DNA of 64,000 nucleotides, from assembly GCF_013112245.1 (NCBI RefSeq), contig NZ_WVRN01000002.1:558001-622000 (forward strand), in the 5' to 3' direction. Below, one piece after another: positions 1 through 64,000 of this stretch. The position numbers were made by a program, and so were the translations under genes. This DNA is from Ruegeria sp. HKCCD4315 (GTDB lineage: Bacteria > Pseudomonadota > Alphaproteobacteria > Rhodobacterales > Rhodobacteraceae). The notes beneath the pieces are model-generated. The model had not been told where the DNA came from. It did no database searches and was given only the letters and a program-made list of their open reading frames with translations. Each line of letters starts with the position of its first letter. Positions within the stretch are counted from its first letter, which is position 1.

Positions 1-1056
1 GATCACCGCCTGCAGCAGATAGGGGTTGGTCGCGCCATCGGCCAGGCGTAGCTCAAACCGGCCCGGCCCGGGAACGCGGACCATATGGGTGCGGTTGTTG
101 CCCGTCCATGTGACTGTATTCGGAGCCCACGTAGCACCCGACATCGTGCGCGGCGCGTTGATGCGTTTGTAGGAGTTCACGGTCGGGTTGGTGATCGCCG
201 CCAGCGCACTGGCGTGCTTCATGATCCCGCCGAGGAAATGCTTGCCCTTCTCGCTCAGGCCAACCTCGCCCGTTGGACCGTCACCTTTACCGGCAAACAC
301 ATTGGTTGTGGCATCTGCACCGGGCGCATCCCAAACCGAGATATGGGCGTGGCAGCCATTGCCCGTCAGCCCTTCGACCGGCTTGGGCATAAAAGTGGCG
401 CGGAAGCCGTGCTTTTCAGCCACCGATTTTGTCATGAACTTGAAGAAGGAATGCTTGTCAGCCGTGCCCAGCGCATCGTCAAACTCCCAGTTCATTTCGA
501 ATTGGCCGTTGGCGTCTTCGTGGTCGTTCTGATACGGGCCCCAGCCGAGATCGAGCATGTAGTCGCAGATCTCGCGCACCACATCATAGCGGCGCATCAC
601 CGCCTGTTGGTCGTAACAGGGCTTTTCGGCGGTATCGAACGGGTCGCTGATCTGTTCACCATCCGGGGTCAGTAGGAAGAATTCTGCCTCGATACCGGTT
701 TTCACATGCATACCCTCGGCGGCGGCTTCGTCGATCAGGCGACGCAACACGTTGCGCGGGGCCTGGGCAACGTCTTCGCCTTCCATCACACAGTTCGCGG
801 CAACCCAGGCGACCTCGGGTTTCCAAGGCAGTTGGATGACCGAAGACGGGTCAGGCACAGCCAGCATGTCGGGGTGCGCCGGAGTCATGTCGAGATAGGT
901 GGCAAAGCCCGCGAAACCCGCCCCTTCCTCTTGCATTTCGGCAATCGCCTGCGCGGGGACCAGTTTGGCCCGCTGCCCACCGAACAGATCGGTGAACGAA
1001 ATCATGAAATACTTGACGCCTTTTTCCTTGGCGAAAGCTGCCAGATCTGTTGTCAT
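1..1056 (-). CDS. gmaS: Glutamine synthetase-family ligase, probably gamma-glutamylmethylamide synthetase (3' end outside window)
   Basis: ATP-dependent ligase of the glutamine synthetase fold. The neighbouring N-methylglutamate synthase genes make gamma-glutamylmethylamide synthetase (glutamate plus methylamine) the best reading. The 352 codons visible begin with MTTDLAAFAK at the ATG at 1056; the C-terminus runs off the left edge. Family motifs are clear: GIEAEFF at residues 121-127 (metal-binding Glu), HEDANGQFE at 179-187 and GNGCHAHIS at 232-240 (ATP/glutamate-binding His). The gene sits 78 bp downstream of the large synthase subunit on the same strand, so it is probably the last gene of that operon. 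The family is certain. The methylamine specificity is inferred from context; a glutamine synthetase type III/GlnT role is the alternative. Confidence 0.82.
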   Translation of the reverse strand, partial: MTTDLAAFAKEKGVKYFMISFTDLFGGQRAKLVPAQAIAEMQEEGAGFAGFATYLDMTPAHPDMLAVPDPSSVIQLPWKPEVAWVAANCVMEGEDVAQAPRNVLRRLIDEAAAEGMHVKTGIEAEFFLLTPDGEQISDPFDTAEKPCYDQQAVMRRYDVVREICDYMLDLGWGPYQNDHEDANGQFEMNWEFDDALGTADKHSFFKFMTKSVAEKHGFRATFMPKPVEGLTGNGCHAHISVWDAPGADATTNVFAGKGDGPTGEVGLSEKGKHFLGGIMKHASALAAITNPTVNSYKRINAPRTMSGATWAPNTVTWTGNNRTHMVRVPGPGRFELRLADGATNPYLLQAVI

Positions 1057-1134
1057 GGTCACCTTCCCTTTCCCAGTTGGTTCAAAGAAGAAAGGCGCCG
1101 CCCTTTTGGGTCGCGCCTTCGTATTGTTTGCAAT

Positions 1135-2472
1135 TCAGAACACGGCTTTGCCCGGATACCAGTCGGTGCCCGCCAACGGCACTTTGGCCATCGCAGCCGC
1201 CTCCATCGTCAAGGCGCAGAGGTCCTCGGGCTCCAGATTATGCAGGTGATTGTGACCGCAGGCGCGTGCGATGGTCTGCGCCTCCAAGGTCATCACCTTC
1301 AGATAGTTGCGCAGGCGACGACCGGCCTCGACCGGATCAAGCCGCGCGGCAAGCTCCGGGTCCTGCGTGGTGATGCCCGCCGGGTCCTGCCCTTCGTGCC
1401 AGTCGTCATAGGCCCCGGTGGTGGTGCCCAGCTTCTGGTACTCGGATTCCCATTTCGGATCGTTGTCACCCAACGCGATCAGAGCCGCCGTGCCAATGGC
1501 CACCGCATCCGCGCCCAAGGCCATCGCCTTGGCCACATCGGCCCCGGTGCGGATACCGCCCGAGATCACCAGTTGCACCTCGCGGTGCACACCCAGGTCC
1601 TGCAACGCCTGAACAGCAGGGCGGATACAGGCCAGCGTCGGAATGCCGACATGTTCGATGAACACATCCTGCGTGGCAGCGGTGCCGCCCTGCATCCCGT
1701 CCATCACCACGACATCGGCCCCGGCTTTCACCGCCAGCGCGGTATCATAATAGGGCCGCGTTGCGCCAACCTTCACATAGATCGGCACCTGCCAGCCGGT
1801 TATCTCACGCAGTTCGAGGATCTTGATCTCCAGATCATCCGGCCCGGTCCAGTCCGGGTGACGACAGGCCGAGCGCTGGTCGATGCCCTTGGGCAGCGTG
1901 CGCATCTCAGCCACCCTGTCGCTGATCTTCTGACCCAGCAGCATGCCGCCACCGCCGGGTTTCGCCCCCTGCCCCACGACAATCTCGATCGCATCGGCCT
2001 TGCGCAGATCGTCGGGGTTCATACCATAGCGCGACGGCAGGTACTGATAGACCAGCTTCGAAGAATGCCCGCGCTCTTCGGGTGTCATGCCACCGTCACC
2101 GGTGGTCGTTGACGTCCCAGCCATCGAAGCACCCCGACCCAGAGCCTCTTTTGCCGGGCCGGACAATGCCCCAAAGCTCATACCCGCGATCGTGATCGGG
2201 ATATCCAGCTGGATCGGATTCTTGGCAAAGCGTGTACCGAGCGTCACCGAGGTATCGCACCGCTCACGGTACCCTTCCAGCGGATAACGCGAGACGGACG
2301 CCCCCAGAAACAGCAGGTCATCAAAATGCGGCACCTTGCGTTTCGCCCCACCACCACGAATGTCATAGATGCCGGTGGCCGCTGCCCTGCGGATTTCCGC
2401 GTTGATCGGGTTGCTGAAAGTCGCCGACTGGATCGGCATGGTACGGGGGATGCTGTTCTTAGTCTCTTTCAT
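1135..2472 (-). CDS. mgsC: N-methylglutamate synthase large subunit (FMN-binding glutamate synthase domain)
   Basis: 445-residue protein with the FMN-binding TIM-barrel of the glutamate synthase large subunit. In N-methylglutamate synthase this subunit converts the methylamine adduct and 2-oxoglutarate into N-methylglutamate. Visible landmarks include the glycine-rich GGGGMLLGQKISDRV, the VVMDGMQGGTAATQ strand and ISGGIRTGADVAKA followed by LGADAVAIGT near the C-terminal flavin phosphate site. The start is the ATG at 2472 (MKETKNSIP); a longer frame runs upstream but overlaps the preceding gene. Only about 10 bp separate it from the mgsB-like gene, so the genes are co-transcribed. It is shorter than full GltB because the amidotransferase and C-terminal domains are separate proteins here, the usual MgsABC arrangement. 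GlxD is the older name for this family. Confidence 0.85.
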   Translation of the reverse strand: MKETKNSIPRTMPIQSATFSNPINAEIRRAAATGIYDIRGGGAKRKVPHFDDLLFLGASVSRYPLEGYRERCDTSVTLGTRFAKNPIQLDIPITIAGMSFGALSGPAKEALGRGASMAGTSTTTGDGGMTPEERGHSSKLVYQYLPSRYGMNPDDLRKADAIEIVVGQGAKPGGGGMLLGQKISDRVAEMRTLPKGIDQRSACRHPDWTGPDDLEIKILELREITGWQVPIYVKVGATRPYYDTALAVKAGADVVVMDGMQGGTAATQDVFIEHVGIPTLACIRPAVQALQDLGVHREVQLVISGGIRTGADVAKAMALGADAVAIGTAALIALGDNDPKWESEYQKLGTTTGAYDDWHEGQDPAGITTQDPELAARLDPVEAGRRLRNYLKVMTLEAQTIARACGHNHLHNLEPEDLCALTMEAAAMAKVPLAGTDWYPGKAVF

Positions 2473-2482
2473 TCCCGTGTCC

Positions 2483-3166
2483 TCAGTAGGCCGCTGTGTT
2501 GTCGACGTCGAAGTTGTAAAGCTGACGGGCCGAGCCATAGCGCTTGAACTCCTCCGGCCGGGCGTTGGCCCCGGCACGCTCCAGCAGATCGGCCAGCAGC
2601 TCCAGATGTTCCGGCCGTATCTCTTTCTCGATGCAATCCGCGCCCAGGCTCTTGACCGAGCCACGCACAAACAGCCGTGCTTCGTACAGCGAGTCTCCAA
2701 GCGCATCGCCTGCATCGCCGCACACAACCAAATTGCCTGCTTGTGCCATGAACGCGGACATATGGCCGATATTGCCATGCACAACGATGTCGATGCCTTT
2801 CATCGAAATCCCGCAGCGCGAGCTGGCATTGCCTTTGATCACCAGAAGCCCACCATGCCCGGTCGCGCCCGCATATTGGCTGGCGTCGCCTTCCACGACA
2901 ACGGTGCCAGACATCATGTTTTCGGCCACTCCCGGCCCAACCGAGCCCTCAACCCGGATGGTCGCCTGTTGGTTCATCCCTGCGCAATAGTACCCGGTCG
3001 AGCCTTTGACGGTCACTTCAATCGGTGCGTCCAAACCCACGGCAATCGCGTGGCTGCCTTTTGGATTCTGCACTTCCCAACTGGTTTGGTTCGTTTCGTC
3101 GCTTTGCGCCTGAAGGGCTGCGTTCAAACCCCGCAGGCCGTTTTCTGCAACATCATAGGTCTGCAT
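2483..3166 (-). CDS. mgsB: N-methylglutamate synthase subunit B (GltB C-terminal-like beta-helix domain)
   Basis: 227-residue protein equivalent to the C-terminal right-handed beta-helix of glutamate synthase (GXGXG domain). Repeating glycine turns are visible, for example GSTGYYCAGMNQQATIRVEG, GTVVVEGDASQYAG, GGLLVIKGNASSRCG and VVHGNIGHMSAFMAQAGN. It is a structural subunit of N-methylglutamate synthase rather than the catalytic one. The start is the ATG at 3166 (MQTYDVAENG), 1 bp beyond the stop of the amidotransferase-like gene, so translation is probably coupled. GlxC is the name used for the homologue in rhizobia. Confidence 0.83.
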   Translation of the reverse strand: MQTYDVAENGLRGLNAALQAQSDETNQTSWEVQNPKGSHAIAVGLDAPIEVTVKGSTGYYCAGMNQQATIRVEGSVGPGVAENMMSGTVVVEGDASQYAGATGHGGLLVIKGNASSRCGISMKGIDIVVHGNIGHMSAFMAQAGNLVVCGDAGDALGDSLYEARLFVRGSVKSLGADCIEKEIRPEHLELLADLLERAGANARPEEFKRYGSARQLYNFDVDNTAAY

Positions 3167-3167
3167 C

Positions 3168-4064
3168 TCAGTGGCTCCAGAAATAGACAGTGGCGGGCTC
3201 GGGCTCCCAGACGCGGGCGTCTTCGATACCGGGCAGATTGACCAACGCGCGGTATTCGCTACCAAAAGCCACGTATTTATCGGTTTCGGCCATCACTGCG
3301 GGCTTGCAGGCAATGGGATCGCGCACTACCCCGAACCCATCTTTGGTGCCCACAACAAAGGTGAAGAAGCCATCGAGGTCCTTAAGACTGCTCTCCAGCG
3401 CCTCACCCAGCGTTGAACCGTTCTGCATTTTCCACGTCAGATAAGCTGCACCAACCTCGGTGTCATTCATGGATTCAACCCGAACACCCTCGCGTTTCAG
3501 CTTCCGGCGCAGCACATTGTGGTTAGACAAAGAGCCATTGTGGACCAAGCACTGATCCGACCCGGTGTTAAACGGGTGTGCGCCTTCGGTGGTCACGGCG
3601 GATTCGGTGGCCATGCGGGTGTGACCTATTCCGTGGCTGCCGCTCATGGCGGACAGGCTGAACCGGTCGGCCACATCGCGGGGCAAGCCAACCTCTTTGT
3701 AAATCTCGATGGCCGCGCCATCCGACATCACCCGCAAACCCGGACGTAATTCTCGCACCGCTTGGCGAGCTTGGTCAGCCTTGTCACCGGCCAGCTCCAG
3801 AACCGCGTGCGTGGAATTTGCGCGCAGGGTCACTTCGGCACCAATGGCGGCCCCAAGATCCACGGCAAGGGTCGCAAAATCCGCCTCTGGCGTGTCGGAT
3901 TGCACGGTCAGCTTGACTGCGCCGTCCGCCTCTGCCCCATATATCGCGATACCTGCACTGTCCGGGCCACGGTCCGTCATCGTGACCAGCATGTCCGTCA
4001 GCATTGAACCCAACTCAGGCTCTAATGCCCTGTCTTTCAAAAAAAGGCCAACAATTCCGCACAT
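3168..4064 (-). CDS. mgsA: N-methylglutamate synthase subunit A (class II glutamine amidotransferase-like)
   Basis: 298-residue class II (Ntn-type) amidotransferase domain. The ATG at 4064 puts cysteine at position 2 (MCGIVGLFLK), as needed for the N-terminal nucleophile. Upstream in-frame ATG codons would bury this cysteine and are rejected. Other features: DRGPDSAGIAIYG, GHTRMATES and the HNGSLSNH segment typical of the family. In the Mgs complex this subunit is thought to release the transferred amine from the gamma-glutamyl donor made by the GmaS-like enzyme. It is the first structural gene of the minus-strand operon. A 171-bp AT-rich gap with runs of A and T separates it from the regulator and probably holds the promoter. 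Confidence 0.84.
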   Translation of the reverse strand: MCGIVGLFLKDRALEPELGSMLTDMLVTMTDRGPDSAGIAIYGAEADGAVKLTVQSDTPEADFATLAVDLGAAIGAEVTLRANSTHAVLELAGDKADQARQAVRELRPGLRVMSDGAAIEIYKEVGLPRDVADRFSLSAMSGSHGIGHTRMATESAVTTEGAHPFNTGSDQCLVHNGSLSNHNVLRRKLKREGVRVESMNDTEVGAAYLTWKMQNGSTLGEALESSLKDLDGFFTFVVGTKDGFGVVRDPIACKPAVMAETDKYVAFGSEYRALVNLPGIEDARVWEPEPATVYFWSH

Positions 4065-4235
4065 GGCTTTTGCCCTCTGAAATTTCGCCGTGAGGAACGC
4101 TAGCAGGCCAAAAATCAAAAAACAACTTCAAGAAATATTTTTTCCTGTTGGGAAAATATTTGTGCCTAAACCACAAGCACGACACAGCGGGTCCGAAAGA
4201 CGCACCTCGGGCTTGTCGGGACGATGCAAGACGCA

Positions 4236-4886
4236 TCAACTCGTTTGCGGATAAGAGATGATGGAAAGGTATTTGGCAGGAAGTTTCACCAAAACCTCGG
4301 GCCCGTGCGCCGCGTCTGCGTCGAAAAACAGCGTGTCTCCCGGTTTCAGCGAATAGATATCGTCACCATGACGGTAATCCACCTCACCTTCGAGCATGTA
4401 CAACATTTCGATTCCGTCGTGCTGAAAGGTTGGGAACCTGTCCGATTCTTCTGTCAGCGTGATCAGGTAGGGTTCGACAACCACGCCACTGGCATTGGCC
4501 CCCAAATGGCCTAGAAGATTGTATTGATGCCCGGCTCGTGTACCGGCCCTGTCGGTTTCGACCCCTTCACCAGCCTTGGTATGTACGGCATTGCGCGTTT
4601 CCTCATACCGACGAAAGAATGAAGTGATCGGAGTGCTAAGCGCGTTTGCCAGCAACTGCAGCGTCGTCAGCGACGCGGATGTCGCGCCGTTTTCAATCTT
4701 GGACAACATGCTGATGGACAGACCGGTCAGTGCCGCCAATTCAGCAATCGTTGTGCCCTGTTGCACACGCAGGGCCTTGATCTCGCGCCCAATCGCAGTT
4801 TCCAGGTTCTTTTCGCCGCTGTCCCGAAGCTTGTGCGGGTCCTGCGACAGGGCAACGGGCTGCTCGGGATCGTGTGACTGCACCAT
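4236..4886 (-). CDS. XRE-family regulator with C-terminal cupin domain
   Basis: 216-residue DNA-binding regulator. An N-terminal helix-turn-helix (about residues 30-90, with GTTIAELAALTGLSISMLSK as the core) is joined to a cupin (about 140-210, including FQHDGIEMLYMLEGEVDYRH and LKPGDTLFFDADAAHG). This HTH-cupin layout is common in regulators that sense small organic ligands. It lies directly upstream of, and on the same strand as, the N-methylglutamate synthase operon, so control of methylamine assimilation is the obvious inference, but the ligand cannot be read from the sequence. The start is the ATG at 4886 (MVQSHDPEQP), preceded by an AGGAGGCC-like ribosome binding site. Confidence 0.8.
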   Translation of the reverse strand: MVQSHDPEQPVALSQDPHKLRDSGEKNLETAIGREIKALRVQQGTTIAELAALTGLSISMLSKIENGATSASLTTLQLLANALSTPITSFFRRYEETRNAVHTKAGEGVETDRAGTRAGHQYNLLGHLGANASGVVVEPYLITLTEESDRFPTFQHDGIEMLYMLEGEVDYRHGDDIYSLKPGDTLFFDADAAHGPEVLVKLPAKYLSIISYPQTS

Positions 4887-5042
4887 CTGGCCTCCTGATC
4901 TCTAATGCGGGTTCATTAAGATGGATCGGCATTTCTCAAGTGATCTGTAAACGACCACAAACCTACTCGCAGATTGTTCAGATATTTAAAACATGCAAGC
5001 GCACTCCTCAAATCTCAGTGAAATTGGGCTAATCAGAACACC

Positions 5043-5859
5043 GGTTCTGTCGCAATTTTCATTGAAGGCTGGGGAGATGGCGCAGGTGGGTTGGTTATCC
5101 TGCCAGTTGAACAAACTGCTGAAACGGATGGAGTCCGGGCGTGAATTGACCTTTGCGGATCATGTTGACCAGTTCGATGCCAGCCAGGGCAGATGCAGCT
5201 GAATCGAAAGACTTGAAACCCAGCATGGGCCTGATCCGACGTTTGATGAAGCGATGGTCTTGCTCAATGATGTTGTTGAGGTACTTCCGTCTGACCATCT
5301 CAATCGGTACCGGGCAACCAAAGCCTTTCAACATCTTGTTTATTGCTTTGATGCCAGCTGTGTTTGCACCGCTTTTGTCGATGACAATTTTCCGTGGCAA
5401 ACCGTTCGCCTCAAGCGCACGAGCGAAGAACTTGGTCGCAGCCGCTTTGTTCCGGCGCTTGGATAGCATGAAATCAAGGGTCTTTCCGTGTTTGTCGATA
5501 GCGCGATAGAGATAAACCCACTCACCCTTCACCTTCACATAGGTCTCATCCATGCGCCATGAACGGTCGGCAGGGCGCTTTTTGTACCGTGAAGCATCAG
5601 CTACAAGACCGGCATATCGACTCACCCAACGGTTCAGTGTTGCATGATCCAGTTCAACGCCACGTTCCGCCATGATTTCTTCCAGATCCCGGTAAGACAC
5701 ACCGTATCGGAGATAGAAGAAAACAGCATACAAGATCACTTCTTTCGGAAAGTGTGCACCCTTGAATGAGATTGTCACGGTCTGCTCCTGTAATTTGGAG
5801 CATGCGCTACCAAAACTAAGCTTGACCTGACAGGTGGGAACAAAGTTTGCGACAGAACC
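5043..5859 (-). mobile_element. IS6-family insertion sequence, copy 1 (complete)
   Basis: An 817-bp element with perfect 13-bp terminal inverted repeats (GGTTCTGTCGCAA inward from both ends) around a single DDE transposase gene, as expected for IS6/IS26-type elements. The 8 bases on the left (AGAACACC) and right (GTCGAGCA) do not match, so there is no target duplication. Either the flanks were rearranged after insertion, or the element took part in a replicon fusion or deletion. Confidence 0.88.
5095..5778 (-). CDS. IS6-family DDE transposase (copy 1)
   Basis: 227-residue transposase that starts most plausibly at the GTG at 5778, preceded by AGGAG; longer in-frame starts lie outside the element. 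The catalytic triad can be seen: Asp in WRMDETYVKVKG, Asp in KIVIDKSGAN, and Glu in IIEQDHRFIKRR. The N-terminal helix region reads SYRDLEEIMAERGVELDHATLN, with NRWVSRY beyond it. It is about four-fifths identical at protein level to the copy at 13.3 kb, so the two are related but distinct isoforms. The frame is intact and looks active. Confidence 0.9.
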   Translation of the reverse strand: MTISFKGAHFPKEVILYAVFFYLRYGVSYRDLEEIMAERGVELDHATLNRWVSRYAGLVADASRYKKRPADRSWRMDETYVKVKGEWVYLYRAIDKHGKTLDFMLSKRRNKAAATKFFARALEANGLPRKIVIDKSGANTAGIKAINKMLKGFGCPVPIEMVRRKYLNNIIEQDHRFIKRRIRPMLGFKSFDSAASALAGIELVNMIRKGQFTPGLHPFQQFVQLAG

Positions 5860-6052
5860 GTCGAGCAATCATCCCCAGCCGGTCGCAAAAAAGCTGTCGG
5901 TACTTTTGTCTTCCAGAATTCGCAAAATTGACGTAAGGTAAAGCATATTTATCAATTGCGATTTCGCTTTGTGCATCAATTACCGCTGCACACCTGCAAA
6001 ATAGGTCAATCGGCTTTCGGAGTTCGGAATCGCTCGTATTTCAGGAGTTCCG

Positions 6053-8374
6053 ATGACGGCACTTTTGCATGTTCCGGTGCCCAAACTTGTAGATGGGTTC
6101 AATGCCGTTCCCATTCGGATTACGAACGTAACCGGATCGTTTGAATTTGACGCGACAACGCAGACGGCAACGGCTTCGGCGGTGATGGAGTTTGATGTCG
6201 GTCCCCATAGCGGGTTCCCGATTTTCGATATTCGCCAAACCATTCAGGCGGCCACTTTTAATGGCAGTTCCATCGCGGTAAGTGATCTGGCGCACCACGA
6301 TTTTGGTCCGGGCAACGATCACGCGCTCCGCATCATCAATCGCAATCTGATGGCCGGCAGCAGCCACGTCCTGACACTCGCTTACGCCCTTCAAGAACCG
6401 CAATCGCCCAATGCGCGCGATGTCATTTGGTTGCCTTCTGGCGCACTTTCGTTTGACTTCCATCTGTCTGACTTGAACCCGGCCAGGTATCTGGAAAGTT
6501 GGCTACCTTCGAACCTGCTGTTTGACCAGTTTCCTGTCACGCTGGATATTGCATTGACCGGCGCGGCAGCTCACACGCTGATTTCCAATGGTTCCATCAC
6601 CCAAAATGGGTCGAACACATGGACGGTCGCCTTTCCGGCACATTTCGCGCCGTGTTCTCACATGTTGATGATCGAAGCGGATAGCGAGATCACTCAGCAG
6701 ATCGGAACGGTCAATCTATCTGGTGGGCCAGTCGCGCTTGAGCTGACAAAACGAGCAACTGACGCTGATCTGAATCTCAACTCTTCCGAAATGGCTTTGG
6801 CGTCTTTTCTGACGGACATGGACGGGGAAGTCGGCCCTTACATGCACGGCGACCGCTATGTGGCTTACCTAACGTCCTTCAATAGCCACTCGATGGAGTA
6901 TGATGGCGCGACGACAAGCCGTATCGGGGCTTTGGAGCATGAAGTGTTTCACAGCTGGTGGGCTCGTGGTCTGATCCCGGCCACAGGAGAGGATGGGTGG
7001 CTGGACGAAGCTTGGACCACCTATATGACCACTACACCGGATGCCGCGCCGCTGGACATGACCGACCCGCCGGTCGCCATGTGGCAGAATGATCCATGGC
7101 GCCGAAACACCAATGGCGCAGCCTACGGGCATGGATCGGACGTGTTTTCGGGCATCGCAGCCGAGATTGGTATAGCGCCTTTGCAAAGCCATATGGCCGC
7201 CATTTATAATACACGCGAAAGACGCCATTTCTCGACTCCGTTGGTTGAAGCCGAACTGATCCGGCGATCCGGCAGCTTCGCGATAGCTGATATTTTTGAT
7301 CGGTTTGTTTACGGCGGGAACACGGACCTACCAGGTTCTGCCAATCTCCATTTGCGAGATGCAATAGATGACACCGGAGCAGAGCCATATACGGGTATGT
7401 TTTGGCGCTCACCCGATGTCTGGGTCCGCAATTCCCCTGACGGCGGCACAACCCAGCAACCCCCAGAGGCGGGTCAGGACAACTGGCTTTACGCGCGCGT
7501 CACCAATCGAGGTTCGGCGACAGCGCGCTCTTTTGTGGTGGGTTGGAAAATGCAGGTCTGGGCTGGAACACAGTTCGAATATCCCGGTGACTGGCTTCCA
7601 CTGACAGGCGCGGCTGTCGGATTTGATCTTGCCCCGGGTGCAAGCCAGATTGTCTGCACCAAATGGCCCGCGTCTGATATTCCTCCAGAGGGTACGCATG
7701 GCTGTCTTCTCGCCATGGTTTGGTGTGCTGACGACAGACCTGTTCCGGGTCGCCATGTCTGGGAAGAGGACACTCTCGCACAGAGAAACATGACCGTCGT
7801 TGACGAACACCCGGATGAATGGGAACACCGCCCGTTTCGGATCGGTAGTCGCCACAGCCCAACAAGCCAGATTGCCCGCATTGAACTGCATCGTCCGCGC
7901 GCCTTTCCCGAACTGGAGGTATTGATAACGCACAAAGACCCGGCTCGGATCAAAATGCTGCTTTCCAGTGCAAAGGATCGAAAGTCGTCGCGCCGAAAGA
8001 AGCAGCGACCAATTGCCCTTCATCTGGCGTCCAGAAGATTTGACTTGTCAGATACCGTGCAGATACGCGCGGCAGACGGATCATGCCTGATTGTTGGAGA
8101 TCATCAGGGCAATGACCACCAGGGGCCCACGCAAATACACTTGATCAAAGATCCGCGTGGGCAGTTGGCCATTGCTTTCGATCCCGGTCACCGGAGTGGC
8201 TTTGACATTGCATTGGACAAGGGTGAGGTCCTGGGGTTCGAACTTTGCTTTCGAATGCCAAACACCAAAGGCAAACCCCAACACTTTAATGTCGTGCAGT
8301 TCAATGACCGAGGCCGCATGCAAGGTGGCTTTACGATCATCCTGAACAACCAGCTAAAAAGGGGGACCAAGTAA
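6053..8374 (+). CDS. M1/gluzincin-like metallopeptidase with two C-terminal beta modules (cassette gene 1)
   Basis: 773 residues; start ATG at 6053 with CAGGAG seven bases upstream. No signal peptide or membrane segment is visible. Residues 1-210 resemble the N-terminal beta domain of M1 aminopeptidases. A SMEYDG motif stands where M1 enzymes have GAMEN. It is followed by HEVFH at 296-300 and a Glu at 319 in GWLDEAWTTY, giving the HEXXH-X18-E zinc signature of M1 peptidases. Residues about 450-585 form module 1 (SPDVWVRN, GQDNW, VTNRGSATAR, GTHGCLL, LAQRNM), and about 590-770 form module 2 ending in MQGGFTI. Both modules recur in the next two proteins. The stop overlaps the next start (TAATG). 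Peptidase activity is inferred; the substrate is unknown. Confidence 0.72.
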   Translation: MTALLHVPVPKLVDGFNAVPIRITNVTGSFEFDATTQTATASAVMEFDVGPHSGFPIFDIRQTIQAATFNGSSIAVSDLAHHDFGPGNDHALRIINRNLMAGSSHVLTLAYALQEPQSPNARDVIWLPSGALSFDFHLSDLNPARYLESWLPSNLLFDQFPVTLDIALTGAAAHTLISNGSITQNGSNTWTVAFPAHFAPCSHMLMIEADSEITQQIGTVNLSGGPVALELTKRATDADLNLNSSEMALASFLTDMDGEVGPYMHGDRYVAYLTSFNSHSMEYDGATTSRIGALEHEVFHSWWARGLIPATGEDGWLDEAWTTYMTTTPDAAPLDMTDPPVAMWQNDPWRRNTNGAAYGHGSDVFSGIAAEIGIAPLQSHMAAIYNTRERRHFSTPLVEAELIRRSGSFAIADIFDRFVYGGNTDLPGSANLHLRDAIDDTGAEPYTGMFWRSPDVWVRNSPDGGTTQQPPEAGQDNWLYARVTNRGSATARSFVVGWKMQVWAGTQFEYPGDWLPLTGAAVGFDLAPGASQIVCTKWPASDIPPEGTHGCLLAMVWCADDRPVPGRHVWEEDTLAQRNMTVVDEHPDEWEHRPFRIGSRHSPTSQIARIELHRPRAFPELEVLITHKDPARIKMLLSSAKDRKSSRRKKQRPIALHLASRRFDLSDTVQIRAADGSCLIVGDHQGNDHQGPTQIHLIKDPRGQLAIAFDPGHRSGFDIALDKGEVLGFELCFRMPNTKGKPQHFNVVQFNDRGRMQGGFTIILNNQLKRGTK

Positions 8375-9987
8375 TGCCCGCTCCGGTAATCTATTTCGAT
8401 CTCGGCAACACACTGGTTTTTGGCCCAACCGGCGACAAGACACCGTTCGCTGATGCCGTTGTAACAATCGAAGCACTTTGGCTGCGCGGTTATCGTATCG
8501 GCCTTTTGTCTGATCAGTCCCCGGGGACGACTATCGCTGATGTCCGTTTGAAGCTTACGGATTATGGTCTGGAGGAGTTTCGCTTCGACGTGATCACCAT
8601 TAGCTCAGAATTTAGTCCACCGATCTACAAACCTGATGCACAGATATTCCAAACCGCGTTGACCAAAGCCGGGCATACATCGGCCAGTAGCCAGACGGTT
8701 TTTGTGACCGAAACACTTGATCACATCGAGGCTGCTCGAACGCTGGGCTGGCGCGCCATTCACAAGCCTTTCGGAACTTCATGCACATCTGCTTCGGGTG
8801 AGTGCATCGAAACGCTGGATGAATTGCTCGATTTGTTTCCGCCGCTGGCTATCGATGTCTTCATGCGCGATAATACCGGAGATGACGGGGATGAACCCTC
8901 CAGTGGCGCATTCTGGAACTCGCCCGATCTGTGGGTCCGCAACCAGAACGATGATGCATTCAGCCATCAGAACCCAATCGCGGGGCAAGACAACTGGTTC
9001 ATGGCAAGAGTTCACAACCGCGGAGTCGGCATCGCGCGCAACGTATTGATATGGCACAAAGTTCAGGAGTGGGCGGGTACTCAGTTCGTATATCCGGATG
9101 ACTATTGGCCTTACACAGCGTTGACCGGCGCACAGGTTGATCCCGGTGAAAGCACTGTCGCAAAGGTGGTTTGGCCCGCGGATCAGGTGCCGGCTGAGGG
9201 CACGCATGCATGCTGGACATCTGCAGCGATCATTAACGGCGACGCGATCGCGACCCCTGCGCATGTCTGGGATTCAAACAACCTTGCCCAGAAAAACCTG
9301 ACGATCATTGAAATGGAAGCGGGCGGCGAAGCTGAAATGATGGTGGCCATCGGCGCTCGTGCCGTGCTGCGGGATCAGTTCACGATACTGGAGTTCTGGC
9401 AATCCAGAAGGGGCCCCAAGCTGGGAGCACATCTGTCAGGTCATGTGCCACGTGCTTTGGCCAATGCAGCAATGCGTGCCAGGAAGATCCAAAGAGACCC
9501 GATTGTGAAAAGACGCCCTTCTCCCGTGTCGCTTCGGTTCATCGACCAGTCCCGTGTTGAGATTCTGGGGGTCGCCTCAAACGATGGGGATGACATGATC
9601 CTTGATCTTGCCCCTGGCTCTCAACTTGACATGCGGGCGAAACAACCTGCAGGTGGGCGTCAGCCGGTGTTTCAACGCCCACTGGCACCGCTGACGGCAC
9701 GTTTGATCGAAACAAAAGACGGCGCGTCTGCGGTTGCCTTTTCTGACCATGACGCCAGTGGGATCGAACTTGGTCTGCGCCCGGGTGAAGTCATCCGCAC
9801 CCGGTTGCGCCTAGTTGCCCCCAAGACAACTCGACCCGGAGACCGAATGGATGTCGATCTGGTGCAGCGTAACGCGGACGGCACCATCGTCGGTGGCATT
9901 ACGGTTTCTATTCGCATTATCGAACGACCCAAAAGAAAGAGCAGAAGGAAGCCCAAATCAACCGGTAAAGGGAGCACCAAGTCATGA
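8374..9987 (+). CDS. HAD-like hydrolase fused to the shared beta modules (cassette gene 2)
   Basis: 537 residues. The N-terminal 155 or so form a HAD-superfamily domain: motif I is YFDLGNTLVF, then a LLSDQS strand (motif II-like), a lysine in PPIYKPDAQIF (motif III) and VFVTETLDHIEAARTLGW (motif IV-like). The residue two after the nucleophilic Asp is Gly instead of Asp, as in YihX-type HADs. Motif IV lacks a clear paired acidic end, so phosphatase activity is uncertain. Residues about 178-312 are module 1 (NSPDLWVRN, GQDNWFMARVHNRG, EGTHACW, NNLAQKNL). The rest is module 2 (QRNADGTIVGGITVSI). No export signal is visible. The start overlaps gene 1 by one base and the stop overlaps gene 3 by four, so expression is probably coupled. 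Confidence 0.68.
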   Translation: MPAPVIYFDLGNTLVFGPTGDKTPFADAVVTIEALWLRGYRIGLLSDQSPGTTIADVRLKLTDYGLEEFRFDVITISSEFSPPIYKPDAQIFQTALTKAGHTSASSQTVFVTETLDHIEAARTLGWRAIHKPFGTSCTSASGECIETLDELLDLFPPLAIDVFMRDNTGDDGDEPSSGAFWNSPDLWVRNQNDDAFSHQNPIAGQDNWFMARVHNRGVGIARNVLIWHKVQEWAGTQFVYPDDYWPYTALTGAQVDPGESTVAKVVWPADQVPAEGTHACWTSAAIINGDAIATPAHVWDSNNLAQKNLTIIEMEAGGEAEMMVAIGARAVLRDQFTILEFWQSRRGPKLGAHLSGHVPRALANAAMRARKIQRDPIVKRRPSPVSLRFIDQSRVEILGVASNDGDDMILDLAPGSQLDMRAKQPAGGRQPVFQRPLAPLTARLIETKDGASAVAFSDHDASGIELGLRPGEVIRTRLRLVAPKTTRPGDRMDVDLVQRNADGTIVGGITVSIRIIERPKRKSRRKPKSTGKGSTKS

Positions 9988-12900
9988 AGGAATTCTACAG
10001 TTCCGACCTTCGCGCACATATTCAAGCTGATGCCAAGGCCAAGGTCCGTGCGATCCGACACTCGGACGAGTATTGGGAAAGCCCAAATCGCACCGGAGGT
10101 GCGCTTGATACCGCGATCGCCTATCTGCGGAGCTTTGCAGATACGTATGAAGTTCCAACCAGACGATTGGACAACGCCAGAACCAAAGTAAGCTATGTCG
10201 ATCCGGTAGAGCAGGGCGAAGAATACCGTCTGGGTGAGGAAAAACACCATTTCGACGCCGGGGTCTTCGGCTTTTATCAGACTGTACACAATTTACCCGT
10301 CTGGCGAAAAGGCATGAAAGTGACAGTAAAACAGGGGCCTAACCGTGTTGTGGCATCCGTTGATACGAGCTTGCGCGATGTTGATGTCACCCTACCGTCA
10401 ACTCGGGTCCTGAATGCCGCACGAAAAGCACTTTTGTCTGCCAATCAGCGAAGTCTCGGCCAGCGCGCCATCAAGGCGAACCAGGATCTCTCACTTCGGG
10501 CAGTTGAAGCCAAAGAGGCAGAAGCCGAAAGCGCGCCGGATGAGGCCAAGTTCCTCACGAAGTTCCTGAAACCTTCAGATGACGGCGAAGCGGCCGCTGT
10601 GTCTCGATCTCGGATTATCAGGGGCAGATTCTGGATTTATCGCTACGACGCGAAACGACGCCTGAGCATGGATGCGCATCAGCACCCTGATCAGGACACT
10701 CACGTGCTTGAGGACCCGCAAGGTGGCGGCGAAGTGCACGGTCATATGCATCTGCCGTTCAAGCTTCCGGCTGTGCCGGACTCGATTCAGCATGGAAAGG
10801 ACTACGTCGTGGCCGAGGTGACCCTTGCGTTGATGCATGGCAGTCACAAGCATATCTGGCGCGTTCTCGTAGAACTTGAAACAAACGCTATTCTTTATGT
10901 TGAGCCCTTCTTCGCAGGTGTGGATGGTCTGGTTTTTGAAAACGACCCGATTACCAAAACCGGAGACACGTCGTTGGACAGCACGTCAGACTCGATGACG
11001 CTCAATCCTCATCGCGACGATGTGGTCTTGCAAAATCTGGATGCGCCAAGCGGGGGCAATCAGAACCTGTCCGGAACCTGGGCCTTTGTCGGTCAGGAAG
11101 AGGGTGCGAATATTGCGCCGCCCGTGGAAAGCAGCGGCACGGATTTCGATTACGATGTGCGTACCAACAATTTTGCTTCGACCAGCGGGTATTTCCACGT
11201 CGACCGGATATTCCGGACTATTGAGGACCTCGGTTTCAATGTGACCACTTATATGGCCAACACCAATTTCCCGGTCCCCGTCGATATTCGCTGTTTCAAT
11301 AACGTAAATGCCCATTGTGTCGGTGATGGTATGGGGGGGATTGATCATGTCGGCTATGGCTTGATGGACACAACGGATACCGCCAATCCTTTGGGCCGCG
11401 CCTGCGATCCTCGGGTTCACCTGCATGAAGTTCTCGGCCATGGCATTCTCTATGAAGCGGTCGATAGCGCCAATATGAATTTCACGCACAGCGCCGGTGA
11501 CTCGCTGTCTCTGATTTATTTCGATCCCGACAGTCAATGCTGGGGCGTTGATGGAACACCCGTCAACAAACCGGGCGATTTGCGCTTTACCTACGTGCCG
11601 TGGCACCCGTCGCTGGACCGCCGCGCCGATAGGGATGTGGCGGCCGGTTGGGCCTGGGGTGGATCGCGCGACAATTCAGGCTACGGGTCAGAAGAAATAC
11701 TGTTGACCACGCTCTTCAACTTCTATCGCTCAATTGGCGGAGATCATCCAAATCTGGGTCGCCGCCAGTTCGCATCGCGTATGGCGATGTACCTGATCAT
11801 CCGCGCGATTGGTGATCTGACGCCTGCGACTGACCCCGACTACGCGAGAGATTTCGCCGCCCAGATGATGACAACCGATCAGCTGAACTGGACGTCAGAA
11901 GGAGTCTTCGGCGGTGCTTATTCCAAGGTCGTCCGGTGGGTTTTTGAACAACAGGGTGAATACCAAACACCGCTGATCACAAATGCCACCAGCGGTAGTG
12001 TAACCACTGCAGGTGATCCGCCTGAATTTGATGTGTATATCGATGACGGTCGGGCCGGTGGATACGAATTCCAGCGTGTCCATTGGGCGTGTCCCAACGT
12101 TTGGAACCGGCGCGATCCCGATGGCATCCACAGCCACCAAGAGGCCGCTCTTGGTGAGACAAACTACATGTATTGCAAGGTCAAGAACCGGGGCACCTCG
12201 CAAGCACAAAATGTCGTTGTTCGGGGATTCCACACCAAACCGGGTGCCGGATTGAATTGGCCAGCGGATTTCGATCCGCTAACCACAGCGCAATTGCCTG
12301 TCGGTACATTAGATCCGAATGACTCCGAAGAAGTTCTGGTTGGCCCCTTCGAGTGGACGCCTAACGTAAATACGCACGGTCATGATTGTGTTCTGATGGT
12401 TGTCAGTTCGGATGGCGATCCAGCCAATATCGACAATTTTACCGCAGGCGAAACAATCCCCGAATGGCGGCTTGTCCCCAATGACAATAACGTCGCTCAG
12501 CGCAACGTGAATCTCGTACCCGGCGGAGGCGGCGAGGATGGGCTAATGGCTGGTTTGAGTGGGATCAGCTTCTTTGTCGGCAACCCCAACCCTGCTCGCG
12601 GGCGGTTTACTTTTGACATCACCCTTCCCCGTATACTGCGCAAACTGGGCTGGCGTCTGGAGATCGAGGGTCTTCGCGAAGGGGTGGTTCTCAAGTCCGG
12701 TGAACGGCGCGAGGTATTCCTGAAGCTACATCCCGGCAATAACTTTACCGCCGACGAAATCGAGGCGATTAAAGACCGCGACATACGAATTGAAGTCCTG
12801 CATGATGACAATTCGGTCGGCGGAATGACCTATCGGCTGGACCCATCGATCAAACGTCCCTTCAACGATTTGAAAGACAAGCGCCCAGGTTCACGCGCCG

Positions 12901-13034
12901 GTGGCAAACCTGACGACTGTACCGACCAGGCCCAAAAATTGGCCGATTGTCTGGGAATCAAACAGGATATCGATGGCGTGTGCGTCAAAGAGATTGTCCT
13001 GGGCTTGAAGGTCAAAGGGAGTGACTGCTGTTAA
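9984..13034 (+). CDS. Large HEXXXH protein with propeptide-like N-terminus and shared beta modules (cassette gene 3)
   Basis: 1016 residues, ATGA overlap with gene 2. Residues about 60-130 (GVFGFYQTVHNLPVWRKGMK and following) resemble the FTP/PepSY propeptide fold of fungalysin and thermolysin precursors. The putative metal site is HEVLGH at 481-486, followed by His502 in THSAGDS. A conserved-looking stretch then runs VAAGWAWGG, YGSEEILLTTLFNFYRSIGG. HEXXXH is the pattern of family M49 (HELLGH), yet the rest does not look like dipeptidyl peptidase III. Residues about 698-845 are module 1 (CPNVWNRRDPDG, VKNRGTSQAQNV, NTHGHDC, NNVAQRNV) and 850-960 module 2 (SVGGMTYR). The last 50 residues are Cys-containing. 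No signal peptide is visible. A metallopeptidase is the best guess, not proven. Confidence 0.65.
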   Translation: MKEFYSSDLRAHIQADAKAKVRAIRHSDEYWESPNRTGGALDTAIAYLRSFADTYEVPTRRLDNARTKVSYVDPVEQGEEYRLGEEKHHFDAGVFGFYQTVHNLPVWRKGMKVTVKQGPNRVVASVDTSLRDVDVTLPSTRVLNAARKALLSANQRSLGQRAIKANQDLSLRAVEAKEAEAESAPDEAKFLTKFLKPSDDGEAAAVSRSRIIRGRFWIYRYDAKRRLSMDAHQHPDQDTHVLEDPQGGGEVHGHMHLPFKLPAVPDSIQHGKDYVVAEVTLALMHGSHKHIWRVLVELETNAILYVEPFFAGVDGLVFENDPITKTGDTSLDSTSDSMTLNPHRDDVVLQNLDAPSGGNQNLSGTWAFVGQEEGANIAPPVESSGTDFDYDVRTNNFASTSGYFHVDRIFRTIEDLGFNVTTYMANTNFPVPVDIRCFNNVNAHCVGDGMGGIDHVGYGLMDTTDTANPLGRACDPRVHLHEVLGHGILYEAVDSANMNFTHSAGDSLSLIYFDPDSQCWGVDGTPVNKPGDLRFTYVPWHPSLDRRADRDVAAGWAWGGSRDNSGYGSEEILLTTLFNFYRSIGGDHPNLGRRQFASRMAMYLIIRAIGDLTPATDPDYARDFAAQMMTTDQLNWTSEGVFGGAYSKVVRWVFEQQGEYQTPLITNATSGSVTTAGDPPEFDVYIDDGRAGGYEFQRVHWACPNVWNRRDPDGIHSHQEAALGETNYMYCKVKNRGTSQAQNVVVRGFHTKPGAGLNWPADFDPLTTAQLPVGTLDPNDSEEVLVGPFEWTPNVNTHGHDCVLMVVSSDGDPANIDNFTAGETIPEWRLVPNDNNVAQRNVNLVPGGGGEDGLMAGLSGISFFVGNPNPARGRFTFDITLPRILRKLGWRLEIEGLREGVVLKSGERREVFLKLHPGNNFTADEIEAIKDRDIRIEVLHDDNSVGGMTYRLDPSIKRPFNDLKDKRPGSRAGGKPDDCTDQAQKLADCLGIKQDIDGVCVKEIVLGLKVKGSDCC

Positions 13035-13250
13035 GTCAGTCCGTCTTGGCTTGAACTGAATATCGCAGAAGGTTTGTGCGACCCGTTTGTGGCGGGATGT
13101 GGGGCGTCTGCCGTCGTTACAATCTGCTGTGGCGCGGTCTTCAGTTCGCCACTTCTCCAAGTTTCCTGTTGACCTTGAGTTTCTCGAGGCCGGTATCTCC
13201 AAGAAAACAGGACGAAATCCGTTGTGCGTATTTCAGTAGCCGCGTCCCGG

Positions 13251-14069
13251 GGTTCTGTTGCAAAGTTTTGACCATTGACGGTCATGGATGTAGGGAGCGA
13301 ATAGCTCGCTCTAATTTATGGTCGAAAGCTGGTTCATGATCTCGTTCAAAGGCGCACAATATCCAAGGGACGTCATCCTGTTCGCGGTCTTCTTCTATGT
13401 TCGGTATGGCGTGTCATATCGTGATCTGGAAGAAATCATGCATGAGCGAGGCGTTGCGGTGGATCACACTACGCTGAACCGCTGGGTGTCACGGTATGCA
13501 GGCGCAATCGCTGAAGCGGCGCGTCGTCGAAAGGGACCGTGCGACCGCTCCTGGAGAATGGACGAGACTTACATCAAGGTGAAAGGCAATTGGGTCTATC
13601 TCTATCGGGCCGTCGACAAGCACGGCAAGACGCTTGATTTTATGCTTTCCCAGCGTCGAAACAAACCCGCCGCCACCAAATTCTTCGGCCGGATGCTGGA
13701 GGTAAACGGCCTTCCGAGAAAGATTGTCATCGACAAAAGCGGAGCTAACGCGGCTGGCATCAAGGCCATAAACAAGATGTTGAAAGGGTTTGGTTGCCCC
13801 ATCCCGATAGAGATGGTCAGGCAGAAATATCTGAACAACATCGTAGAACAGGACCATCGTTTCATCAAAAGACGAACACGCCCGATGCTCGGCTTCAAGT
13901 CCTTTGCATCTGCATCCGCAACTATTGCAGGGATCGAAGTGTCGCACATGATCCGCAAAGGTCAGTTCACGCCTGGAATCTGTCCGTTCCGTCAATTTGC
14001 GGAATTGGCTGCTTAACCCGCAGGGGCAGCGCGGTACCTGCACTCAGCAAGAAATTTTGCAACAGAACC
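13251..14069 (+). mobile_element. IS6-family insertion sequence, copy 2 (complete)
   Basis: An 819-bp element bounded by perfect 14-bp inverted repeats (GGTTCTGTTGCAAA). It faces the opposite way from the copy at 5.0 kb, so the pair brackets the three-gene cassette in a tail-out arrangement. Flanking octamers (CGTCCCGG on the left, AAACGGAT on the right) differ, so no target duplication is seen. Its right end abuts a direct repeat that recurs at 24.8 kb. Confidence 0.88.
13336..14016 (+). CDS. IS6-family DDE transposase (copy 2)
   Basis: 226-residue intact transposase with the same DDE layout as copy 1: WRMDETYIKVKG, KIVIDKSGAN, VEQDHRFIKRR. The ATG at 13336 (MISFKGAQYP) aligns with the start of copy 1; an in-frame ATG at 13318 would add six residues. 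Scattered replacements relative to copy 1 show that these are not recent duplicates of one another, which argues against a freshly formed compound transposon. Confidence 0.9.
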   Translation: MISFKGAQYPRDVILFAVFFYVRYGVSYRDLEEIMHERGVAVDHTTLNRWVSRYAGAIAEAARRRKGPCDRSWRMDETYIKVKGNWVYLYRAVDKHGKTLDFMLSQRRNKPAATKFFGRMLEVNGLPRKIVIDKSGANAAGIKAINKMLKGFGCPIPIEMVRQKYLNNIVEQDHRFIKRRTRPMLGFKSFASASATIAGIEVSHMIRKGQFTPGICPFRQFAELAA

Positions 14070-14201
14070 AAACGGATGTACAGCATCACCGCAAGGCAGA
14101 TGATCTCGGGCCTGGTTTTAAAGTATTTGAAAAAGGCAGGTCTGGTCATGAGCAAAAGCTTCGCAACACCCCTAACCCGCTCAAGCAATGTTCTTCTGAC
14201 A
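14070..14201. repeat. Direct repeat A flanking the Tad block
   Basis: About 130 bp beginning AAACGGATGTACAGCATCAC and ending TTCTTCTGACA, with a diverged copy at 24788-24921 in the same orientation. By eye they agree at roughly four positions in five, with one-base indels. This copy starts exactly where IS6 copy 2 ends. Neither copy encodes a recognisable protein. Its association with IS6-type elements at both sites suggests a recombination scar or the remnant of a larger element. Confidence 0.7.
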
Positions 14202-15014
14202 CGAACCTCCTCGAGCCTCGAAGGTTCGATTGAGAAGATGGAGAAGTTCGACTTGGTTGGAAGCACCTGTTTTCGAGAATATTGAGCTAAGGTGTGAACG
14301 AACAGTAGCCGGGCCCACCGAAAGATTTTCAGAGATAAACTTTACGGTCATTCCTTCCCTCAGCATCGCACACACCCGGAACTCGCTCCTACTAAGAGCC
14401 GCTGGATTTTGAGGATCAAGGATGGGAACATTTTCGTCGCCACTTCCGCCGACAAGCCGATGGCTTCTGGGACGCTCAGTTCGGGCTGAAATCATACCCG
14501 GCAAGCGGTTTCTCCACCCATTTGAAAGTGTGGAAGTCAAAATCGCTAATAAATCGAGATCCGAGCACAACGGGCTGACACTGTAATGCAGTTCTATGAA
14601 GTCGATATGTGTTTCGTATTTCTCAAGCGGAATTACAATGACTTCAACCAATCCTTCAGGCTTATGATACTCATAGCGTGACTTCGGCTCGGTGCCGGAC
14701 AGCATAGTGTCCGTCAATTTCCAGACTGACCCTTGCTTTGCTGTTGAAATGATTGCCCCAAAAATCAACTCCGCTTGAGTTTGAGGCTGCGAAGGCCATA
14801 TTTTTCCCTGCTGGATACAGCAACGCGCAATATGTTTTATTTTCCGCTCATTTTTCGAAGCTCTAACAACCAATAGTGCATCAGCATTTAACAAATGCAT
14901 CAACATTTTTGCTGCCTTCAAAAGAGATCCATTATTGTTTACGGCCTTTGTCCACTCCATTACGAAGTCAAAGCTTTTCTTCGCATGAGCACTCTTAAAA
15001 AAACTGACACTCAT
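14181..15014 (-). CDS. LuxR-family transcriptional regulator
   Basis: 277 residues. The C-terminal LuxR/GerE helix-turn-helix lies at about 208-255 (LSRSEFRVCAMLREGMTVKF, then LSVGPATVRSHLSSIFSKTG). The N-terminal 180 residues are an unrecognised sensor-like region with no receiver-domain aspartate pattern and no clear acyl-homoserine-lactone pocket signature. It is divergent from the Tad operon across a 505-bp AT-rich spacer, so it is the natural candidate regulator of pilus expression (inference). The start at 15014 (MSVSFFKS) has no strong ribosome binding site. The 3' end overlaps the edge of direct repeat A by about 20 bp. Confidence 0.78.
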   Translation of the reverse strand: MSVSFFKSAHAKKSFDFVMEWTKAVNNNGSLLKAAKMLMHLLNADALLVVRASKNERKIKHIARCCIQQGKIWPSQPQTQAELIFGAIISTAKQGSVWKLTDTMLSGTEPKSRYEYHKPEGLVEVIVIPLEKYETHIDFIELHYSVSPLCSDLDLLAILTSTLSNGWRNRLPGMISARTERPRSHRLVGGSGDENVPILDPQNPAALSRSEFRVCAMLREGMTVKFISENLSVGPATVRSHLSSIFSKTGASNQVELLHLLNRTFEARGGSCQKNIA

Positions 15015-15519
15015 AACTCACAACCAGGTTAGACAATATTACGTCGAACAGAACACTTCCGAACTATGGTCTCAAACTTGTTCCACTGGTGGTGCTTCAT
15101 CAAACGATTTAACAAAATCGACGTAACCACCCCTCCAGTCGAATAAGGAAAAATCACTTATAACTATCTAATTTAATGTATTTTATTATTTTCCCCTCTC
15201 AAAAAAATGAGCTCATCTGAAAAAATCAAAAGCTGCAAAATTGGCACTCAATCAGTTCACAGTTCCAGCATCATCCACCCAATTGTTTACGAACCAAACG
15301 ATTCCCTCATACATTAATTACTCGTTAATTTTCGGTTAATCATTATCATCCTTGAGTTGAAGTTTTTATAACTTTAACTTTTCTTGATTGTATTTTTTAT
15401 ATCTTTGAATGAAGGCTACCTACTTCTCAATCGATATTCTGATTCCAAGCTAATGCATTTTGCCAAGCTTACGTTGCAATTCCATGCAGCGGTGAAACCA
15501 AGTTAACCTTTTGGGGGAA
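15015..15519. promoter_or_regulatory. AT-rich divergent intergenic region between luxR-type gene and flp
   Basis: No gene is seen in these 505 bp. The stretch is markedly AT-rich with runs of T and A (15160-15200, 15360-15410) and must hold the promoters for both the regulator (leftward) and the Tad operon (rightward). I could not assign a specific -35/-10 pair or operator with confidence. The last bases, GGGGGAA, are the flp ribosome binding site. Confidence 0.5.
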
Positions 15520-15699
15520 ATGATGATCAAGTTTATGAAGAATTTTGCCAAGAATGAAAGTGGCGCGGCGATTGTCGAATACGGCCTAGCTCTTTTGGTG
15601 GTCGCATCGATTGCAGTCGGAGCATTCTCGTACTTGGGCACTACTACCAATACAAATGTGACCGGTGCCTGCGCCGCCTTGGGCAGCGCAACCTGCTGA
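15520..15699 (+). CDS. flp: Flp-type pilin (Tad major pilin)
   Basis: 59-residue type IVb prepilin. Short positive leader (MMIKFMKNFAKNESG) followed by the cleavage/assembly motif AAIVEYGLALLVVASIAVGA: processing after Gly15, with Glu as the fifth residue of the mature form and the following Tyr characteristic of Flp pilins. The mature peptide would be only 44 residues and ends in GACAALGSATC, with two cysteines that could form a disulphide. The start is the ATG at 15520, or 15523, behind GGGGGAA; an in-frame TTG at 15511 is less likely. It is the first gene of the Tad operon. Confidence 0.9.
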   Translation: MMIKFMKNFAKNESGAAIVEYGLALLVVASIAVGAFSYLGTTTNTNVTGACAALGSATC

Positions 15700-15714
15700 A
15701 CGAAAATCGTTCAG
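15696..15714 (+). terminator. Stem-loop overlapping the flp stop codon
   Basis: Perfect 8-bp stem CTGAACGA/TCGTTCAG with a 3-base loop, placed across the flp TGA. There is no following T-run, so it is more likely an mRNA-stabilising or processing structure than an intrinsic terminator. Confidence 0.55.
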
Positions 15715-15724
15715 AAAATAACAG

Positions 15725-15761
15725 AACTCTGCGCCTCACAACAATGTGGCGGCGCAGAGTT
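15725..15761 (+). terminator. Strong stem-loop between flp and cpaB
   Basis: Perfect 11-bp GC-rich stem AACTCTGCGCC/GGCGCAGAGTT with a 15-base loop, 10 bp after the previous hairpin. No T-run follows. The position, directly after an abundant-product gene and before the low-abundance assembly genes, fits partial termination or protection of a short flp transcript. Confidence 0.6.
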
Positions 15762-15830
15762 GACCGCCAGGAATTTCGCAAGACAGGAAACCGAAGTTCC
15801 GTATTTACAGCGTAACTTTTGGAGAGAGAT

Positions 15831-16790
15831 ATGCGTATCAGACCAGTCATTTCTACACTGTTTGGAATAGCGATAGCTTCCGGTTCCGTTTACCTGGCGA
15901 AGGATCATATTCAGTTCAAGACCAACACCGCTGGAGTATCGTCTGATGCAGACCTGGTTGAAATTTATGTAGCCCGGTCGGAAATCGCCTTTGGTCAAAC
16001 GATTGAATCTCATCACGTGACGCTTCACCCCTGGCCGCGTGAAGCCCTTCCGGCCGGAGTTTTCACGGACATTGATGTCCTTGTTCCCGACAATCGTCGC
16101 CAACTGCGTCGAGCCAAGGGTCGGTTCTACCCCGGCGAGGTAATGCTTCTTTCAAAGGTTTCAAACTTTGGAGAAAAAGTCACCTTAGTTCAGAAGCTGG
16201 GCGAAAACACACGCGCAATGGCGATCGAAGTCGATGCTGTAACTGCCGTAGGTGGGTTTGTTACCCCGGGAGATCATGTCGACATCGTTTTGACACAAGG
16301 TGCGAAGCAGGAACTACGCGCAGTAACCATTTTACAGAACATCCGGGTTATTGGCGTAGATCAGCAGTCTGAAGAGCTCAGTGACCAGCCTGAGATCGCC
16401 CGAACGATAACAGTTGAGGTGACACCTCAGCAAGGGCAACGCCTAGCTTTAGCACAAAAAGCTGGAACGCTGAGCCTCACACTAAGAACTCTGGACAGTG
16501 TTGAAGACGAGCCCATGGAAATGGTTCGCCTGCGCGATCTTTTGCAAGAAGAAGGACCAGTGGAAAAGGTTGAAGCCCAACCCACTGTAAAATTGCGCCG
16601 GGGCACCGAGACCGAAGTTGTGACTATTCAAAGACAGCGCGATGAGACTGAAGAAAACATAGAGGCGGATCCTGCTACGGAACTGGAGCCCAACACCCAA
16701 AAGGATGTTCGTCTTACACCAGCGTCCGCGACACCGCGGGTCAAACCTCGCACCCGGCCGGTAAAAATCAGCCAGGCACCCAGTCAATAA
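15831..16790 (+). CDS. cpaB: Tad pilus assembly protein CpaB/RcpC
   Basis: 319 residues. N-terminal membrane anchor (about 4-22), then an SAF-type domain (about 44-110: ARSEIAFGQTIESHHVTLHP) and the RcpC segment AMAIEVDAVTAVGGFVTPGD followed by HVDIVLT, typical of CpaB. The C-terminal third is charged and low-complexity (Glu/Thr/Pro/Arg rich). In Tad systems this periplasmic protein works with the outer-membrane secretin, which is missing from this locus. The start is the ATG at 15831 (MRIRPVIS), preceded by TTGGAGAGAG; an in-frame TTG upstream is rejected. Confidence 0.88.
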   Translation: MRIRPVISTLFGIAIASGSVYLAKDHIQFKTNTAGVSSDADLVEIYVARSEIAFGQTIESHHVTLHPWPREALPAGVFTDIDVLVPDNRRQLRRAKGRFYPGEVMLLSKVSNFGEKVTLVQKLGENTRAMAIEVDAVTAVGGFVTPGDHVDIVLTQGAKQELRAVTILQNIRVIGVDQQSEELSDQPEIARTITVEVTPQQGQRLALAQKAGTLSLTLRTLDSVEDEPMEMVRLRDLLQEEGPVEKVEAQPTVKLRRGTETEVVTIQRQRDETEENIEADPATELEPNTQKDVRLTPASATPRVKPRTRPVKISQAPSQ

Positions 16791-16798
16791 GTACCGTC

Positions 16799-18337
16799 AT
16801 GCGAGCAAGTGCTATCATATCCGATTTTGCCAAAGATGATCATGGCACGGTTGCAATCCTATGGGGAACCGCCTTTGTTGCCTTCCTTGGCTTCTTTGCG
16901 ATCACCCTGGATGTTGGCCGATTGAGCTCCACCCACGCGGAACTTCAATCGTTTGCTGACAATGTTTCGTTGGCTGCAGCGGCTGAGTTGGACGGACAAC
17001 CAGATGCAATTTCGCGGGCCACAAACGCTGCGGCAAATCTGGTAAGCGATAGTCAAACATTTGCGAACGGGAGTGCCACCCTTTCAGGTTCGTCAGACTA
17101 TACATTGACATTTCATTCAGCACTTCCAGCTTCAGATCTTACGCCCCTTGGTGCCGATCTGACCACCAATCCGCGAAAAGCAAAGTTCGCGCAAGTCGTG
17201 TTAACACCAAAGTCGCTTAGCATGAGCCTTGCTTCTGCTTTGGACAAGATGCTTGGTGGAAGCGGCTTTTCGGCGGCAAGCGTTTCTGCCGAGGCAGTAG
17301 CTGGATATTCGAAAGCCGCGTGCGATGTTTCACCTCTGATGTTCTGCCTTCCTCCGAATTGGGAATCCACTTTGACTGTCGGCGACCAAATTCTGCTTCG
17401 TAGCGGTGGTAAAGATACTGCCTGGGGGCCTGGCAACTTTGGGTTTATCGATTTGGCGAACTTTCAGGACTCGTCGGGAGTGTGTGCAGACGAAGGTGGC
17501 AACAAACTGGCTTGCCTCATCGCGGCTCAGAGCCAGATCACACAATGTGTTCTCACGAACGGACTGAACACGGAACCGGGACAGAAAGTCGGCATCACAA
17601 ACGCCGCGTTCAACGTGCGGTTTGACATATACCGGTCGGTCCTCAACGGCGAGAAAAACAACATTGATTTCGCTCCTGCACCAAACGTAATCAAGGGCAT
17701 TGAAAAGGACAGTGGTGGATCTTGCATACAAGGTAACGAGCAACCAACGCCTGACACAATTGGCCTTGGACGGGACCTTTGTATGGCGGCAGGTACCTGT
17801 GGTGGAAACAACCGTTTCGGCGATGGGAACTGGGACCGGACCGGTTACTTAAACAAAAACCACGATTTGGCTGATGGTTTAGCGGACGGCATTGGCACAG
17901 ATGCTCACCTGCCCGAATTGTCTGCGTCAAACTCAGTATTCGCGGGCACTCGATACGGAATGTATCTGCGGGAAATTGCTTACGGAAATACAAACCCTTA
18001 CTCAGCGCCCAACGCAAACGCCATACTCGATCCTTCGCTTGCCGAGACCGGCCGCCCAATGTGTTCAAGCCATATGTCGAATAATCCGGCACGGCGCGTT
18101 GTAACCGCAGCCGGCATTGATTGCGCACAAAACCCTGTTTCCGGTTCGACGACCGGGGTTCCCGTTACAAAGTTTGTCGCCGTCTTCCTGACGGAACCAG
18201 TGGGCGACGATGGAAGCTCGCCACCAAGTTTCGACATTCACGGTGAGATCGTAGGGTTTCCGGATGTTTCGGGTGTTGGAAACGGTGGCAATGGCTTCGG
18301 TGGCATCTTCCGCGACGTCGTACAGCTGTATCGATAA
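16799..18337 (+). CDS. tadG: TadG-like pseudopilin / Tad-locus surface protein
   Basis: 512 residues. N-terminal Tad segment: short charged leader FAKDDHG, then a hydrophobic helix (TVAILWGTAFVAFLGFFAIT) and LDVGRLSSTHAELQSFADN, as in TadG/TadE-like minor pseudopilins. The remainder is a large, Cys-containing, probably periplasmic domain (ACDVSPLMFCLPP, CIQGNEQ, LCMAAGTCGG, MCSSHMSNNP). It ends without a recognisable von Willebrand A domain, unlike several TadG proteins. It starts 8 bp after cpaB. Membership of the Tad apparatus is clear from the N-terminus and neighbours; the exact role is not. Confidence 0.8.
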   Translation: MRASAIISDFAKDDHGTVAILWGTAFVAFLGFFAITLDVGRLSSTHAELQSFADNVSLAAAAELDGQPDAISRATNAAANLVSDSQTFANGSATLSGSSDYTLTFHSALPASDLTPLGADLTTNPRKAKFAQVVLTPKSLSMSLASALDKMLGGSGFSAASVSAEAVAGYSKAACDVSPLMFCLPPNWESTLTVGDQILLRSGGKDTAWGPGNFGFIDLANFQDSSGVCADEGGNKLACLIAAQSQITQCVLTNGLNTEPGQKVGITNAAFNVRFDIYRSVLNGEKNNIDFAPAPNVIKGIEKDSGGSCIQGNEQPTPDTIGLGRDLCMAAGTCGGNNRFGDGNWDRTGYLNKNHDLADGLADGIGTDAHLPELSASNSVFAGTRYGMYLREIAYGNTNPYSAPNANAILDPSLAETGRPMCSSHMSNNPARRVVTAAGIDCAQNPVSGSTTGVPVTKFVAVFLTEPVGDDGSSPPSFDIHGEIVGFPDVSGVGNGGNGFGGIFRDVVQLYR

Positions 18338-18349
18338 GGGCGTTTGTTC

Positions 18350-18847
18350 ATGATTTTTAGGCGCAAATTTTCGTTCAAACACTTCGCCAAGAATGACGAC
18401 GGTGCAATCCTTGTCGAGTTTGGCCTTGTGATGCCAGTCATGCTGCTGCTGCTGGCGGTAACGTTAGAATCCGCACGCCTTATGTGGTCTTACCAATCAG
18501 TCATTGCCGGTGTCCGAGACGCCAGCCGTTACCTTTCCCGAGTAACACCTTCGGACATCTGCACATCTGGCGGCTCTGTTGCTGGTTTTACTACAACTTT
18601 GAAAAGCATCGTTGAGCAAGATATCAACGGCAATAACCTGTTCCCGCCCAGCGTAACGGTCAACTCCGTGACGCCAAGCCTGACTTGCGTGTCTGGCACG
18701 TATCGAATGAACCCCGCACCTGTCGGCCAAGTGAGTGCCAATATCACCATTCAGTTTCCTCTGGGTGGCATTCTGGCGCTTTTCGGCAGCGGCGCAACTT
18801 CAGTGACCACCGATGTCGCTGATACGTCACGGATATTTGGCCAATGA
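18350..18847 (+). CDS. tadE: TadE-family minor pseudopilin (first)
   Basis: 165 residues. Leader FRRKFSFKHFAKNDDG followed by AILVEFGLVMPVMLLLLAVT, the TadE-type prepilin-like segment with the conserved Glu at mature position 5, then LESARLMWSYQSVIAGVRDA. Two Cys residues (SDICTSG, LTCVSG) may pair. The ATG at 18350 is preferred over an in-frame TTG at 18344. The stop overlaps the next start by four bases. Confidence 0.84.
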   Translation: MIFRRKFSFKHFAKNDDGAILVEFGLVMPVMLLLLAVTLESARLMWSYQSVIAGVRDASRYLSRVTPSDICTSGGSVAGFTTTLKSIVEQDINGNNLFPPSVTVNSVTPSLTCVSGTYRMNPAPVGQVSANITIQFPLGGILALFGSGATSVTTDVADTSRIFGQ

Positions 18848-19491
18848 GACGTCTGCAGAATATTTCCGCGCGCATTTGGAATAGAGGAGGCTCATTCCTG
18901 CGAGAGCAGCACGGAGGTGTTGTGGTCGAATTTGCTCTGGTGGTGTCGATGTTTTCTTTCCTCTTCCTCGCACTGTTGGACTTTGGTCGGCTTTCGTACA
19001 GTGGAGTTAACGCGCAAAAAGCTGCGCAGTTGGCTACTCGTATCGCCGTCGTACGTCCACCAGCGTGCGCAGGTGTTCCGCAAACCCACACACGAGGGAC
19101 GTCTGCCCTACAACCCCGGTTTGGTACGCCTTGCAATGCTTCGCTTGGAGTTTGCGCCGATCCAATGACACCAACGTGTTTGGGTGACGCCACCAATGCC
19201 ACTGCCTCGGAAATCTGGGATCGCGTCAGTCCGTTACTACCACCTGGCACAGCCATCAGCGCAATGCAGTTTACCTATGATTTCAATTCCAATCTGGGTT
19301 TCTTGGGCGGTCCTTACACACCCATGGTCACAGTTGAGCTGAACCTGAACGATTTTCAGTTCGTGTCGCCACTTGCCGCTTTGGCCAATGCCGCAGGTGC
19401 GACAAACAGCATAATCTCTTCGACAGCCGGCTATTCCAATTTCAGCGTTTCGCTGCCTGCTGAAGACCTAGCATTAGGAGAGTCAGGGTAA
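18844..19491 (+). CDS. TadE/TadF-family minor pseudopilin (second)
   Basis: 215 residues. N-terminal REQHGG then VVVEFALVVSMFSFLFLALL and DFGRLSYSGVNAQKAAQLAT: a prepilin-type cleavage site with Glu5 and a long hydrophobic helix. The ATGA overlap with the preceding gene and TAATG overlap with cpaE show tight coupling. Together with the TadG-like and first TadE-like proteins it gives three minor pseudopilins in a row. TadE versus TadF cannot be decided from sequence alone. Confidence 0.82.
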   Translation: MRRLQNISARIWNRGGSFLREQHGGVVVEFALVVSMFSFLFLALLDFGRLSYSGVNAQKAAQLATRIAVVRPPACAGVPQTHTRGTSALQPRFGTPCNASLGVCADPMTPTCLGDATNATASEIWDRVSPLLPPGTAISAMQFTYDFNSNLGFLGGPYTPMVTVELNLNDFQFVSPLAALANAAGATNSIISSTAGYSNFSVSLPAEDLALGESG

Positions 19492-20717
19492 TGAGTAATA
19501 GTATTTCCAATCTTAAGTCGCATTCGGTCATGCTTTTATCTGAAAGCGCCACAATCGCTCAGGCCGTCGCTCACGCGTTTCCCGCCGGAGAAAACCACAA
19601 GGTCTCTGAGTTGAATGGCTCGTTCCAGAGCTTGAACGGAACTGCACACCAACTGGCGTTTCAGCATGACCTGGTTTTGTTCGAAATCGACCCAGACGAC
19701 TCGGGCGAATTGGAAGCTGTTCAGGAATTGCTGACGCGTCGCAATGATGACACCCTATTCGTTGCGCTTACGCAGAATGATCTGCCAATCACAAAAGCCC
19801 AAGAGTTACGAAAAATTGGCATCGATGAAGTTCTTCCTGTCTCGATTGATGGTGAGGGATTGAAAGCAGCGGTCAATGGAAAAACCATCCCACGTACCCT
19901 TCCGCAACTCCTGACTTCAAATGGCAAATCTGCTTTGGGCCGAGTTATCCCTGTAGCAAAATCACGCGGTGGTATTGGTGCTTCGACTGTTGCGGTGAAC
20001 CTTGCCTGCTCGCTGGTTGGCGGCAAAGGATCTTTATTCCGCAAAACAGAAAAAAAACGTGTCGCACTTTTGGACCTCGATCTGCAATTCGGCAACGCGA
20101 ACGTGTTCTTGGATCTGGAAGACAACGGAGGGTGCTTGCAGTTCATAGAGAATTCGGAAGAACCAGACGACCATTTCCTCACGTCGATCCTGCAATCCCA
20201 TACACTTGGCATCGATGTGCTTTGCGCGCCTGCTCCTTTGGTTCCGCTACAGTCGATTCATACGAAGCTTCTCGACGAGATGCTCAATCTCCTTCAGCGC
20301 CGTTACGACTATATTGTCATCGATCTGCCATGTGCGGTGGTCGAATGGGTCGAACCCATTTTCAAGCGCGCGACCCGGCTTGCTTTGGTTACCGATACCT
20401 CTGTGCCTTGCGTGCGCCAGACACGACGTTTGATCGATTTCTACCGCGAAGCCAATGTCTCGCTTCCAGTCGAGGTAATTGTGAACCGAGAACCTAAGAC
20501 AATGCTCAAACCGGGGCACGTTCGCGAGGCAGAGAAGGTGTTGAAAACTAAACTGAAACACTGGCTGCCAGAGAACCTAAAGGTCGCGCGTAAATCCGTC
20601 GATTTAGGACGACCAATTGTGGACATGAAGCCTGGATCTGACCTCGGAAAAGCCCTGACAAGATTGGCTGAGGCAATGTCTGAGGATGTCAGACAAATGG
20701 CAACAAAAAATAAATAA
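19491..20717 (+). CDS. cpaE: Tad pilus localisation ATPase CpaE/TadZ
   Basis: 408 residues. An N-terminal receiver-like domain (about 10-130; VLFEIDPDDSGELEAVQELL) is followed by a MinD/ParA-type ATPase. The deviant Walker A is AKSRGGIGASTVAVNLA, with Ala replacing the second Lys exactly as in CpaE proteins; Walker B-type strand KKRVALLDLDLQFGNAN; and DYIVIDLPCAV. It positions the Tad machine at the cell pole in other species. It overlaps the preceding stop by one base. Confidence 0.88.
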   Translation: MSNSISNLKSHSVMLLSESATIAQAVAHAFPAGENHKVSELNGSFQSLNGTAHQLAFQHDLVLFEIDPDDSGELEAVQELLTRRNDDTLFVALTQNDLPITKAQELRKIGIDEVLPVSIDGEGLKAAVNGKTIPRTLPQLLTSNGKSALGRVIPVAKSRGGIGASTVAVNLACSLVGGKGSLFRKTEKKRVALLDLDLQFGNANVFLDLEDNGGCLQFIENSEEPDDHFLTSILQSHTLGIDVLCAPAPLVPLQSIHTKLLDEMLNLLQRRYDYIVIDLPCAVVEWVEPIFKRATRLALVTDTSVPCVRQTRRLIDFYREANVSLPVEVIVNREPKTMLKPGHVREAEKVLKTKLKHWLPENLKVARKSVDLGRPIVDMKPGSDLGKALTRLAEAMSEDVRQMATKNK

Positions 20718-20729
20718 AAGGAGATCACC

Positions 20730-22118
20730 GTGTTCAACGAATTTAGATCACGCAAGGCTGCATCCAGCTCAAATGTCTTAGTACTTGAGCAGCCTATCGA
20801 AGTACCTAAGCCGAAGGTGACTCCAGAACCATTGGACGTAGACCTGCAAGCGCACCTGGAGCTCAAAAGTCGCCTTCACAGTGAACTTCTTGATCGGCTA
20901 AACCTGTCGGTTATCGACAAGGTTGAACGGTCCGAATTGAAGCGACAGATCGCCTCGTTAGTTACGGGCCTAATTGAGGCTGAAAACCTTCATTTGCGGT
21001 CCGAAGCTTTTACTTCACTGGTCGACGAATTAATTCACGAAGTTATGGGGCTGGGCCCATTGGAGCCGCTCCTGGAAGACCCAACCGTTAACGACATTCT
21101 GGTCAACTCGTATGATCAGGTTTACGTGGAACGCTATGGCCTGTTGGAGCAATCGAGCGTGCGGTTTCGCGATGAACGCCACCTACTGAGGATAATCGAC
21201 AAGATTGTCAGTAAAGTGGGTCGGCGCATAGATGAATCCCAGCCGTGGGTCGATGCTCGTCTAGAAGACGGCAGCCGCGTTAACGCCATTATTCGTCCGT
21301 GTTCAGTAGATGGACCTGCACTTTCAATCCGCAAATTCTCGCGCAGTCCCTTGACCATCGAAAAGCTTATTCAGCGAGAGAGTATGAATGATCAAGCAGC
21401 CAAGCTTCTGGAAGCGCTGGTCGAAGCACGGCTGAATATTTTGATTTCGGGTGGCACCGGGTCCGGTAAAACAACAATGTTGAATGCGGTGTCCTCTTAT
21501 ATCGACGACAAACAACGTATCGTGACAATCGAAGACGCCGCCGAACTTCAACTGCAACAGAGCCATGTAGTTCGACTGGAAACCCGCCCCCCCAACTCGG
21601 AGGGCCAAGGCGTGATCACTCAACGAGATCTTGTACGCAACGCGCTCAGAATGCGGCCAGACCGCATCATTGTTGGAGAGGTTCGTGGTTCCGAATGCTT
21701 TGACATGCTTCAGGCTATGAACACTGGTCATGACGGTTCGATGACAACCGTTCACGCGAACTCCGCACGTGATGCGCTCAGCCGTGTCGAGCAGATGGTT
21801 ACAATGCTGGGAGCGGATTTACCTGTCAAAACTATTCGGTCTCAAATTGCTTCCGCCATTCAGGTGGTGTTGCAACTGAGCCGTCTCAGCGATGGAACAA
21901 GGAGGGTCATGAGCATTTCAGAAGTCACAGGGATGGAGGATGACACTATTACCATGCAGGATATCTTTGTCTTCAAACGTCGTGGAAAATCAGAAAACGG
22001 AGACGTTTTGGGAGAGTTCCTACCTACTGGCATTCGCCCCAAATGTTTCGATCAGTTGGTTGCCGCCGGTGTCAATGTGGAGACCGATATGTTTATTCAC
22101 GGGGCAACGGCATTATGA
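20730..22118 (+). CDS. cpaF: Tad secretion ATPase CpaF/TadA
   Basis: 462-residue type II/IV secretion ATPase that powers pilin extrusion. Walker A GGTGSGKT at residues 241-248, Walker B region MRPDRIIVGEVRGSE, His box TGHDGSMTTVHANSARDALS, and the N-terminal CpaF segment EVMGLGPLEPLLEDPTVNDI. The start codon is GTG at 20730, with AAAAGGAG seven bases ahead. The stop overlaps the tadB start by four bases. Length and motifs are complete. Confidence 0.93.
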   Translation: MFNEFRSRKAASSSNVLVLEQPIEVPKPKVTPEPLDVDLQAHLELKSRLHSELLDRLNLSVIDKVERSELKRQIASLVTGLIEAENLHLRSEAFTSLVDELIHEVMGLGPLEPLLEDPTVNDILVNSYDQVYVERYGLLEQSSVRFRDERHLLRIIDKIVSKVGRRIDESQPWVDARLEDGSRVNAIIRPCSVDGPALSIRKFSRSPLTIEKLIQRESMNDQAAKLLEALVEARLNILISGGTGSGKTTMLNAVSSYIDDKQRIVTIEDAAELQLQQSHVVRLETRPPNSEGQGVITQRDLVRNALRMRPDRIIVGEVRGSECFDMLQAMNTGHDGSMTTVHANSARDALSRVEQMVTMLGADLPVKTIRSQIASAIQVVLQLSRLSDGTRRVMSISEVTGMEDDTITMQDIFVFKRRGKSENGDVLGEFLPTGIRPKCFDQLVAAGVNVETDMFIHGATAL

Positions 22119-23083
22119 TTGACCTGCAACCGAACACACTGAATATTGTAGTCTATATTTCGATTTTCTTAGGCATTCTGACAGCTTACGAAGGTCTGCA
22201 TCAGCTCCTGCGTCGCAACGAAACCCAAAGCGAAGCCAGAAACCGACGCATGAAGATGATCGAAAATGGAGCCTCAACGGATCAAGTTCTGCAAGTACTC
22301 CGAGATCCCGCAATGTTGGTTGCAGGAGAAAAAGCCGGACCGACTGTGCGATTTCGTCGTTTGCTCGTTCAAGCTGGCTTAACGATTAGCCCAATTTGGG
22401 TCGTCCTCGCAGCAGTTGTCTTAGCCGTGATAGCCTTCACGATCGCCTCCCGGTTCCTCGCTCAAGAACTTGCATTCGTTCTGAGCGCAGTTCTCGGCTT
22501 TGCAGGGCCGTTCGTTCTGTTGACCACCATGAAGAACGCGCGATCGAAGAAGCTAACAAAACAATTGCCGGACGCGTTGGATCTGATGGCCCGAGGGCTA
22601 AAAGTAGGGCATCCCGTGGCCGTCACGGTTGGAACCGTAGCAAAAGATTTGGCAGATCCAATTGGCACTGAATTTGGCATCATTAAGGACCAGATCAATT
22701 TTGGCGATGACGTCGCGACCGCCTTTCACGACTTCGCACAACGTGTGGCTACGGAGGACGCAAAATATCTTGCCGTAAGTATTGGCATTCAGCATGGGAC
22801 CGGCGGCAACCTCGCTCGCGTCTTGTCCATCCTTTCTCAGACCATCAGAGACCGGCACACTATGCAGAAGAAAATCAAGGCGATTTCTGCCGAAGGTCGT
22901 CTGAGCAGCCTTATTCTGACTATATTGCCTGCAATCATCTACTTATCCATCGAAATTTCCACGCCAACTTTCTACGGCGATGTCCGAAATGATCCACTAT
23001 TTCCCTATTTCGCCTTCGCAATTTTAGGCCTGACAATCGCCCAAGGGCTCATCTTGAACCGCTTGGTAAAATTCAAGTTTTAA
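22115..23083 (+). CDS. tadB: Tad inner-membrane platform protein TadB
   Basis: 322 residues with the T2SS-F domain (LPDALDLMARGLKVGHPV, and FHDFAQRVATEDAKYLAVSI). Hydrophobic segments lie near residues 8-27, 90-110, 115-135, 270-290 and 298-318. It forms the inner-membrane platform with TadC on which CpaF acts. The ATG at 22115 (MIDLQPNTLN) overlaps the cpaF stop (ATGA); the in-frame extension to 22043 lies inside cpaF and is rejected. Confidence 0.9.
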   Translation: MIDLQPNTLNIVVYISIFLGILTAYEGLHQLLRRNETQSEARNRRMKMIENGASTDQVLQVLRDPAMLVAGEKAGPTVRFRRLLVQAGLTISPIWVVLAAVVLAVIAFTIASRFLAQELAFVLSAVLGFAGPFVLLTTMKNARSKKLTKQLPDALDLMARGLKVGHPVAVTVGTVAKDLADPIGTEFGIIKDQINFGDDVATAFHDFAQRVATEDAKYLAVSIGIQHGTGGNLARVLSILSQTIRDRHTMQKKIKAISAEGRLSSLILTILPAIIYLSIEISTPTFYGDVRNDPLFPYFAFAILGLTIAQGLILNRLVKFKF

Positions 23084-23099
23084 AAGGAGTTTTGGAGAT

Positions 23100-24086
23100 A
23101 TGGATTTCATTCAAGAATTTCTGAGCGACCAAGAGTTTCCGCCGCAAATATTCCTGCTAGCCGGAATCGCACTCAGCATTTTTTTCGTCGTGGTAGGGTT
23201 GTCCGGTATGGCAGCTAGCGACGACACGGCGGCGCGGCGAATGCGTATAGGGTCAGTTTCAAATGGGCATGGTCAAGATTTCGATCTTATTCAAGGCGAC
23301 AATAGCGACCCACACGGACTGCTGAGAGCTTTCGTTCCATCGTCGAAACGCGAACGTTCAAAGATTGGCAAGCTTTTGAGACAGGCTGGCATTCAACGAA
23401 AGCACGCCATTCGCTCATACTACACCTTTCGTTTGCTCATGGGATTTGTCCTACCAGCAGTGTTCGTAGCAGCCGTCGCCTTGCCTATTGAAGTTCAAGT
23501 CCAGATAGGGATCGCAAGCATTATACAAGGCATTACATGGCTGAATACACTGCAGATCGTTACGGCACTGATGGTGGCGGGCTTTTATGGTCCAGCAATC
23601 TGGCTGCGCTACCGCATAAGGAAACGCCGCCAGGCAATTGAACACAGCCTGCCGAATGCGCTTGATCTGCTACAGGTGGCGATAGAGGCCGGTCTGGGTT
23701 TTGATGCAGCGATGATCCGCGTGTCACATGAAATGGCAAATGCAGCACCGGAAATTTCGCAGGAATTTTCTATACTTCAACTGGAGCTGCAAGCGGGAAA
23801 GGAACGTCAGGCCGCTTTTCTGGACATGGCAGATCGAGTTGGAATCGATGAGTTGAATTCATTTGCGAACGCGTTTTTACAATCCAATCAGTATGGGACC
23901 AGCATTTCAGCATCGTTGCGTAGGTTTGCGACCGACATGAGGCTAGATCGTGAGCTTCGTGCTCAAGAAAAGGCAAACCGTCTGCCAGTGCAAATGTCCG
24001 CCGTCATGGCCATGTGTATGATGCCTGTTTTGTTGTTGATTTGTCTCGCGCCAATGCTGATCCGTTGGGTGAACATGTTTGGGTAG
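23100..24086 (+). CDS. tadC: Tad inner-membrane platform protein TadC
   Basis: 328 residues, T2SS-F family (HSLPNALDLLQVAIEAGLGF, FLDMADRVGIDELNSFANAF). Membrane segments lie near the N-terminus (about 18-38), two in the middle (about 115-165) and one at the C-terminus (VQMSAVMAMCMMPVLLLICL). It starts 16 bp after tadB behind AAAAGGAG. It is the last gene of the operon: the usual tadD is absent, and about 50 bp beyond the stop the sequence turns into transposase remnant. Confidence 0.9.
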   Translation: MDFIQEFLSDQEFPPQIFLLAGIALSIFFVVVGLSGMAASDDTAARRMRIGSVSNGHGQDFDLIQGDNSDPHGLLRAFVPSSKRERSKIGKLLRQAGIQRKHAIRSYYTFRLLMGFVLPAVFVAAVALPIEVQVQIGIASIIQGITWLNTLQIVTALMVAGFYGPAIWLRYRIRKRRQAIEHSLPNALDLLQVAIEAGLGFDAAMIRVSHEMANAAPEISQEFSILQLELQAGKERQAAFLDMADRVGIDELNSFANAFLQSNQYGTSISASLRRFATDMRLDRELRAQEKANRLPVQMSAVMAMCMMPVLLLICLAPMLIRWVNMFG

Positions 24087-24137
24087 TGAACAAAGCACTT
24101 ATTATGAGGCTTTGCCGAGGGGATCGTCAGACTAATT

Positions 24138-24785
24138 CTAACCAGTCTCAGTTTGCCGCAGAAACCGTGAACCTATCTGACGCCACCCTGCGAGAGCGGC
24201 GGTGCGTGTCAGCTTGAAGAAGTCTCGGCCGTTGAGGGATCTTTTCTGATTGAAGTGGTTGCATAAGGTGGAATGGACGGACGCGAATTTCTGTAAACTT
24301 CGCATGCGTTTGAAACGCTGCATCGCGCATTCGCGTCGTCGGAAAGGAAGTTGTGAATCCTCGACGCGGTTGTTGAGCCACCTGCCCGTCTTCTGCTTTT
24401 CGGTAGCGCCGAGCTTTCTGAGAGCCGCCCAATACGACGTGAAGCGGTCCGTAACTATCTCTTCTGCAGAGCTGTGACGCTTCATCAATTTCTTGAGGAG
24501 TTTCAATGCCGCCAGCTTGTTTCGGCGTTTGGTAACGATTGCTTCCAGCACTTCGCCCTCATGATCGACGGCCCGCCAGAGGTAGTGCCTATTACATTCA
24601 CCTTCACGAAAACCTCGTACACGTGCCACTTCCATTTCAAGAATACGCGCAGCTGCTGAAAACGCTTCCGCTTTATCTCAGCAGCAAACACTGGGCCAAA
24701 CCTGCTCCATTAATACCGGACAGTTTCGTGTCTCAAGTCGATGCTTCGCTCATGCAACAGTCTTCGACATTCCGAAGCGAGAGCC
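24138..24785 (-). pseudogene. Degenerate IS6-family transposase
   Basis: Remnant of a second type of IS6-family transposase (distinct from the two complete copies). The C-terminal two-thirds is open: HYLWRAVDHEGEVLEAIVTK, EEIVTDRFTSYWAALRKLGA, GRWLNNRVEDSQLPFRRREC, LQKFASVHSTLCNHFNQKRS. Near 24600 the frame shifts, and upstream VFAAEIKRKRFQQLRVFLKW, WHVYEVFVKVN and then HERSIDLRHETVRY continue in another frame with an in-frame stop. The N-terminus is missing, cut where direct repeat B begins. It is therefore non-functional. It lies just after tadC and may mark the loss of downstream Tad genes. Confidence 0.82.
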
Positions 24786-24787
24786 GG

Positions 24788-24921
24788 AAACGGATATACA
24801 GCATCACTGCAAGGCGGATGATCTCGGGGCTGTTTTGAAATACTTGCAAGAGGCAGGTTTGGTCATGGGCAAAAGCTACGCAACACCCCTGCCCGCCCCA
24901 AGACAAGTTCTTCTGACAAGA
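24788..24921. repeat. Direct repeat B flanking the Tad block
   Basis: Diverged copy of the repeat at 14070-14201, same orientation (AAACGGATATACAGCATCAC at the left, TTCTTCTGACAAG at the right). It starts where the degenerate transposase gene is truncated. The pair encloses the LuxR-type regulator, the whole Tad operon and the IS6 remnant, roughly 10.6 kb. Confidence 0.7.
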
Positions 24922-25105
24922 CCTGCCTTACATTGGAGGGCTTTGTGATAAAGCGCATTTTTTCGTCACGTCGCCCCGATATCAGGCGAAAGATCTAAGG
25001 CGTCCGGCCGCCTTTCGACCACGTTTTTCTCAGGACTTCGCAGAATCTCAAATTTCTGTTAACGTAACGTCAATCTTTCATGCCGTCCTCAGGAAGGAGA
25101 TGGCC

Positions 25106-25540
25106 ATGGGCGTGGACATACCTGACGATTTCGACATTGATCTTAACCTCAGCGGCGGCAGCACCATTGACGGCGATTTCACTGTCAACAATACCACACG
25201 CATACGCGAACTGCCGACCATCGAGTTGCGGGTCCGGGAATTGCCTGAAATCAAGATCGGGGTGACCGAGCTACCCAAGGTGCAGTTGGGCGTGGACCCC
25301 ATCGACTTCTCGCTGAGGATCAAAGAAATTCCGGCGATCCGGGCGCATCTGCCCGCGAACTTCAAGGTCGGTCTGTCGCTCCTCGGGAACGAGTTGTTGT
25401 CCATCAACCTCTGCGGTGAAGCGCAGGTAATCACCGAGGACTATGTGCCCAATCCTTGCGAGATTTGTGGCCCACCCGGCAATGCGCGCGAAATCTCTGC
25501 GGACGTGAGCCGCATCGAACTTATTGAAGACGATGGCTGA
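25106..25540 (+). CDS. Unrecognised protein with ten-residue ELP-type repeats (isoprenoid operon gene 1)
   Basis: 144 residues, no recognised family. The central part is a periodic run of about ten residues each: RELPTIELRV, RELPEIKIGV, TELPKVQLGV, DPIDFSLRI, KEIPAIRAHL. These would suit a repetitive beta structure with alternating hydrophobic positions. The C-terminal part has a Cys pair (NPCEICGPPGN). No signal peptide is visible. The start is the ATG at 25106, seven bases after AGGAAGGAG; an ATG at 25100 is too close to that site. First gene of a ten-gene operon; its stop overlaps the next start. Confidence 0.7.
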   Translation: MGVDIPDDFDIDLNLSGGSTIDGDFTVNNTTRIRELPTIELRVRELPEIKIGVTELPKVQLGVDPIDFSLRIKEIPAIRAHLPANFKVGLSLLGNELLSINLCGEAQVITEDYVPNPCEICGPPGNAREISADVSRIELIEDDG

Positions 25541-26243
25541 TCTGCACCAGAGCATCACCCTGCGCAAGGGCCGCGCGATAGCACCGTTTGAGGTCGACGA
25601 GGCGCAGTCGGGCGTGCTGAAGCTCGGCGGTGCCTTGAAGAAAGAGATGGGCGCGGAGCTTCGCGCGCGGCTGGTGCCGCGCAAAGGTCAGACGCGGATT
25701 GCGACACGGATCGGCAAGAATGCCCCGCCAGGTGTCCACAAAGCGACACTGGTTACGGAGAACGGTGAATATCCGGTCACGGTCGACGTTCCGGAACGCA
25801 AGAAACTGCGCCTTTCGCCCGCGTCGATCAGCCTAACCGGACGACCGGGAGAGCGGATCAACGCGCAGTTCACTATCTCTAACCGCGGCAATGTCGCATT
25901 GCCAGTTCCGACGGGCGGCGTCGGCGGGCTCTTTGCCTCCGACGGGCTAGCGGGTGCGTTTTCGGCGGCCTATGCCTCGGACGCGGAGGCACCACTTGAG
26001 GTCTTTGGCGAATTTATCCTCGGGCTGCGTCGATCCTATTTGGGCTTGATGCGGCTGAAGCTGACATCGAAGGACAAGGGAGATTTGGCGCCAGGTCAAA
26101 GCCGTGACCTTACAGCGGAATTTACCGTGCCCGAGCCGCTGAACCCGGCTACTCAGCTGGGCGCAGGACGGCGGTTTCATACCACGATTGTCATGTCACA
26201 CTTGCGCCTTGTGGCCCGATTGGCCCTGACCGCTCCGAAATAG
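25533..26243 (+). CDS. Unrecognised protein with Ig-like (NEW3/CARDB-like) domain (isoprenoid operon gene 2)
   Basis: 236 residues. Two beta-rich parts are visible. Residues 1-85 contain LVPRKGQTRIATRIGKNAPP and GVHKATLVTENGEYPVTVDV. From 88 the sequence reads LRLSPASISLTGRPGERINA then QFTISNRGNVALPVP, the pattern of bacterial Ig-like NEW3/CARDB domains (a loop of unstructured Gly/Ala residues, then APGQSRDLTAEFTVPEPLNP). No signal peptide or membrane segment is visible, so it probably stays in the cytoplasm. The ATG at 25533 lies inside the last codons of gene 1. Function unknown. Confidence 0.68.
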   Translation: MADLHQSITLRKGRAIAPFEVDEAQSGVLKLGGALKKEMGAELRARLVPRKGQTRIATRIGKNAPPGVHKATLVTENGEYPVTVDVPERKKLRLSPASISLTGRPGERINAQFTISNRGNVALPVPTGGVGGLFASDGLAGAFSAAYASDAEAPLEVFGEFILGLRRSYLGLMRLKLTSKDKGDLAPGQSRDLTAEFTVPEPLNPATQLGAGRRFHTTIVMSHLRLVARLALTAPK

Positions 26244-26258
26244 AAAGGGAGATCGCCA

Positions 26259-26888
26259 ATGAAAAAGAACAAAATGACGATGCGGGACATGCGCGAAAGT
26301 ATGGACACGATGTCGGATATGATGTTGCGGCAGATGGACCTGTCTGGCGAGTTGGTCGATAGCCTAGCGGATACCGCACGCCGGTTCCTCGCCTCTCTGT
26401 CATCCGGGCAGTCCTTGAACTGTTGCGACATACCTGAACCGTGCTGGATGCCGAAAGATCTGGGCGAATATCATTGCGAGCTCTGTGCGAGCAGCACCGG
26501 GGTGATCGAGATCCGGATCACCAACACCGATTTCCGCCCGCGCAACTTCACGCTTGCCGCAGCGGGTCCCGATGCAGGGCGCGTGAAACTGACCCCCAAC
26601 AGCTATAGCCTCGGCCCCAAGGAACGCCGAACCGTAAGAGCCGAGTTTGACACCAAGCTCGATGACGGCGTGCATTGCGCTGAGTTGGAAGCGCTGATCT
26701 GGGTGGTTGGCTGCAACAGCCATTACCTGCGCTGGACCGTCGAGGTCGGAAAGACCGAGCGCGCTTGCTGTCATCACGTGGAAGTTTTTGACCAGCCGGA
26801 CTACGAGCATCATTGGTATGACCATTTCTACTGCGTGCGACCCTGCTATGGGCGGTCGGTGCGGCCGGGTATAGGGATCAAAGGGTGA
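26259..26888 (+). CDS. Unrecognised Cys/His-rich protein with amphipathic N-terminus and Ig-like core (isoprenoid operon gene 3)
   Basis: 209 residues. An N-terminal Met-rich helix (MRDMRESMDTMSDMMLRQMD and on to ADTARRFLASL) looks phasin-like. It is followed by a Cys cluster (SLNCCDIPEPCW, YHCELCASS), then an Ig-like strand set (VIEIRITNTDFRPRNFTLAA, LGPKERRTVRAEFDTKLDDG). The tail is rich in His, Cys and Tyr (ACCHHVEVFDQPDYEHHWYD, HFYCVRPCYG) and could bind metal. No signal peptide. Ribosome binding site AAAGGGAG. No family recognised. Confidence 0.66.
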   Translation: MKKNKMTMRDMRESMDTMSDMMLRQMDLSGELVDSLADTARRFLASLSSGQSLNCCDIPEPCWMPKDLGEYHCELCASSTGVIEIRITNTDFRPRNFTLAAAGPDAGRVKLTPNSYSLGPKERRTVRAEFDTKLDDGVHCAELEALIWVVGCNSHYLRWTVEVGKTERACCHHVEVFDQPDYEHHWYDHFYCVRPCYGRSVRPGIGIKG

Positions 26889-26891
26889 CCT

Positions 26892-27395
26892 ATGTCGAAT
26901 TCGCAGATGAAAGATATTTTCAACCAGGCCATGCGCCTGAATATAAAGTATTATTCCGGTCTCTTTGACGTCACCAAGGATTACCTCGGCGCGCTGCGGG
27001 ATTTGGCCGAACAGGGCCTGGAGAAATCCCCGCCCGCTACCGTCGTACCAAGGCCTGCTGCGCCTGCGATCCAGCCACTGATCCTCGCGGCACCTGCTGG
27101 GAAACTGGCCGAGGCAAGTTTTGCGGTCACCAACAACACTGGGAAGGAGATGGCCGCAGATCCGGAGGTCTCGGAAAGCCTGCGCACGGCTGGTGTGATC
27201 GCCGAACCGGCGGGCCGGATGGTCGCGCATGGGGAGAACGTAGTATTTACGCTCAAGGGCAAACCCACGTCGAAGATGAAGCTAGACCAGGACATTCATG
27301 GCAGCGTCAGCGTGCGCCACTTTGGCGACCGTGAGATCCCGGTCGTGTTGCGGCGGTTGAAGGCGCCGGCCAAACCGAAGGGGAAACGGGCATGA
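26892..27395 (+). CDS. Unrecognised phasin-like/Ig-like protein with basic tail (isoprenoid operon gene 4)
   Basis: 167 residues in three parts. First, an amphipathic N-terminal helix (IFNQAMRLNIKYYSGLFDVT, KDYLGALRDLAEQGL) reminiscent of phasins. After a Pro/Ala linker comes a compact Ig-like domain (AEASFAVTNNTGKEMAADPE, HGENVVFTLKG, SVSVRHFGDREIPVVLRRL). Last is a short basic end (KAPAKPKGKRA). The architecture matches the protein encoded at 29307. It starts 3 bp after the previous stop and overlaps the methyltransferase start (ATGA). Confidence 0.66.
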   Translation: MSNSQMKDIFNQAMRLNIKYYSGLFDVTKDYLGALRDLAEQGLEKSPPATVVPRPAAPAIQPLILAAPAGKLAEASFAVTNNTGKEMAADPEVSESLRTAGVIAEPAGRMVAHGENVVFTLKGKPTSKMKLDQDIHGSVSVRHFGDREIPVVLRRLKAPAKPKGKRA

Positions 27396-28231
27396 GCGCG
27401 CCCGGCGGCATCCTGGCCGAAGGCGTGCTGGTGCAGGCCATGCATCTCTATTCCGCTTTGGTGATGCGGCCCTATGAACATGGGCGCAACGCAGGTCTAG
27501 TCGAGCGGACGACGATGGGCACCCTGCCTCAACCGCTTGATCGCAACGGCCTCGGCCCGCATTTTTCCCGGAAATACCCCAAGCCAGTGTTGCTCGGGCG
27601 CGCCACGGAGAACGACGCTCTCGTCTCTGAGTTCGACCGGATGGGCGAGATTTATGACGCCTACGTGCGGCCCTTTTCGACCCCGATCATGAATGCTGCT
27701 GTCGAGGAGCTCTCGGCCTGGATTAAGCCGGACTTTCGACTTCTCGACGCAGGCTGTGGCGCGGGACGCGAACTATGCCGCTTGTCGCGCATGGTGCCTG
27801 AGGGCGAAGCTGTGGGCATTGATCTGGCCGCAGGAATGGTCAACGCGGCCCATGCCTCGGCCCGCGCTAAAGCATTTGATAATACGTCGTTTTTCCAGTC
27901 TGATGTGGGCGATCTGCCCGAGGTTTTCACTGAGCAATTCGATCTCGTCTATTCCTGCCTTGCCCATCACCACTATCCCGACCCGCCTGCCGCCACGCGC
28001 GAGATTTTTCGCGCCCTTCGCCCGGGTGGCTACTACACAGTGATCGACGCAGGCCCTGAATGGTTCGTAAAACGCTCCTCCGGCCTCGCACTCTGGGCTG
28101 ATCCGGGCTGGATCGGGTTCCACACGCCCGAACAGTTCATGGCGCTGTTTGAGGCAGCAGGGTTTGAAAACACCGGTTGGATCGACCTTGTACCCGGCTT
28201 CGGCATCGCCTGCGCTCAGAGGCCCCTTTGA
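27392..28231 (+). CDS. Class I SAM-dependent methyltransferase (isoprenoid operon gene 5)
   Basis: 279 residues. Motif I LLDAGCGAGRELCRL at about 116-130, then VGIDLAAGMVNAAHASARAK, a VGDLPEVF acidic-loop region and YSCLAHHHYPDPPAATREIF with RALRPGGYYTVID: a UbiE/Methyltransf_11-type fold. The first 85 residues are an extra, partly helical segment. Position directly upstream of, and overlapping, the polyprenyl synthase suggests a prenyl-derived or quinone-like substrate (inference only). No membrane segment. Confidence 0.8.
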   Translation: MSAPGGILAEGVLVQAMHLYSALVMRPYEHGRNAGLVERTTMGTLPQPLDRNGLGPHFSRKYPKPVLLGRATENDALVSEFDRMGEIYDAYVRPFSTPIMNAAVEELSAWIKPDFRLLDAGCGAGRELCRLSRMVPEGEAVGIDLAAGMVNAAHASARAKAFDNTSFFQSDVGDLPEVFTEQFDLVYSCLAHHHYPDPPAATREIFRALRPGGYYTVIDAGPEWFVKRSSGLALWADPGWIGFHTPEQFMALFEAAGFENTGWIDLVPGFGIACAQRPL

Positions 28232-29295
28232 ACGAGAATACCTACGACCGGGCCCTTATTGAGCAGGCCCTCAACACCGCGCGGACCCGGACAGAGAAAG
28301 CGATGACCCGCTTTTTTAATGCCCGGCGCGAGACGGGGATGGATGTGCTCTACGATCAGATCAGCGACTATCCGTTTCGAGTGGGCAAAGGCCTGCGGCC
28401 CGCGCTGGTCTACGCTGCTTGTCAGGGCATGGGCGGAACCGAAGCGCAGGCAGAAAACACGGCGACGGCCATTGAGCTCTTTCACAACGGCGCTCTGGTG
28501 CATGACGATATCGAGGATATTTCGGACTTCCGGCGCGGGGATGAGACGCTCTTTCGCCGTCACGGGGTGCCGATTGCGATCAACACCGGGGACGCGACTT
28601 TTGTCTTCTGCCTCTCGCTTCTGCTCGACAATGTTGAACAGCTCGGTGTCCGAAAGGCGATGCGTATCTTGAAGGATTTCGAACGGCTTAGCCGCGAATC
28701 CGTCGAAGGCCAGGCCATAGAGCTCGATTGGATTCGAAACGCACGGTTTGACCTCGACAGCGAAGACTACTTGCGCATGGCCTATAAAAAGACCTGTTGG
28801 TATACCATGATCGCGCCTCTGCGCTTGGGCGTCGTCGCAGGCTCCGGTCCGTCGATGGTGGCCGATCTCGAAGAGGCGCTGATAGACGTGATGGAGTTGG
28901 GCTACCTCGCGGGCATCGGCTTTCAGGTGCAGGACGATCTGCTGAACCTCACCGCCGACGAGGTGCTCTATGGCAAGGAGATCAGCGGCGATCTTTACGA
29001 GGGCAAGCGCACGATCATGCTGCTGCATTTTCTACGCACCGCCCCCAAACGCCAACGCACCCGCGCGATCAAACTGTTGACGCAGCCGCGGCCCAAGAAG
29101 GAACCCGACGAAGTACGTTGGCTCCTGCAGGCGATGCATGAGGCCGGTTCCATCGACCACGGGCGCGACTTGGCGCAGGATTTCATCACCCGCGCGCTGA
29201 AATTCGAAGCGGAGGGGCTGCGTTTCATGCCCGAAACCCGCCACCGCCAATTCCTCCGCGAAGTGCTGAAATACGTGATTGCAAGACTGAAGTAA
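28228..29295 (+). CDS. Polyprenyl (isoprenyl) diphosphate synthase family protein (isoprenoid operon gene 6)
   Basis: 355 residues of the trans-prenyltransferase fold, condensing isopentenyl diphosphate onto allylic diphosphates. The first aspartate-rich motif is DDIED at 93-97 (LVHDDIEDISDFRRG). The second is QDDLLN (Asp236, Asp237, with Asn240 where Asp is usual). GKGLRPALV, the chain-binding Lys/Arg region, and GDLYEGKRTIMLLHFL are present. The start appears to be TTG at 28228, overlapping the methyltransferase stop (TTGA); in-frame ATG codons upstream lie deep in that gene. Chain length cannot be told reliably. The Asn in the second motif may alter metal binding. Confidence 0.87.
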   Translation: MNENTYDRALIEQALNTARTRTEKAMTRFFNARRETGMDVLYDQISDYPFRVGKGLRPALVYAACQGMGGTEAQAENTATAIELFHNGALVHDDIEDISDFRRGDETLFRRHGVPIAINTGDATFVFCLSLLLDNVEQLGVRKAMRILKDFERLSRESVEGQAIELDWIRNARFDLDSEDYLRMAYKKTCWYTMIAPLRLGVVAGSGPSMVADLEEALIDVMELGYLAGIGFQVQDDLLNLTADEVLYGKEISGDLYEGKRTIMLLHFLRTAPKRQRTRAIKLLTQPRPKKEPDEVRWLLQAMHEAGSIDHGRDLAQDFITRALKFEAEGLRFMPETRHRQFLREVLKYVIARLK

Positions 29296-29306
29296 GAGGG
29301 ACCGCC

Positions 29307-29894
29307 ATGTCACATGACCACGACCACGCAAGCACCCCATCGAGCCCTTTCGAGGAGCTGATAAAGCTGCAAAGCGCGTTTCAGCAGAGCCTGAGCCAGG
29401 CGACAATGCAGTATCTGCGGCAGCTGCAGGGCATCGTTGGGCCGGTCACTCCGGGCACCGTCGTGCATCAGGTGGATGGTGCAGGTGTCGCGCTCAAGCT
29501 GCGGCCCGGGGGTCAGGCGAACGCGAGCGTCAACGTCGAGAACCGGCAGCGCGTACACTCCATGGTCACGCCGATGATCACACCTTTGGTCTCCGATACC
29601 GGGGCCACGTGGTTTGCGCAGACCGCCTTCACACCTCCCACCGCGCTGCTGGCTACCGATGAGGTGCTGGACTTCGCGCTGGTACTGGAGGCACCGAAAG
29701 ACATGCCCCTCGGCGTCTATCGTGGCGCCGTGCTGATCTATGGCTGCAGCGATGGCGTCGTACCGCTGGAGGTGACCGTGGCCAAACAGGCAGCAAAGCG
29801 CAAAACAACGCCGGCTGCCGCCAAGTCAAAGACAGCAACCAAAAAGGCGTCCGCGCGTAAGACCGCCGCCCGCAAATCCACCAAAGCGTCCTGA
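29307..29894 (+). CDS. Phasin-like/Ig-like protein with histone-H1-like Lys/Ala tail (isoprenoid operon gene 7)
   Basis: 195 residues. His-rich start (MSHDHDHAS), an amphipathic helix (FEELIKLQSAFQQSLSQATM, QYLRQLQGIVG), an Ig-like beta domain (about 55-155; GQANASVNVENRQRVHSMVT, MPLGVYRGAVLIYGCSDGVV), then about 40 residues of Lys/Ala/Thr repeats (AKRKTTPAAAKSKTATKKAS). The tail resembles those of PhaF-type phasins and histone H1-like proteins, which bind DNA. The overall plan repeats that of gene 4. No signal peptide. Function unknown; a coat or tether protein is a guess. Confidence 0.66.
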   Translation: MSHDHDHASTPSSPFEELIKLQSAFQQSLSQATMQYLRQLQGIVGPVTPGTVVHQVDGAGVALKLRPGGQANASVNVENRQRVHSMVTPMITPLVSDTGATWFAQTAFTPPTALLATDEVLDFALVLEAPKDMPLGVYRGAVLIYGCSDGVVPLEVTVAKQAAKRKTTPAAAKSKTATKKASARKTAARKSTKAS

Positions 29895-29906
29895 GGAGAC
29901 CCGCCG

Positions 29907-30470
29907 ATGTCCAACAGTGCCAGCATCCGCCTGATAGACCCGCCGGAGGACTCAGGCCGCACCACGGCGAGCCTCTTCTCCTCGCTCGCGAGCCGGTTGA
30001 TTACCTTACACTATACCTCGGGCGTCAGTGTCATAGGATCGACGCTCGCCGGGCTCGCCGAAGCGGGCCGGGAAATCTCCAAGACTGCCGAAGGTGCCCG
30101 CATCCGCCGGGCGCTCGAAACCAGCGCCGTGAAGGATAACGGCGAGCTTTTGTGGAGCGCCCTGCGTGTCACCGGCTGGACCGAAGGCATGCCCGCAGCA
30201 CCCGTGCTCGACCACATCCGCAATGACCTAGCCCTACTTCTCGCTGACGATTTGGCCGAAACGATCGACAACGTCCCTGCCCCGTTGGAAAACAAGGTTT
30301 ACAAAAGCAAGACCGTGCCGCCGGCGATCACCTTTATCGACACGCTGATGGGCCTCTGGATTCACTCGCGCGAGATCGTGCAATCGGTCGAAGCGCTGGC
30401 CCGCAGCGCGCCGGAACGAGACGACATCGAACCTGGGGACGCGGTACACAGCGGCCCGATACTGCGGTGA
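29907..30470 (+). CDS. Unrecognised mainly helical protein (isoprenoid operon gene 8)
   Basis: 187 residues, predicted mostly helical and soluble. Segments such as SLFSSLASRLITLHYTSGVS, IGSTLAGLAEAGREISKTAE and FIDTLMGLWIHSREIVQSVE are amphipathic. No motif of a known enzyme family was found. The ribosome binding site is GAGGAG and the stop overlaps the next start (GTGA). Probably a structural partner of the other operon products, but this rests on position only. Confidence 0.6.
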   Translation: MSNSASIRLIDPPEDSGRTTASLFSSLASRLITLHYTSGVSVIGSTLAGLAEAGREISKTAEGARIRRALETSAVKDNGELLWSALRVTGWTEGMPAAPVLDHIRNDLALLLADDLAETIDNVPAPLENKVYKSKTVPPAITFIDTLMGLWIHSREIVQSVEALARSAPERDDIEPGDAVHSGPILR

Positions 30471-31465
30471 CAGCCTTCGACGCGCTCCGACCACCGGCCC
30501 TTAGCGATCCGACGGCGGCAGCTTATAAGGACTGGTTTCACCTCAACGTCTTTCTGCCTAACACGGGGCGCGTTGTGCTGATCAACCTGTCGCTGCATGG
30601 CCCCCCTTGGGACGCACGCGGGCGGGCCGTCGGCACGGCGCTGGCGAGCGGGACGGATGGCGATTGGATCGGTGGCATCGAAATCGCCTCATTCGCTGAA
30701 AGCGCGGTGGACACACAGGCCGTGTTTCTCAGCACGATCTCTATGGCCGTGACCCGTGATGGCAAAACGCTGCACGCGAAGGTCGCCCGCCCTGAAGACG
30801 GGTTCGAGGCAGATTTGATCGCGCGCCCGGTTCTTCCGGCCGGTGCGCTGGATCTCACCGCGCAGTTCGGCAGCGGGTGGATCGGGTGGAGCGCAGTGCC
30901 TGTTCTCTCGATCTCGGGAACTTTGATCCTCGATGGCAAAGCGGTCTCGCTGGAGAACGCGCGCGGCTATCACGACCACAATTGGGGCCGATGGTTCTGG
31001 GGCGAGGATGTTGCTTGGGAATGGGGCGCCTGGGTGCTGAGCGACGACATCACCGTGGTGGCGGCGCGTGGCACGGACAAGGCCCATTTCAACCACCAGC
31101 CTCCGCATGTGTTTCTGGTCCACGGCAGAAAGGTGCACGCGTTCCTGCCAAGTCAGATAAACCTGAGTTATGAGACCGTGCCGACCCGTGCGACAAGGCG
31201 GTTGCCCGGCGCGCTGGCAGCGATCCACCCGGATCGTCGCGCGCCAGATCTTCCGCGCAGGGTGACATTGCAGGCGGAAAGCCGCACTGCGAGGTTTGAA
31301 TTGCATTTCGAGGCGGAGACTGTGGCCCAACTGCTCTTGGCCGACCCAATGCGCCCCGGCTCCGGCTATATCAACGAGCTGGCAGGCCGTTGCCATCTTG
31401 TTGCCAGTCTCGACCGCGCCTTGTTGCGCGCTGAAGGTTGCGGGGTTTTCGAATATGTCGAGTGA
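30467..31465 (+). CDS. CrtC/AttH lipocalin-like protein (isoprenoid operon gene 9)
   Basis: 332 residues, GTG start overlapping the previous stop. The centre carries YHDHNWGRWFWGED (HDHNWG at 169-174) and WEWGAWVLSDDITVVAARG, the hallmark of carotenoid 1,2-hydratase CrtC and related AttH-like double-lipocalin proteins that act on hydrophobic terpenoids. The N-terminal half has FHLNVFLPNTGRVVLINLSL and GGIEIASFAE. No signal peptide, and no phytoene synthase or desaturase gene nearby, so a carotenoid role is not supported. A water-adding or isomerising step on the prenyl product, or lipid binding, is the likely role. Confidence 0.7.
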   Translation: MTAFDALRPPALSDPTAAAYKDWFHLNVFLPNTGRVVLINLSLHGPPWDARGRAVGTALASGTDGDWIGGIEIASFAESAVDTQAVFLSTISMAVTRDGKTLHAKVARPEDGFEADLIARPVLPAGALDLTAQFGSGWIGWSAVPVLSISGTLILDGKAVSLENARGYHDHNWGRWFWGEDVAWEWGAWVLSDDITVVAARGTDKAHFNHQPPHVFLVHGRKVHAFLPSQINLSYETVPTRATRRLPGALAAIHPDRRAPDLPRRVTLQAESRTARFELHFEAETVAQLLLADPMRPGSGYINELAGRCHLVASLDRALLRAEGCGVFEYVE

Positions 31466-31988
31466 GCCCCGCCACCTGCGCGACTGGATTGTCGCACTCT
31501 ACGCAGCGCTGGAGGAGGCCGAGCCGCATAGTGCGGCGGCCATTCGCAAGCTCGCGGGTGCGCAGCTGTCGCGCATGGTGTTGGACGCGGATCGTGTTAC
31601 CGTACGCTTTGTCGAGGACAGGCTGCAGGTCCGGAGGATACGGGCCAGCACCGCGCAGCTGAAAACCCCCAATGGCGCCACCAATCGCATCACGGTCACG
31701 GCGCTGCTGCAGGGGTATATGGAGATTTCAGAGGCCATCGCACAGGATCAAATCCGGCTGCGCGGCACCGCAGATGAGGTGATGGCAATCTGCGCAATCA
31801 TCGAGGTTCTGGTAGACGCCAGCACGCGGGTGCCCGCCCTTCAACGCTTAGCCGCTGCGTTTCTGCAGATAACCGGGCAGGAAACGGTCCGCGCCAGCCG
31901 GCGGGCGCGCGCGGCAGCAGCACGCGCCCAGGCCGAGAAAGAGCGTGCGCTCTTGCAGCGCGAAGGCCTGTTGCGGGCACCGAGGTGA
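31455..31988 (+). CDS. SCP2-like lipid-carrier protein with basic tail (isoprenoid operon gene 10)
   Basis: 177 residues, overlapping the preceding gene by 11 bp. The middle (about 30-135) follows the sterol-carrier protein 2 pattern: VTVRFVEDRLQVRRIRAS, VTALLQGYMEISEAIAQDQI, RLRGTADEVMAICAIIEVL. SCP2 folds bind lipids in a hydrophobic tunnel. The last 35 residues are Arg/Ala/Glu rich and helical (RASRRARAAAARAQAEKERA). A lipid-binding partner for the isoprenoid made by this operon is plausible. The SCP2 match is by pattern and not certain. Confidence 0.6.
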   Translation: MSSEPRHLRDWIVALYAALEEAEPHSAAAIRKLAGAQLSRMVLDADRVTVRFVEDRLQVRRIRASTAQLKTPNGATNRITVTALLQGYMEISEAIAQDQIRLRGTADEVMAICAIIEVLVDASTRVPALQRLAAAFLQITGQETVRASRRARAAAARAQAEKERALLQREGLLRAPR

Positions 31989-32145
31989 AGAAAACCGACC
32001 CAGGCCGGAAGCTCTGCGGACCATATCGACGGACCTAGTGATCGCCTCATGCTCGGCATTGAGATTGGTTGTCGGCACCTGCAGGATCGCAAAGAGTACG
32101 ACCGCCATGAATTGGGTGACCAGAACAACCTGCGCCCCGTTGACC

Positions 32146-32472
32146 TCAAAGATCGGGTTGAGACAGCTCGATACTGCGATTGTGAGCAGCTTGCGCAGTC
32201 TTTTGAATGAGCGGGAACATCCCGTTCTCACGTGACATCAACTCCTGCAGTCCCGCGTCTGTTGTCCCATTTGGGGACGTAACCTCATTTCGGAGGCTAG
32301 CAGGTGATAAGGAGCTGGATCGCAGAAGATCACCGCTCCCAGAGATCATTGTTCTTGCCAGTTTTGCTGCAACTTCTTGGGTCAAACCCAATTCTCTTCC
32401 TGCTTCTGTCAACGCTTCTGTCATCGCGAACACATAGGCCGGGCCGCTTCCAGAAATGGCTGTCAAGATCAT
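32146..32472 (-). pseudogene. proC: 3' fragment of pyrroline-5-carboxylate reductase
   Basis: About 108 residues matching only the C-terminal dimerisation domain of ProC: LTAISGSGPAYVFAMTEALT, AAKLARTMISGSGDLLR and NEVTSPNGTTDAGLQELM. The NADP-binding N-terminal half is absent; the sequence before 32472 does not continue it on any frame. A broken end here and the base-composition change suggest the right edge of an insertion or deletion next to the isoprenoid operon. Non-functional unless the missing half is elsewhere. The 157 bp between it and the operon hold no gene that I recognise. Confidence 0.8.
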
Positions 32473-32570
32473 TCAGATTTCAGATCATCTACCGACCATA
32501 TATTCCGTTAATTTAGTAGTTAAATGGTCTAGGCTTCCCATTGGATGAATCGGAATTTTAGGAGAAGAAC

Positions 32571-35222
32571 GTGCGATACGTTGCAAAAGGTATTTTGATT
32601 TGTTGCGCTGTCGCGTTTGTCGCTGTGTTTGCAGCTTGGCTTTTCCTGTCTTCTGCGTTGTTTTCCTCGGTCAGGACTGCTTTCGTCGAAAACCTGATCT
32701 CTAAGAAACTTGGCCAGGAGGTTAGAATTGAAGATGAAGTGCGTCTGGGTATCGGCCGGCAATTGCAGGTGTCAGCGGCAGGGCTGGAATTACCCGGTTC
32801 TCCGAATGCTGGTGTGAAACTTGCAGCAATCGATGAGATCGAGTTTGAAGTTTCCGCGCGCGACCTTTGGAACAATAAACTGTCACTGAGTGGTCTTTCA
32901 CTCTCAGGAGTTCATCTGAACCTAATCACAGACAAAGACGGCTCCGGAAACTGGCAGTCCATTTCCCAAACGGAAGCTGAAGCCGGGAAACCTGCAAATT
33001 CCCCGACGCCGCTGTTGGCCGGAATTCTAACGGACCGCAAAATTGATCTGACTGATATCGCCATTCTTTATCAGAACGATTTAAACGGACTTGAGTTGGA
33101 CCTTCAGCTTCCTGAGCTGCTCTTAAAGCGTGATACGGAAACCGATGTTGCGACGGCAGTCGGGGCCGGTTCGCTGAACGGAGAGAGGTTTGATCTGAAC
33201 GCGACATTCCCCACGGAGGACCCGTTTCGGTTGGCGGTGAACTTCGAACAGATTTCGATTGTCGCCGAGGAAGTCCCTCAAGACAGCGGTCTGCAAGTGG
33301 CAACGACCGTAGAGGTTGCCGAACTTGGCCAGCTTCTCGATATCCTGAAGCTGAGCCGCGTTTTGGAAGGTACAGGGAATATTGGCGCAACGTTCACATC
33401 AGTCGACGGCGTAGCACGGATTGATGACCTATCTGTATTGGCGGAATTAGATGGCGGGCAAAGCCTTTCGCTGACGGGGCAGATCGGAGAATTGGGTAAC
33501 CCGGAAGACGTATCGTTGACAACCCGCATTCGGTTGTACCCTGAAGATGCTGAGCCAGCCCCTGCCGCATCGCGATATGATCTTAAACTTATCGCAGTCG
33601 ACATGGTTATCGACAGCGTGCCTGGGCAGGTGCCGCAGCGACAAATGGTTATTAAGACCAACGGTTTCACGTTGGACACGTCCGGCGAAGGCCCGCCCCC
33701 GATTAAGTTCTCCGAGCTTTCCAGAACACCAGAAGGCGCCTTAAAAGTCGGAAACATCAACCTTAGAATTGGGAAACCAGCCGACCCGTTTATCATTTTG
33801 AACGGTTCGGTCGATGACGCGCTTCAGTTGCAAGGCATATCAGCAGAAGGCCTAATCGACATACCGGCAAGCAGTTTGATCTCGCCAGAATTGTTGGGAC
33901 CAGACGACCAGCTTGGCAGGTTTTCCGGTGACTTCCATTTGAACGGCGACATCAATCAGCTTTCGCTGACGAATTTGGATGGAAAGACAAGCGATACAGA
34001 CGTCTGGAACCTTGAAGTGCATGGCACTGTCAAAAATGTACTCAAATTCGAGGACCTGGATTTGGCAATTGACGTCGCAGTCCCATCCGGGGCAGACCTT
34101 TTGGAGGCACTATCACTTGAACGTGTGGAAACCGGGCAGGCTCGCCTTGAAATCAACCTCGTTAGCGAAGGCACCGATTGGAACGCCAGTGCTAATGTTG
34201 AGGTCGCCGACTCTATCTTGCAGATTATGGCCGATCTTGATGATGCAACAAGCGACCCGGTGCTGCAGGGTTCCATTGAGAGTGACCTGATAAAGATAGA
34301 TCAGATCCGAACTATTGTTCAGGCTGCCGCACAATTGCGGAAAATTGGCGGCCCAGAGCCGGAAGAGAAAGAAGCTAAGCAAGAAGAAGAGGGCGGCCAA
34401 GGTGCGTTAAGAGATGTAACGCTTAAACCTATCGGGCGTTCAATTCTCTTGTCCGGTATGGATATGGATGTCGACGTTGACCTTCGGCACATCGAAGGCG
34501 CCAAGGGCATCAGCAGTTTGCAGAGCGAACTGACGCTCAACGAAAATGAGCTCAAGGCCGGACCTTTGAAGTTCGAATATGGAGGGGCTCATTTCGACGT
34601 CAGCGGGCAGATGGATCTATCAAACGACGCGCATCTACTCACGTTGACCGGCAAAGCGGGCGGTTGGCAGCTGGATGACATTCTTCACAACCTGAACTTC
34701 AAAAAGGGTGCGAGCGGTACGATTTATGCAGATTTTTCGGTGACCGGCGGAACCGATTCACCGAAGCATTTTGCAAACAGCATGAACGGCAATGCCACAG
34801 TTTCAATGCGTGATGGCTCGATCGAGACGCAGCTTTTGGATCTGGCAGGGCTAGGGGTGCTACCTTGGGTGTTTACCAAAGAGAAGCAAAAGGTTGCTCC
34901 AATCGTATGCTTGCGTGCGCCGATTAGTATCTCAAATGGGAGTATTTCGACGAAACAAACCACATTGGAGACAGACCATGTCCAAGTTGTCGTCTTTGGC
35001 GGTGTTGATGTTGCGGGCAAGGTTTTGGACCTAAATCTGCAGCCCCGTAAGATTGGCGAACCTCTGTCGAAGAGCCCCTGGCCCGTGACCTTGAAGGGCC
35101 CGCTAGCCAAACCGAAGATTAAAGTCAAAGACGGGCCAAAAAGACTGAAACGATCGGATGGTGCGAACAAAATGCCGGTAAAAAGAAAACTTTGCGTTCC
35201 GGATATATTACAACTGCAGTAG
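32571..35222 (+). CDS. AsmA-family protein
   Basis: 883 residues. N-terminal membrane anchor (about 7-30), then the AsmA N-terminal region (EDEVRLGIGRQLQVSAAGLE, ARDLWNNKLSLSGLSLSGVH) and a long beta-rich body. The C-terminal AsmA_2 domain includes SGTIYADFSVTGGTDSPKHF, ANSMNGNATVSMRDGSIE and PWPVTLKGPLAKPKIKVK. AsmA proteins are inner-membrane-anchored periplasmic bridges linked to phospholipid transport and outer-membrane assembly. The start is GTG at 32571, with GGAG eight bases upstream. A Glu/Lys-rich insert lies at about 600-615. No operon partners. Confidence 0.85.
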   Translation: MRYVAKGILICCAVAFVAVFAAWLFLSSALFSSVRTAFVENLISKKLGQEVRIEDEVRLGIGRQLQVSAAGLELPGSPNAGVKLAAIDEIEFEVSARDLWNNKLSLSGLSLSGVHLNLITDKDGSGNWQSISQTEAEAGKPANSPTPLLAGILTDRKIDLTDIAILYQNDLNGLELDLQLPELLLKRDTETDVATAVGAGSLNGERFDLNATFPTEDPFRLAVNFEQISIVAEEVPQDSGLQVATTVEVAELGQLLDILKLSRVLEGTGNIGATFTSVDGVARIDDLSVLAELDGGQSLSLTGQIGELGNPEDVSLTTRIRLYPEDAEPAPAASRYDLKLIAVDMVIDSVPGQVPQRQMVIKTNGFTLDTSGEGPPPIKFSELSRTPEGALKVGNINLRIGKPADPFIILNGSVDDALQLQGISAEGLIDIPASSLISPELLGPDDQLGRFSGDFHLNGDINQLSLTNLDGKTSDTDVWNLEVHGTVKNVLKFEDLDLAIDVAVPSGADLLEALSLERVETGQARLEINLVSEGTDWNASANVEVADSILQIMADLDDATSDPVLQGSIESDLIKIDQIRTIVQAAAQLRKIGGPEPEEKEAKQEEEGGQGALRDVTLKPIGRSILLSGMDMDVDVDLRHIEGAKGISSLQSELTLNENELKAGPLKFEYGGAHFDVSGQMDLSNDAHLLTLTGKAGGWQLDDILHNLNFKKGASGTIYADFSVTGGTDSPKHFANSMNGNATVSMRDGSIETQLLDLAGLGVLPWVFTKEKQKVAPIVCLRAPISISNGSISTKQTTLETDHVQVVVFGGVDVAGKVLDLNLQPRKIGEPLSKSPWPVTLKGPLAKPKIKVKDGPKRLKRSDGANKMPVKRKLCVPDILQLQ

Positions 35223-35290
35223 TGGCGGAGGCGATCAGTTGAAGTCAAATCTAGAGTTCAGAAAGGCAGACTTTGCTTCCGAAAAGCAAT

Positions 35291-35360
35291 TTCTGCTTTG
35301 GGCTCAGAGCGGTCGTTCGCTGCGTTCCGTCTGAATGACCGCTCTGCGGACAAAGCAGAA
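35291..35360. repeat. Intergenic hairpin repeat, copy 1
   Basis: Large imperfect palindrome: TTCTGCTTTG...AGAGCGGTC, a central GTTCGCTGCGTTCCGTCTG-type loop, then GACCGCTCT...CAAAGCAGAA. It lies between two convergent genes and could act as a bidirectional terminator. Related copies are at 39986, 41391 and 58030. Confidence 0.7.
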
Positions 35361-35421
35361 GTATGAACTCAGCCGCGAGAAAACCTACGCACACATCCGG
35401 CAAACAGGCTCAATGCTGCGA

Positions 35422-36321
35422 TCAGAACCTTACCCTAAACGCCAGCCCGACCAATGGCGCTGTTTCATAGCTCTGACGGCTAATTTCCGCTCCATTCGCA
35501 TCATCTAGCGTCAGGCGGCCGTCAATTTCTGCGCCTGCAAATACGCTCAATGAAACCCCAGGATTCGGGTTGTACCCAACAGAAAGAACTACAGGGATAC
35601 TCTTATCTTCACCTACGCCATCCGGGGCAAGGCCATCCCCATCCAACCTGAATCGTATCCTTTCCGATCGCGCGGTCAACGAAAGGTCTATCGTGTCATT
35701 CAACGCGTAACTCAGTGTCAATCCGGGGCCTTGCGTCGCTCCTACACCAGAGCCAGTGTTCAAGTTCCAGCGATCATTTATGTCCCAGTCGATCAGCAAA
35801 GCTGGAAAGAAATCAGTACTGTCATCGTCAAATTGAGAAAACGCACCGAAGGCCGGGCCTATCGTCAGGCGCTCGCCCAGTTGCCAAGCAATACCAGCAA
35901 AAACACCATAGGTTCTGCCGTCAGATGAGGAGGCCCCGCTTTGATAGTCCCACCTGATTTGTGGCGACACAAAAACCGTAGCAGTGTCACCCACACGAAA
36001 CCGGACAGGAACAGCAATGCGAAGGTCACGGATGTTTTCCCAAGGCTGGTTGTTCGGTTGGCTGAAGTTATAATCCAGCTTGCCAAAGCTGGTGGAAAGC
36101 CCAACGGAGTTGCCTTCTTCCAGATTGTAAAGTGCGGTGACACGTAGAAATGATCGACTTGCAGAGAACTCGCCACCGCCGCTCAAATCCGCGTCCCCTT
36201 GAAATGCAGCAAGCCCGTCAATCTGATACGCCCAATCTAGCCGGGACTGTGCAGCAGACGAAAACGCTGTGCATCCTAGAGAAATAGCTCCAAAGCAGCA
36301 CGTTAGAAAAAGGTTTTTCAT
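35422..36321 (-). CDS. Secreted outer-membrane beta-barrel protein
   Basis: 299 residues with a clear signal peptide (MKNLFLTCCFGAISLGCTAF then SSAAQ). The mature part is built of alternating amphipathic strands, for example SFLRVTALYNLEEGNSVGLS, TATVFVSPQIRWDYQSGA, IDLSLTARSERIRFRLDG, and ends in LVGLAFRVRF: a terminal Phe typical of outer-membrane barrels recognised by the Bam machine. DUF-type porin or outer-membrane-protein families are possible; no substrate can be named. The ATG at 36321 is chosen because it gives the signal peptide; an upstream in-frame start would mask it. Confidence 0.75.
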   Translation of the reverse strand: MKNLFLTCCFGAISLGCTAFSSAAQSRLDWAYQIDGLAAFQGDADLSGGGEFSASRSFLRVTALYNLEEGNSVGLSTSFGKLDYNFSQPNNQPWENIRDLRIAVPVRFRVGDTATVFVSPQIRWDYQSGASSSDGRTYGVFAGIAWQLGERLTIGPAFGAFSQFDDDSTDFFPALLIDWDINDRWNLNTGSGVGATQGPGLTLSYALNDTIDLSLTARSERIRFRLDGDGLAPDGVGEDKSIPVVLSVGYNPNPGVSLSVFAGAEIDGRLTLDDANGAEISRQSYETAPLVGLAFRVRF

Positions 36322-36491
36322 GTGACATTTCCTACGTGACGCTTGATTCCCTTTGGGTTGCCATTCCTGAACGAGCGGTTCAAGTCCTTTAAAGGCTGCT
36401 GTGCGGACGAAGCGTACAAGCGTACTCAATCACCGTTTTTTGCAACACGAAGCTCAAGCAACGACATTGAAAGCCAATTGCTGAATGCGGT

Positions 36492-38105
36492 TTATTCATC
36501 TTGATGAGCAAGCTTTCCGTCCCATTCTTCTGTCGAAACCTTGGGTTCCGGCGGGTCTGCAATGTAGGACGGTGTCATTATCTGTGTTCCGTTTTCATTA
36601 AACACATCGACAATGTTTTCGCGCAAATCCGACAAAATCTTGGGCAAGCTCGATCCGCGCGAAGTATATGCGTTGATCTCATAATTGATTGCGTAGTCAG
36701 CTAGCTTCGTCCAAAGGACAAAAGGTTCGGGGCTCTTTCTTAACCCTTGGGTTCGCTGAGCAGCTTCTATCAGCATCGCTTTAATTTTCTTTGGTGGCTC
36801 CTCGTATCCGATCCCTACTGTCGTGTGGACCAACAGCCCCCGGCCATCCACTTTGCGCGAGTAGTTTACGACCTCGGAGTTGAGTAGCTGTGCATTTGGA
36901 ATGCTTATCATCTCGTTCTTTATCGATTTAATCAGTGTTTCCATTAACTTGATCTCTGTTACGTCTCCGATCTTGTCCCCAACCTGAATGCGGTCACCGA
37001 CGTTGGTACTGCGTCTGTAGATAACAAACAGGCCGGCCATCATGTTTGAAACAACGGTGTTCGAACCGAGCGAAACCATAATACCCGCCAAAATCGTCAA
37101 GCCCTGAAAAGCCCGGGAATCGGAACCAGGGATATAGGGGTAGGCAAACACAAGCGCGATGACGATGACCAACGCTCTGAACAACATGTTGGTAGGAGCG
37201 ATCCAATGATCTTCAAAGTCTTTGAGTTCGAAAGCACCATTCTCGAGGTTTTCAAAGAACAGATCGAGGCCGCGAATTGCCAACCGTGTCACAGCTGCGA
37301 TGATTGCGAGCATGACTAAGTTGGGGACGTATCCAACAATTGCCAAAACAACAGTTACGAGCGGCTCGCTTACGTACTTCAAGAGGATCTGGGCTATGCC
37401 CTGCGTTTCAGCAAAGGAGAGCAGCACCAATGAAAGGTAGTAATAGAAAAAGAACAGAAACAGGACCCACATCAATATGTGGATTGAATAGACGATAAGC
37501 GACGCAATTGCCCTGCTTCTCAAGATCGATTTTGTGGCTTCCTCGACGCCTTCGGCTCTCTTTTCCAAGTTTATTCTGATGTATTCTAGTAGGCTTCGCC
37601 GCTTCGCAAAAAACGCATACGAAGCGAGGGCAAAGACTGCCGTCCAAGCAAATGCAGCCATCGCACTATCTACTCTGCCCTCATTGGACCGAGCATCTCG
37701 GTATTGGAGGATCGCAGTCTCAATCGCTTCAGCCTGAAGCCCAGCCAAGACTTCAATAGCCATTTGTTCGTGCTCGGCGTCAGCTTGGGTGGTTATTGTA
37801 ACCATTTGCCCGTCGACGCGTATCATTTTCCCAAATTCGGCGTCCGAAACCTGAACCTGAACCGAAGCCTTCTTCGAAGCATCGGCGACCTGAGCAATCC
37901 GTTCCTCGATCTTTCTCGCTCGTTCGGTAGCGGGCAACGCACTTGATCCGCGAACCAAGAACAACTCTTCGCCATCCACAATCACTGGCGCAATAAACTC
38001 GGGATCCTCTCTCTCTTCAGCCGGTGCGAGAATTTCTTCTGACTGAGCAAACGCGACGCCGCAGGCGAACAGAAGTGGCAGGAGCCATAACGTAAGAGCC
38101 CTCAT
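36492..38105 (-). CDS. MscS-family mechanosensitive channel (second of pair)
   Basis: 537 residues. Signal peptide (MRALTLWLLPLLFACGVAFA), a periplasmic region, then several membrane helices and an MscS core. The pore-lining helix and beta domain read AFQGLTILAGIMVSLGSNTV, VSNMMAGLFVIYRRSTNVGD and RIQVGDKIGDVTEIKLMETL. A cytoplasmic C-terminal domain follows. The start overlaps the stop of the upstream mscS-like gene by four bases, so the two are co-translated and may form a heteromeric or paired osmotic release system. Confidence 0.88.
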   Translation of the reverse strand: MRALTLWLLPLLFACGVAFAQSEEILAPAEEREDPEFIAPVIVDGEELFLVRGSSALPATERARKIEERIAQVADASKKASVQVQVSDAEFGKMIRVDGQMVTITTQADAEHEQMAIEVLAGLQAEAIETAILQYRDARSNEGRVDSAMAAFAWTAVFALASYAFFAKRRSLLEYIRINLEKRAEGVEEATKSILRSRAIASLIVYSIHILMWVLFLFFFYYYLSLVLLSFAETQGIAQILLKYVSEPLVTVVLAIVGYVPNLVMLAIIAAVTRLAIRGLDLFFENLENGAFELKDFEDHWIAPTNMLFRALVIVIALVFAYPYIPGSDSRAFQGLTILAGIMVSLGSNTVVSNMMAGLFVIYRRSTNVGDRIQVGDKIGDVTEIKLMETLIKSIKNEMISIPNAQLLNSEVVNYSRKVDGRGLLVHTTVGIGYEEPPKKIKAMLIEAAQRTQGLRKSPEPFVLWTKLADYAINYEINAYTSRGSSLPKILSDLRENIVDVFNENGTQIMTPSYIADPPEPKVSTEEWDGKLAHQDE

Positions 38106-39424
38106 GATTCTGCTCCTTCTACGGGAATTATGTGCACATCGCGTTGCGGGAATGGTATAGATATACCTTCTTCATCAAACCTCTCTTTTGCTTGACCAGT
38201 GAGGTCCCAAAAGACGGTCCAATAGTCATCGGACTTTGACCATGGGCGGCAGAAGATGTTGACCGAGTTGTCTCCCAACTCACCCACAAAAATTTCTGGT
38301 TCCGGTGTTTTCAGACAAAGTTGGTGACGCGCGACCAAGTCCCTAAGGACTTCAATTGCTTGGGCAGCGTTGTCCGAATACGCGATGCCAAAGACCAGAT
38401 CCACCCGACGTTCTTCGGATGCGCTCACATTAGTAATGACATCCCCCCAAATCTTGCTGTTCGGTACTATGATAATCTGATTGTCAAATGTTCTGATCTT
38501 GGTTGAAACCACGGACATCTCATCAACAAATCCCGAGGAGCCGCCAACCTGAATATAATCGCCAGTGTCGAATGGCTTGAGAACCATGATCATCAAACCG
38601 CTTGCGAGGTTGCCTAACGTTTCCTGCAATGCGAAACCTAGGATGAACGACAAACCGCCAAGCACGGCAAAAAGCGGTGTAACGTTAACTCCGAACAAAG
38701 CTAAAACGACGAGTATGCCAAGGACGAAGACGGCCCAGTACACGGTGGTGGCAATGAAGCGTTTCAGCATTCTGGAGATAGTTGGAATTTTGTTCAAACC
38801 CCTTTCAGTGACCCGGCGCACCATTCGAGCAATGAACATCATGACCCAAACCGCCAACAAAACGCCCAAACCAGCCATCAGCAGCCCAACGCCCCCATCC
38901 CATGAAAACAGCCACGCCCAAGCGTTTTGAAAAAGTGTTTGAATATCGGTTGTTTTTAGGGCTCCCGTTTTCAATGCAAGAATATAGTCAGTATGCGGTT
39001 CCAGATCTTCCGCCTTTGCGCCTTTCAGGGTCCATGCCTCGAGCACCAGGCGATAGTTGTTGAGAATGTCTGATCCAGAGTCGTTCAAGGAGGACAACTG
39101 AGACCGCAAGTTGTCTTCCAGAGTTCCGCTCGCCGATCGAAGTTGCAAGTTTACTTGCGCGACTTCTTCGAGCCGAGAGCGCACATAACTCTGCCAAGTA
39201 CCAGCAATCTGGGAAAGCTCTTCCGCAGTTAAGGGAACAAGTAGGATCTCGAGATCGTCGGCCGCAATTATCTCATCTACGACTGCATCCATAAGATCGT
39301 CGCTTTCCGCCTCCGAAACTTCTTGGTCCGCCTCAGTTTCTTGCGCGCCGGCAGGAAAAGCGCCTGATAACGCCGCAAACCAAAGGAATGACCAAATCGT
39401 CAACGTTTTCAGTGCTCGTCTCAT
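38102..39424 (-). CDS. MscS-family mechanosensitive channel (first of pair)
   Basis: 440 residues. Signal peptide (LTIWSFLWFAALSGAFPAGA), an acidic periplasmic helix region (QETEADQEVSEAESDDLMDA), and an MscS domain: LFAVLGGLSFILGFALQETL, GNLASGLMIMVLKPFDTGDY, IQVGGSSGFVDEMSVVSTKI, IVPNSKIWGDVITN. MscS channels open on hypo-osmotic shock. Promoter-proximal member of a two-gene operon. Confidence 0.9.
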   Translation of the reverse strand: MRRALKTLTIWSFLWFAALSGAFPAGAQETEADQEVSEAESDDLMDAVVDEIIAADDLEILLVPLTAEELSQIAGTWQSYVRSRLEEVAQVNLQLRSASGTLEDNLRSQLSSLNDSGSDILNNYRLVLEAWTLKGAKAEDLEPHTDYILALKTGALKTTDIQTLFQNAWAWLFSWDGGVGLLMAGLGVLLAVWVMMFIARMVRRVTERGLNKIPTISRMLKRFIATTVYWAVFVLGILVVLALFGVNVTPLFAVLGGLSFILGFALQETLGNLASGLMIMVLKPFDTGDYIQVGGSSGFVDEMSVVSTKIRTFDNQIIIVPNSKIWGDVITNVSASEERRVDLVFGIAYSDNAAQAIEVLRDLVARHQLCLKTPEPEIFVGELGDNSVNIFCRPWSKSDDYWTVFWDLTGQAKERFDEEGISIPFPQRDVHIIPVEGAES

Positions 39425-40253
39425 CTATCTGTCCCCCACCTATTTAACAGTCGAAGAGAGCACACTCAGACGCAACAAATCCAGAATTATGTTTATGTTT
39501 GAATGTTTCACTGTGACCAACAGACACTTTGTTTGGGTCTAACTCTAGATCTGATCACTCACCCGGATCAGCCGGAAATCTGTACTCTGCTGGAAACGCT
39601 CACGCCAGTTTAAGTAGGTTAGCCGAAAGCTTGAAGCCTAAGGCCAAGAGGCAAACACAAACGTACCACCTCGAGGGGTGGTCGTTTTGCTCGCTCCGAT
39701 TTGGAAAACAGTTGGCACTATCAAATATGCAAATTGGATACATAAAAAAATCTGGCATCGATATATCGAGATGTTTCCCGTAGTGAGTGCGGGCATCGTT
39801 TTGATTACCTAGCACTTTCCTACAGCCCTGCGTTGAACCCATCCCAGGGCAATCGACGCGGGGTATTTACTTTCAGTATCTTCTAAAAGTAACTCTTCAG
39901 TAACGATGTTGTTGTTCCAACGCACGGCGTACGTTAGCCCGAAAAAGTTATGAAAAAAGGTCGGTTTAGGGAAATACTCCGTCTTCTTTGAGCACTGAGC
40001 AGCCGTTCGCTGCGGTCTGTTACTGGGACCGCTTTGCGCACAAAGCTGATGATGCTTACCAAAACCACCTGCATAAAACGGCACACTGGGACTAGTTTGC
40101 GAGGGGCCCGAGGCCGCTTACCTTGACGATCTCCGGCTGAAATCTTGCTCGCTGCCTTTACAGCATCAAATTATCAAAGAGCTATGATTCTAGCTATAGT
40201 TGCAGCTGAGACAGTTAGTGTCACGATAAGCAAGTTGGACTCCTTGAGAGTTG
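39425..40253. other. Gene-poor intergenic region
   Basis: About 830 bp without a supportable gene. Short open frames here have no ribosome binding site and no recognisable motif. The only structure I see is one copy of the intergenic hairpin repeat (39986-40045). The region lies between the mscS operon and a decayed Hint-domain gene and may itself be decayed sequence. Confidence 0.5.
39986..40045. repeat. Intergenic hairpin repeat, copy 2
   Basis: Diverged member of the family at 35291: CTTTGAGCACTGAGCAGCCG at the left, then TTCGCTGCGGTCTGTTACTG and GGACCGCTTTGCGCACAAAG at the right. The outer CTTTG/CAAAG pairing and the inner GTTCGCTGC loop are conserved; the rest has drifted. Confidence 0.6.
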
Positions 40254-41191
40254 CTATCCTAGATTTCTCACAGCTTGTAATAGCGCGCACTCAAATCGCT
40301 TGAGCGATGGCCGTGCTATCGGACCGTAATCTCCAACTTTAATCCGCAACTCTGGAAAAACCTCTAAAATCTCGTCCCGTGTGTCCTTTTCCAGCCTGTT
40401 GATCACGTAGTGCCCAGGGTGGAAACTCTACGAAAGCGCGTCTTCGGCTAAGATGATCTCGTGTTCTTCAAACAAAATATGTGAAAGTATTCTACTTCGG
40501 CCGCAGGGTACTGATAGATCGTATCGCAATTCACAAGGTGCTTTGCTGCTGCAAGAACACATTGCTGACCGAAAAAGAGTTCTGCCCGCCATCCACAAAT
40601 TAACATGCGATGCTGTGGGGACACCACCGGATCTCTTGACGGTTCGTTCTTGCCCAATGCGCCCGCTCGAATACAAATCGGCCGTAGTTTCGGATTTAAC
40701 CTTAGATCAACGGCAGTGAGTTTTCGCGAACCGATCCATCGAATTGGTTGAAGACCGTGATCCATTGTTTGGATCAAATCACCTGGTTGTAGAACCTCAA
40801 TTGGCCGTTTTTTTGTGTCGGTCTGAATAAGCGTTCCCGATACAAAGCACGGAATGATGTAATCGCCCCGGTCAAGGTCGCCTTCCTTGATCGTATCCGG
40901 CGGAACGTCCACTACTCCTTCAGGAGTGAAAACCTTCCATTGACCCGTATTGGGCCCAGTACTTGGAACGGTCTCTACCACTATCCAAGTGCTAGTGCCG
41001 TTTGTGAATGTGCCGTTAAAAGTGCCAATAGTAACTCCGTTTTCAAGGATTGGTTCCCCGAACTCGAAGACATTGTTCGCGTTGGTGTCGGTGAGAACTC
41101 CGCCGGTTGAGTCAAAAGAACCCTGCTTGTAGTTCGAGCTGTTTCCGGCCTCGTCGTAACTAAATGAAGATGTGAAGTCTAAGGACGCCAA
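40254..41191 (-). pseudogene. Hint-domain (Hedgehog/intein-like) protein, frameshifted and with a stop
   Basis: The first 247 residues are open: an N-terminal region, then a Hint domain beginning at Cys115 (PCFVSGTLIQTDTKKRPIEV, LQPGDLIQTMDHGLQPIRWI, DPVVSPQHRMLI). Roseobacters carry many such proteins. At EVEYFHI (about 40488) the frame shifts. The expected continuation ILFEEHEIILAEDALS is in another frame, followed by an in-frame TAG. After it come SFHPGHYVINRLEKDTRDEI and YGPIARPSLKRFECALLQAV to a stop at 40254. The usual C-terminus is thus present but broken twice. Either a pseudogene or a truncated 247-residue product. Confidence 0.78.
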
Positions 41192-41390
41192 TTAAACGCT
41201 CTCACCCAGCAAGATATATTGGTGTTTGAATATTATATCTATTAGCTCTCTTATCAAGTTTCCGAAGGCCGGCGATACTTCTGCTCGGTGAATTGTTTTG
41301 TGCCCAACCGCTACTCATATTTCTTTGGGAAGTTCGCGGATCAGATCGGAAGCATACTGCGACATTAGGTCTTCAGCCTCGCACCGGCCG

Positions 41391-41450
41391 CTTTGGGCTC
41401 CCAGCGGTCGTTCGCAGCGTTCTGTCTGCATGACCGCTACGCGGACAAAA
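41391..41450. repeat. Intergenic hairpin repeat, copy 3
   Basis: CTTTGGGCTCCCAGCGGTCG, TTCGCAGCGTTCTGTCTGCA, TGACCGCTACGCGGACAAAA: the same plan as the copy at 35291, with AGCGGTC/GACCGCT as the main stem. Confidence 0.68.
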
Positions 41451-41592
41451 CCGACTTCTCCTTCGTCTCTTCGAATGGCCGCTTCTGATAATCGGAGAAG
41501 AGATCCATATCAGTCATCGGCACTTGTGTTGTGTGTATCCACACCCCATATATTTCCTACCCGAAATGGAGACTTCATGTCCTGGTAAGGAA

Positions 41593-41676
41593 GGGAGGCA
41601 GAGCGCCTCCCGGTGCACATCGAACAATTGAAACAGCTCCGTAGCCTCAAGGCTGACGGCTCCTCATGATGTGCAC
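41593..41676 (-). ncRNA. Candidate structured RNA upstream of rsgA
   Basis: Three nested or adjacent stems in 84 bp: GGGAGGC/GCCTCCC hairpin (41593-41611); a perfect 9-bp pair GTGCACATC (41613-41621) with GATGTGCAC (41668-41676); and inside it CCGTAGCC-TCAA-GGCTGACGG with one bulged G. Read on the minus strand, the GC-rich hairpin comes last and is followed by TTCCTTA, so a short minus-strand RNA with its own terminator is the more natural reading. A plus-strand leader of rsgA is the alternative. I cannot match it to a named RNA family. Confidence 0.5.
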
Positions 41677-41739
41677 ATTCGTTTCCTACCATCATCGCTC
41701 AAGAATAGCTTGGGCTAGAGACATGAAAGTGGACACCCC

Positions 41740-42891
41740 ATGAAACGGGACTACACAGATTTCCTTCCGCAACGCGCGCGAGACGCCGGAGCACGAACTA
41801 ATCTCAACCCCCTTCAGGCACTGGGATGGCAACCCTTTTTCGCCCAACAGATCAGCGTAGACGAGCTAACGGCAACACCTCCCGCTCGCGTCGTAGAAGT
41901 GCATCGCAATGGGCTGCACGTCCTCGGTGACAGTGTTGATGATATACTTCCTCCCAGGCCGGATGTGACTGTCGGTGACTGGTTGATGCTGAAGCCTTCG
42001 TGCCCACAATCCAGTCGGGTTCTTGAGCGCACAAGCTTAATCAAGCGGCGCGCACCTGGCACAGACCGGCAGGAACAACTTATTGCCGCGAACATTGATA
42101 CGGCTTTCATCGTCACGTCTTGTAATCAGGACTTCAAAGTGGCCCGGCTCGAACGCTATGCCGCTCTGGCATTTGAGGCCGGGATCACCCCCGTCATCGT
42201 CGTGACAGAGACGGACCTTGCGACGGACCCGCAAAGCTATACCGACGCGGCCCGCGCTGTGTCTGAGATGATCGAGGTGGTCGCACTCGACGCCCGCGGA
42301 AGTGCTCCCCGAAAGCACCTTTCCTCGTGGTGCAGGTCGGGCAAGACGGTGGCGTTTCTGGGCTCCTCCGGCGTTGGCAAGTCGACGCTGACCAATGCCT
42401 TGCTCGAAAGCCAATCCATCGAGACCCAGGCCATTCGTGAGGACGATGCAAAGGGGCGGCATACAACAAAGAGGCGCGAGCTTCATGCGATGCCCAATGG
42501 TTGTCTGATCCTCGACACCCCCGGCATGCGAGAACTACAGCTCACCGATGCTGCGGACGGGATCAATGACCTTTTTGCCGACATTCAGGAGCTTGCCGCA
42601 GGTTGTCGCTTTAACGACTGCCAGCACGAGACCGAGCCGGGATGCGCTGTATTGAAGGCCGTTGAACAAGGTACCCTCGATGCTGTTCGGCTAGGGAGAT
42701 GGCGTAAACTCTTGGCCGAAGATGCCTTCAACTCGGCCAGCCTTGCGGAACGCAGGTCGCGGGACAAGGCGTTCGGGAAGATGGTTCGCGGCGTCAAGAA
42801 ACACAGAGATGTCAGAAGGAAGTGCCGAAGACTGCCGGTCGGTGAAAGAATTGGCCGAGACACACATTGCCAGCGTTCGAAGCAAGATTGA
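41740..42891 (+). CDS. rsgA: Ribosome biogenesis GTPase RsgA
   Basis: 383-residue circularly permuted GTPase that checks 30S subunit maturation. An N-terminal OB-fold is followed by G-motifs in permuted order: G4-like VVTETDL, G1 GSSGVGKST at 208-216, G2-region GRHTTKRRELH, G3 DTPGMREL. The C-terminal zinc knuckle is CRFNDCQHETEPGC. The end is odd: after the normal tail GKMVRGVKKHRDVRRK the frame runs on for about 20 residues through DNA that, in another frame, encodes a MerR C-terminus, so the original stop has probably been lost. The core looks functional. Confidence 0.88.
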   Translation: MKRDYTDFLPQRARDAGARTNLNPLQALGWQPFFAQQISVDELTATPPARVVEVHRNGLHVLGDSVDDILPPRPDVTVGDWLMLKPSCPQSSRVLERTSLIKRRAPGTDRQEQLIAANIDTAFIVTSCNQDFKVARLERYAALAFEAGITPVIVVTETDLATDPQSYTDAARAVSEMIEVVALDARGSAPRKHLSSWCRSGKTVAFLGSSGVGKSTLTNALLESQSIETQAIREDDAKGRHTTKRRELHAMPNGCLILDTPGMRELQLTDAADGINDLFADIQELAAGCRFNDCQHETEPGCAVLKAVEQGTLDAVRLGRWRKLLAEDAFNSASLAERRSRDKAFGKMVRGVKKHRDVRRKCRRLPVGERIGRDTHCQRSKQD

Positions 42892-43000
42892 TGAGCTCAG
42901 ACGTCTGGAGCGTGCCTTGAGTGAGCTTACCGCCAATTGTGATAGTGGTAACGTGCACTGCCCGATGCTGCAAAGACTGAAAATGATGGATGATATCTGA
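42815..43000 (+). pseudogene. 3' fragment of a MerR-family regulator
   Basis: In a frame different from rsgA and overlapping its last 25 codons, about 60 residues read SAEDCRSVKELAETHIASVR, SKIDELRRLERALSELTANC and GNVHCPMLQRL. This is the C-terminal coiled-coil and Cys-containing end of MerR-type metal regulators. The DNA-binding domain is missing, so it is a remnant joined to the 3' end of rsgA by a deletion. Confidence 0.68.
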
Positions 43001-43103
43001 CTCTGGCCACCGGGCGGAAGCTCAGGGTCTGAGATTTGGCCAGATCAGGTCAGACCAAGGTCTGTGGTGCGGCAACAGATTGTAGTTCATAGTCGATTTC
43101 ACG

Positions 43104-44507
43104 ATGAGAGAGAAAGTAACTGACCTGACGATTGACAATTGGTCGCTGTCGCGAGTCTTTCTTGCAGCCAGCATTTTAGTGATGGGCATTGCTACCGCAA
43201 TCGTCGGGGTCTGGGTGTCAAATCAAATCCAGAACGCAGTCGTGCAAAACTCCGCCAACTCTGCCGCGCTATATATGGAAAGCGTAGTATCCCCACTCAG
43301 TCAGGAATTGGCACATGGCGACCGCCTCTCAGACCAAGCGAGCCTGGCGTTGGACGAGATTTTCATGACCCAGCCAATGCGTGACCGTATCGTTTCCTAC
43401 AAATTCTGGAAGCAAGGCGGTGTGATTGCGCATGCCTCGGATACAGACATCATTGGAAACCGTTTCAATCCAACGGATGATCTAAGGCGGGCGTGGAACG
43501 GTGACATCTCCGGCTCTTTCGAAGAGCTTGATCATGCCGAGAGCGCGGCCGAAGCAGCATTGGGGATACCACTACTTGAAGTTTACAGCCCCATCCGCGA
43601 ACTCTGGTCCGGCGAAATCATCGCAGTTGCGGAGTTCTATGAACGAGCTGATCAGCTTGAGTTGGACTTAGCCAAGGCCAGACGAACAAGCTGGTTGGTC
43701 GTCGGTTCCGCATTTCTGGCAAGTACTATTGTTCTGTATTCCATCGTCGCAATTGGTGACAAAACAATTCGACGACAGGGGACTCTGCTTAAACAGCGCC
43801 TGACAGAAAGTGAAAGGATGGCTGAGCAAAATGCCCAGCTGCGGTTGCGTGTGGTCGAGGCGTCAGAGAGATATGCCACGCAAACAGATCGGTTCCTCAA
43901 GAACCTTGGAGCTGAGCTACATGATGGCCCTGCGCAATACCTGTCGCTCGCCGCCCTTAGACTGGAGGCGGCGTTTTCCAAAGATTCGGAAAGGCCTAAA
44001 GAGGCGGAGGAAATTCAGCAGTCTTTGCAAAAATCGCTGGCTGAAATTCGTGCTGTATCGCGAGGGCTGTCCGCCCCGGACATCGACAGCCTGTCACTCG
44101 TCGATGTTGTGAAGAGAGCCGTAGAGGATCACTCCGAACACAGCCCATTGCGTCCGGATATTTCATTCCTGGGTAGCCAGGCCCCAGAGCTGTCATTGTC
44201 CGACAAGCTGTGCGTTTTTCGTTTCCTTCAGGAGACGCTTTCCAATGCCGCGAGATATGCTCCAGCTTCCAAATGCACTGTTATCTCTGAGGTGCAGAGC
44301 GACTGCATAGTTGTGAAGGTCAAAGACGACGGACCTGGATTTGACAGGTCAGAAGAAACCGCGTTGCGAGACGATGGTGGCCAGGGGCTTATGGGCTTGC
44401 GAGATCGGGTCGAGAGTATTGGTGGCAGGTTCGAAGTCGCATCGATACCGGGCGAAGGCACCACCATTGCTATGACACTCTTTCCCAGAAAGTTAGGCGC
44501 ATCATGA
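43104..44507 (+). CDS. Sensor histidine kinase, NarX/HPK7 type
   Basis: 467 residues. A membrane helix at about 17-40, an extracytoplasmic sensor domain to about 190, a second helix at about 197-217, then a HisKA_3 dimerisation domain with the phospho-acceptor His273 in GAELHDGPAQYLSLAALRLE. The HATPase part has the N-box LSNAARYAP, G1 VKDDGPGFD and G2 GGQGLMGLRDRVESIGGRF with GEGTTIAMT. It pairs with the response regulator that overlaps its stop by four bases. The signal is unknown. Confidence 0.9.
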   Translation: MREKVTDLTIDNWSLSRVFLAASILVMGIATAIVGVWVSNQIQNAVVQNSANSAALYMESVVSPLSQELAHGDRLSDQASLALDEIFMTQPMRDRIVSYKFWKQGGVIAHASDTDIIGNRFNPTDDLRRAWNGDISGSFEELDHAESAAEAALGIPLLEVYSPIRELWSGEIIAVAEFYERADQLELDLAKARRTSWLVVGSAFLASTIVLYSIVAIGDKTIRRQGTLLKQRLTESERMAEQNAQLRLRVVEASERYATQTDRFLKNLGAELHDGPAQYLSLAALRLEAAFSKDSERPKEAEEIQQSLQKSLAEIRAVSRGLSAPDIDSLSLVDVVKRAVEDHSEHSPLRPDISFLGSQAPELSLSDKLCVFRFLQETLSNAARYAPASKCTVISEVQSDCIVVKVKDDGPGFDRSEETALRDDGGQGLMGLRDRVESIGGRFEVASIPGEGTTIAMTLFPRKLGAS

Positions 44508-45151
44508 CTACATCTGTCGTAATAGCTGATGATCACCCGATATTCAGGGATGGTTTGCAACGAACGTTGGATGAAGCTGACGGTTTCGAAGTTTTGGCCG
44601 CTGGGTCCAACGCTGAAGAGGCAGTGTCGCTGGTCGGCACGCATCAGCCGGACATAGCTATTCTTGACCTCTCTATGCCTGGTGGCGGGATAAGCGCGAC
44701 ACGTAAAATTGCGGCAATGGAAAATCCACCCGTCGTTGCAATCTTGACGGTCTCAGAGAACAGCAGCGATGTCGCGGACGCATTGGAGGCGGGCGCGATT
44801 GGGTACATTGTGAAGGGAGTAACCGCGAGCGAACTAACCGCTTCCTTACGCAGCATCGCCGCAGGTGAAGGGTTCGTTTCTCCGGGTTTGGCCTCGCGGG
44901 TATTGCTTCAAATCAACGCTGACAGTGGCATGTCTGTTAACAGCAGCATTCTCGATGACCTTACACATCGTGAGGAAGAAATACTTCGACGCGTGGCCAA
45001 AGGACTGAGCAATCGTGAAATCGCTGACGAGTTAGACCTTCAGGAAAAGACCGTGAAGCACTACATGACGGCAATCCTGTCCAAGCTTCATGCGCGAAAT
45101 CGGGTAGAGGCTGCAATCATCGCCCATGATGTATGGAACAAAGCAGAATAA
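44504..45151 (+). CDS. NarL/FixJ-family response regulator
   Basis: 215 residues. Receiver domain with acidic pair Asp9-Asp10 (VIADDHPIFRDG), phosphorylation site Asp55 (IAILDLSMPGG) and the conserved Lys in GYIVKGVTASEL. The C-terminal LuxR-type helix-turn-helix reads LTHREEEILRRVAKGLSNRE, IADELDLQEKTVKHYMTAIL. Translationally coupled to the upstream kinase. The convergent Asp/Arg-repeat protein gene next door is a candidate target only by position. Confidence 0.92.
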   Translation: MTTSVVIADDHPIFRDGLQRTLDEADGFEVLAAGSNAEEAVSLVGTHQPDIAILDLSMPGGGISATRKIAAMENPPVVAILTVSENSSDVADALEAGAIGYIVKGVTASELTASLRSIAAGEGFVSPGLASRVLLQINADSGMSVNSSILDDLTHREEEILRRVAKGLSNREIADELDLQEKTVKHYMTAILSKLHARNRVEAAIIAHDVWNKAE

Positions 45152-45172
45152 CTTCTTTTTCTTTCAAGAAGA

Positions 45173-45200
45173 TGGCGGCCCTCACCAAGAGAAGCCGCCA
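45173..45200. terminator. Hairpin between convergent genes
   Basis: TGGCGGC (45173-45179) pairs with GCCGCCA (45194-45200) around a 14-base loop, 21 bp after the response-regulator stop and 25 bp before the end of the convergent gene. No long T-run on either side, so a weak bidirectional terminator is the best guess. Confidence 0.45.
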
Positions 45201-45225
45201 ACGAATCTTCGACTGGAGTTGCTGT

Positions 45226-46050
45226 TCAGTTAGCAACCGCCTGTAGCCTCCGGCGATCAGATGCCGTTGCGTTTCTCTCAACAACAGTCCGGTTGTACGG
45301 GTCTTTCAACTCGTAGCGCCCGAACTCGATCTCTTCCTTCCAACCATTGGCATAGTTAACTTCGATGTTGTTGCCTTGGATTTCCACTTTCGTGGGCCGA
45401 CTTCCGGCAGTGCCGCCTTGCCCAGAGGAACGCACGCTGTCGATTGAGATACCATTCGCCAAAGACCGAAGCCTAGAGACGTCAGCGCCAGTCGCGGGGC
45501 GCTCCTCAACAGTTCGGTTCTGAGCATTCTTTCTCTCATACCGACCGTTTTCGATCTCTTCCTTGGTTCCGTCGGCGTAACGCACTTCAATGCCGTTAGC
45601 GCTTGTTTCGACCTTCGTTATCCCCGCCGAACCCGACGGTTTGCCCCCTGCTTGAGACCGATCCTTCTTTCCGCTACCTTCATTGGAACGTTTGGAGTCA
45701 TCATCGTCATCATCATCATCGTCGTCGCGACCACTTTTTCCTGACCCCGAATTGTCATCACGGTCATCATCTCTGTCGTCGTCGCGATCATCATCTCTAT
45801 CGTCATCACGATCATCATCCCGGTCATCGTCTCGGCCGCTGCTACCGGACCCTGAGTTGTCGTCTCGGTCATCATCTCTGTCGCCGCGACCATCCCCGTC
45901 GCTTCCCCTGCCGCTTTTGGCAAAGGCATATGACGGTTCAAAGTGTAGGCGACCATCGGCATCAAACGCTGGCACATAAGGCGTCGCCGCAATCAACGAA
46001 GCCAACGCCGCTGTACTAAGAAGTTGACCCAGCTTTCTTTGAATTTTCAT
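45226..46050 (-). CDS. Secreted Asp/Arg-repeat protein with duplicated C-terminal domain
   Basis: 274 residues. The signal peptide is MKIQRKLGQLLSTAALASLI, ending before AATPYVPA. The start ATG at 46050 follows GGAGGCGAAA; the longer frame uses a TTG and is rejected. Residues about 50-130 are low complexity: RDDD/DRDD units repeated eight or more times, Ser/Gly spacers and a run of ten Asp. The rest is a tandem of two similar 50-residue units: VETSANGIEVRYADGTKEEI with ENGRYERKNAQNRTVEERPA, and VEIQGNNIEVNYANGWKEEI with EFGRYELKDPYNRTVVERNA. The acidic tract suggests calcium or cation binding. No named family recognised. Confidence 0.74.
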   Translation of the reverse strand: MKIQRKLGQLLSTAALASLIAATPYVPAFDADGRLHFEPSYAFAKSGRGSDGDGRGDRDDDRDDNSGSGSSGRDDDRDDDRDDDRDDDRDDDRDDDRDDNSGSGKSGRDDDDDDDDDDSKRSNEGSGKKDRSQAGGKPSGSAGITKVETSANGIEVRYADGTKEEIENGRYERKNAQNRTVEERPATGADVSRLRSLANGISIDSVRSSGQGGTAGSRPTKVEIQGNNIEVNYANGWKEEIEFGRYELKDPYNRTVVERNATASDRRRLQAVAN

Positions 46051-46208
46051 TTTCGCCTCCAATTCTGATCATCACGCTTCGTGACATTGAAGACAGGTTA
46101 CTTCTGGTTCGGCTTTCCCACATCGGGCTTAGGTCTGACGAATTTCAAGCCGAACGTCTTAGTCTGATCAGTCAATCCTAGAGAGTTTCGCTGAGCCATT
46201 TGATCAGT

Positions 46209-47090
46209 TCAGTGGGAACTAACCCCGTCACCCTTCAACTCGTCATCAGGTTCGAGGTGAATGACAAAGACCGAACCCGGATACAAACGATCCAATTCTT
46301 CCTCGATGTCATTGCATATATCGTGCGCTGCACTGACTGGCATGGTGCCGTCCACAACAAGGTGAAACTCCACGAAGATGACATTTGCGGATCTGCGCCC
46401 TTTGAGGTCGTGGTACTCTAAGGCGGCGCCGAGATTTGCTTCGATTGCGTTGGAAACAGTCTGCAAGTCATGGTCCGAAAGTGTCACATCCATCAGGCCA
46501 TCGACGGACGACCGAATAACTTTCCAGCCCTCCCACAAGATGTTCAGCGCAACAAGAATTGCCAGGATCGGGTCGAGGATCAACCAGCCGGTGGCAAGCG
46601 CCAGTATCAGACCTGCGATGACACCAACTGAGGTCATGACATCTGTGAAAATGTGCCGGGCGCTTGCCTCTAATGCAGGCGAACCCTCGTGCCTGCCGGT
46701 TTTGAGCAATAGGTAGGCCCATGCGCCATTGACGCCCGTTGCAATGACATTGACGGCGATTCCAAGAACTGGCGCGTCCTCAAGATGCGGGTTTGGGAGC
46801 GCCATCACAGCTTCTCTGATGATCAAGATCGCCGCCAGCACAATCAGTACGCCCTCAGCGACGGCGGAAAGATACTCAGCTTTTTTGTGACCAAAGGGGT
46901 GGTTTTCGTCAGGGGGTATGTTGGCAATCCGAACCGCAAAATACGCCAGCAGTGCCGCAACAACATTTACGGTAGATTCCATCGCGTCCGACAATAGCGC
47001 CACCGAGCCTGTCAGCCACCAAGCCAACAGTTTTAGGGCCAGTACCGCAATGGATATCGGAATGGACCAAAGAGCGATTTTTTGTGTCAT
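46209..47090 (-). CDS. Cation diffusion facilitator (CDF) family metal transporter
   Basis: 293 residues, six membrane helices followed by a cytoplasmic ferredoxin-like domain (from about 205). Metal-site signatures: ALLSDAMESTVNVVAALLAY in helix 2, HPFGHKKAEYLSAVAEGVLI between helices 2 and 3, and ASARHIFTDVMTSVGVIAGL in helix 5, giving the His/Asp site of proton-coupled Zn/Fe/Mn exporters. The Glu/Asn variant in helix 2 is common in one alphaproteobacterial subgroup. The ATG at 47090 is preferred over an in-frame TTG seven codons upstream. Metal specificity unknown. Confidence 0.87.
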   Translation of the reverse strand: MTQKIALWSIPISIAVLALKLLAWWLTGSVALLSDAMESTVNVVAALLAYFAVRIANIPPDENHPFGHKKAEYLSAVAEGVLIVLAAILIIREAVMALPNPHLEDAPVLGIAVNVIATGVNGAWAYLLLKTGRHEGSPALEASARHIFTDVMTSVGVIAGLILALATGWLILDPILAILVALNILWEGWKVIRSSVDGLMDVTLSDHDLQTVSNAIEANLGAALEYHDLKGRRSANVIFVEFHLVVDGTMPVSAAHDICNDIEEELDRLYPGSVFVIHLEPDDELKGDGVSSH

Positions 47091-47255
47091 TTGGCCGCGA
47101 CCCTCAGTCAATCATGAACAGAAACTCGGGGGATTGGTGAGCTCCGATGTTAAAAACGTAAAACAGGTGTTTGGTGAAAAGGGAATAGGCCTCACAGCTT
47201 CCAACTGGCGATCGGCAACAGCATCTGGTCCCCGCAGCATGGCACCAAACGACTG

Positions 47256-48164
47256 TTACTCGGATGGAAACCCCGTTGACGAAACAGGAACAGCTTTGAG
47301 ATAGGCAGCAATCGCCAGACGATCCTCATCCGTGAGACGCGATGTGTTTTCGATGACGTCCACCATCTCACCACCTGCGCTGTCATAATCCGGCGTGAAA
47401 CCGGATTTCAGGTACTCGGCGATGTCAGCCTCGGACCAATCAAGCTGGTCTGAGGTGAGGCCTGGGATTCGACCTTTCCCGTTTGGATTTGGTGCACCTG
47501 TCAGCCAAAGGTCTCGTTTCAGACCACCTAAGCCATTTCGCGGCGTGTGGCATTCGGCGCAGTGACCCAACGCCTCCACCAGATACCGGCCTTGCCTTTG
47601 TTGGTTGGTCAGATCACCTTCGACTACCCAGCCTGGCGACATGAACAAAAGCTTCCATCCCCCCAGTCCGCGTCGAATGTTGAAGGGAAAGTGAACCTCA
47701 TGCGGAACGCTTGCAGTTGTGGCTGGTGGCAGAGTGCTGAGGAATGCGTGAAGCGAAACGATGTCATCCGCTGACATGTTGGCGTAAGATGTGTAGGGAA
47801 ACGCTGGAAAATAGTGCTGCCCTTCGGCTCCGGTCCCATGGATCAAGGCGTTGGCCAGATCCATGGCTGACCAGGACCCAATACCGACTTGTGGGTGACT
47901 GGAAATGTTGGGGGCGATGAACGTGCCAAACTCCGTCTCAAACCGGCGACCACCGGAGAGCCTAAGCTTTTCTTCACCAACCGCGTCCGGCGCTGAATGA
48001 CAGGATGCGCATCCTGCGGCGTGGAAAACGATTTCACCTCTGGCGAGATCTGGGTTCAAACCGTCAAGTTGAGATCGATCCATTCTTTGTGGTCGGGTCA
48101 GCACCAAACCGGCCAACCCAACCAAAAGTGCAACGAAAGCAGTGAAAAGGAAAAACCGCTTCAC
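47256..48164 (-). CDS. Di-haem cytochrome c
   Basis: 302 residues. An N-terminal signal/anchor (MKRFFLFTAFVALLVGLAGL) is followed by two class I c-haem sites: CASCH (about 52-56) and CAECH (about 203-207). Candidate distal Met ligands lie in the loops between (SYANMSADD, GGEMVDV). This is the layout of di-haem electron carriers paired with periplasmic dehydrogenases. It is followed upstream on the same strand, 13 bp away, by the cytochrome c'-like gene, so they are probably co-transcribed. No dehydrogenase is nearby. Confidence 0.85.
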   Translation of the reverse strand: MKRFFLFTAFVALLVGLAGLVLTRPQRMDRSQLDGLNPDLARGEIVFHAAGCASCHSAPDAVGEEKLRLSGGRRFETEFGTFIAPNISSHPQVGIGSWSAMDLANALIHGTGAEGQHYFPAFPYTSYANMSADDIVSLHAFLSTLPPATTASVPHEVHFPFNIRRGLGGWKLLFMSPGWVVEGDLTNQQRQGRYLVEALGHCAECHTPRNGLGGLKRDLWLTGAPNPNGKGRIPGLTSDQLDWSEADIAEYLKSGFTPDYDSAGGEMVDVIENTSRLTDEDRLAIAAYLKAVPVSSTGFPSE

Positions 48165-48177
48165 AGCTTTCTACCAT

Positions 48178-48645
48178 TTAGTCTTTCGGTGCTCTGTACG
48201 CTTTGTGACATGCCGAACAGCTTCCACCCAGATCGCCCATAGCCGCTTTCAGGGCATCAACATCTTGGCCAGCCGCAGCCTGCATCGCAACAGCGGCGTC
48301 TGCCATGGCCTGCCCTTTCGCACCAACGTCAGGGAAGTTTTCCCAGATCGCAGGTAGCGCTCGGGAGGACGGATCGGAAACATTGTCAGATCCCTTTGGC
48401 CACATTGCGGATTGGTCGATCTGCGTTAGTACAACAAGGTTGTTTGCAGCCCGTGTTGCGGCCTCGGCGTCATAATCCACCTCGCCTTTGGCCATGCCGC
48501 CAAGCGTACCAAGATTGAAGGCATAGAGCTGCATGATTGAGGTTCGAGCTTTCACAGCCGGGTTTTCACTTTCGTGGGCGATGGCTGTGCCAATTGCGGT
48601 CAATGACAAAAGACCCGCTGCGAAGATTGAGAACTGCTTCATCAT
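48178..48645 (-). CDS. Cytochrome c' (class II c-type cytochrome)
   Basis: 155 residues. Signal peptide (MMKQFSIFAAGLLSLTAIGT then AIAHE), a four-helix-bundle pattern, and one c-haem site near the C-terminus (GGSCSACHKAYRAPKD), the hallmark of cytochrome c'. Such proteins bind NO or act as electron carriers. The ATG at 48645 follows AGGGAG. Divergent from the LysR-type gene across 86 bp and probably controlled by it. Confidence 0.86.
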   Translation of the reverse strand: MMKQFSIFAAGLLSLTAIGTAIAHESENPAVKARTSIMQLYAFNLGTLGGMAKGEVDYDAEAATRAANNLVVLTQIDQSAMWPKGSDNVSDPSSRALPAIWENFPDVGAKGQAMADAAVAMQAAAGQDVDALKAAMGDLGGSCSACHKAYRAPKD

Positions 48646-48731
48646 GATGTGTCTCCCTGTTCAATGCTCCGAATGTTAGCTTGAACGAATTTTCTTGTAA
48701 TTGTTTGTTATTGGTCGTCACATGTTAATTT

Positions 48732-49577
48732 ATGAACAACGAAAACTGGGATGATATTCGATACGCGCTAGCCGTAAGCAAATACGGTTCGTTGAACGCG
48801 GCGGCGACGGCCATGGGCGTCACGCATGCCACAGTCTTGCGCAGAGTGGCCGCATTCGAAGAGCGCAATGGCTGCCGGATTTTTCAAAAAAGCCCGTCAG
48901 GATACTCCATTCTCCCCGAAGCCAGTGCGATCTTTTCGGCCATGGAAAGCGTCGAAGACGCTGTGCTGTCGGTGGAGCGAGCGGTTGTCGGAGCAAATCG
49001 TTCCCCAACGGGTCACGTGCGCATTACATCGACTGATAGTCTTTGTCAGATTGTTCTCCCTAGAATACTGAACGAAATCTCACGCCTTTACCCAGGTTTG
49101 AACCTGACTCTGCTAAGCCAGAACAGCCACCATGATCTTTCCCGACTGACAGCAGACATTGCTGTGCGCCCTTCGATAAAGCTCGGGGAAGGGCTAATCG
49201 GGGAGCGTGCAGGAACGCTGTCCTTTGGTGTCTTTGACGATGGTTTCCCAAATCGCAAATGGATGAGGCTTGATGGGGCGTTAAGCCGTTCACTTCCTGC
49301 CAAATGGCTGAAGGCGAATGTGAGCGCCGACGAAATGACCAACGGAGCGGACAGTTTTCTGGTGCTACAACAGATGGCTGCGTCGGGAGCTGGTAAAACC
49401 TTTCTGCCGTCATTTTTTGGCGACGTGGATACCCGCCTTAAACGGTCACAGGACGTGAATCCTAAGATCGAGGTTCCGCTGTGGGTCGCAACGTTAGAAG
49501 AAATCTCGCAAACTCCAAGGTTTGCTGTAGTTCAGAAGGCACTAGTCGAACGCATATCGGAAGCGCTGGCTAAGTGA
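48732..49577 (+). CDS. LysR-family transcriptional regulator
   Basis: 281 residues. N-terminal winged helix (YALAVSKYGSLNAAATAMGV, THATVLRRVAAFEERNGCRI) and a LysR substrate-binding domain (VRITSTDSLCQIVLPRILNE and following). It is divergent from the cytochrome c'/di-haem cytochrome pair, the usual position for a LysR regulator of that operon. The effector is unknown. The spacer is short and AT-rich. Confidence 0.85.
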   Translation: MNNENWDDIRYALAVSKYGSLNAAATAMGVTHATVLRRVAAFEERNGCRIFQKSPSGYSILPEASAIFSAMESVEDAVLSVERAVVGANRSPTGHVRITSTDSLCQIVLPRILNEISRLYPGLNLTLLSQNSHHDLSRLTADIAVRPSIKLGEGLIGERAGTLSFGVFDDGFPNRKWMRLDGALSRSLPAKWLKANVSADEMTNGADSFLVLQQMAASGAGKTFLPSFFGDVDTRLKRSQDVNPKIEVPLWVATLEEISQTPRFAVVQKALVERISEALAK

Positions 49578-49982
49578 TATTGTGCAACTGAGATTTTCGA
49601 GTTCTTAAATTTTTGAGTTTCCAAATTTGCAATGCCCAGTCGGAAACGTTCGCATTGGAGCATCCCTCAACTGCGCAGGTGCCCGAAGAAGAAATCGTCA
49701 AACTCTACTACGACTAAGCGCTCGGGGCCGGAAACGGCGCCCTGCCTGACTTTCGCAGCGTTTCAAGTTTCACCTTCGAACCGCCTTGGCAATCGAGACC
49801 CATGCCCCCAAAGGAAAAGTATGTAGCGACAGCCACCGACAATGAGCTGGGACTTGTCGCCTGACCATCAATTAGATGCCCAGTACCGGAAACTCGTGCG
49901 CCGTTTGGCGTCGGACAAATTGGGCTCAATGCAGACACCTAAAAAAGGGATGCTCATTAGCGGGAAGTTAACCACCCAAAGA
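49578..49982. other. Intergenic region, possible gene debris
   Basis: 405 bp between the LysR-type and IclR-type genes. No supportable complete gene. One short frame at about 49640-49720 ends EHPSTAQVPEEEIVKLYYD and could be the tail of a lost gene, but it is too short to name. No hairpin or repeat stood out. Confidence 0.4.
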
Positions 49983-50801
49983 CTAGCTTTGCAGTCTTTC
50001 TGAGATATCCGTCGCTGCCTTGACAACCGATGCCGCCAGAGTTTCGAGCTTACTGTCTGGAAATCTTGTAATTGGTCCCGAGATCGAAACGCCAGCCACA
50101 ACCTTTCCCAAAGAGTCGAATACAGGCGCTGCGATACAACGCATTCCTGGGAAGCGTTCTTCGTCGTCCAACGTCCAGCCCCGATTCCTGGATTTACGGA
50201 GCTCTTCCCGTAACTCCTTTATGTCAGTAATTGAATTTGGTGTCTGACTTACCAGTGTTAGCGGCGTTAAAAGACTCTCTAACTCAGCCTTGTCCATAAA
50301 GGCCATGATGGCTTTACCCACACCGGATGTGTGAAAAAAAGCCGCTGTCCCGTTCTTGAAAGAGGCCCTTATCGGATTATCGGATTCGACTTGGGTAAGG
50401 TAAAGCAATTGCCCACCTTCCTCGATTGCTAGATTTGCAGTCTCTCCAGTTTCTTCGGACAGCACCCTCATCACTGGCGGTGCAACTTCCAGCAAGTTTG
50501 ACCCTTCTTCAAAGGTGCTGCCAATGCGATACGCTTGTGGGCCTATACGCCATTTGCCTTGCTCAACATCATGAATAACCATGCCACGCCGCTGAAGTGT
50601 TGTCAGAAGCCTGTGCGCCGTTGCAGGCGGTATGTGTGTAACCTTTGAAATCTCAGCAAGCGTAGCAGAGCGTGTGTCGGCTATGTAGATCAAGACACGA
50701 ATACCGCGATCAAGTGCCCCAACAGGTGGTGCGCCGATGTTCTCTTCATTCGACTTCCGTCGCGGACGTCCTCGACGATTGGCAGTTTTGTGTTCGTTCA
50801 T
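49983..50801 (-). CDS. IclR-family transcriptional regulator
   Basis: 272 residues. Basic N-terminus (RRGRPRRK), winged helix (VLIYIADTRSATLAEISKVT, HIPPATAHRLLTTLQRRGMV) and the IclR ligand domain (GKAIMAFMDKAELESLLTPL, GVSISGPITRFPD). The ATG at 50801 is preferred to an in-frame TTG at 50816. Divergent from the TRAP-transporter catabolic operon, with a perfect palindrome in between, so it is very probably the local repressor or activator responding to the imported compound. Confidence 0.88.
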   Translation of the reverse strand: MNEHKTANRRGRPRRKSNEENIGAPPVGALDRGIRVLIYIADTRSATLAEISKVTHIPPATAHRLLTTLQRRGMVIHDVEQGKWRIGPQAYRIGSTFEEGSNLLEVAPPVMRVLSEETGETANLAIEEGGQLLYLTQVESDNPIRASFKNGTAAFFHTSGVGKAIMAFMDKAELESLLTPLTLVSQTPNSITDIKELREELRKSRNRGWTLDDEERFPGMRCIAAPVFDSLGKVVAGVSISGPITRFPDSKLETLAASVVKAATDISERLQS

Positions 50802-50930
50802 AATCAGTGAAACCAATACCCTGTTTCTTAGCTTAAGACTCTAGCCCGGCAGTAACAGTAAAAAAATGAAAAATATTAATCAATGTATTTCAGTGGTTTA
50901 GTGGAAATTTATACTGAAAAGAGTAGGTTA

Positions 50931-50957
50931 TTCCAAAATATTTTGAAAATTTTGGAA
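50931..50957. promoter_or_regulatory. Candidate IclR operator (27-bp palindrome)
   Basis: TTCCAAAAT (50931-50939), a 9-base centre, then ATTTTGGAA (50949-50957), a perfect inverted repeat. It lies about 90 bp before the TRAP binding-protein gene and 130 bp from the IclR gene. IclR proteins typically bind AT-rich palindromes of this size. Confidence 0.58.
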
Positions 50958-51047
50958 TCTGATTTATCGTTGTATCCATTCGCTGAACAGCGGATTGGCG
51001 CCAGCACCGAAGCAGAAAACGGAGATGGCGCAGTCAAGGGAGGAAAC

Positions 51048-52142
51048 ATGACAAAATCTTTGAACCGCAGAAACTTTCTGCGTGGCTCTGCTGTTGTGGG
51101 CGCTGGTGCGCTCGCGGCCCCGGCGGTCCATGCGCAGGAAGGAACAAACCTCAAGATGCAAGCTGCCTGGGGCGGGGGCATCTTTCTTGAAAATGCACAG
51201 TCTTACGTAAATCGCGTCAACGAAATGTCCGGTGGCAAGCTGACGATCGAGCTACTGCCTGTGAACTCGGTCGTGAAAACTAGCCAAATGCAGGACGCGG
51301 TTCATCGCGGCGTACTGGATGCAGCGCACTACGTACCAGCGTATTGGTACTCCAAATCCAAGACAGCGTCGCTGTTTGGGACCGGTCCGTGTTTTGGATG
51401 GTCCAGCCAAGAAGTCCTGGGTTGGGTAAACTACGGCGGCGGGCAGGACCTGTTTGACGAGTTGATGGGGATCCTCGGATTGAACGTCGTGTCCTTCTTT
51501 AACTCGCCAATGCCGGCACAACCGTTGGGCTGGTTCAAAGAAGAGATCACAAGCTCTGATCAAATGAACGGCTTGAAGTATCGTACCGTTGGCCTTGCGG
51601 CAGATGTTCTGCTCGAGATGGGTATGTCGGTTGTGCAGCTTCCTGGCGGGGAAATCCAGCCCGCGATGAAATCTGGCCTTATCGACGCGGCCGAGTTCAA
51701 CAACCCGACATCAGACCGCGACTTTGGCATGCAGGATGTGTCCAAGCACTATCACTTGGCATCCTTCCACCAGAGTCAGGAGTTCTTCGAGGTTACCTTC
51801 AACAAAGACAAGTTCAACGCTCTGGCGCCCGAGCTTCAAGCAATCCTGAAATATGCTTCGGAGGCCGAAAACTCCAACTTCTATTGGAACAACACAAAGC
51901 GTTACGCAGATGATTTGGTAACGCTGGCCGAAGAGCAAGGGGTGAACGTGTATCGCACACCTGACAGTGTGATGCAGGCCCAGCTTGAGGCGTGGGACGT
52001 TGTAGTCGATAGGATCTCAAATGAAGATCCATTCTTCGCCAAAGTTGTCGATAGCCAGAAGGCCTACGCAAAAACAGTGATGAACTACCTCAACCTGAAC
52101 CAGCCGGACTACAAACTGGCTTACAAGCACTATTTCGGCTGA
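51048..52142 (+). CDS. dctP: TRAP transporter solute-binding protein (DctP family)
   Basis: 364 residues. The signal looks twin-arginine type (NRRNFLRGSAVVGAGALAAP, cleaved near VHAQ). The mature part follows the DctP/TakP fold: MQDAVHRGVLDAAHYVPAYW, GLKYRTVGLAADVLLEMGMS, LPGGEIQPAMKSGLIDAAEF and YHLASFHQSQEFFEVTFNKD. The sequence resembles the group annotated as mannitol/chloroaromatic compound binding; real ligands are usually organic acids. The ATG at 51048 follows GGGAGG; the long upstream extension has no leader-like character. Confidence 0.88.
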   Translation: MTKSLNRRNFLRGSAVVGAGALAAPAVHAQEGTNLKMQAAWGGGIFLENAQSYVNRVNEMSGGKLTIELLPVNSVVKTSQMQDAVHRGVLDAAHYVPAYWYSKSKTASLFGTGPCFGWSSQEVLGWVNYGGGQDLFDELMGILGLNVVSFFNSPMPAQPLGWFKEEITSSDQMNGLKYRTVGLAADVLLEMGMSVVQLPGGEIQPAMKSGLIDAAEFNNPTSDRDFGMQDVSKHYHLASFHQSQEFFEVTFNKDKFNALAPELQAILKYASEAENSNFYWNNTKRYADDLVTLAEEQGVNVYRTPDSVMQAQLEAWDVVVDRISNEDPFFAKVVDSQKAYAKTVMNYLNLNQPDYKLAYKHYFG

Positions 52143-52223
52143 GGCCTGACGATTTCTGAAAACGGGAAGCCGCGCAGTTGTGCGGCTTCCTAAACTCCGG
52201 GCAGAACAGGCGAGGAACTGACC

Positions 52224-52832
52224 TTGATCAAGACAATCCACGCCATCGAAGGGCTAAGCCAATGGGTCGGCAAAGCCTTCGGTTGGTGCATCCTAATTCT
52301 GACACTTTCGGTGTCCTACGAAGTGTTCGTCCGGTATGTGCTGAACAAGCCGACCGTCTGGGCGTTCGATATGATGGTGCAAATGTATGGCGCCTTGTTT
52401 CTTATGGCCGGGGCATACGCTCTTGCGCAAGATGCTCATGTCAGGGGCGACGTTCTTTACCGACTGTTCTCTGTCCGCTGGCAGGCGCGTGTCGATTTCG
52501 TTCTGTACATTCTCTTCTTCTTCCCGGGCATGTTTGCGTTGTTCTGGTACGGATGGGAAATAGCGAAAGACAGTTGGCGCTATGAAGAGGTGAGCTGGAA
52601 CAGTCCTGCCCGAATCCAAATCTACTTTTTCAAAACTCTGATCCCAGTTGCTGGTTTCTTGCTGATGTTGCAAGGACTTGCGGAAATGGCGCGATGCTGG
52701 TTGGCGATGCGAAATGGTGTCTGGCTTGAGCGACTGGATGACGTGCGCGAGACCGAGGACATGTTGATGGAAGGAACTATCGACAAAATCCGGCCCTTGG
52801 GCACCAAAGAAGGAGGCCGCAACGATGACTGA
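52224..52832 (+). CDS. dctQ: TRAP transporter small membrane subunit (DctQ family)
   Basis: 202 residues, four membrane helices (about 14-34, 48-68, 90-112, 135-157) with the DctQ pattern VSYEVFVRYVLNKPTVWAFD. Start codon is probably TTG at 52224 (MIKTIHAIEG) behind GAGGAA. The end overlaps the large subunit by eight bases. The C-terminal tail is unusually long and charged (ETEDMLMEGTIDKIRPLGTK). Confidence 0.84.
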   Translation: MIKTIHAIEGLSQWVGKAFGWCILILTLSVSYEVFVRYVLNKPTVWAFDMMVQMYGALFLMAGAYALAQDAHVRGDVLYRLFSVRWQARVDFVLYILFFFPGMFALFWYGWEIAKDSWRYEEVSWNSPARIQIYFFKTLIPVAGFLLMLQGLAEMARCWLAMRNGVWLERLDDVRETEDMLMEGTIDKIRPLGTKEGGRNDD

Positions 52833-54189
52833 TCCTCAGGTCGCCATCTTGATGCTCAGCCTCTTTATTGTGCTGGTGCTACTTGGCTTTCCGATTGCTT
52901 TCACTTTGCTCGCCATGGGTGTGGCATTTGGGTACTACGCCTATTACCAATCCGCGCCGGAGAGCATTGCGGACATCTTCAACAACAACATCTTCTATCT
53001 TCTCAACCAAAACACCTACTCGGTGATGGAGAACGACACGCTTGTTGCCATCCCACTATTCTTATTCATGGGATACGTGGTTGAACGAGCAAACATCGTT
53101 GATCGTCTGTTTTTCTCGCTGTACATGGCTGCCCGAAACCTACCCGGGTCACTAGCCATTGCCGCACTTCTGACCTGCGCTGTTTTTTCGACGGCGTCGG
53201 GGATTGTTGGTGCGGTTGTTACCCTGATGGGCCTGCTGGCCTATCCAGCGATGGCAAATGCCGGGTATCAACGTAGCTTCGCTTCTGGCGTTATCTGTGC
53301 GGGCGGGACTTTGGGCATTCTGATCCCGCCTTCGATTATGTTGATCGTCTATGCCGCGATTGCTGAGCTTTCGCCATTGCGTTTGTATGCTGCAGCAGTT
53401 TTTCCCGGGCTGCTGCTGGCGGGGTTGTATATCGTCTACGTGATGGTTCGTGTCTGGTTGAATCCATCGCTCGCACCGAAACCACAAGAGGACGACATCC
53501 CGCCAAAACGACAGATCTATATGGATCTGCTGGTATCATTCGTACCGCTGACCGTTTTGATCATGCTGGTGCTTGGCTCCATCCTTGGAGGATTGGCGAC
53601 CCCGGCTGAAGCAGCTGCAATGGGCGCATTGGGCGGGCTAGTGCTGGCAATGCTTTATCGGTCGCTCACGTGGGACAAGGTCAAGCAAAGCGTCTTCCTA
53701 ACAGCCAAGGCTACCGCAATGGTGTGCTGGTTGTTCGTAGGTTCCTGGACCTTTGCCTCGATCTTTTCCTATCTCGGTGGGCATGACGTGATCGAGCATT
53801 GGGTCGTTGGCATGAACCTGCAACCCTGGCAGTTCCTGGTGCTTGCTCAGTTGATAATCTTCCTGCTTGGCTGGCCGCTTGAATGGTCCGAGATTCTCAT
53901 CATCTTCGTGCCGATCTTTCTGCCTATGCTGGAGACGTTTGGGGTCAACCCGTATTTCTTCGCGATGCTGGTTGCTCTGAACTTGCAGACCTCGTTCCTG
54001 ACACCGCCGATGGCCATGTCAGCGTACTACCTAAAAGGGGTTCTCAAGAACCAGATCCAACTGATGGAGATTTTCAAAGGTCTGATGCCCTATCTGGCCA
54101 TCGTGATCCTGTGCATGGTGCTGATGTACCAGTTCCCGGGCATCGCGCTTTGGTTGCCTGACTACCTGTTTGGGGTTTGGGTGCCATGA
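52825..54189 (+). CDS. dctM: TRAP transporter large membrane subunit (DctM family)
   Basis: 454 residues, about 12 hydrophobic segments. Family landmarks: IPLFLFMGYVVERANIVDRL, GASTVGAV-like segment ASGIVGAVVTLMGLLAYPAM, and GVICAGGTLGILIPPSIMLI. It imports the ligand by sodium-driven transport with DctQ. The last codons overlap the amidase start (ATGA), placing transport and catabolism in one transcript. Confidence 0.92.
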   Translation: MTDPQVAILMLSLFIVLVLLGFPIAFTLLAMGVAFGYYAYYQSAPESIADIFNNNIFYLLNQNTYSVMENDTLVAIPLFLFMGYVVERANIVDRLFFSLYMAARNLPGSLAIAALLTCAVFSTASGIVGAVVTLMGLLAYPAMANAGYQRSFASGVICAGGTLGILIPPSIMLIVYAAIAELSPLRLYAAAVFPGLLLAGLYIVYVMVRVWLNPSLAPKPQEDDIPPKRQIYMDLLVSFVPLTVLIMLVLGSILGGLATPAEAAAMGALGGLVLAMLYRSLTWDKVKQSVFLTAKATAMVCWLFVGSWTFASIFSYLGGHDVIEHWVVGMNLQPWQFLVLAQLIIFLLGWPLEWSEILIIFVPIFLPMLETFGVNPYFFAMLVALNLQTSFLTPPMAMSAYYLKGVLKNQIQLMEIFKGLMPYLAIVILCMVLMYQFPGIALWLPDYLFGVWVP

Positions 54190-55541
54190 CCAAGCATGAT
54201 CTGTCGTTGTTCTCGGCGATCCAATCTGCCGAGGGCATTCGGGACGGACGTTTTTCTTCCGAAGCACTAGTTGAAGATTGCCTCAAGCGCATTGAAGAGA
54301 CCGACAGTGTCATACGCGCCTGGGCTTACCTTAGCGCAGGCTTAGCGCTGGATCAGGCGCGCGAGATGGATCGCATCCGGAAGGCAGGCCGGGCGACTGG
54401 TCCACTGCATGGTGTGCCCGTAGCGTTGAAGGACATTGTCGACACAAAGGATATGCCCACCCAGCGAGGGACACCGATCTTTGCGGGTCGACAACCTGAA
54501 ACAGATGCAAGGCTAGTTGAACTACTTCGAGAGTCTGGCGCTGTCATCATGGGCAAGACCAAGACAACCGAGTTTGCCTTTATGCACCCGACTGACACCA
54601 CCAACCCCTTCGACCCGAATAGAACACCCGGGGGGTCATCAAGCGGATCGGCCGCAGCCGTTGCGGCCAGACACGTGCCTTTGGCTATTGGTACACAGAC
54701 CGGCGGGTCGGTCATCCGTCCGGCCTCATTCTGCGGCGTATACGGCTTCAAGCCGACCCGTGGTATGATCTCGCGCAGCGGGGTTTTCAGGACGTCGGTT
54801 TCTTTGGATCACGTTGGGGGGTTTGCCAACTCGCTTGAGGATATCGCTTTGCTGTCAGACGTGGTGGCCGGATATGACCAAAGCGATCCTGCCAGCTTTG
54901 CTCGGCCGCGCGCGGAAATGCTGACCGGCGCTCAGGCGGAAGTTCCGGTCGAGCCGAATATTGCCTGGCTGGATTTTCCGTTCAACGACCGCCTCGATGC
55001 AGATGCCCGAGATGGCCTGAATGCAGTGATTGACAGCCTAGGCGGCCGGGTCGAGCGTTTTTCGGTATCCCCTCAACTGGCTGATCTGATCAACGTGCAC
55101 AAAACGATCTATGATTACGAAATTCGCCAGAATATGATGGAAATATCGAATACACATTGGTCGGAAATCAGCGCCGAGATGCAATCCGCTATCAACCGCG
55201 GCGCAGATATCAACGAGGCCCAATACGAAGATGCCTTGTCCGTCATGGCATCTGCTCAAGGCTTTTTTGCAGAGTATTTCAATGAATTCGACGCAATCTT
55301 GGCCCCGGCTGCAACAGGCGAAGCTGTTCCACTGACTGCGGGGAACACCGGCGATTCCGTTTTCTGTCTGACCTGGACACTTGCGGGTTTGCCATGTCTC
55401 ACGCTGCCATTGCTGGTCGGACATAACGACCTGCCCATCGGCGTCCAGCTAATTGGGGCTATCGAAGAGGATGACCGACTTTTACGCACGGCATCCTGGG
55501 TTCAACGCAGCTTAAGAGCACAGGAACAAAACGGAGAGTAA
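54186..55541 (+). CDS. Amidase-signature family hydrolase
   Basis: 451 residues. The Ser-cisSer-Lys triad is present: Lys82 in VPVALKDIVDTKD, Ser151/152 in GGSSSGSAAAVAARH, and nucleophile Ser175 in GTQTGGSVIRPASFCG. No GatBC partners are nearby and the gene is coupled to a TRAP transporter, so a catabolic amidase acting on the imported compound is far likelier than a tRNA amidotransferase. The ATG at 54186 overlaps the dctM stop. Substrate unknown. Confidence 0.88.
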   Translation: MTKHDLSLFSAIQSAEGIRDGRFSSEALVEDCLKRIEETDSVIRAWAYLSAGLALDQAREMDRIRKAGRATGPLHGVPVALKDIVDTKDMPTQRGTPIFAGRQPETDARLVELLRESGAVIMGKTKTTEFAFMHPTDTTNPFDPNRTPGGSSSGSAAAVAARHVPLAIGTQTGGSVIRPASFCGVYGFKPTRGMISRSGVFRTSVSLDHVGGFANSLEDIALLSDVVAGYDQSDPASFARPRAEMLTGAQAEVPVEPNIAWLDFPFNDRLDADARDGLNAVIDSLGGRVERFSVSPQLADLINVHKTIYDYEIRQNMMEISNTHWSEISAEMQSAINRGADINEAQYEDALSVMASAQGFFAEYFNEFDAILAPAATGEAVPLTAGNTGDSVFCLTWTLAGLPCLTLPLLVGHNDLPIGVQLIGAIEEDDRLLRTASWVQRSLRAQEQNGE

Positions 55542-55545
55542 ACGT

Positions 55546-55740
55546 ATGTCACGTCTGACAAACATTCTCATGGGCATAATCGGCACAGGACTGATGATGA
55601 TTTTCGTCCTTGGTCTCGCGCACAGTATCTCGACAGGATTTGCCGGGTTCTGGGGCGGTCTGCCATTCCTTTGTATTGCAGTCTTCGTAATAGCGCTTGC
55701 GCTATATAATTTGTGGGAAGACGCAATCAAAAAGGACTGA
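55546..55740 (+). CDS. Small two-helix membrane protein
   Basis: 64 residues with two hydrophobic helices (ILMGIIGTGLMMIFVLGLAH and FLCIAVFVIALALYNLWEDA), 4 bp after the amidase and 4 bp before the dehydrogenase. GGAGAG provides a ribosome binding site. No family recognised. Its place inside the operon argues that it is real; it may assist the transporter. Confidence 0.66.
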   Translation: MSRLTNILMGIIGTGLMMIFVLGLAHSISTGFAGFWGGLPFLCIAVFVIALALYNLWEDAIKKD

Positions 55741-55744
55741 TCCA

Positions 55745-56707
55745 ATGAGCGATAAACCAGTCCTCTGGCTACCACGTCGATTATCCGATGCTACCGTCAA
55801 TCGCGCGCGCCGGGACTATGACGTAATCCTCAACGAAGCCGATACACCGGGCACCGCGGAAGAAATCATCGCAATGAGTTCAAAGGTCGACGCGATGATG
55901 CCCTGCCATTCGGAACACTTCTCGAGCGAGGTTGTGTCGCAACTAGACCCGCGCTTGAAGATTGTTGCTAACCATTCCGTTGGCGTTGATCACTGCGATC
56001 TTTCGGCTTTGGCGGCAAAGGGAATTGCGGTGACAAACACTCCCGATGTTCTTTCTGATGCAACGGCAGAATTGGCAATGCTGCTCTTGCTCGGAGCGGC
56101 GCGACACGCGGTTCGAGGCGATCGCCTGATGCGGTCGGGCACCTGGGACAGTTGGAGCCCGTCTTTCATGGTTGGCAAGCAAGTCACAGGTGCGCGCCTC
56201 GGCATCATCGGGATGGGGCGCGTGGGTCGGGCATTTGCAAAAAAAGCCCGCGGGTTTGAAATGGAAATTCACTATTTCAATCGCACCCGCCTGTCGGCCG
56301 ATCAGGAAAACGGAGCAATTTACCACGAAAGTATCGACACTTTGCTTCCAGCCGCCGACTTCCTGTCACTTCATTGCCCTGCCACCCCCGAAACTCTTGA
56401 CCTGATGAACGCCAAACGTTTGTCCGAGCTACCGACCGGAGCAATTCTCGTGAATTCCGCCCGCGGTGCCCTTGTAGATGAAGACGCGCTGTTGGACGCG
56501 ATCGAAAACGGAAAGCTTTCCGCTGCGGGCTTAGATTGTTTCAAGACGGAACCGGGGGGTAACCCAAAGTTCGCCGGGTACGAGAACATCTTCATGTTGC
56601 CGCATATCGGAAGCGCAACGACGAAAACCCGCGACGCAATGGGCTTTCGCGCCTTGGATAATTTGGACGCATTCTTTGCTGGCAAAACACCCCGAGACCT
56701 TTTGTAG
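55745..56707 (+). CDS. D-2-hydroxyacid dehydrogenase (glyoxylate/hydroxypyruvate reductase type)
   Basis: 320 residues. NAD-binding motif GIIGMGRVGRAFAKK, the catalytic Arg in LVNSARGALVDEDALL, a Glu in the following segment and the His in MLPHIGSATTKTRD. Length and these motifs fit glyoxylate/hydroxypyruvate reductase-like enzymes. The ATG at 55745 (MSDKPVLWLP) is used; an in-frame upstream ATG lies within the small membrane protein gene. Probably handles a 2-oxo or 2-hydroxy acid released after the amidase step. Confidence 0.88.
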   Translation: MSDKPVLWLPRRLSDATVNRARRDYDVILNEADTPGTAEEIIAMSSKVDAMMPCHSEHFSSEVVSQLDPRLKIVANHSVGVDHCDLSALAAKGIAVTNTPDVLSDATAELAMLLLLGAARHAVRGDRLMRSGTWDSWSPSFMVGKQVTGARLGIIGMGRVGRAFAKKARGFEMEIHYFNRTRLSADQENGAIYHESIDTLLPAADFLSLHCPATPETLDLMNAKRLSELPTGAILVNSARGALVDEDALLDAIENGKLSAAGLDCFKTEPGGNPKFAGYENIFMLPHIGSATTKTRDAMGFRALDNLDAFFAGKTPRDLL

Positions 56708-56721
56708 AAGAGGACACTTTA

Positions 56722-57594
56722 ATGGCAAAACTAGCTTTCCTCGGATTAGGCGTAATGGGTTACCCAATGGCCGGACACCTAAAGGCAGCGGGGCACGACG
56801 TTACGGTTTACAATCGAACAATCGCCAAAGCCGATGCGTGGGTGGCGGAACATGGTGGCTCTACGCGCGCTACACCCCGCGAAGCTGCCGAAGGTGCAGA
56901 GTTCGTAATGACATGCGTCGGGAATGACGATGATCTTCGGAACGTTTGCATTGGGCCAGACGGCGCATTCGGTGGCATGTCACAGAGCGCAACGTTAGTC
57001 GACCACACAACTGTCTCTGCCAAGGTCACGCGCGAACTTTACGCTGCGGCGAAAGAACAAAGCCTGGGTTTTTTGGATGCGCCAATCTCCGGCGGTCAGG
57101 CCGGGGCAGAAAACGGCGTTCTTTCGATTATGTGTGGAGGCGATCAGCCCGTATACGAGGCTGCCGAACCTATCATGCAAGTTTACTCAAAAATCTGTCG
57201 ACGTATCGGCGAGAGCGGTGCTGGGCAATTAACAAAAATGAGCAACCAAATCGCAATCGCAGGATTGGTTCAGGGATTGAGCGAAGCGCTGCACTTCGCC
57301 GAGAAAGCGGGCCTTGATGGACGTTCTGTTGTAGAAGTTATCAGCCAAGGCGCGGCCGGTAGTTGGCAGATGGACAACAGACACGAAACAATGCTCGAAG
57401 ATCATTTCGACTACGGGTTTGCAGTTGACTGGATGCGCAAGGATCTGGGTATCTGCCTTGATACAGCCAACGAAACCGGCGCAAGTCTGCCAGTAACCGC
57501 ACTGGTTGATCAATTCTACAAAGATGTCCAAAAACTTGGGGGCGGTCGATGGGATACTTCTTCGCTTCTCAAACGCCTTAGGGCGCTTGACTAA
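56722..57594 (+). CDS. 3-hydroxyisobutyrate dehydrogenase-family protein (2-hydroxy-3-oxopropionate reductase-like)
   Basis: 290 residues. N-terminal Rossmann motif FLGLGVMGYPMAGHLKAAGH, substrate motif DAPISGGQAGAENGVLSIMC and the catalytic Lys172 in GAGQLTKMSNQIAIAGL. The family reduces or oxidises beta-hydroxyacids such as tartronate semialdehyde and 3-hydroxyisobutyrate. Together with the preceding 2-hydroxyacid dehydrogenase it suggests a glycerate or short hydroxyacid route. Last gene of the operon. Confidence 0.88.
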   Translation: MAKLAFLGLGVMGYPMAGHLKAAGHDVTVYNRTIAKADAWVAEHGGSTRATPREAAEGAEFVMTCVGNDDDLRNVCIGPDGAFGGMSQSATLVDHTTVSAKVTRELYAAAKEQSLGFLDAPISGGQAGAENGVLSIMCGGDQPVYEAAEPIMQVYSKICRRIGESGAGQLTKMSNQIAIAGLVQGLSEALHFAEKAGLDGRSVVEVISQGAAGSWQMDNRHETMLEDHFDYGFAVDWMRKDLGICLDTANETGASLPVTALVDQFYKDVQKLGGGRWDTSSLLKRLRALD

Positions 57595-58285
57595 ACCACT
57601 AAATATTGAAGCGGGTCGAGGTAGTCGGGTTCGCACACTTGGGCGTTTGTTGTCTAATTCGGCATGGTTCAGGGCGGGAGTGCCTCTGGCGACGGTTCAT
57701 GTAGAAGTAGCACCAACAAAGCTGCACAGATTGATGTATCTGCGGGATGGCACTGTGCAGGCAATGCTGGCCTTGATGCCCTGGCAACTATGCGCCTTTG
57801 CGGGCCATCAGATCGGCGTATCTGCTTTACGATTGTCTACACAGCCCACTGCTTAACTCAGTGTGTCGAAAAACTAACGAATGAGCACGAGGTTCGGGCG
57901 TTTGATGAGATCTCCCATGTGGAGTCCGACTACAAGTCCAAGGCAGTAAAGGTTTCGATAGATGCCGTAGCGGAGTTTTTCAACAGTGAACAGTTGAAGC
58001 AGAGGTCATGCAATAGCGTCTGCCTCCGCCGACAAGCGGACGTTGGCCCGAAGCTCAGCAATGGCCACTTCGGGCTCTGAGCAGTCGATCAACTTGATTT
58101 TTGCAAAACGACAGCTTCCGAAAATCGAATGTCGTCGCATTGGACCATGCCATTGAAACAGAGAGATTGTCTCGACTTTTTCAATATCTGCTTTCGGGGC
58201 TGGGTACGAACGCGACCTGCTGCAGCGCCGCAAGTCCGCTTCGAGCCCATTTTAACCGATGCTGCACATTGCACGAATGTCGGCT
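57595..58285. other. Gene-poor region with one hairpin repeat
   Basis: About 690 bp. Long-looking short frames here overlap one another and show no motif or ribosome binding site. A member of the intergenic hairpin family lies at about 58030-58095. I see no tRNA or operon leader. Confidence 0.4.
58030..58095. repeat. Intergenic hairpin repeat, copy 4 (inverted, diverged)
   Basis: CCCGAAG (58047-58053) pairs with CTTCGGG (58068-58074). Read on the minus strand, GACTGCTCAGAGCCCGAAG lines up with GACCGCTCTGAGCCCAAAG on the minus strand of the copy at 35291, so it is probably the same family in the opposite orientation. Confidence 0.5.
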
Positions 58286-58639
58286 TTAAGCGGATGGCAT
58301 CGGAAAGGTCGAAAACGCGTCGTCCTGCGGTGCGTATCCAAGCACTTTGCAAGTTTCGGTTAGATCAAGCCGCTTAAATCGATTGTTAGAGATGCCGTGC
58401 GCAATAAAGCTTCCTTTGATTTCGGCTTGAAGCGTCTGGTCAATTAGATGCGTCGCGTCACGATGACTGAGCCACGCGCTGAGGTCACGCAGTGTTTCAA
58501 GTCGCGGGCCGTCCGCAGGTTCGAACGCCACTATTCTCAAGGAGACGCAGGATATGCCGTGCCGAGTCGCATAAAGCGAACACAAGGCTTCCCCATAGCA
58601 CTTGGTGACGCCGTAGAGATTGGCCGGAGCAACAGCCAT
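58286..58639 (-). pseudogene. 3' fragment of an NAD-dependent epimerase/uronate dehydrogenase-like gene
   Basis: 117 residues matching only the C-terminal part of extended short-chain dehydrogenases. The YxxxK active-site motif is present (NLYGVTKCYGEALCSLYATR), then GISCVSLRIVAFEPADGPR, LSAWLSHRDATHLIDQTLQA and VLGYAPQDDAFS. The nucleotide-binding N-terminal half is missing. Sequence upstream does not continue the gene. Uronate dehydrogenase is the closest family by memory. Non-functional. Confidence 0.74.
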
Positions 58640-58955
58640 CCCCGGAACCGGTGGGAAGGTTGATGGCTGATTTGCTGACCGAAAGGTGTTACGACGCCTT
58701 CCAAACGGTTACGCTTCGTCGCGCCGTAACATCACGAAACCGCAGAAGCTGAAAAAAACTGCGGCATGTGAACAAATACTGTTCAGTAACACCGGGCGTC
58801 CTGCTAAAAAGGTGGCCTAATTCAAGGAAACCGTTGCCAAACTTTGAGGCGAATTCCTGACTTTTATTTCGTGTTTTACGGGGCTTGCCACATTTAGGAC
58901 AACTTAGTCGAGCAACTAGAACGCGAACAAACCCAGCGAAATTCAAGGCTGTGAA
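58640..58955. other. Intergenic region upstream of the serralysin gene
   Basis: 316 bp between a gene fragment and the serralysin-like protease. No gene or clear palindrome seen. It should hold the protease promoter. Confidence 0.4.
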
Positions 58956-61904
58956 ATGCTTGGTACTACATTTGTAACTCCCCCTCCTTCAAGCTCCCCA
59001 CTTAGTGCAATACAGGGTAGTATTGCCTATGGTGACGGGAATCCGTCCACTGCGACGCAGATAACTTATGCGTTTGGGGCCGATTTCGGTTCGCAAGCCT
59101 GGACGTCAGCATATAAAGCCGAGTTTCGCGAAGCTCTTGCTGCGATAGAAGCGGTAACGAATATTTCGTTTATAGAAACAACTAACGTATCAAGTGCTGA
59201 CATAGTGGAAATCATCGCGCCGAGTTCTTATTTCGGCGACTCCCGAACCCTTGGATTTCATTATACGCCATTTTTTGGCCCATCGCTGGGCGCTTACAAC
59301 ACCGCATTTTGGCAAGCCAATTCTGGCCTTGGCGGTAACGGTGATCCAGGTGGCTTCTTCTTTACTACCCTTATTCATGAATTGGGCCACGCACTGGGGT
59401 TAGGCCACCCACATGATACCGGCCTGGGTACAACGATAATGAGCGGCGTGACCTCAGCGTTTAACTCTTTTGGGGTCGGAAACCTCAATCAGGGTGTCTA
59501 CACCGTAATGTCATATAATGACGGCTGGACCTCTCAGAACGGTGGCCTGCGTTTAACGGCCACTTATGGAGGTTCTACCGGACTTGGAGCGTTTGATATT
59601 GCAGCGTTACAGGCGATGTATGGAGCGAACACAACGTACAACAGCGGGGACAATACCTTTGTCCTGCCTTACGCCAACTTTGCGGGCACCGGGTACCAGG
59701 CAATTTGGGACACCGGTGGGAATGACACCATTCAGCATGTTGGCAGCTCGGATTCTTGGATCGACTTAAGGCCCGCCACGCTGGACTACAGCGACACCGG
59801 CGGCGGAGTCGTCTCTCACGCGACGGGAGTAAGGGGTGGTTTTACAATTGCGCACGGCGTTGTCATCGAGAATGCGTCGGGCGGATCAGGCGCAGATGTT
59901 ATCGTAGGGAATACCGCTCAGAATACTCTGTGGGGGAATGCTGGACACGACAGAATATACTCGGTGTCAGATGGAACCAACAACAACACGATCTACGGTG
60001 GCTTAGGCAACGACACGATTTATCTTGCCATGGGGTCCGGGGCCGATCAGGTCTTTGGAAACGAAGGTAACGACACGGCCGTCGTGACTCGTAACGGCGG
60101 CACATTCACCGGAGGGACCGGAACGGATACCGTCAGGTTCGTCAGCGCCATCAGCACATATCTGTTTATCGACAACGGAAGCACTTATGAATTTCTCGAT
60201 GTCGTATCGCGAGTTTCGTTCACAATCGCCAACGACGTAGAGTTAGTCCAGTTTTTGGATGGGGTACAGCAATACACCCGGGCGGGCATCCAAACCGCAA
60301 TGCAGCTCACAGATATCGACAACCAGGGCACCACGCTAAAGCACGCAGCACAGGGCCTTTACGTTGTGGATTCGGGTGGTTCCAATCTGGGGCTGATTTA
60401 TAATGGCCAAGCAGTAGGCGCGGCTTCGTTCGCTGGCTGGCAAGCTATTCAGGCCGAAGCATCCGGCGGAGATTACCGTGTGTTGTGGAAGAATAGTGAC
60501 GGAACATATCTTGAATGGGTCGTCGACAGCAGCGGTCAATTCAAAGGCAGCAACTCTGTCGGCAATGTTGTAAGCTTGGAAACGTTCTACAACGCTGATC
60601 TGAATAATGACGGTACGATCGGGCACACATCGACCAATATCGAATCCAATGGATCTACCACCCTCGGGTCCACAACGCAAAACGTGTATCTCATAAATGG
60701 CACCATCGAGCTTGCTCTGGGTGATGGCACCACAGTTGGACCCAACAGCATTGCCGGGTGGCAAGCCATTCAGGCCGAAGCCGCATCAGGCGGAGGTTAC
60801 ACAGTTCTCTGGCAAAGCACCGGTGGTGTCTATGGTGAATGGATCGTCGATGCTTCTGGTCGACTGCAAAGCAGCAGTGTCATCGATGATGTCAGGGACG
60901 TAGAAGCAAATTATGGTGTCGACCTGAACTCCGACGGTCAAATCGGCCATTTCACGACCAACATTGAATCCAATGGCTCCACCACACTTGGGTATTCCAC
61001 ACGTGGTGTCTATGTGATCGGTGGAAGCATCGATTTGACCGATGCTGACGACGCTTTGGTCGGACCCAGCAGCATTGCCGGGTGGCAAGCCATTCAGGCC
61101 GAAGCAGCATCGGGCGGAGGCTACAGAGTTCTCTGGCAAAGCGCCGGTGGTGTCTATGGTGAATGGACCGTCGATGCTTCTGGTCGACTGCAAAGCAGCA
61201 GTGTCATCGATGATGTCAGGGACGTTGAAGCAAATTATGGTGTCGACCTGAACTCCGATGGTCAAATCGGCCATTTCACGACAAATATCGAATCCAATGG
61301 CTCCACCACACTTGGGTATTCCACACGTGGTGTCTATGTGATCGGTGGAAGCATCGATTTGACCGATGCTGACGACGCTTTGGTCGGACCCAACAGCATC
61401 GCCGGCTGGCAAGCCATTCAGGCCGAAGCAGCATCGGGCGGAGGCTACAGAGTTCTCTGGCAAAGTGCCGGTGGTGTCTATGGTGAATGGACCGTCGATG
61501 CTTCTGGCAAATTTCAGACAAGCGTTATTATCCCCGACGTCTCAAGTGTCGAAACCTTCTATGGCGCCGATATCGATGGCAGCGGTACAATCGGAAAGGC
61601 GCTGCCTAAGCTGGCAACGACAGCGTCCGTCGAGCCGAAACTGGCGTCTGTAGCTCAGGCTTTGGACCTGACGGATTGGGACGAGACCACCGAACTTTTG
61701 AAGTTTGCACCCGAAATGACTGCTGATGCAGACGCTGAGGATATTTATACACTGGTGGAAGCGCTCAGTGCTGGGGGCTCGATGCTGCCCGGCGTCGACG
61801 GTCAAGTCGACTTTAAATGGTTCAGTATTCCAGAGAACGCAGGAGATAGAGACGTCGAACCGTTGATTGCAACTTTGTTCGAGGAAGATGGTTTCCTTCT
61901 CTAG
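58956..61904 (+). CDS. Serralysin-like (M10B) metalloprotease with RTX and tryptophan-rich repeats
   Basis: 982 residues, secreted without N-terminal signal, as expected for type I secretion. The zinc motif HELGHALGLGH is at 141-151 (HEXXHXXGXXH) and the Met-turn is VMSYND with Met185. RTX-type GGXGXD turns follow at about 308-370 (GGSGADVIVGN, LWGNAGHDRIY, GGLGNDTIY). Residues about 450-885 are four tandem copies of a 108-residue tryptophan-rich unit (GWQAIQAEA, GYRVLWQS, GEWTVDASG, DLNSDGQIG), resembling the Synechocystis-type Trp-rich C-terminal domain. The last 90 residues are a non-repeated acidic end (ATLFEEDGFLL), probably the secretion signal. No ABC exporter is visible in the window. 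Confidence 0.9.
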   Translation: MLGTTFVTPPPSSSPLSAIQGSIAYGDGNPSTATQITYAFGADFGSQAWTSAYKAEFREALAAIEAVTNISFIETTNVSSADIVEIIAPSSYFGDSRTLGFHYTPFFGPSLGAYNTAFWQANSGLGGNGDPGGFFFTTLIHELGHALGLGHPHDTGLGTTIMSGVTSAFNSFGVGNLNQGVYTVMSYNDGWTSQNGGLRLTATYGGSTGLGAFDIAALQAMYGANTTYNSGDNTFVLPYANFAGTGYQAIWDTGGNDTIQHVGSSDSWIDLRPATLDYSDTGGGVVSHATGVRGGFTIAHGVVIENASGGSGADVIVGNTAQNTLWGNAGHDRIYSVSDGTNNNTIYGGLGNDTIYLAMGSGADQVFGNEGNDTAVVTRNGGTFTGGTGTDTVRFVSAISTYLFIDNGSTYEFLDVVSRVSFTIANDVELVQFLDGVQQYTRAGIQTAMQLTDIDNQGTTLKHAAQGLYVVDSGGSNLGLIYNGQAVGAASFAGWQAIQAEASGGDYRVLWKNSDGTYLEWVVDSSGQFKGSNSVGNVVSLETFYNADLNNDGTIGHTSTNIESNGSTTLGSTTQNVYLINGTIELALGDGTTVGPNSIAGWQAIQAEAASGGGYTVLWQSTGGVYGEWIVDASGRLQSSSVIDDVRDVEANYGVDLNSDGQIGHFTTNIESNGSTTLGYSTRGVYVIGGSIDLTDADDALVGPSSIAGWQAIQAEAASGGGYRVLWQSAGGVYGEWTVDASGRLQSSSVIDDVRDVEANYGVDLNSDGQIGHFTTNIESNGSTTLGYSTRGVYVIGGSIDLTDADDALVGPNSIAGWQAIQAEAASGGGYRVLWQSAGGVYGEWTVDASGKFQTSVIIPDVSSVETFYGADIDGSGTIGKALPKLATTASVEPKLASVAQALDLTDWDETTELLKFAPEMTADADAEDIYTLVEALSAGGSMLPGVDGQVDFKWFSIPENAGDRDVEPLIATLFEEDGFLL
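60315..61607 (+). repeat. Four tandem 324-bp coding repeats in the serralysin gene
   Basis: Units begin at about 60315, 60636, 60960 and 61284, the last three exactly 324 bp apart (AATATCGAATCCAATGG at each start). The third and fourth units are almost identical for about 240 bp, then diverge; the second shares its distal part with the third. This mosaic points to recent unequal exchange. Confidence 0.88.
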
Positions 61905-61919
61905 GGGCCTCACGGCCCC
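61904..61919 (+). terminator. Hairpin after the serralysin gene
   Basis: GGGGCC-TCAC-GGCCCC, six GC pairs with a four-base loop, starting at the last base of the stop codon. No T-run follows, so termination is likely only partial. Confidence 0.5.
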
Positions 61920-62323
61920 GGAAGTGACTGAACAAACACACGGTAATAGCGCGAAGTGTGGATATCCCTTAATGCGCGATAGCATCAGATGTGGGAATCG
62001 CTGGGTCAAAACGTCTTGGCGATCCTCACACCCGAATGCGCATCTCTTTGCTATGGCAAAATGCGCCGGATCAGATTGACGTCTCTAACTTGAAATGGCG
62101 GCATCGCATGCCACCACCAACACTCGCGCAATCGCGTTTTTGACCCCGCATTGGCCTAAGCAAACAACCGCGCCAACAAGGCAGACATAAACATAAGTCT
62201 TCTGGAACATGACTCTACAGCCAAATATTGCCTATTCTGGAACATGGGATGTGGTGAATCCAAACCATATGTGACATAGCTTCTTGGAACTAAAAACCGC
62301 TTAAAGAGAAGAAATTAGCAACG
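61920..62323. other. Intergenic region before the rhamnose genes
   Basis: About 400 bp with no supportable gene. Two near-identical stretches reading CTTCTGGAACATGA and ATTCTGGAACATGG (about 62198 and 62233) form a short direct repeat 35 bp apart. They could be regulator sites for the rfb operon. Confidence 0.4.
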
Positions 62324-62893
62324 ATGGAAATAGTCGCGCTTTCCATTCCGGACGTGAAGTTGATTACCCCGAGGCGTTTTGGCGATCATCGCGGGTTCTT
62401 TGAAGAAACTTACAATGCAGACAGTTTTGCCGCTGCTGGCATAGTCACACCGTATGTTCAGGACAATCACTCGCTCTCCAGCGCAGTAAACACTGTACGA
62501 GGGCTGCATTTCCAGGCCCCACCCCGGGCGCAGGCCAAGCTGGTACGCTGCGGACGCGGCAGGCTGTTCGACGTTGCCGTGGACATACGAAAAGGGTCTC
62601 CAACCTATGGCAAATGGGTTGGCGAGGAGTTGAGCTTTGAGAACGGACGCATGCTGTTGGTGCCTGCGGGTTTTGCACATGGTTTCGTGACCCTGGAGCC
62701 GGATACCGAGATCGTTTACAAGTGTTCCGACACCTACGCGCCGGAAACGGAAGGTGCTCTTCTGTGGAATGATCCCGATGTCGGAATAGATTGGCCGAGC
62801 AGTAGCTCAGCTCCCCAACTCTCCGAAAAAGACAAGGTTGCCCCTTGCCTTCGTGATTTGGACTCCCCTTTTGTGTTTGAGGCCGGGCAATGA
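62324..62893 (+). CDS. rfbC: dTDP-4-dehydrorhamnose 3,5-epimerase
   Basis: 189 residues, cupin fold. Family pattern: [40 protein letters not shown] with the catalytic His, [40 protein letters not shown]. Third reaction order but first gene in the dTDP-L-rhamnose set. Start ATG at 62324 and ATGA overlap with rfbB. Supplies dTDP-rhamnose for surface polysaccharide. Confidence 0.94.
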
Positions 62894-63930
62894 AAATACT
62901 TGTTACAGGTGGCGCCGGTTTTATTGGCTCTGCCGTTATTCGACGCGCTGTTTCAGATGGTCATTCCGTCATTAATGTCGATGCTCTGACATATGCTGCA
63001 TGCCTGGATAATGTTGCCTCAGTTGCCGATTCTCCGGCCTATGCATTTGAGCACGCTGACATTCGGGACGCCGAGGCGATGTCTGCCATTATGGACAAGC
63101 ACCGTCCCGATGCGATCATGCATTTGGCTGCAGAAAGCCATGTGGACCGTTCGATTGATGGTCCTGCGGCTTTTATCGACACAAATCTTACCGGCACATA
63201 TGTTTTGCTGGAGGCCGCGCGCGCCTATTGGCAGAGCGCAGGGCGACCAGAAAGTTTCAGGTTCCACCACATTTCAACGGATGAAGTGTTCGGGTCATTG
63301 GGGGCGACCGGTTTTTTCACTGAGGACAGCCCATACCAGCCAAATTCGCCTTATTCTGCTTCGAAAGCAGGGTCAGATCATCTGGTCCGCGCTTGGCTGG
63401 AAACTTATGGGCTGCCGGTGGTTCTGACCAATTGCTCAAACAATTATGGGCCATTCCAGTTCCCGGAAAAGCTGATACCCGTGGTCATCCTGAACGCTTT
63501 GTCCGGGCAGCCGATCCCGATTTACGGGAAAGGTGACAACATTCGTGACTGGCTGCATGTCGAGGATCATGCCGAAGCGTTGTTGCTGGTGCTGGAAAAA
63601 GGCGAACTTGGTCGCAGCTATAATATCGGCGGCGAAAACGAGATGACCAATCTCGACCTTGTCAGGATGCTGTGCAAAATCCTGGATCGGCTGAAACCGG
63701 GCTCTGCGCCCTACAGCGATCTGATCACGTTTGTTACGGATCGCCCGGGTCATGATCGTCGTTATGCCATCGACCCGGCCCGTATCCGCGAGGAACTGAA
63801 CTGGCGCCCGTCATACACCCCTGAAACCGGGCTTGAGCAAACCGTGCAATGGTATCTGGACAACACAGACTGGCTGAACGCTTTGCAAGCACGCAGCGGT
63901 GTAGGAAAACGCTTGGGGACTGGCAAATGA
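62890..63930 (+). CDS. rfbB: dTDP-glucose 4,6-dehydratase
   Basis: 346-residue extended short-chain dehydrogenase. NAD motif [32 protein letters not shown], active-site [12 protein letters not shown] and [15 protein letters not shown] with the YxxxK pair, then [20 protein letters not shown]. Overlaps rfbC and rfbD by four bases each, so the three are co-translated. Confidence 0.95.
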
Positions 63931-64000
63931 AAGCGCTGATATTCGGCCATAGTGGCCAAGTGGCGACCGAACTACGCCGCCGCGCAGACAGCCATGGTAT
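63927..64000 (+). CDS. rfbD: dTDP-4-dehydrorhamnose reductase (5' end only)
   Basis: The last 74 bases encode [20 protein letters not shown] and a few more residues: the N-terminal Rossmann motif (GHSGQV in the place of GxxGQL) of RfbD. ATGA overlap with rfbB. The rest lies beyond the window. Identity is inferred from this motif and the invariant rfbC-rfbB-rfbD order. Confidence 0.82.

Follow-up and report, generated by a model that had tools for sequence, protein, structure and literature searches.

The ten-gene unit and its borders

Ten open reading frames on the same strand, designated A to J, fill positions 25,100-31,988 of the window, which is the entire 64,000-nucleotide stretch of DNA analysed here and belongs to a bacterium of the Roseobacter group. 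Four of them form a core cassette (A-D) and six belong to an enzyme module that we named T1. The genes and the two features bordering them are as follows.

25100-25540, + strand: gene A, 146 aa, core cassette, amphipathic-beta protein
25533-26243, + strand: gene B, 236 aa, core cassette, Ig-like by profile likeness to G
26259-26888, + strand: gene C, 209 aa, core cassette, putative helix, PapD/MSP-like domain and conserved Cys/His
26892-27395, + strand: gene D, 167 aa, core cassette, N-terminal helix, Ig-like domain and short basic tail, paralogue of G
27392-28231, + strand: gene E, T1, SAM methyltransferase
28228-29295, + strand: gene F, T1, TTG start, trans-polyprenyl diphosphate synthase
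29307-29894, + strand: gene G, 195 aa, T1, helix, Ig-like domain and histone-like K/A tail, paralogue of D
29907-30470, + strand: gene H, 187 aa, T1, uncharacterised
30467-31465, + strand: gene I, 332 aa, T1, GTG start, weakly CrtC/AttH-like
31455-31988, + strand: gene J, 177 aa, T1, weakly SCP2-like, start position chosen by inspection
24138-24635, - strand: left border, remnant of an IS240/IS6-type transposase (DDE piece), PF13610 5.9e-28, 165 aa only
32146-32472, - strand: right border, truncated proC, dimerisation domain only, PF14748 1.6e-28

This ten-gene unit is genuine: its genes are closely packed and subject to purifying selection, and its borders are sharp. Overlaps of 4-11 bases join A/B, D/E, E/F, H/I and I/J, and the remaining four gaps measure 3-15 bases. 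Of 30 gene comparisons, 26 gave a finite dS, and in these dN/dS lies between 0.02 and 0.21, values that are rough because dS is at least 1 in 20 of the 26; the ten ORFs are therefore not due to chance. The initial annotation had taken all ten genes as one unit, which holds for this genome, whereas elsewhere A-D (or A-E) and F-J are separable blocks. An inseparable ten-gene unit was thus rejected, as F-J lie upstream of the cassette at four loci (L022, L023, L029, L033) and on the opposite strand at L010. An acquisition of the unit, also proposed at the outset, is supported by base composition and by the sharp borders. The GC content is 0.57-0.64 within A-J compared to 0.50-0.53 in the neighbouring kilobases, though the first 3 kb of the window reach 0.60-0.63 as well. 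Both bordering genes are indeed broken, and DNA similarity to members of the same genus begins at position 32,462 or 32,463 in nine of the ten compared stretches. No match to C was found among 72,556 plasmid records, a set that may lack the records closest to the genome of the window. Furthermore, none of the proteins has an export signal as judged by hydropathy only, in agreement with the initial annotation.

Exchange of enzyme modules beside the cassette

The A-D cassette is present at 44 loci in nine phyla, and 39 of these have one of four enzyme modules beside it (all linkage figures are raw locus counts). At L021 a T1 gene is located elsewhere in the genome, and four of the 44 loci have no assigned module. 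Module T1, the type of this window (15 loci), comprises a methyltransferase, a prenyl synthase and weakly CrtC/AttH-like and SCP2-like proteins, with E adjoining D at the loci where the module is complete. T2 (12 loci) contains another prenyl synthase, an enzyme of the geranylgeranyl reductase family and a small helical basic protein, and T3 (7 loci, all Pseudomonadota) a polyhydroxyalkanoate (PHA) synthase, PhaC, of its own clade, which is encoded by the next gene after D. T4 (6 loci) consists of DUF362, an HpnA-like protein and two further proteins that are poorly recognised; neither a polymer synthase nor an isoprenoid synthase was recognised at these six loci, and a lipid-transport-like protein scores below the cut-off. 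The initial annotation had suggested searching for co-occurrence of the families, and A-D are conserved together: in a profile scan of 42 loci (36 plus six added later), A, B, C and D are present on the same strand and in that order in 34, and out of order in none. Among the eight partial loci, six end at a contig edge, in L131 the C hit falls slightly below the threshold, and L030 gave no hit for D. The six extra loci were found by A alone and all have B, C and D, some of them weak; three carry T1-like, T2 or T3 modules and three carry T4. The scores of C are weak in L131 and L132 (40 and 46 bits), and 34 of the initial 38 loci contain A, the window copy L001 counted.

In a tree of C, a supported clade of Pseudomonadota (100/98) contains both the T1 and the T3 sets. 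Six T3 PhaC proteins were placed in a PhaC tree, in which they make up a single clade (100/100) distinct from the 24 remaining PhaC rows; eight of these 24 come from the same hosts as the T3 loci. All six aligned T3 proteins keep the Cys-Asp-His triad, and the PhaC of L014 matches PF07167 (PhaC_N) with 8.4e-54 and qualifies as a PHA synthase. No PhaC is encoded among the ten genes of the window, the one PhaC of this host being located on another contig (C1), and no PhaC was found in any of the 17 searched T1/T2 genomes outside the Roseobacter group, many of which are metagenome assemblies. The T2 enzyme of L013, outside this window, resembles the geranylgeranyl reductase family and passes the cut-off of TIGR02032 (199.2 against 158.8). 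Since the PDB matches of the T2 enzyme profile are reductases mixed with FADH2-dependent halogenases, the best match being a halogenase, the reaction of this enzyme is not certain. For the helical protein of T2, the only names among 120 listed homologues are three JGI labels of the "DUF305 family", and the comparison with sequences of solved structures gave nothing convincing. According to the initial annotation, Ig-like genes unaccompanied by a prenyl synthase in other genomes would speak against its idea. Literally this is the case in T3 and T4, i.e., in 13 of the 44 loci; since T3 swaps the synthase for another maker of a hydrophobic polymer, the idea is generalised more than refuted.

Proteins of the T1 module and of the cassette

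Among the enzymes first assigned to the operon, the methyltransferase and the polyprenyl synthase could be confirmed, whereas the CrtC/AttH-like and SCP2-like assignments correspond to weak matches. E matches a Pfam methyltransferase family with 8.7e-23; it also matches Ubie_methyltran (6.9e-11) and UbiE (2.5e-12), with generic and ArsM-type methyltransferase models scoring higher. F is a polyprenyl synthetase (PF00348, 1.6e-50) with DDIED as first Asp-rich motif and DDLLN, which deviates from the DDxxD form, as the second. The second motif reads DDLLN or DDVLN in six aligned T1 rows and DDVxD or DDLxD in ten T2 rows. F is not the sole prenyl synthase of the host, as the genome encodes three others. 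I contains the CrtC-like motif YHDHNWG.W.WG, and its profile weakly matches AttH (2ich, 0.0072) and a chain with a CrtC domain (7a0q, 0.02), with no Pfam match over the cut-off; I alone gave no match to sequences of solved structures. The likeness of J to SCP2 comes from one homologue (L022) and is weak (0.13), and J itself gave nothing convincing against solved-structure sequences. The UbiE-type similarity of E, which other methyltransferase models surpass, together with the prenyl synthase F and the CrtC-like motif of I, could fit a side branch of ordinary quinone or carotenoid synthesis, with the unknown genes as passengers. This explanation is very improbable, as the host already has the three further prenyl synthases and the part conserved across the loci is the unknown genes and not the enzymes.

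A, B, C, D, G, H, I and J have no Pfam match above the curated cut-off. The C-terminal part of A is conserved (GEAQVITE.Y.PNPCE) and the median z of its beta-moment is 3.9; its predicted structure is of low confidence, with a hairpin at residues 81-111 and a remainder too poor to interpret. B aligns with G at an hhalign probability of 95 and with C at only 19.5. D and G are paralogues. Both combine a candidate amphipathic helix with an Ig-like domain, a pairing described in the initial annotation, and a basic tail often follows. The helix moments are modest, the median maximal z being 1.75 for C (n=38), 1.57 for D (n=29) and 2.25 for G (n=17; this set includes five D or C hits, and L001 is counted in C and D). 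The last 30 residues of G comprise ten K/R, nine A and no D/E, which represents a histone-like K/A-rich tail, and one of 25 D members matches the histone-like family HC2 (9.3e-06). The basic tail is absent from G of three Cellulomonas loci and from D of L002, L015 and L016 (T3), and therefore a tether is not universal. The earlier designation as phasin-like could not be upheld at the level of sequence families: G reaches 15.3 bits against Phasin_2 (cut-off 24.9), and no phasin family was matched by 25 D members or ten T2 helical proteins. Known phasin families were thus rejected as the identity of these proteins.

C carries the motifs CDIPEPCWMP ... HWYDHFYC..PC. Its Cys and His residues are invariant across 30 aligned sequences and are not accounted for by a coat role. 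They would fit a cytoplasmic regulatory, stress or metal/redox system in which C binds metal and which co-travels with lipid clusters. Such a system is improbable, as the cassette stands directly before PhaC in Pseudomonadota and near prenyl synthases in several phyla, and no regulator-type domain was found among the ten proteins of the window. C was the only protein that gave a partly confident structural model, in which the helix is of low confidence and the core aligns to PapD/MSP-type domains, so that C carries a domain of this kind of fold. Foldseek TM-scores by query length are at most 0.39 among the matches listed, and in a fold search with VIA-align 38 of the 50 matches listed are, by title, pilus chaperones, MSP or ciliary/ASH/PapD-like domains. 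With 11-13% identity to MSP/VAP, ASH and PapD-like domains, the likeness is one of fold only and does not imply function. The PapD/MSP-like fold often serves protein contacts. It could accordingly be assumed that A-D serve as the scaffold for a metabolon, either soluble or attached to a membrane, in which hydrophobic intermediates are channelled and from which the product reaches membranes, with no inclusion being formed. The lipid-handling candidates of the modules, all of them weak (J with SCP2 and the lipid-transport-like protein of T4), would agree with this. A metabolon is nevertheless unlikely, if to be taken more seriously than a metal or redox system, because a scaffold is not obviously useful to PhaC, which is known to produce a polymer that forms granules, and because it leaves no role for the histone-like tails of D and G.

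A putative coat for hydrophobic inclusions

As judged from sequence, the constant part of these loci appears to be four coat-like proteins and the swapped part, at least in T1 to T3, enzymes for hydrophobic products. We slightly favour the reading that A-D coat a cytoplasmic hydrophobic inclusion whose content is set by the adjacent module; in T3 this would be PHA, in T1/T2 an isoprenoid. Gene content, order, linkage, module exchange, the fold of C and the motifs are observed; the coat function, the tethering and the chemical product are what we infer. In this window F would supply a prenyl diphosphate, E and I would modify the prenyl product, and I and J might carry or handle the lipid. A, C, D and G would be placed at the surface of the inclusion by their amphipathic parts, and B, C, D and G may use their PapD/MSP-like and Ig-like domains to keep coat proteins and enzymes in contact. 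In other bacteria, A-D would cover PHA produced by their dedicated PhaC or, alternatively, a reduced isoprenoid to which a prenyl synthase and a reductase of the geranylgeranyl reductase type both contribute. PhaF is described as having a PHA-binding amphipathic helix and histone-like AAKP repeats (PMC5658603), and PhaM and PhaF as binding both granule and DNA (PMC13052382). In a similar way, the K/A-rich tail of G, shared by many D homologues, may anchor the particle to the nucleoid. For the hydrophobic body with coat and tether proteins that the initial annotation had proposed, the evidence is circumstantial: PhaC follows D in seven loci, a second isoprenoid module is present in twelve, and there are candidate amphipathic helices, the PapD/MSP-like domain and histone-like tails; the T4 loci are not explained by it.

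The arrangement resembles PHA granules (carbonosomes) in that the synthase of a hydrophobic polymer is located beside small proteins that contain candidate amphipathic helices and, in some cases, histone-like tails, and in that the T3 PhaC retains its catalytic triad. It differs from them in that its proteins match no phasin model and carry Ig/PapD/MSP-like domains, and in that A-D also accompany isoprenoid enzymes in genomes that yielded no PhaC. An encapsulin system was rejected. Against the model for polyprenyl transferase cargo of family 2 encapsulins (NF041169, cut-off 450), which is the best named hit of the T2 synthase of L013, this synthase scores 79.5 bits and F 151.9 bits, and no encapsulin shell protein was matched among the ten proteins of the window. 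The open PMC literature yielded no description of the A-D cassette, subscription papers and preprints lying outside that scope, and no dedicated coat for isoprenoid granules was found in open papers. It is possible, although we would rate it somewhat below an even chance, that A-D represent a new and widespread organelle system with a standard coat and exchangeable hydrophobic cores, including true isoprenoid granules of modified or reduced polyprenoids. If so, bacteria would possess a second means of coating hydrophobic inclusions, one that has no sequence relationship to the known phasins and in which a single coat serves polyester and isoprenoids alike. Bodies that store or sequester isoprenoids would then be a testable proposition in many phyla, and the engineering of terpenoids or bioplastics would gain a scaffold that can be swapped. 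Through the modular pairing, gene exchange could separate the proteins that set the surface from those that set the content. For protein family A, of which 1,692 homologues were found and none of the 120 listed bears a functional name, the coat would be a first functional frame.

The ten-gene unit and the A-D cassette

The operon in the window consists of ten open reading frames, A to J, which lie on one strand and either overlap by 4-11 bases or are separated by gaps of 3-15 bases. Above cut-off, Pfam recognizes just two of them, E as a methyltransferase and F as a polyprenyl synthetase. Purifying selection seems to act on all ten genes: of 30 gene comparisons with three Roseobacter-group loci, 26 give a dN/dS of 0.02-0.21, a rough measure with dS of at least 1 in 20 of these 26, and the other four have no finite dS.

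20730-24086 (+): genes of a Tad-type pilus immediately upstream of the operon, the first starting with GTG; a TadA-like ATPase by reading, the last gene a T2SSF protein by Pfam
25,100-31,988: operon A-J
26424-26846: part of gene C with strikingly invariant Cys/His/Trp (CDIPEPCWMP, HWYDHFY), candidates for a metal site or for disulfides; the protein has no visible export signal

A search with C retrieved 301 proteins. Across 84,980 species genomes, patterns derived from aligned C sequences picked out 36 loci in 35 genomes, which is a lower bound, as only loci carrying one of two C patterns are detected. Searches with A added two new loci each among 396 genomes of the Acidobacteriota (three hits), 375 of the Gemmatimonadota (four hits) and 350 of the class of Rubrivivax (four hits). 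Together with the window copy and that of genome G005 this makes 44 loci, and the C tree names nine phyla: Pseudomonadota, Myxococcota, Acidobacteriota, Gemmatimonadota, Planctomycetota, Chloroflexota, Actinomycetota, Dormiibacterota, and Fidelibacterota. A, B, C, and D follow each other in that order on one strand in 34 of the 42 profile-scanned loci and are out of order in none. Six of the eight partial loci (L012, L015, L021, L025, L028, L031) run into contig ends; in L131 C lies at threshold, and L030 has no D hit. A-D can therefore be taken as the unit that is conserved.

Exchangeable enzyme modules

Four types of module, T1 to T4, are found beside A-D.

Module types at the 44 cassette loci
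T1, 15 loci: complete E-J in 13 (window, L003-L010, L022, L023, L029, L033); just F and I in L134; L021 with contig stopping after C, I homologue elsewhere in the genome
T2, 12 loci: 11 with a helical basic protein, a second prenyl synthase and an FAD enzyme; L036 with FAD enzyme truncated at a contig end, synthase on another contig
T3, 7 loci (L002, L012, L014, L015, L016, L018, L136): the PHA synthase PhaC directly after D
T4, 6 loci (L024, L025, L027, L131, L132, L135): DUF362 and HpnA-like proteins; L024 cut by a contig end, with only DUF362 and SDR visible
No label, 4 loci: L020, L030, L031 (same genome as L028), L038

In T4 the DUF362 protein (800 aa) is over cut-off, the SDR resembles HpnA (264 bits to TIGR03466 in L131, under the cut-off of 368), and one protein is weakly like the polyketide-cyclase/lipid-transport group. 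A well-conserved 420-aa protein, present in five of the six loci, reaches no family cut-off and is faintly propeller-like. An ABC1/UbiB-type kinase adjoins the module in L131 (by Pfam) and L132 (by homology).

All seven T3 loci belong to the Pseudomonadota (L136 by the group searched). Their PhaC is identified by Pfam for L014 and, for all but L136, by a PhaC_N hit in the genome; Cys, Asp, and His are kept in the six proteins analyzed. In the tree these six group as a single clade (100/100), separate from 24 further PhaC sequences, of which eight share the hosts of the six and the remainder come from additional cassette-bearing genomes; one short fragment, four duplicates and matches lacking a fetched locus were left out. 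By reading, T3 PhaC branching matches the C tree (36 loci, leaving out the window copy and L031) where the latter is resolved. On this tree 9 changes account for the four module labels, whereas shuffled labels need 19.0. T1 and T3 sets occur side by side, along with one unlabelled set, in a supported clade of Pseudomonadota (100/98), and T1 locus L010 clusters with T3 sets less firmly (94/83). L002 (G005:C5), from a species congeneric to that of the window, has the PhaC version of the cassette (T3), whereas the window genome carries the isoprenoid one. PhaC proteins of Solirubrobacter soli (L054, L066) count among the closest relatives of the T3 clade; the same genome has an A-B-C cassette (L030), with no T3-type PhaC match in the 20 kb around it.

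A putative coat for hydrophobic products

A constant set of four proteins that occurs with interchangeable enzymes for hydrophobic products is most simply explained as a coat; particle, content, and tether are all inferred. PhaC_N is present in 16 of 37 genomes searched and in none of the 17 T1/T2 genomes outside the Roseobacter group (many metagenome assemblies, the Cellulomonas ones isolates), so that A-D beside isoprenoid enzymes there is unlikely to coat PHA. Rival readings see in A-D the scaffold of a metabolon or a system with a redox or metal function. The coat-like proteins match none of the phasin or encapsulin models tested. If A-D is a coat, the putatively amphipathic A, C, and D, with the D paralogue G, would sit at the surface of the particle, coat and enzymes would be joined by PapD/MSP-like and Ig-like domains, and basic tails may bind the particle to the nucleoid. 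PHA granules are tied to the nucleoid in this way by PhaF and PhaM (PMC5658603, PMC13052382).

A protein-coated hydrophobic inclusion as working principle is already known. For the cassette, and for its modular arrangement with exchangeable enzymes, no published description was found in the open PMC literature; among the 120 matches listed for each protein, named homologues of A are "hypothetical protein" and those of C "hypothetical protein" or "COG1470 family protein".

Borders of the operon

The initial annotation had suggested acquisition from higher GC and broken border genes, and GC contrast (0.57-0.64 vs ~0.50-0.53 alongside), border pieces (an IS240/IS6-type transposase and ProC), and similarity limits all agree with it. 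When 18,001-42,000 was compared with other loci at DNA level, seven Roseobacter/Ruegeria loci were similar from 25,024-25,036 to 31,843-32,165, with no second match >150 bases. Of ten stretches taken from same-genus genomes around the downstream AsmA gene, nine become similar to the window at 32,462 or 32,463 and the tenth at 32,496. As similarity is sharply limited on both sides, gain of the operon as one discrete block is well supported. C was detected in its own genome and in one of 60 relatives, whereas 393 further genomes sampled from the family gave no hit.

The operon contig (window at G000:C2:558001-622000) measures 897 kb in a four-contig genome and is possibly a chromid or megaplasmid. 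The composition table gives a low-GC stretch (0.418) at 15001-16000 and an AT skew of -0.264 at 53001-54000.
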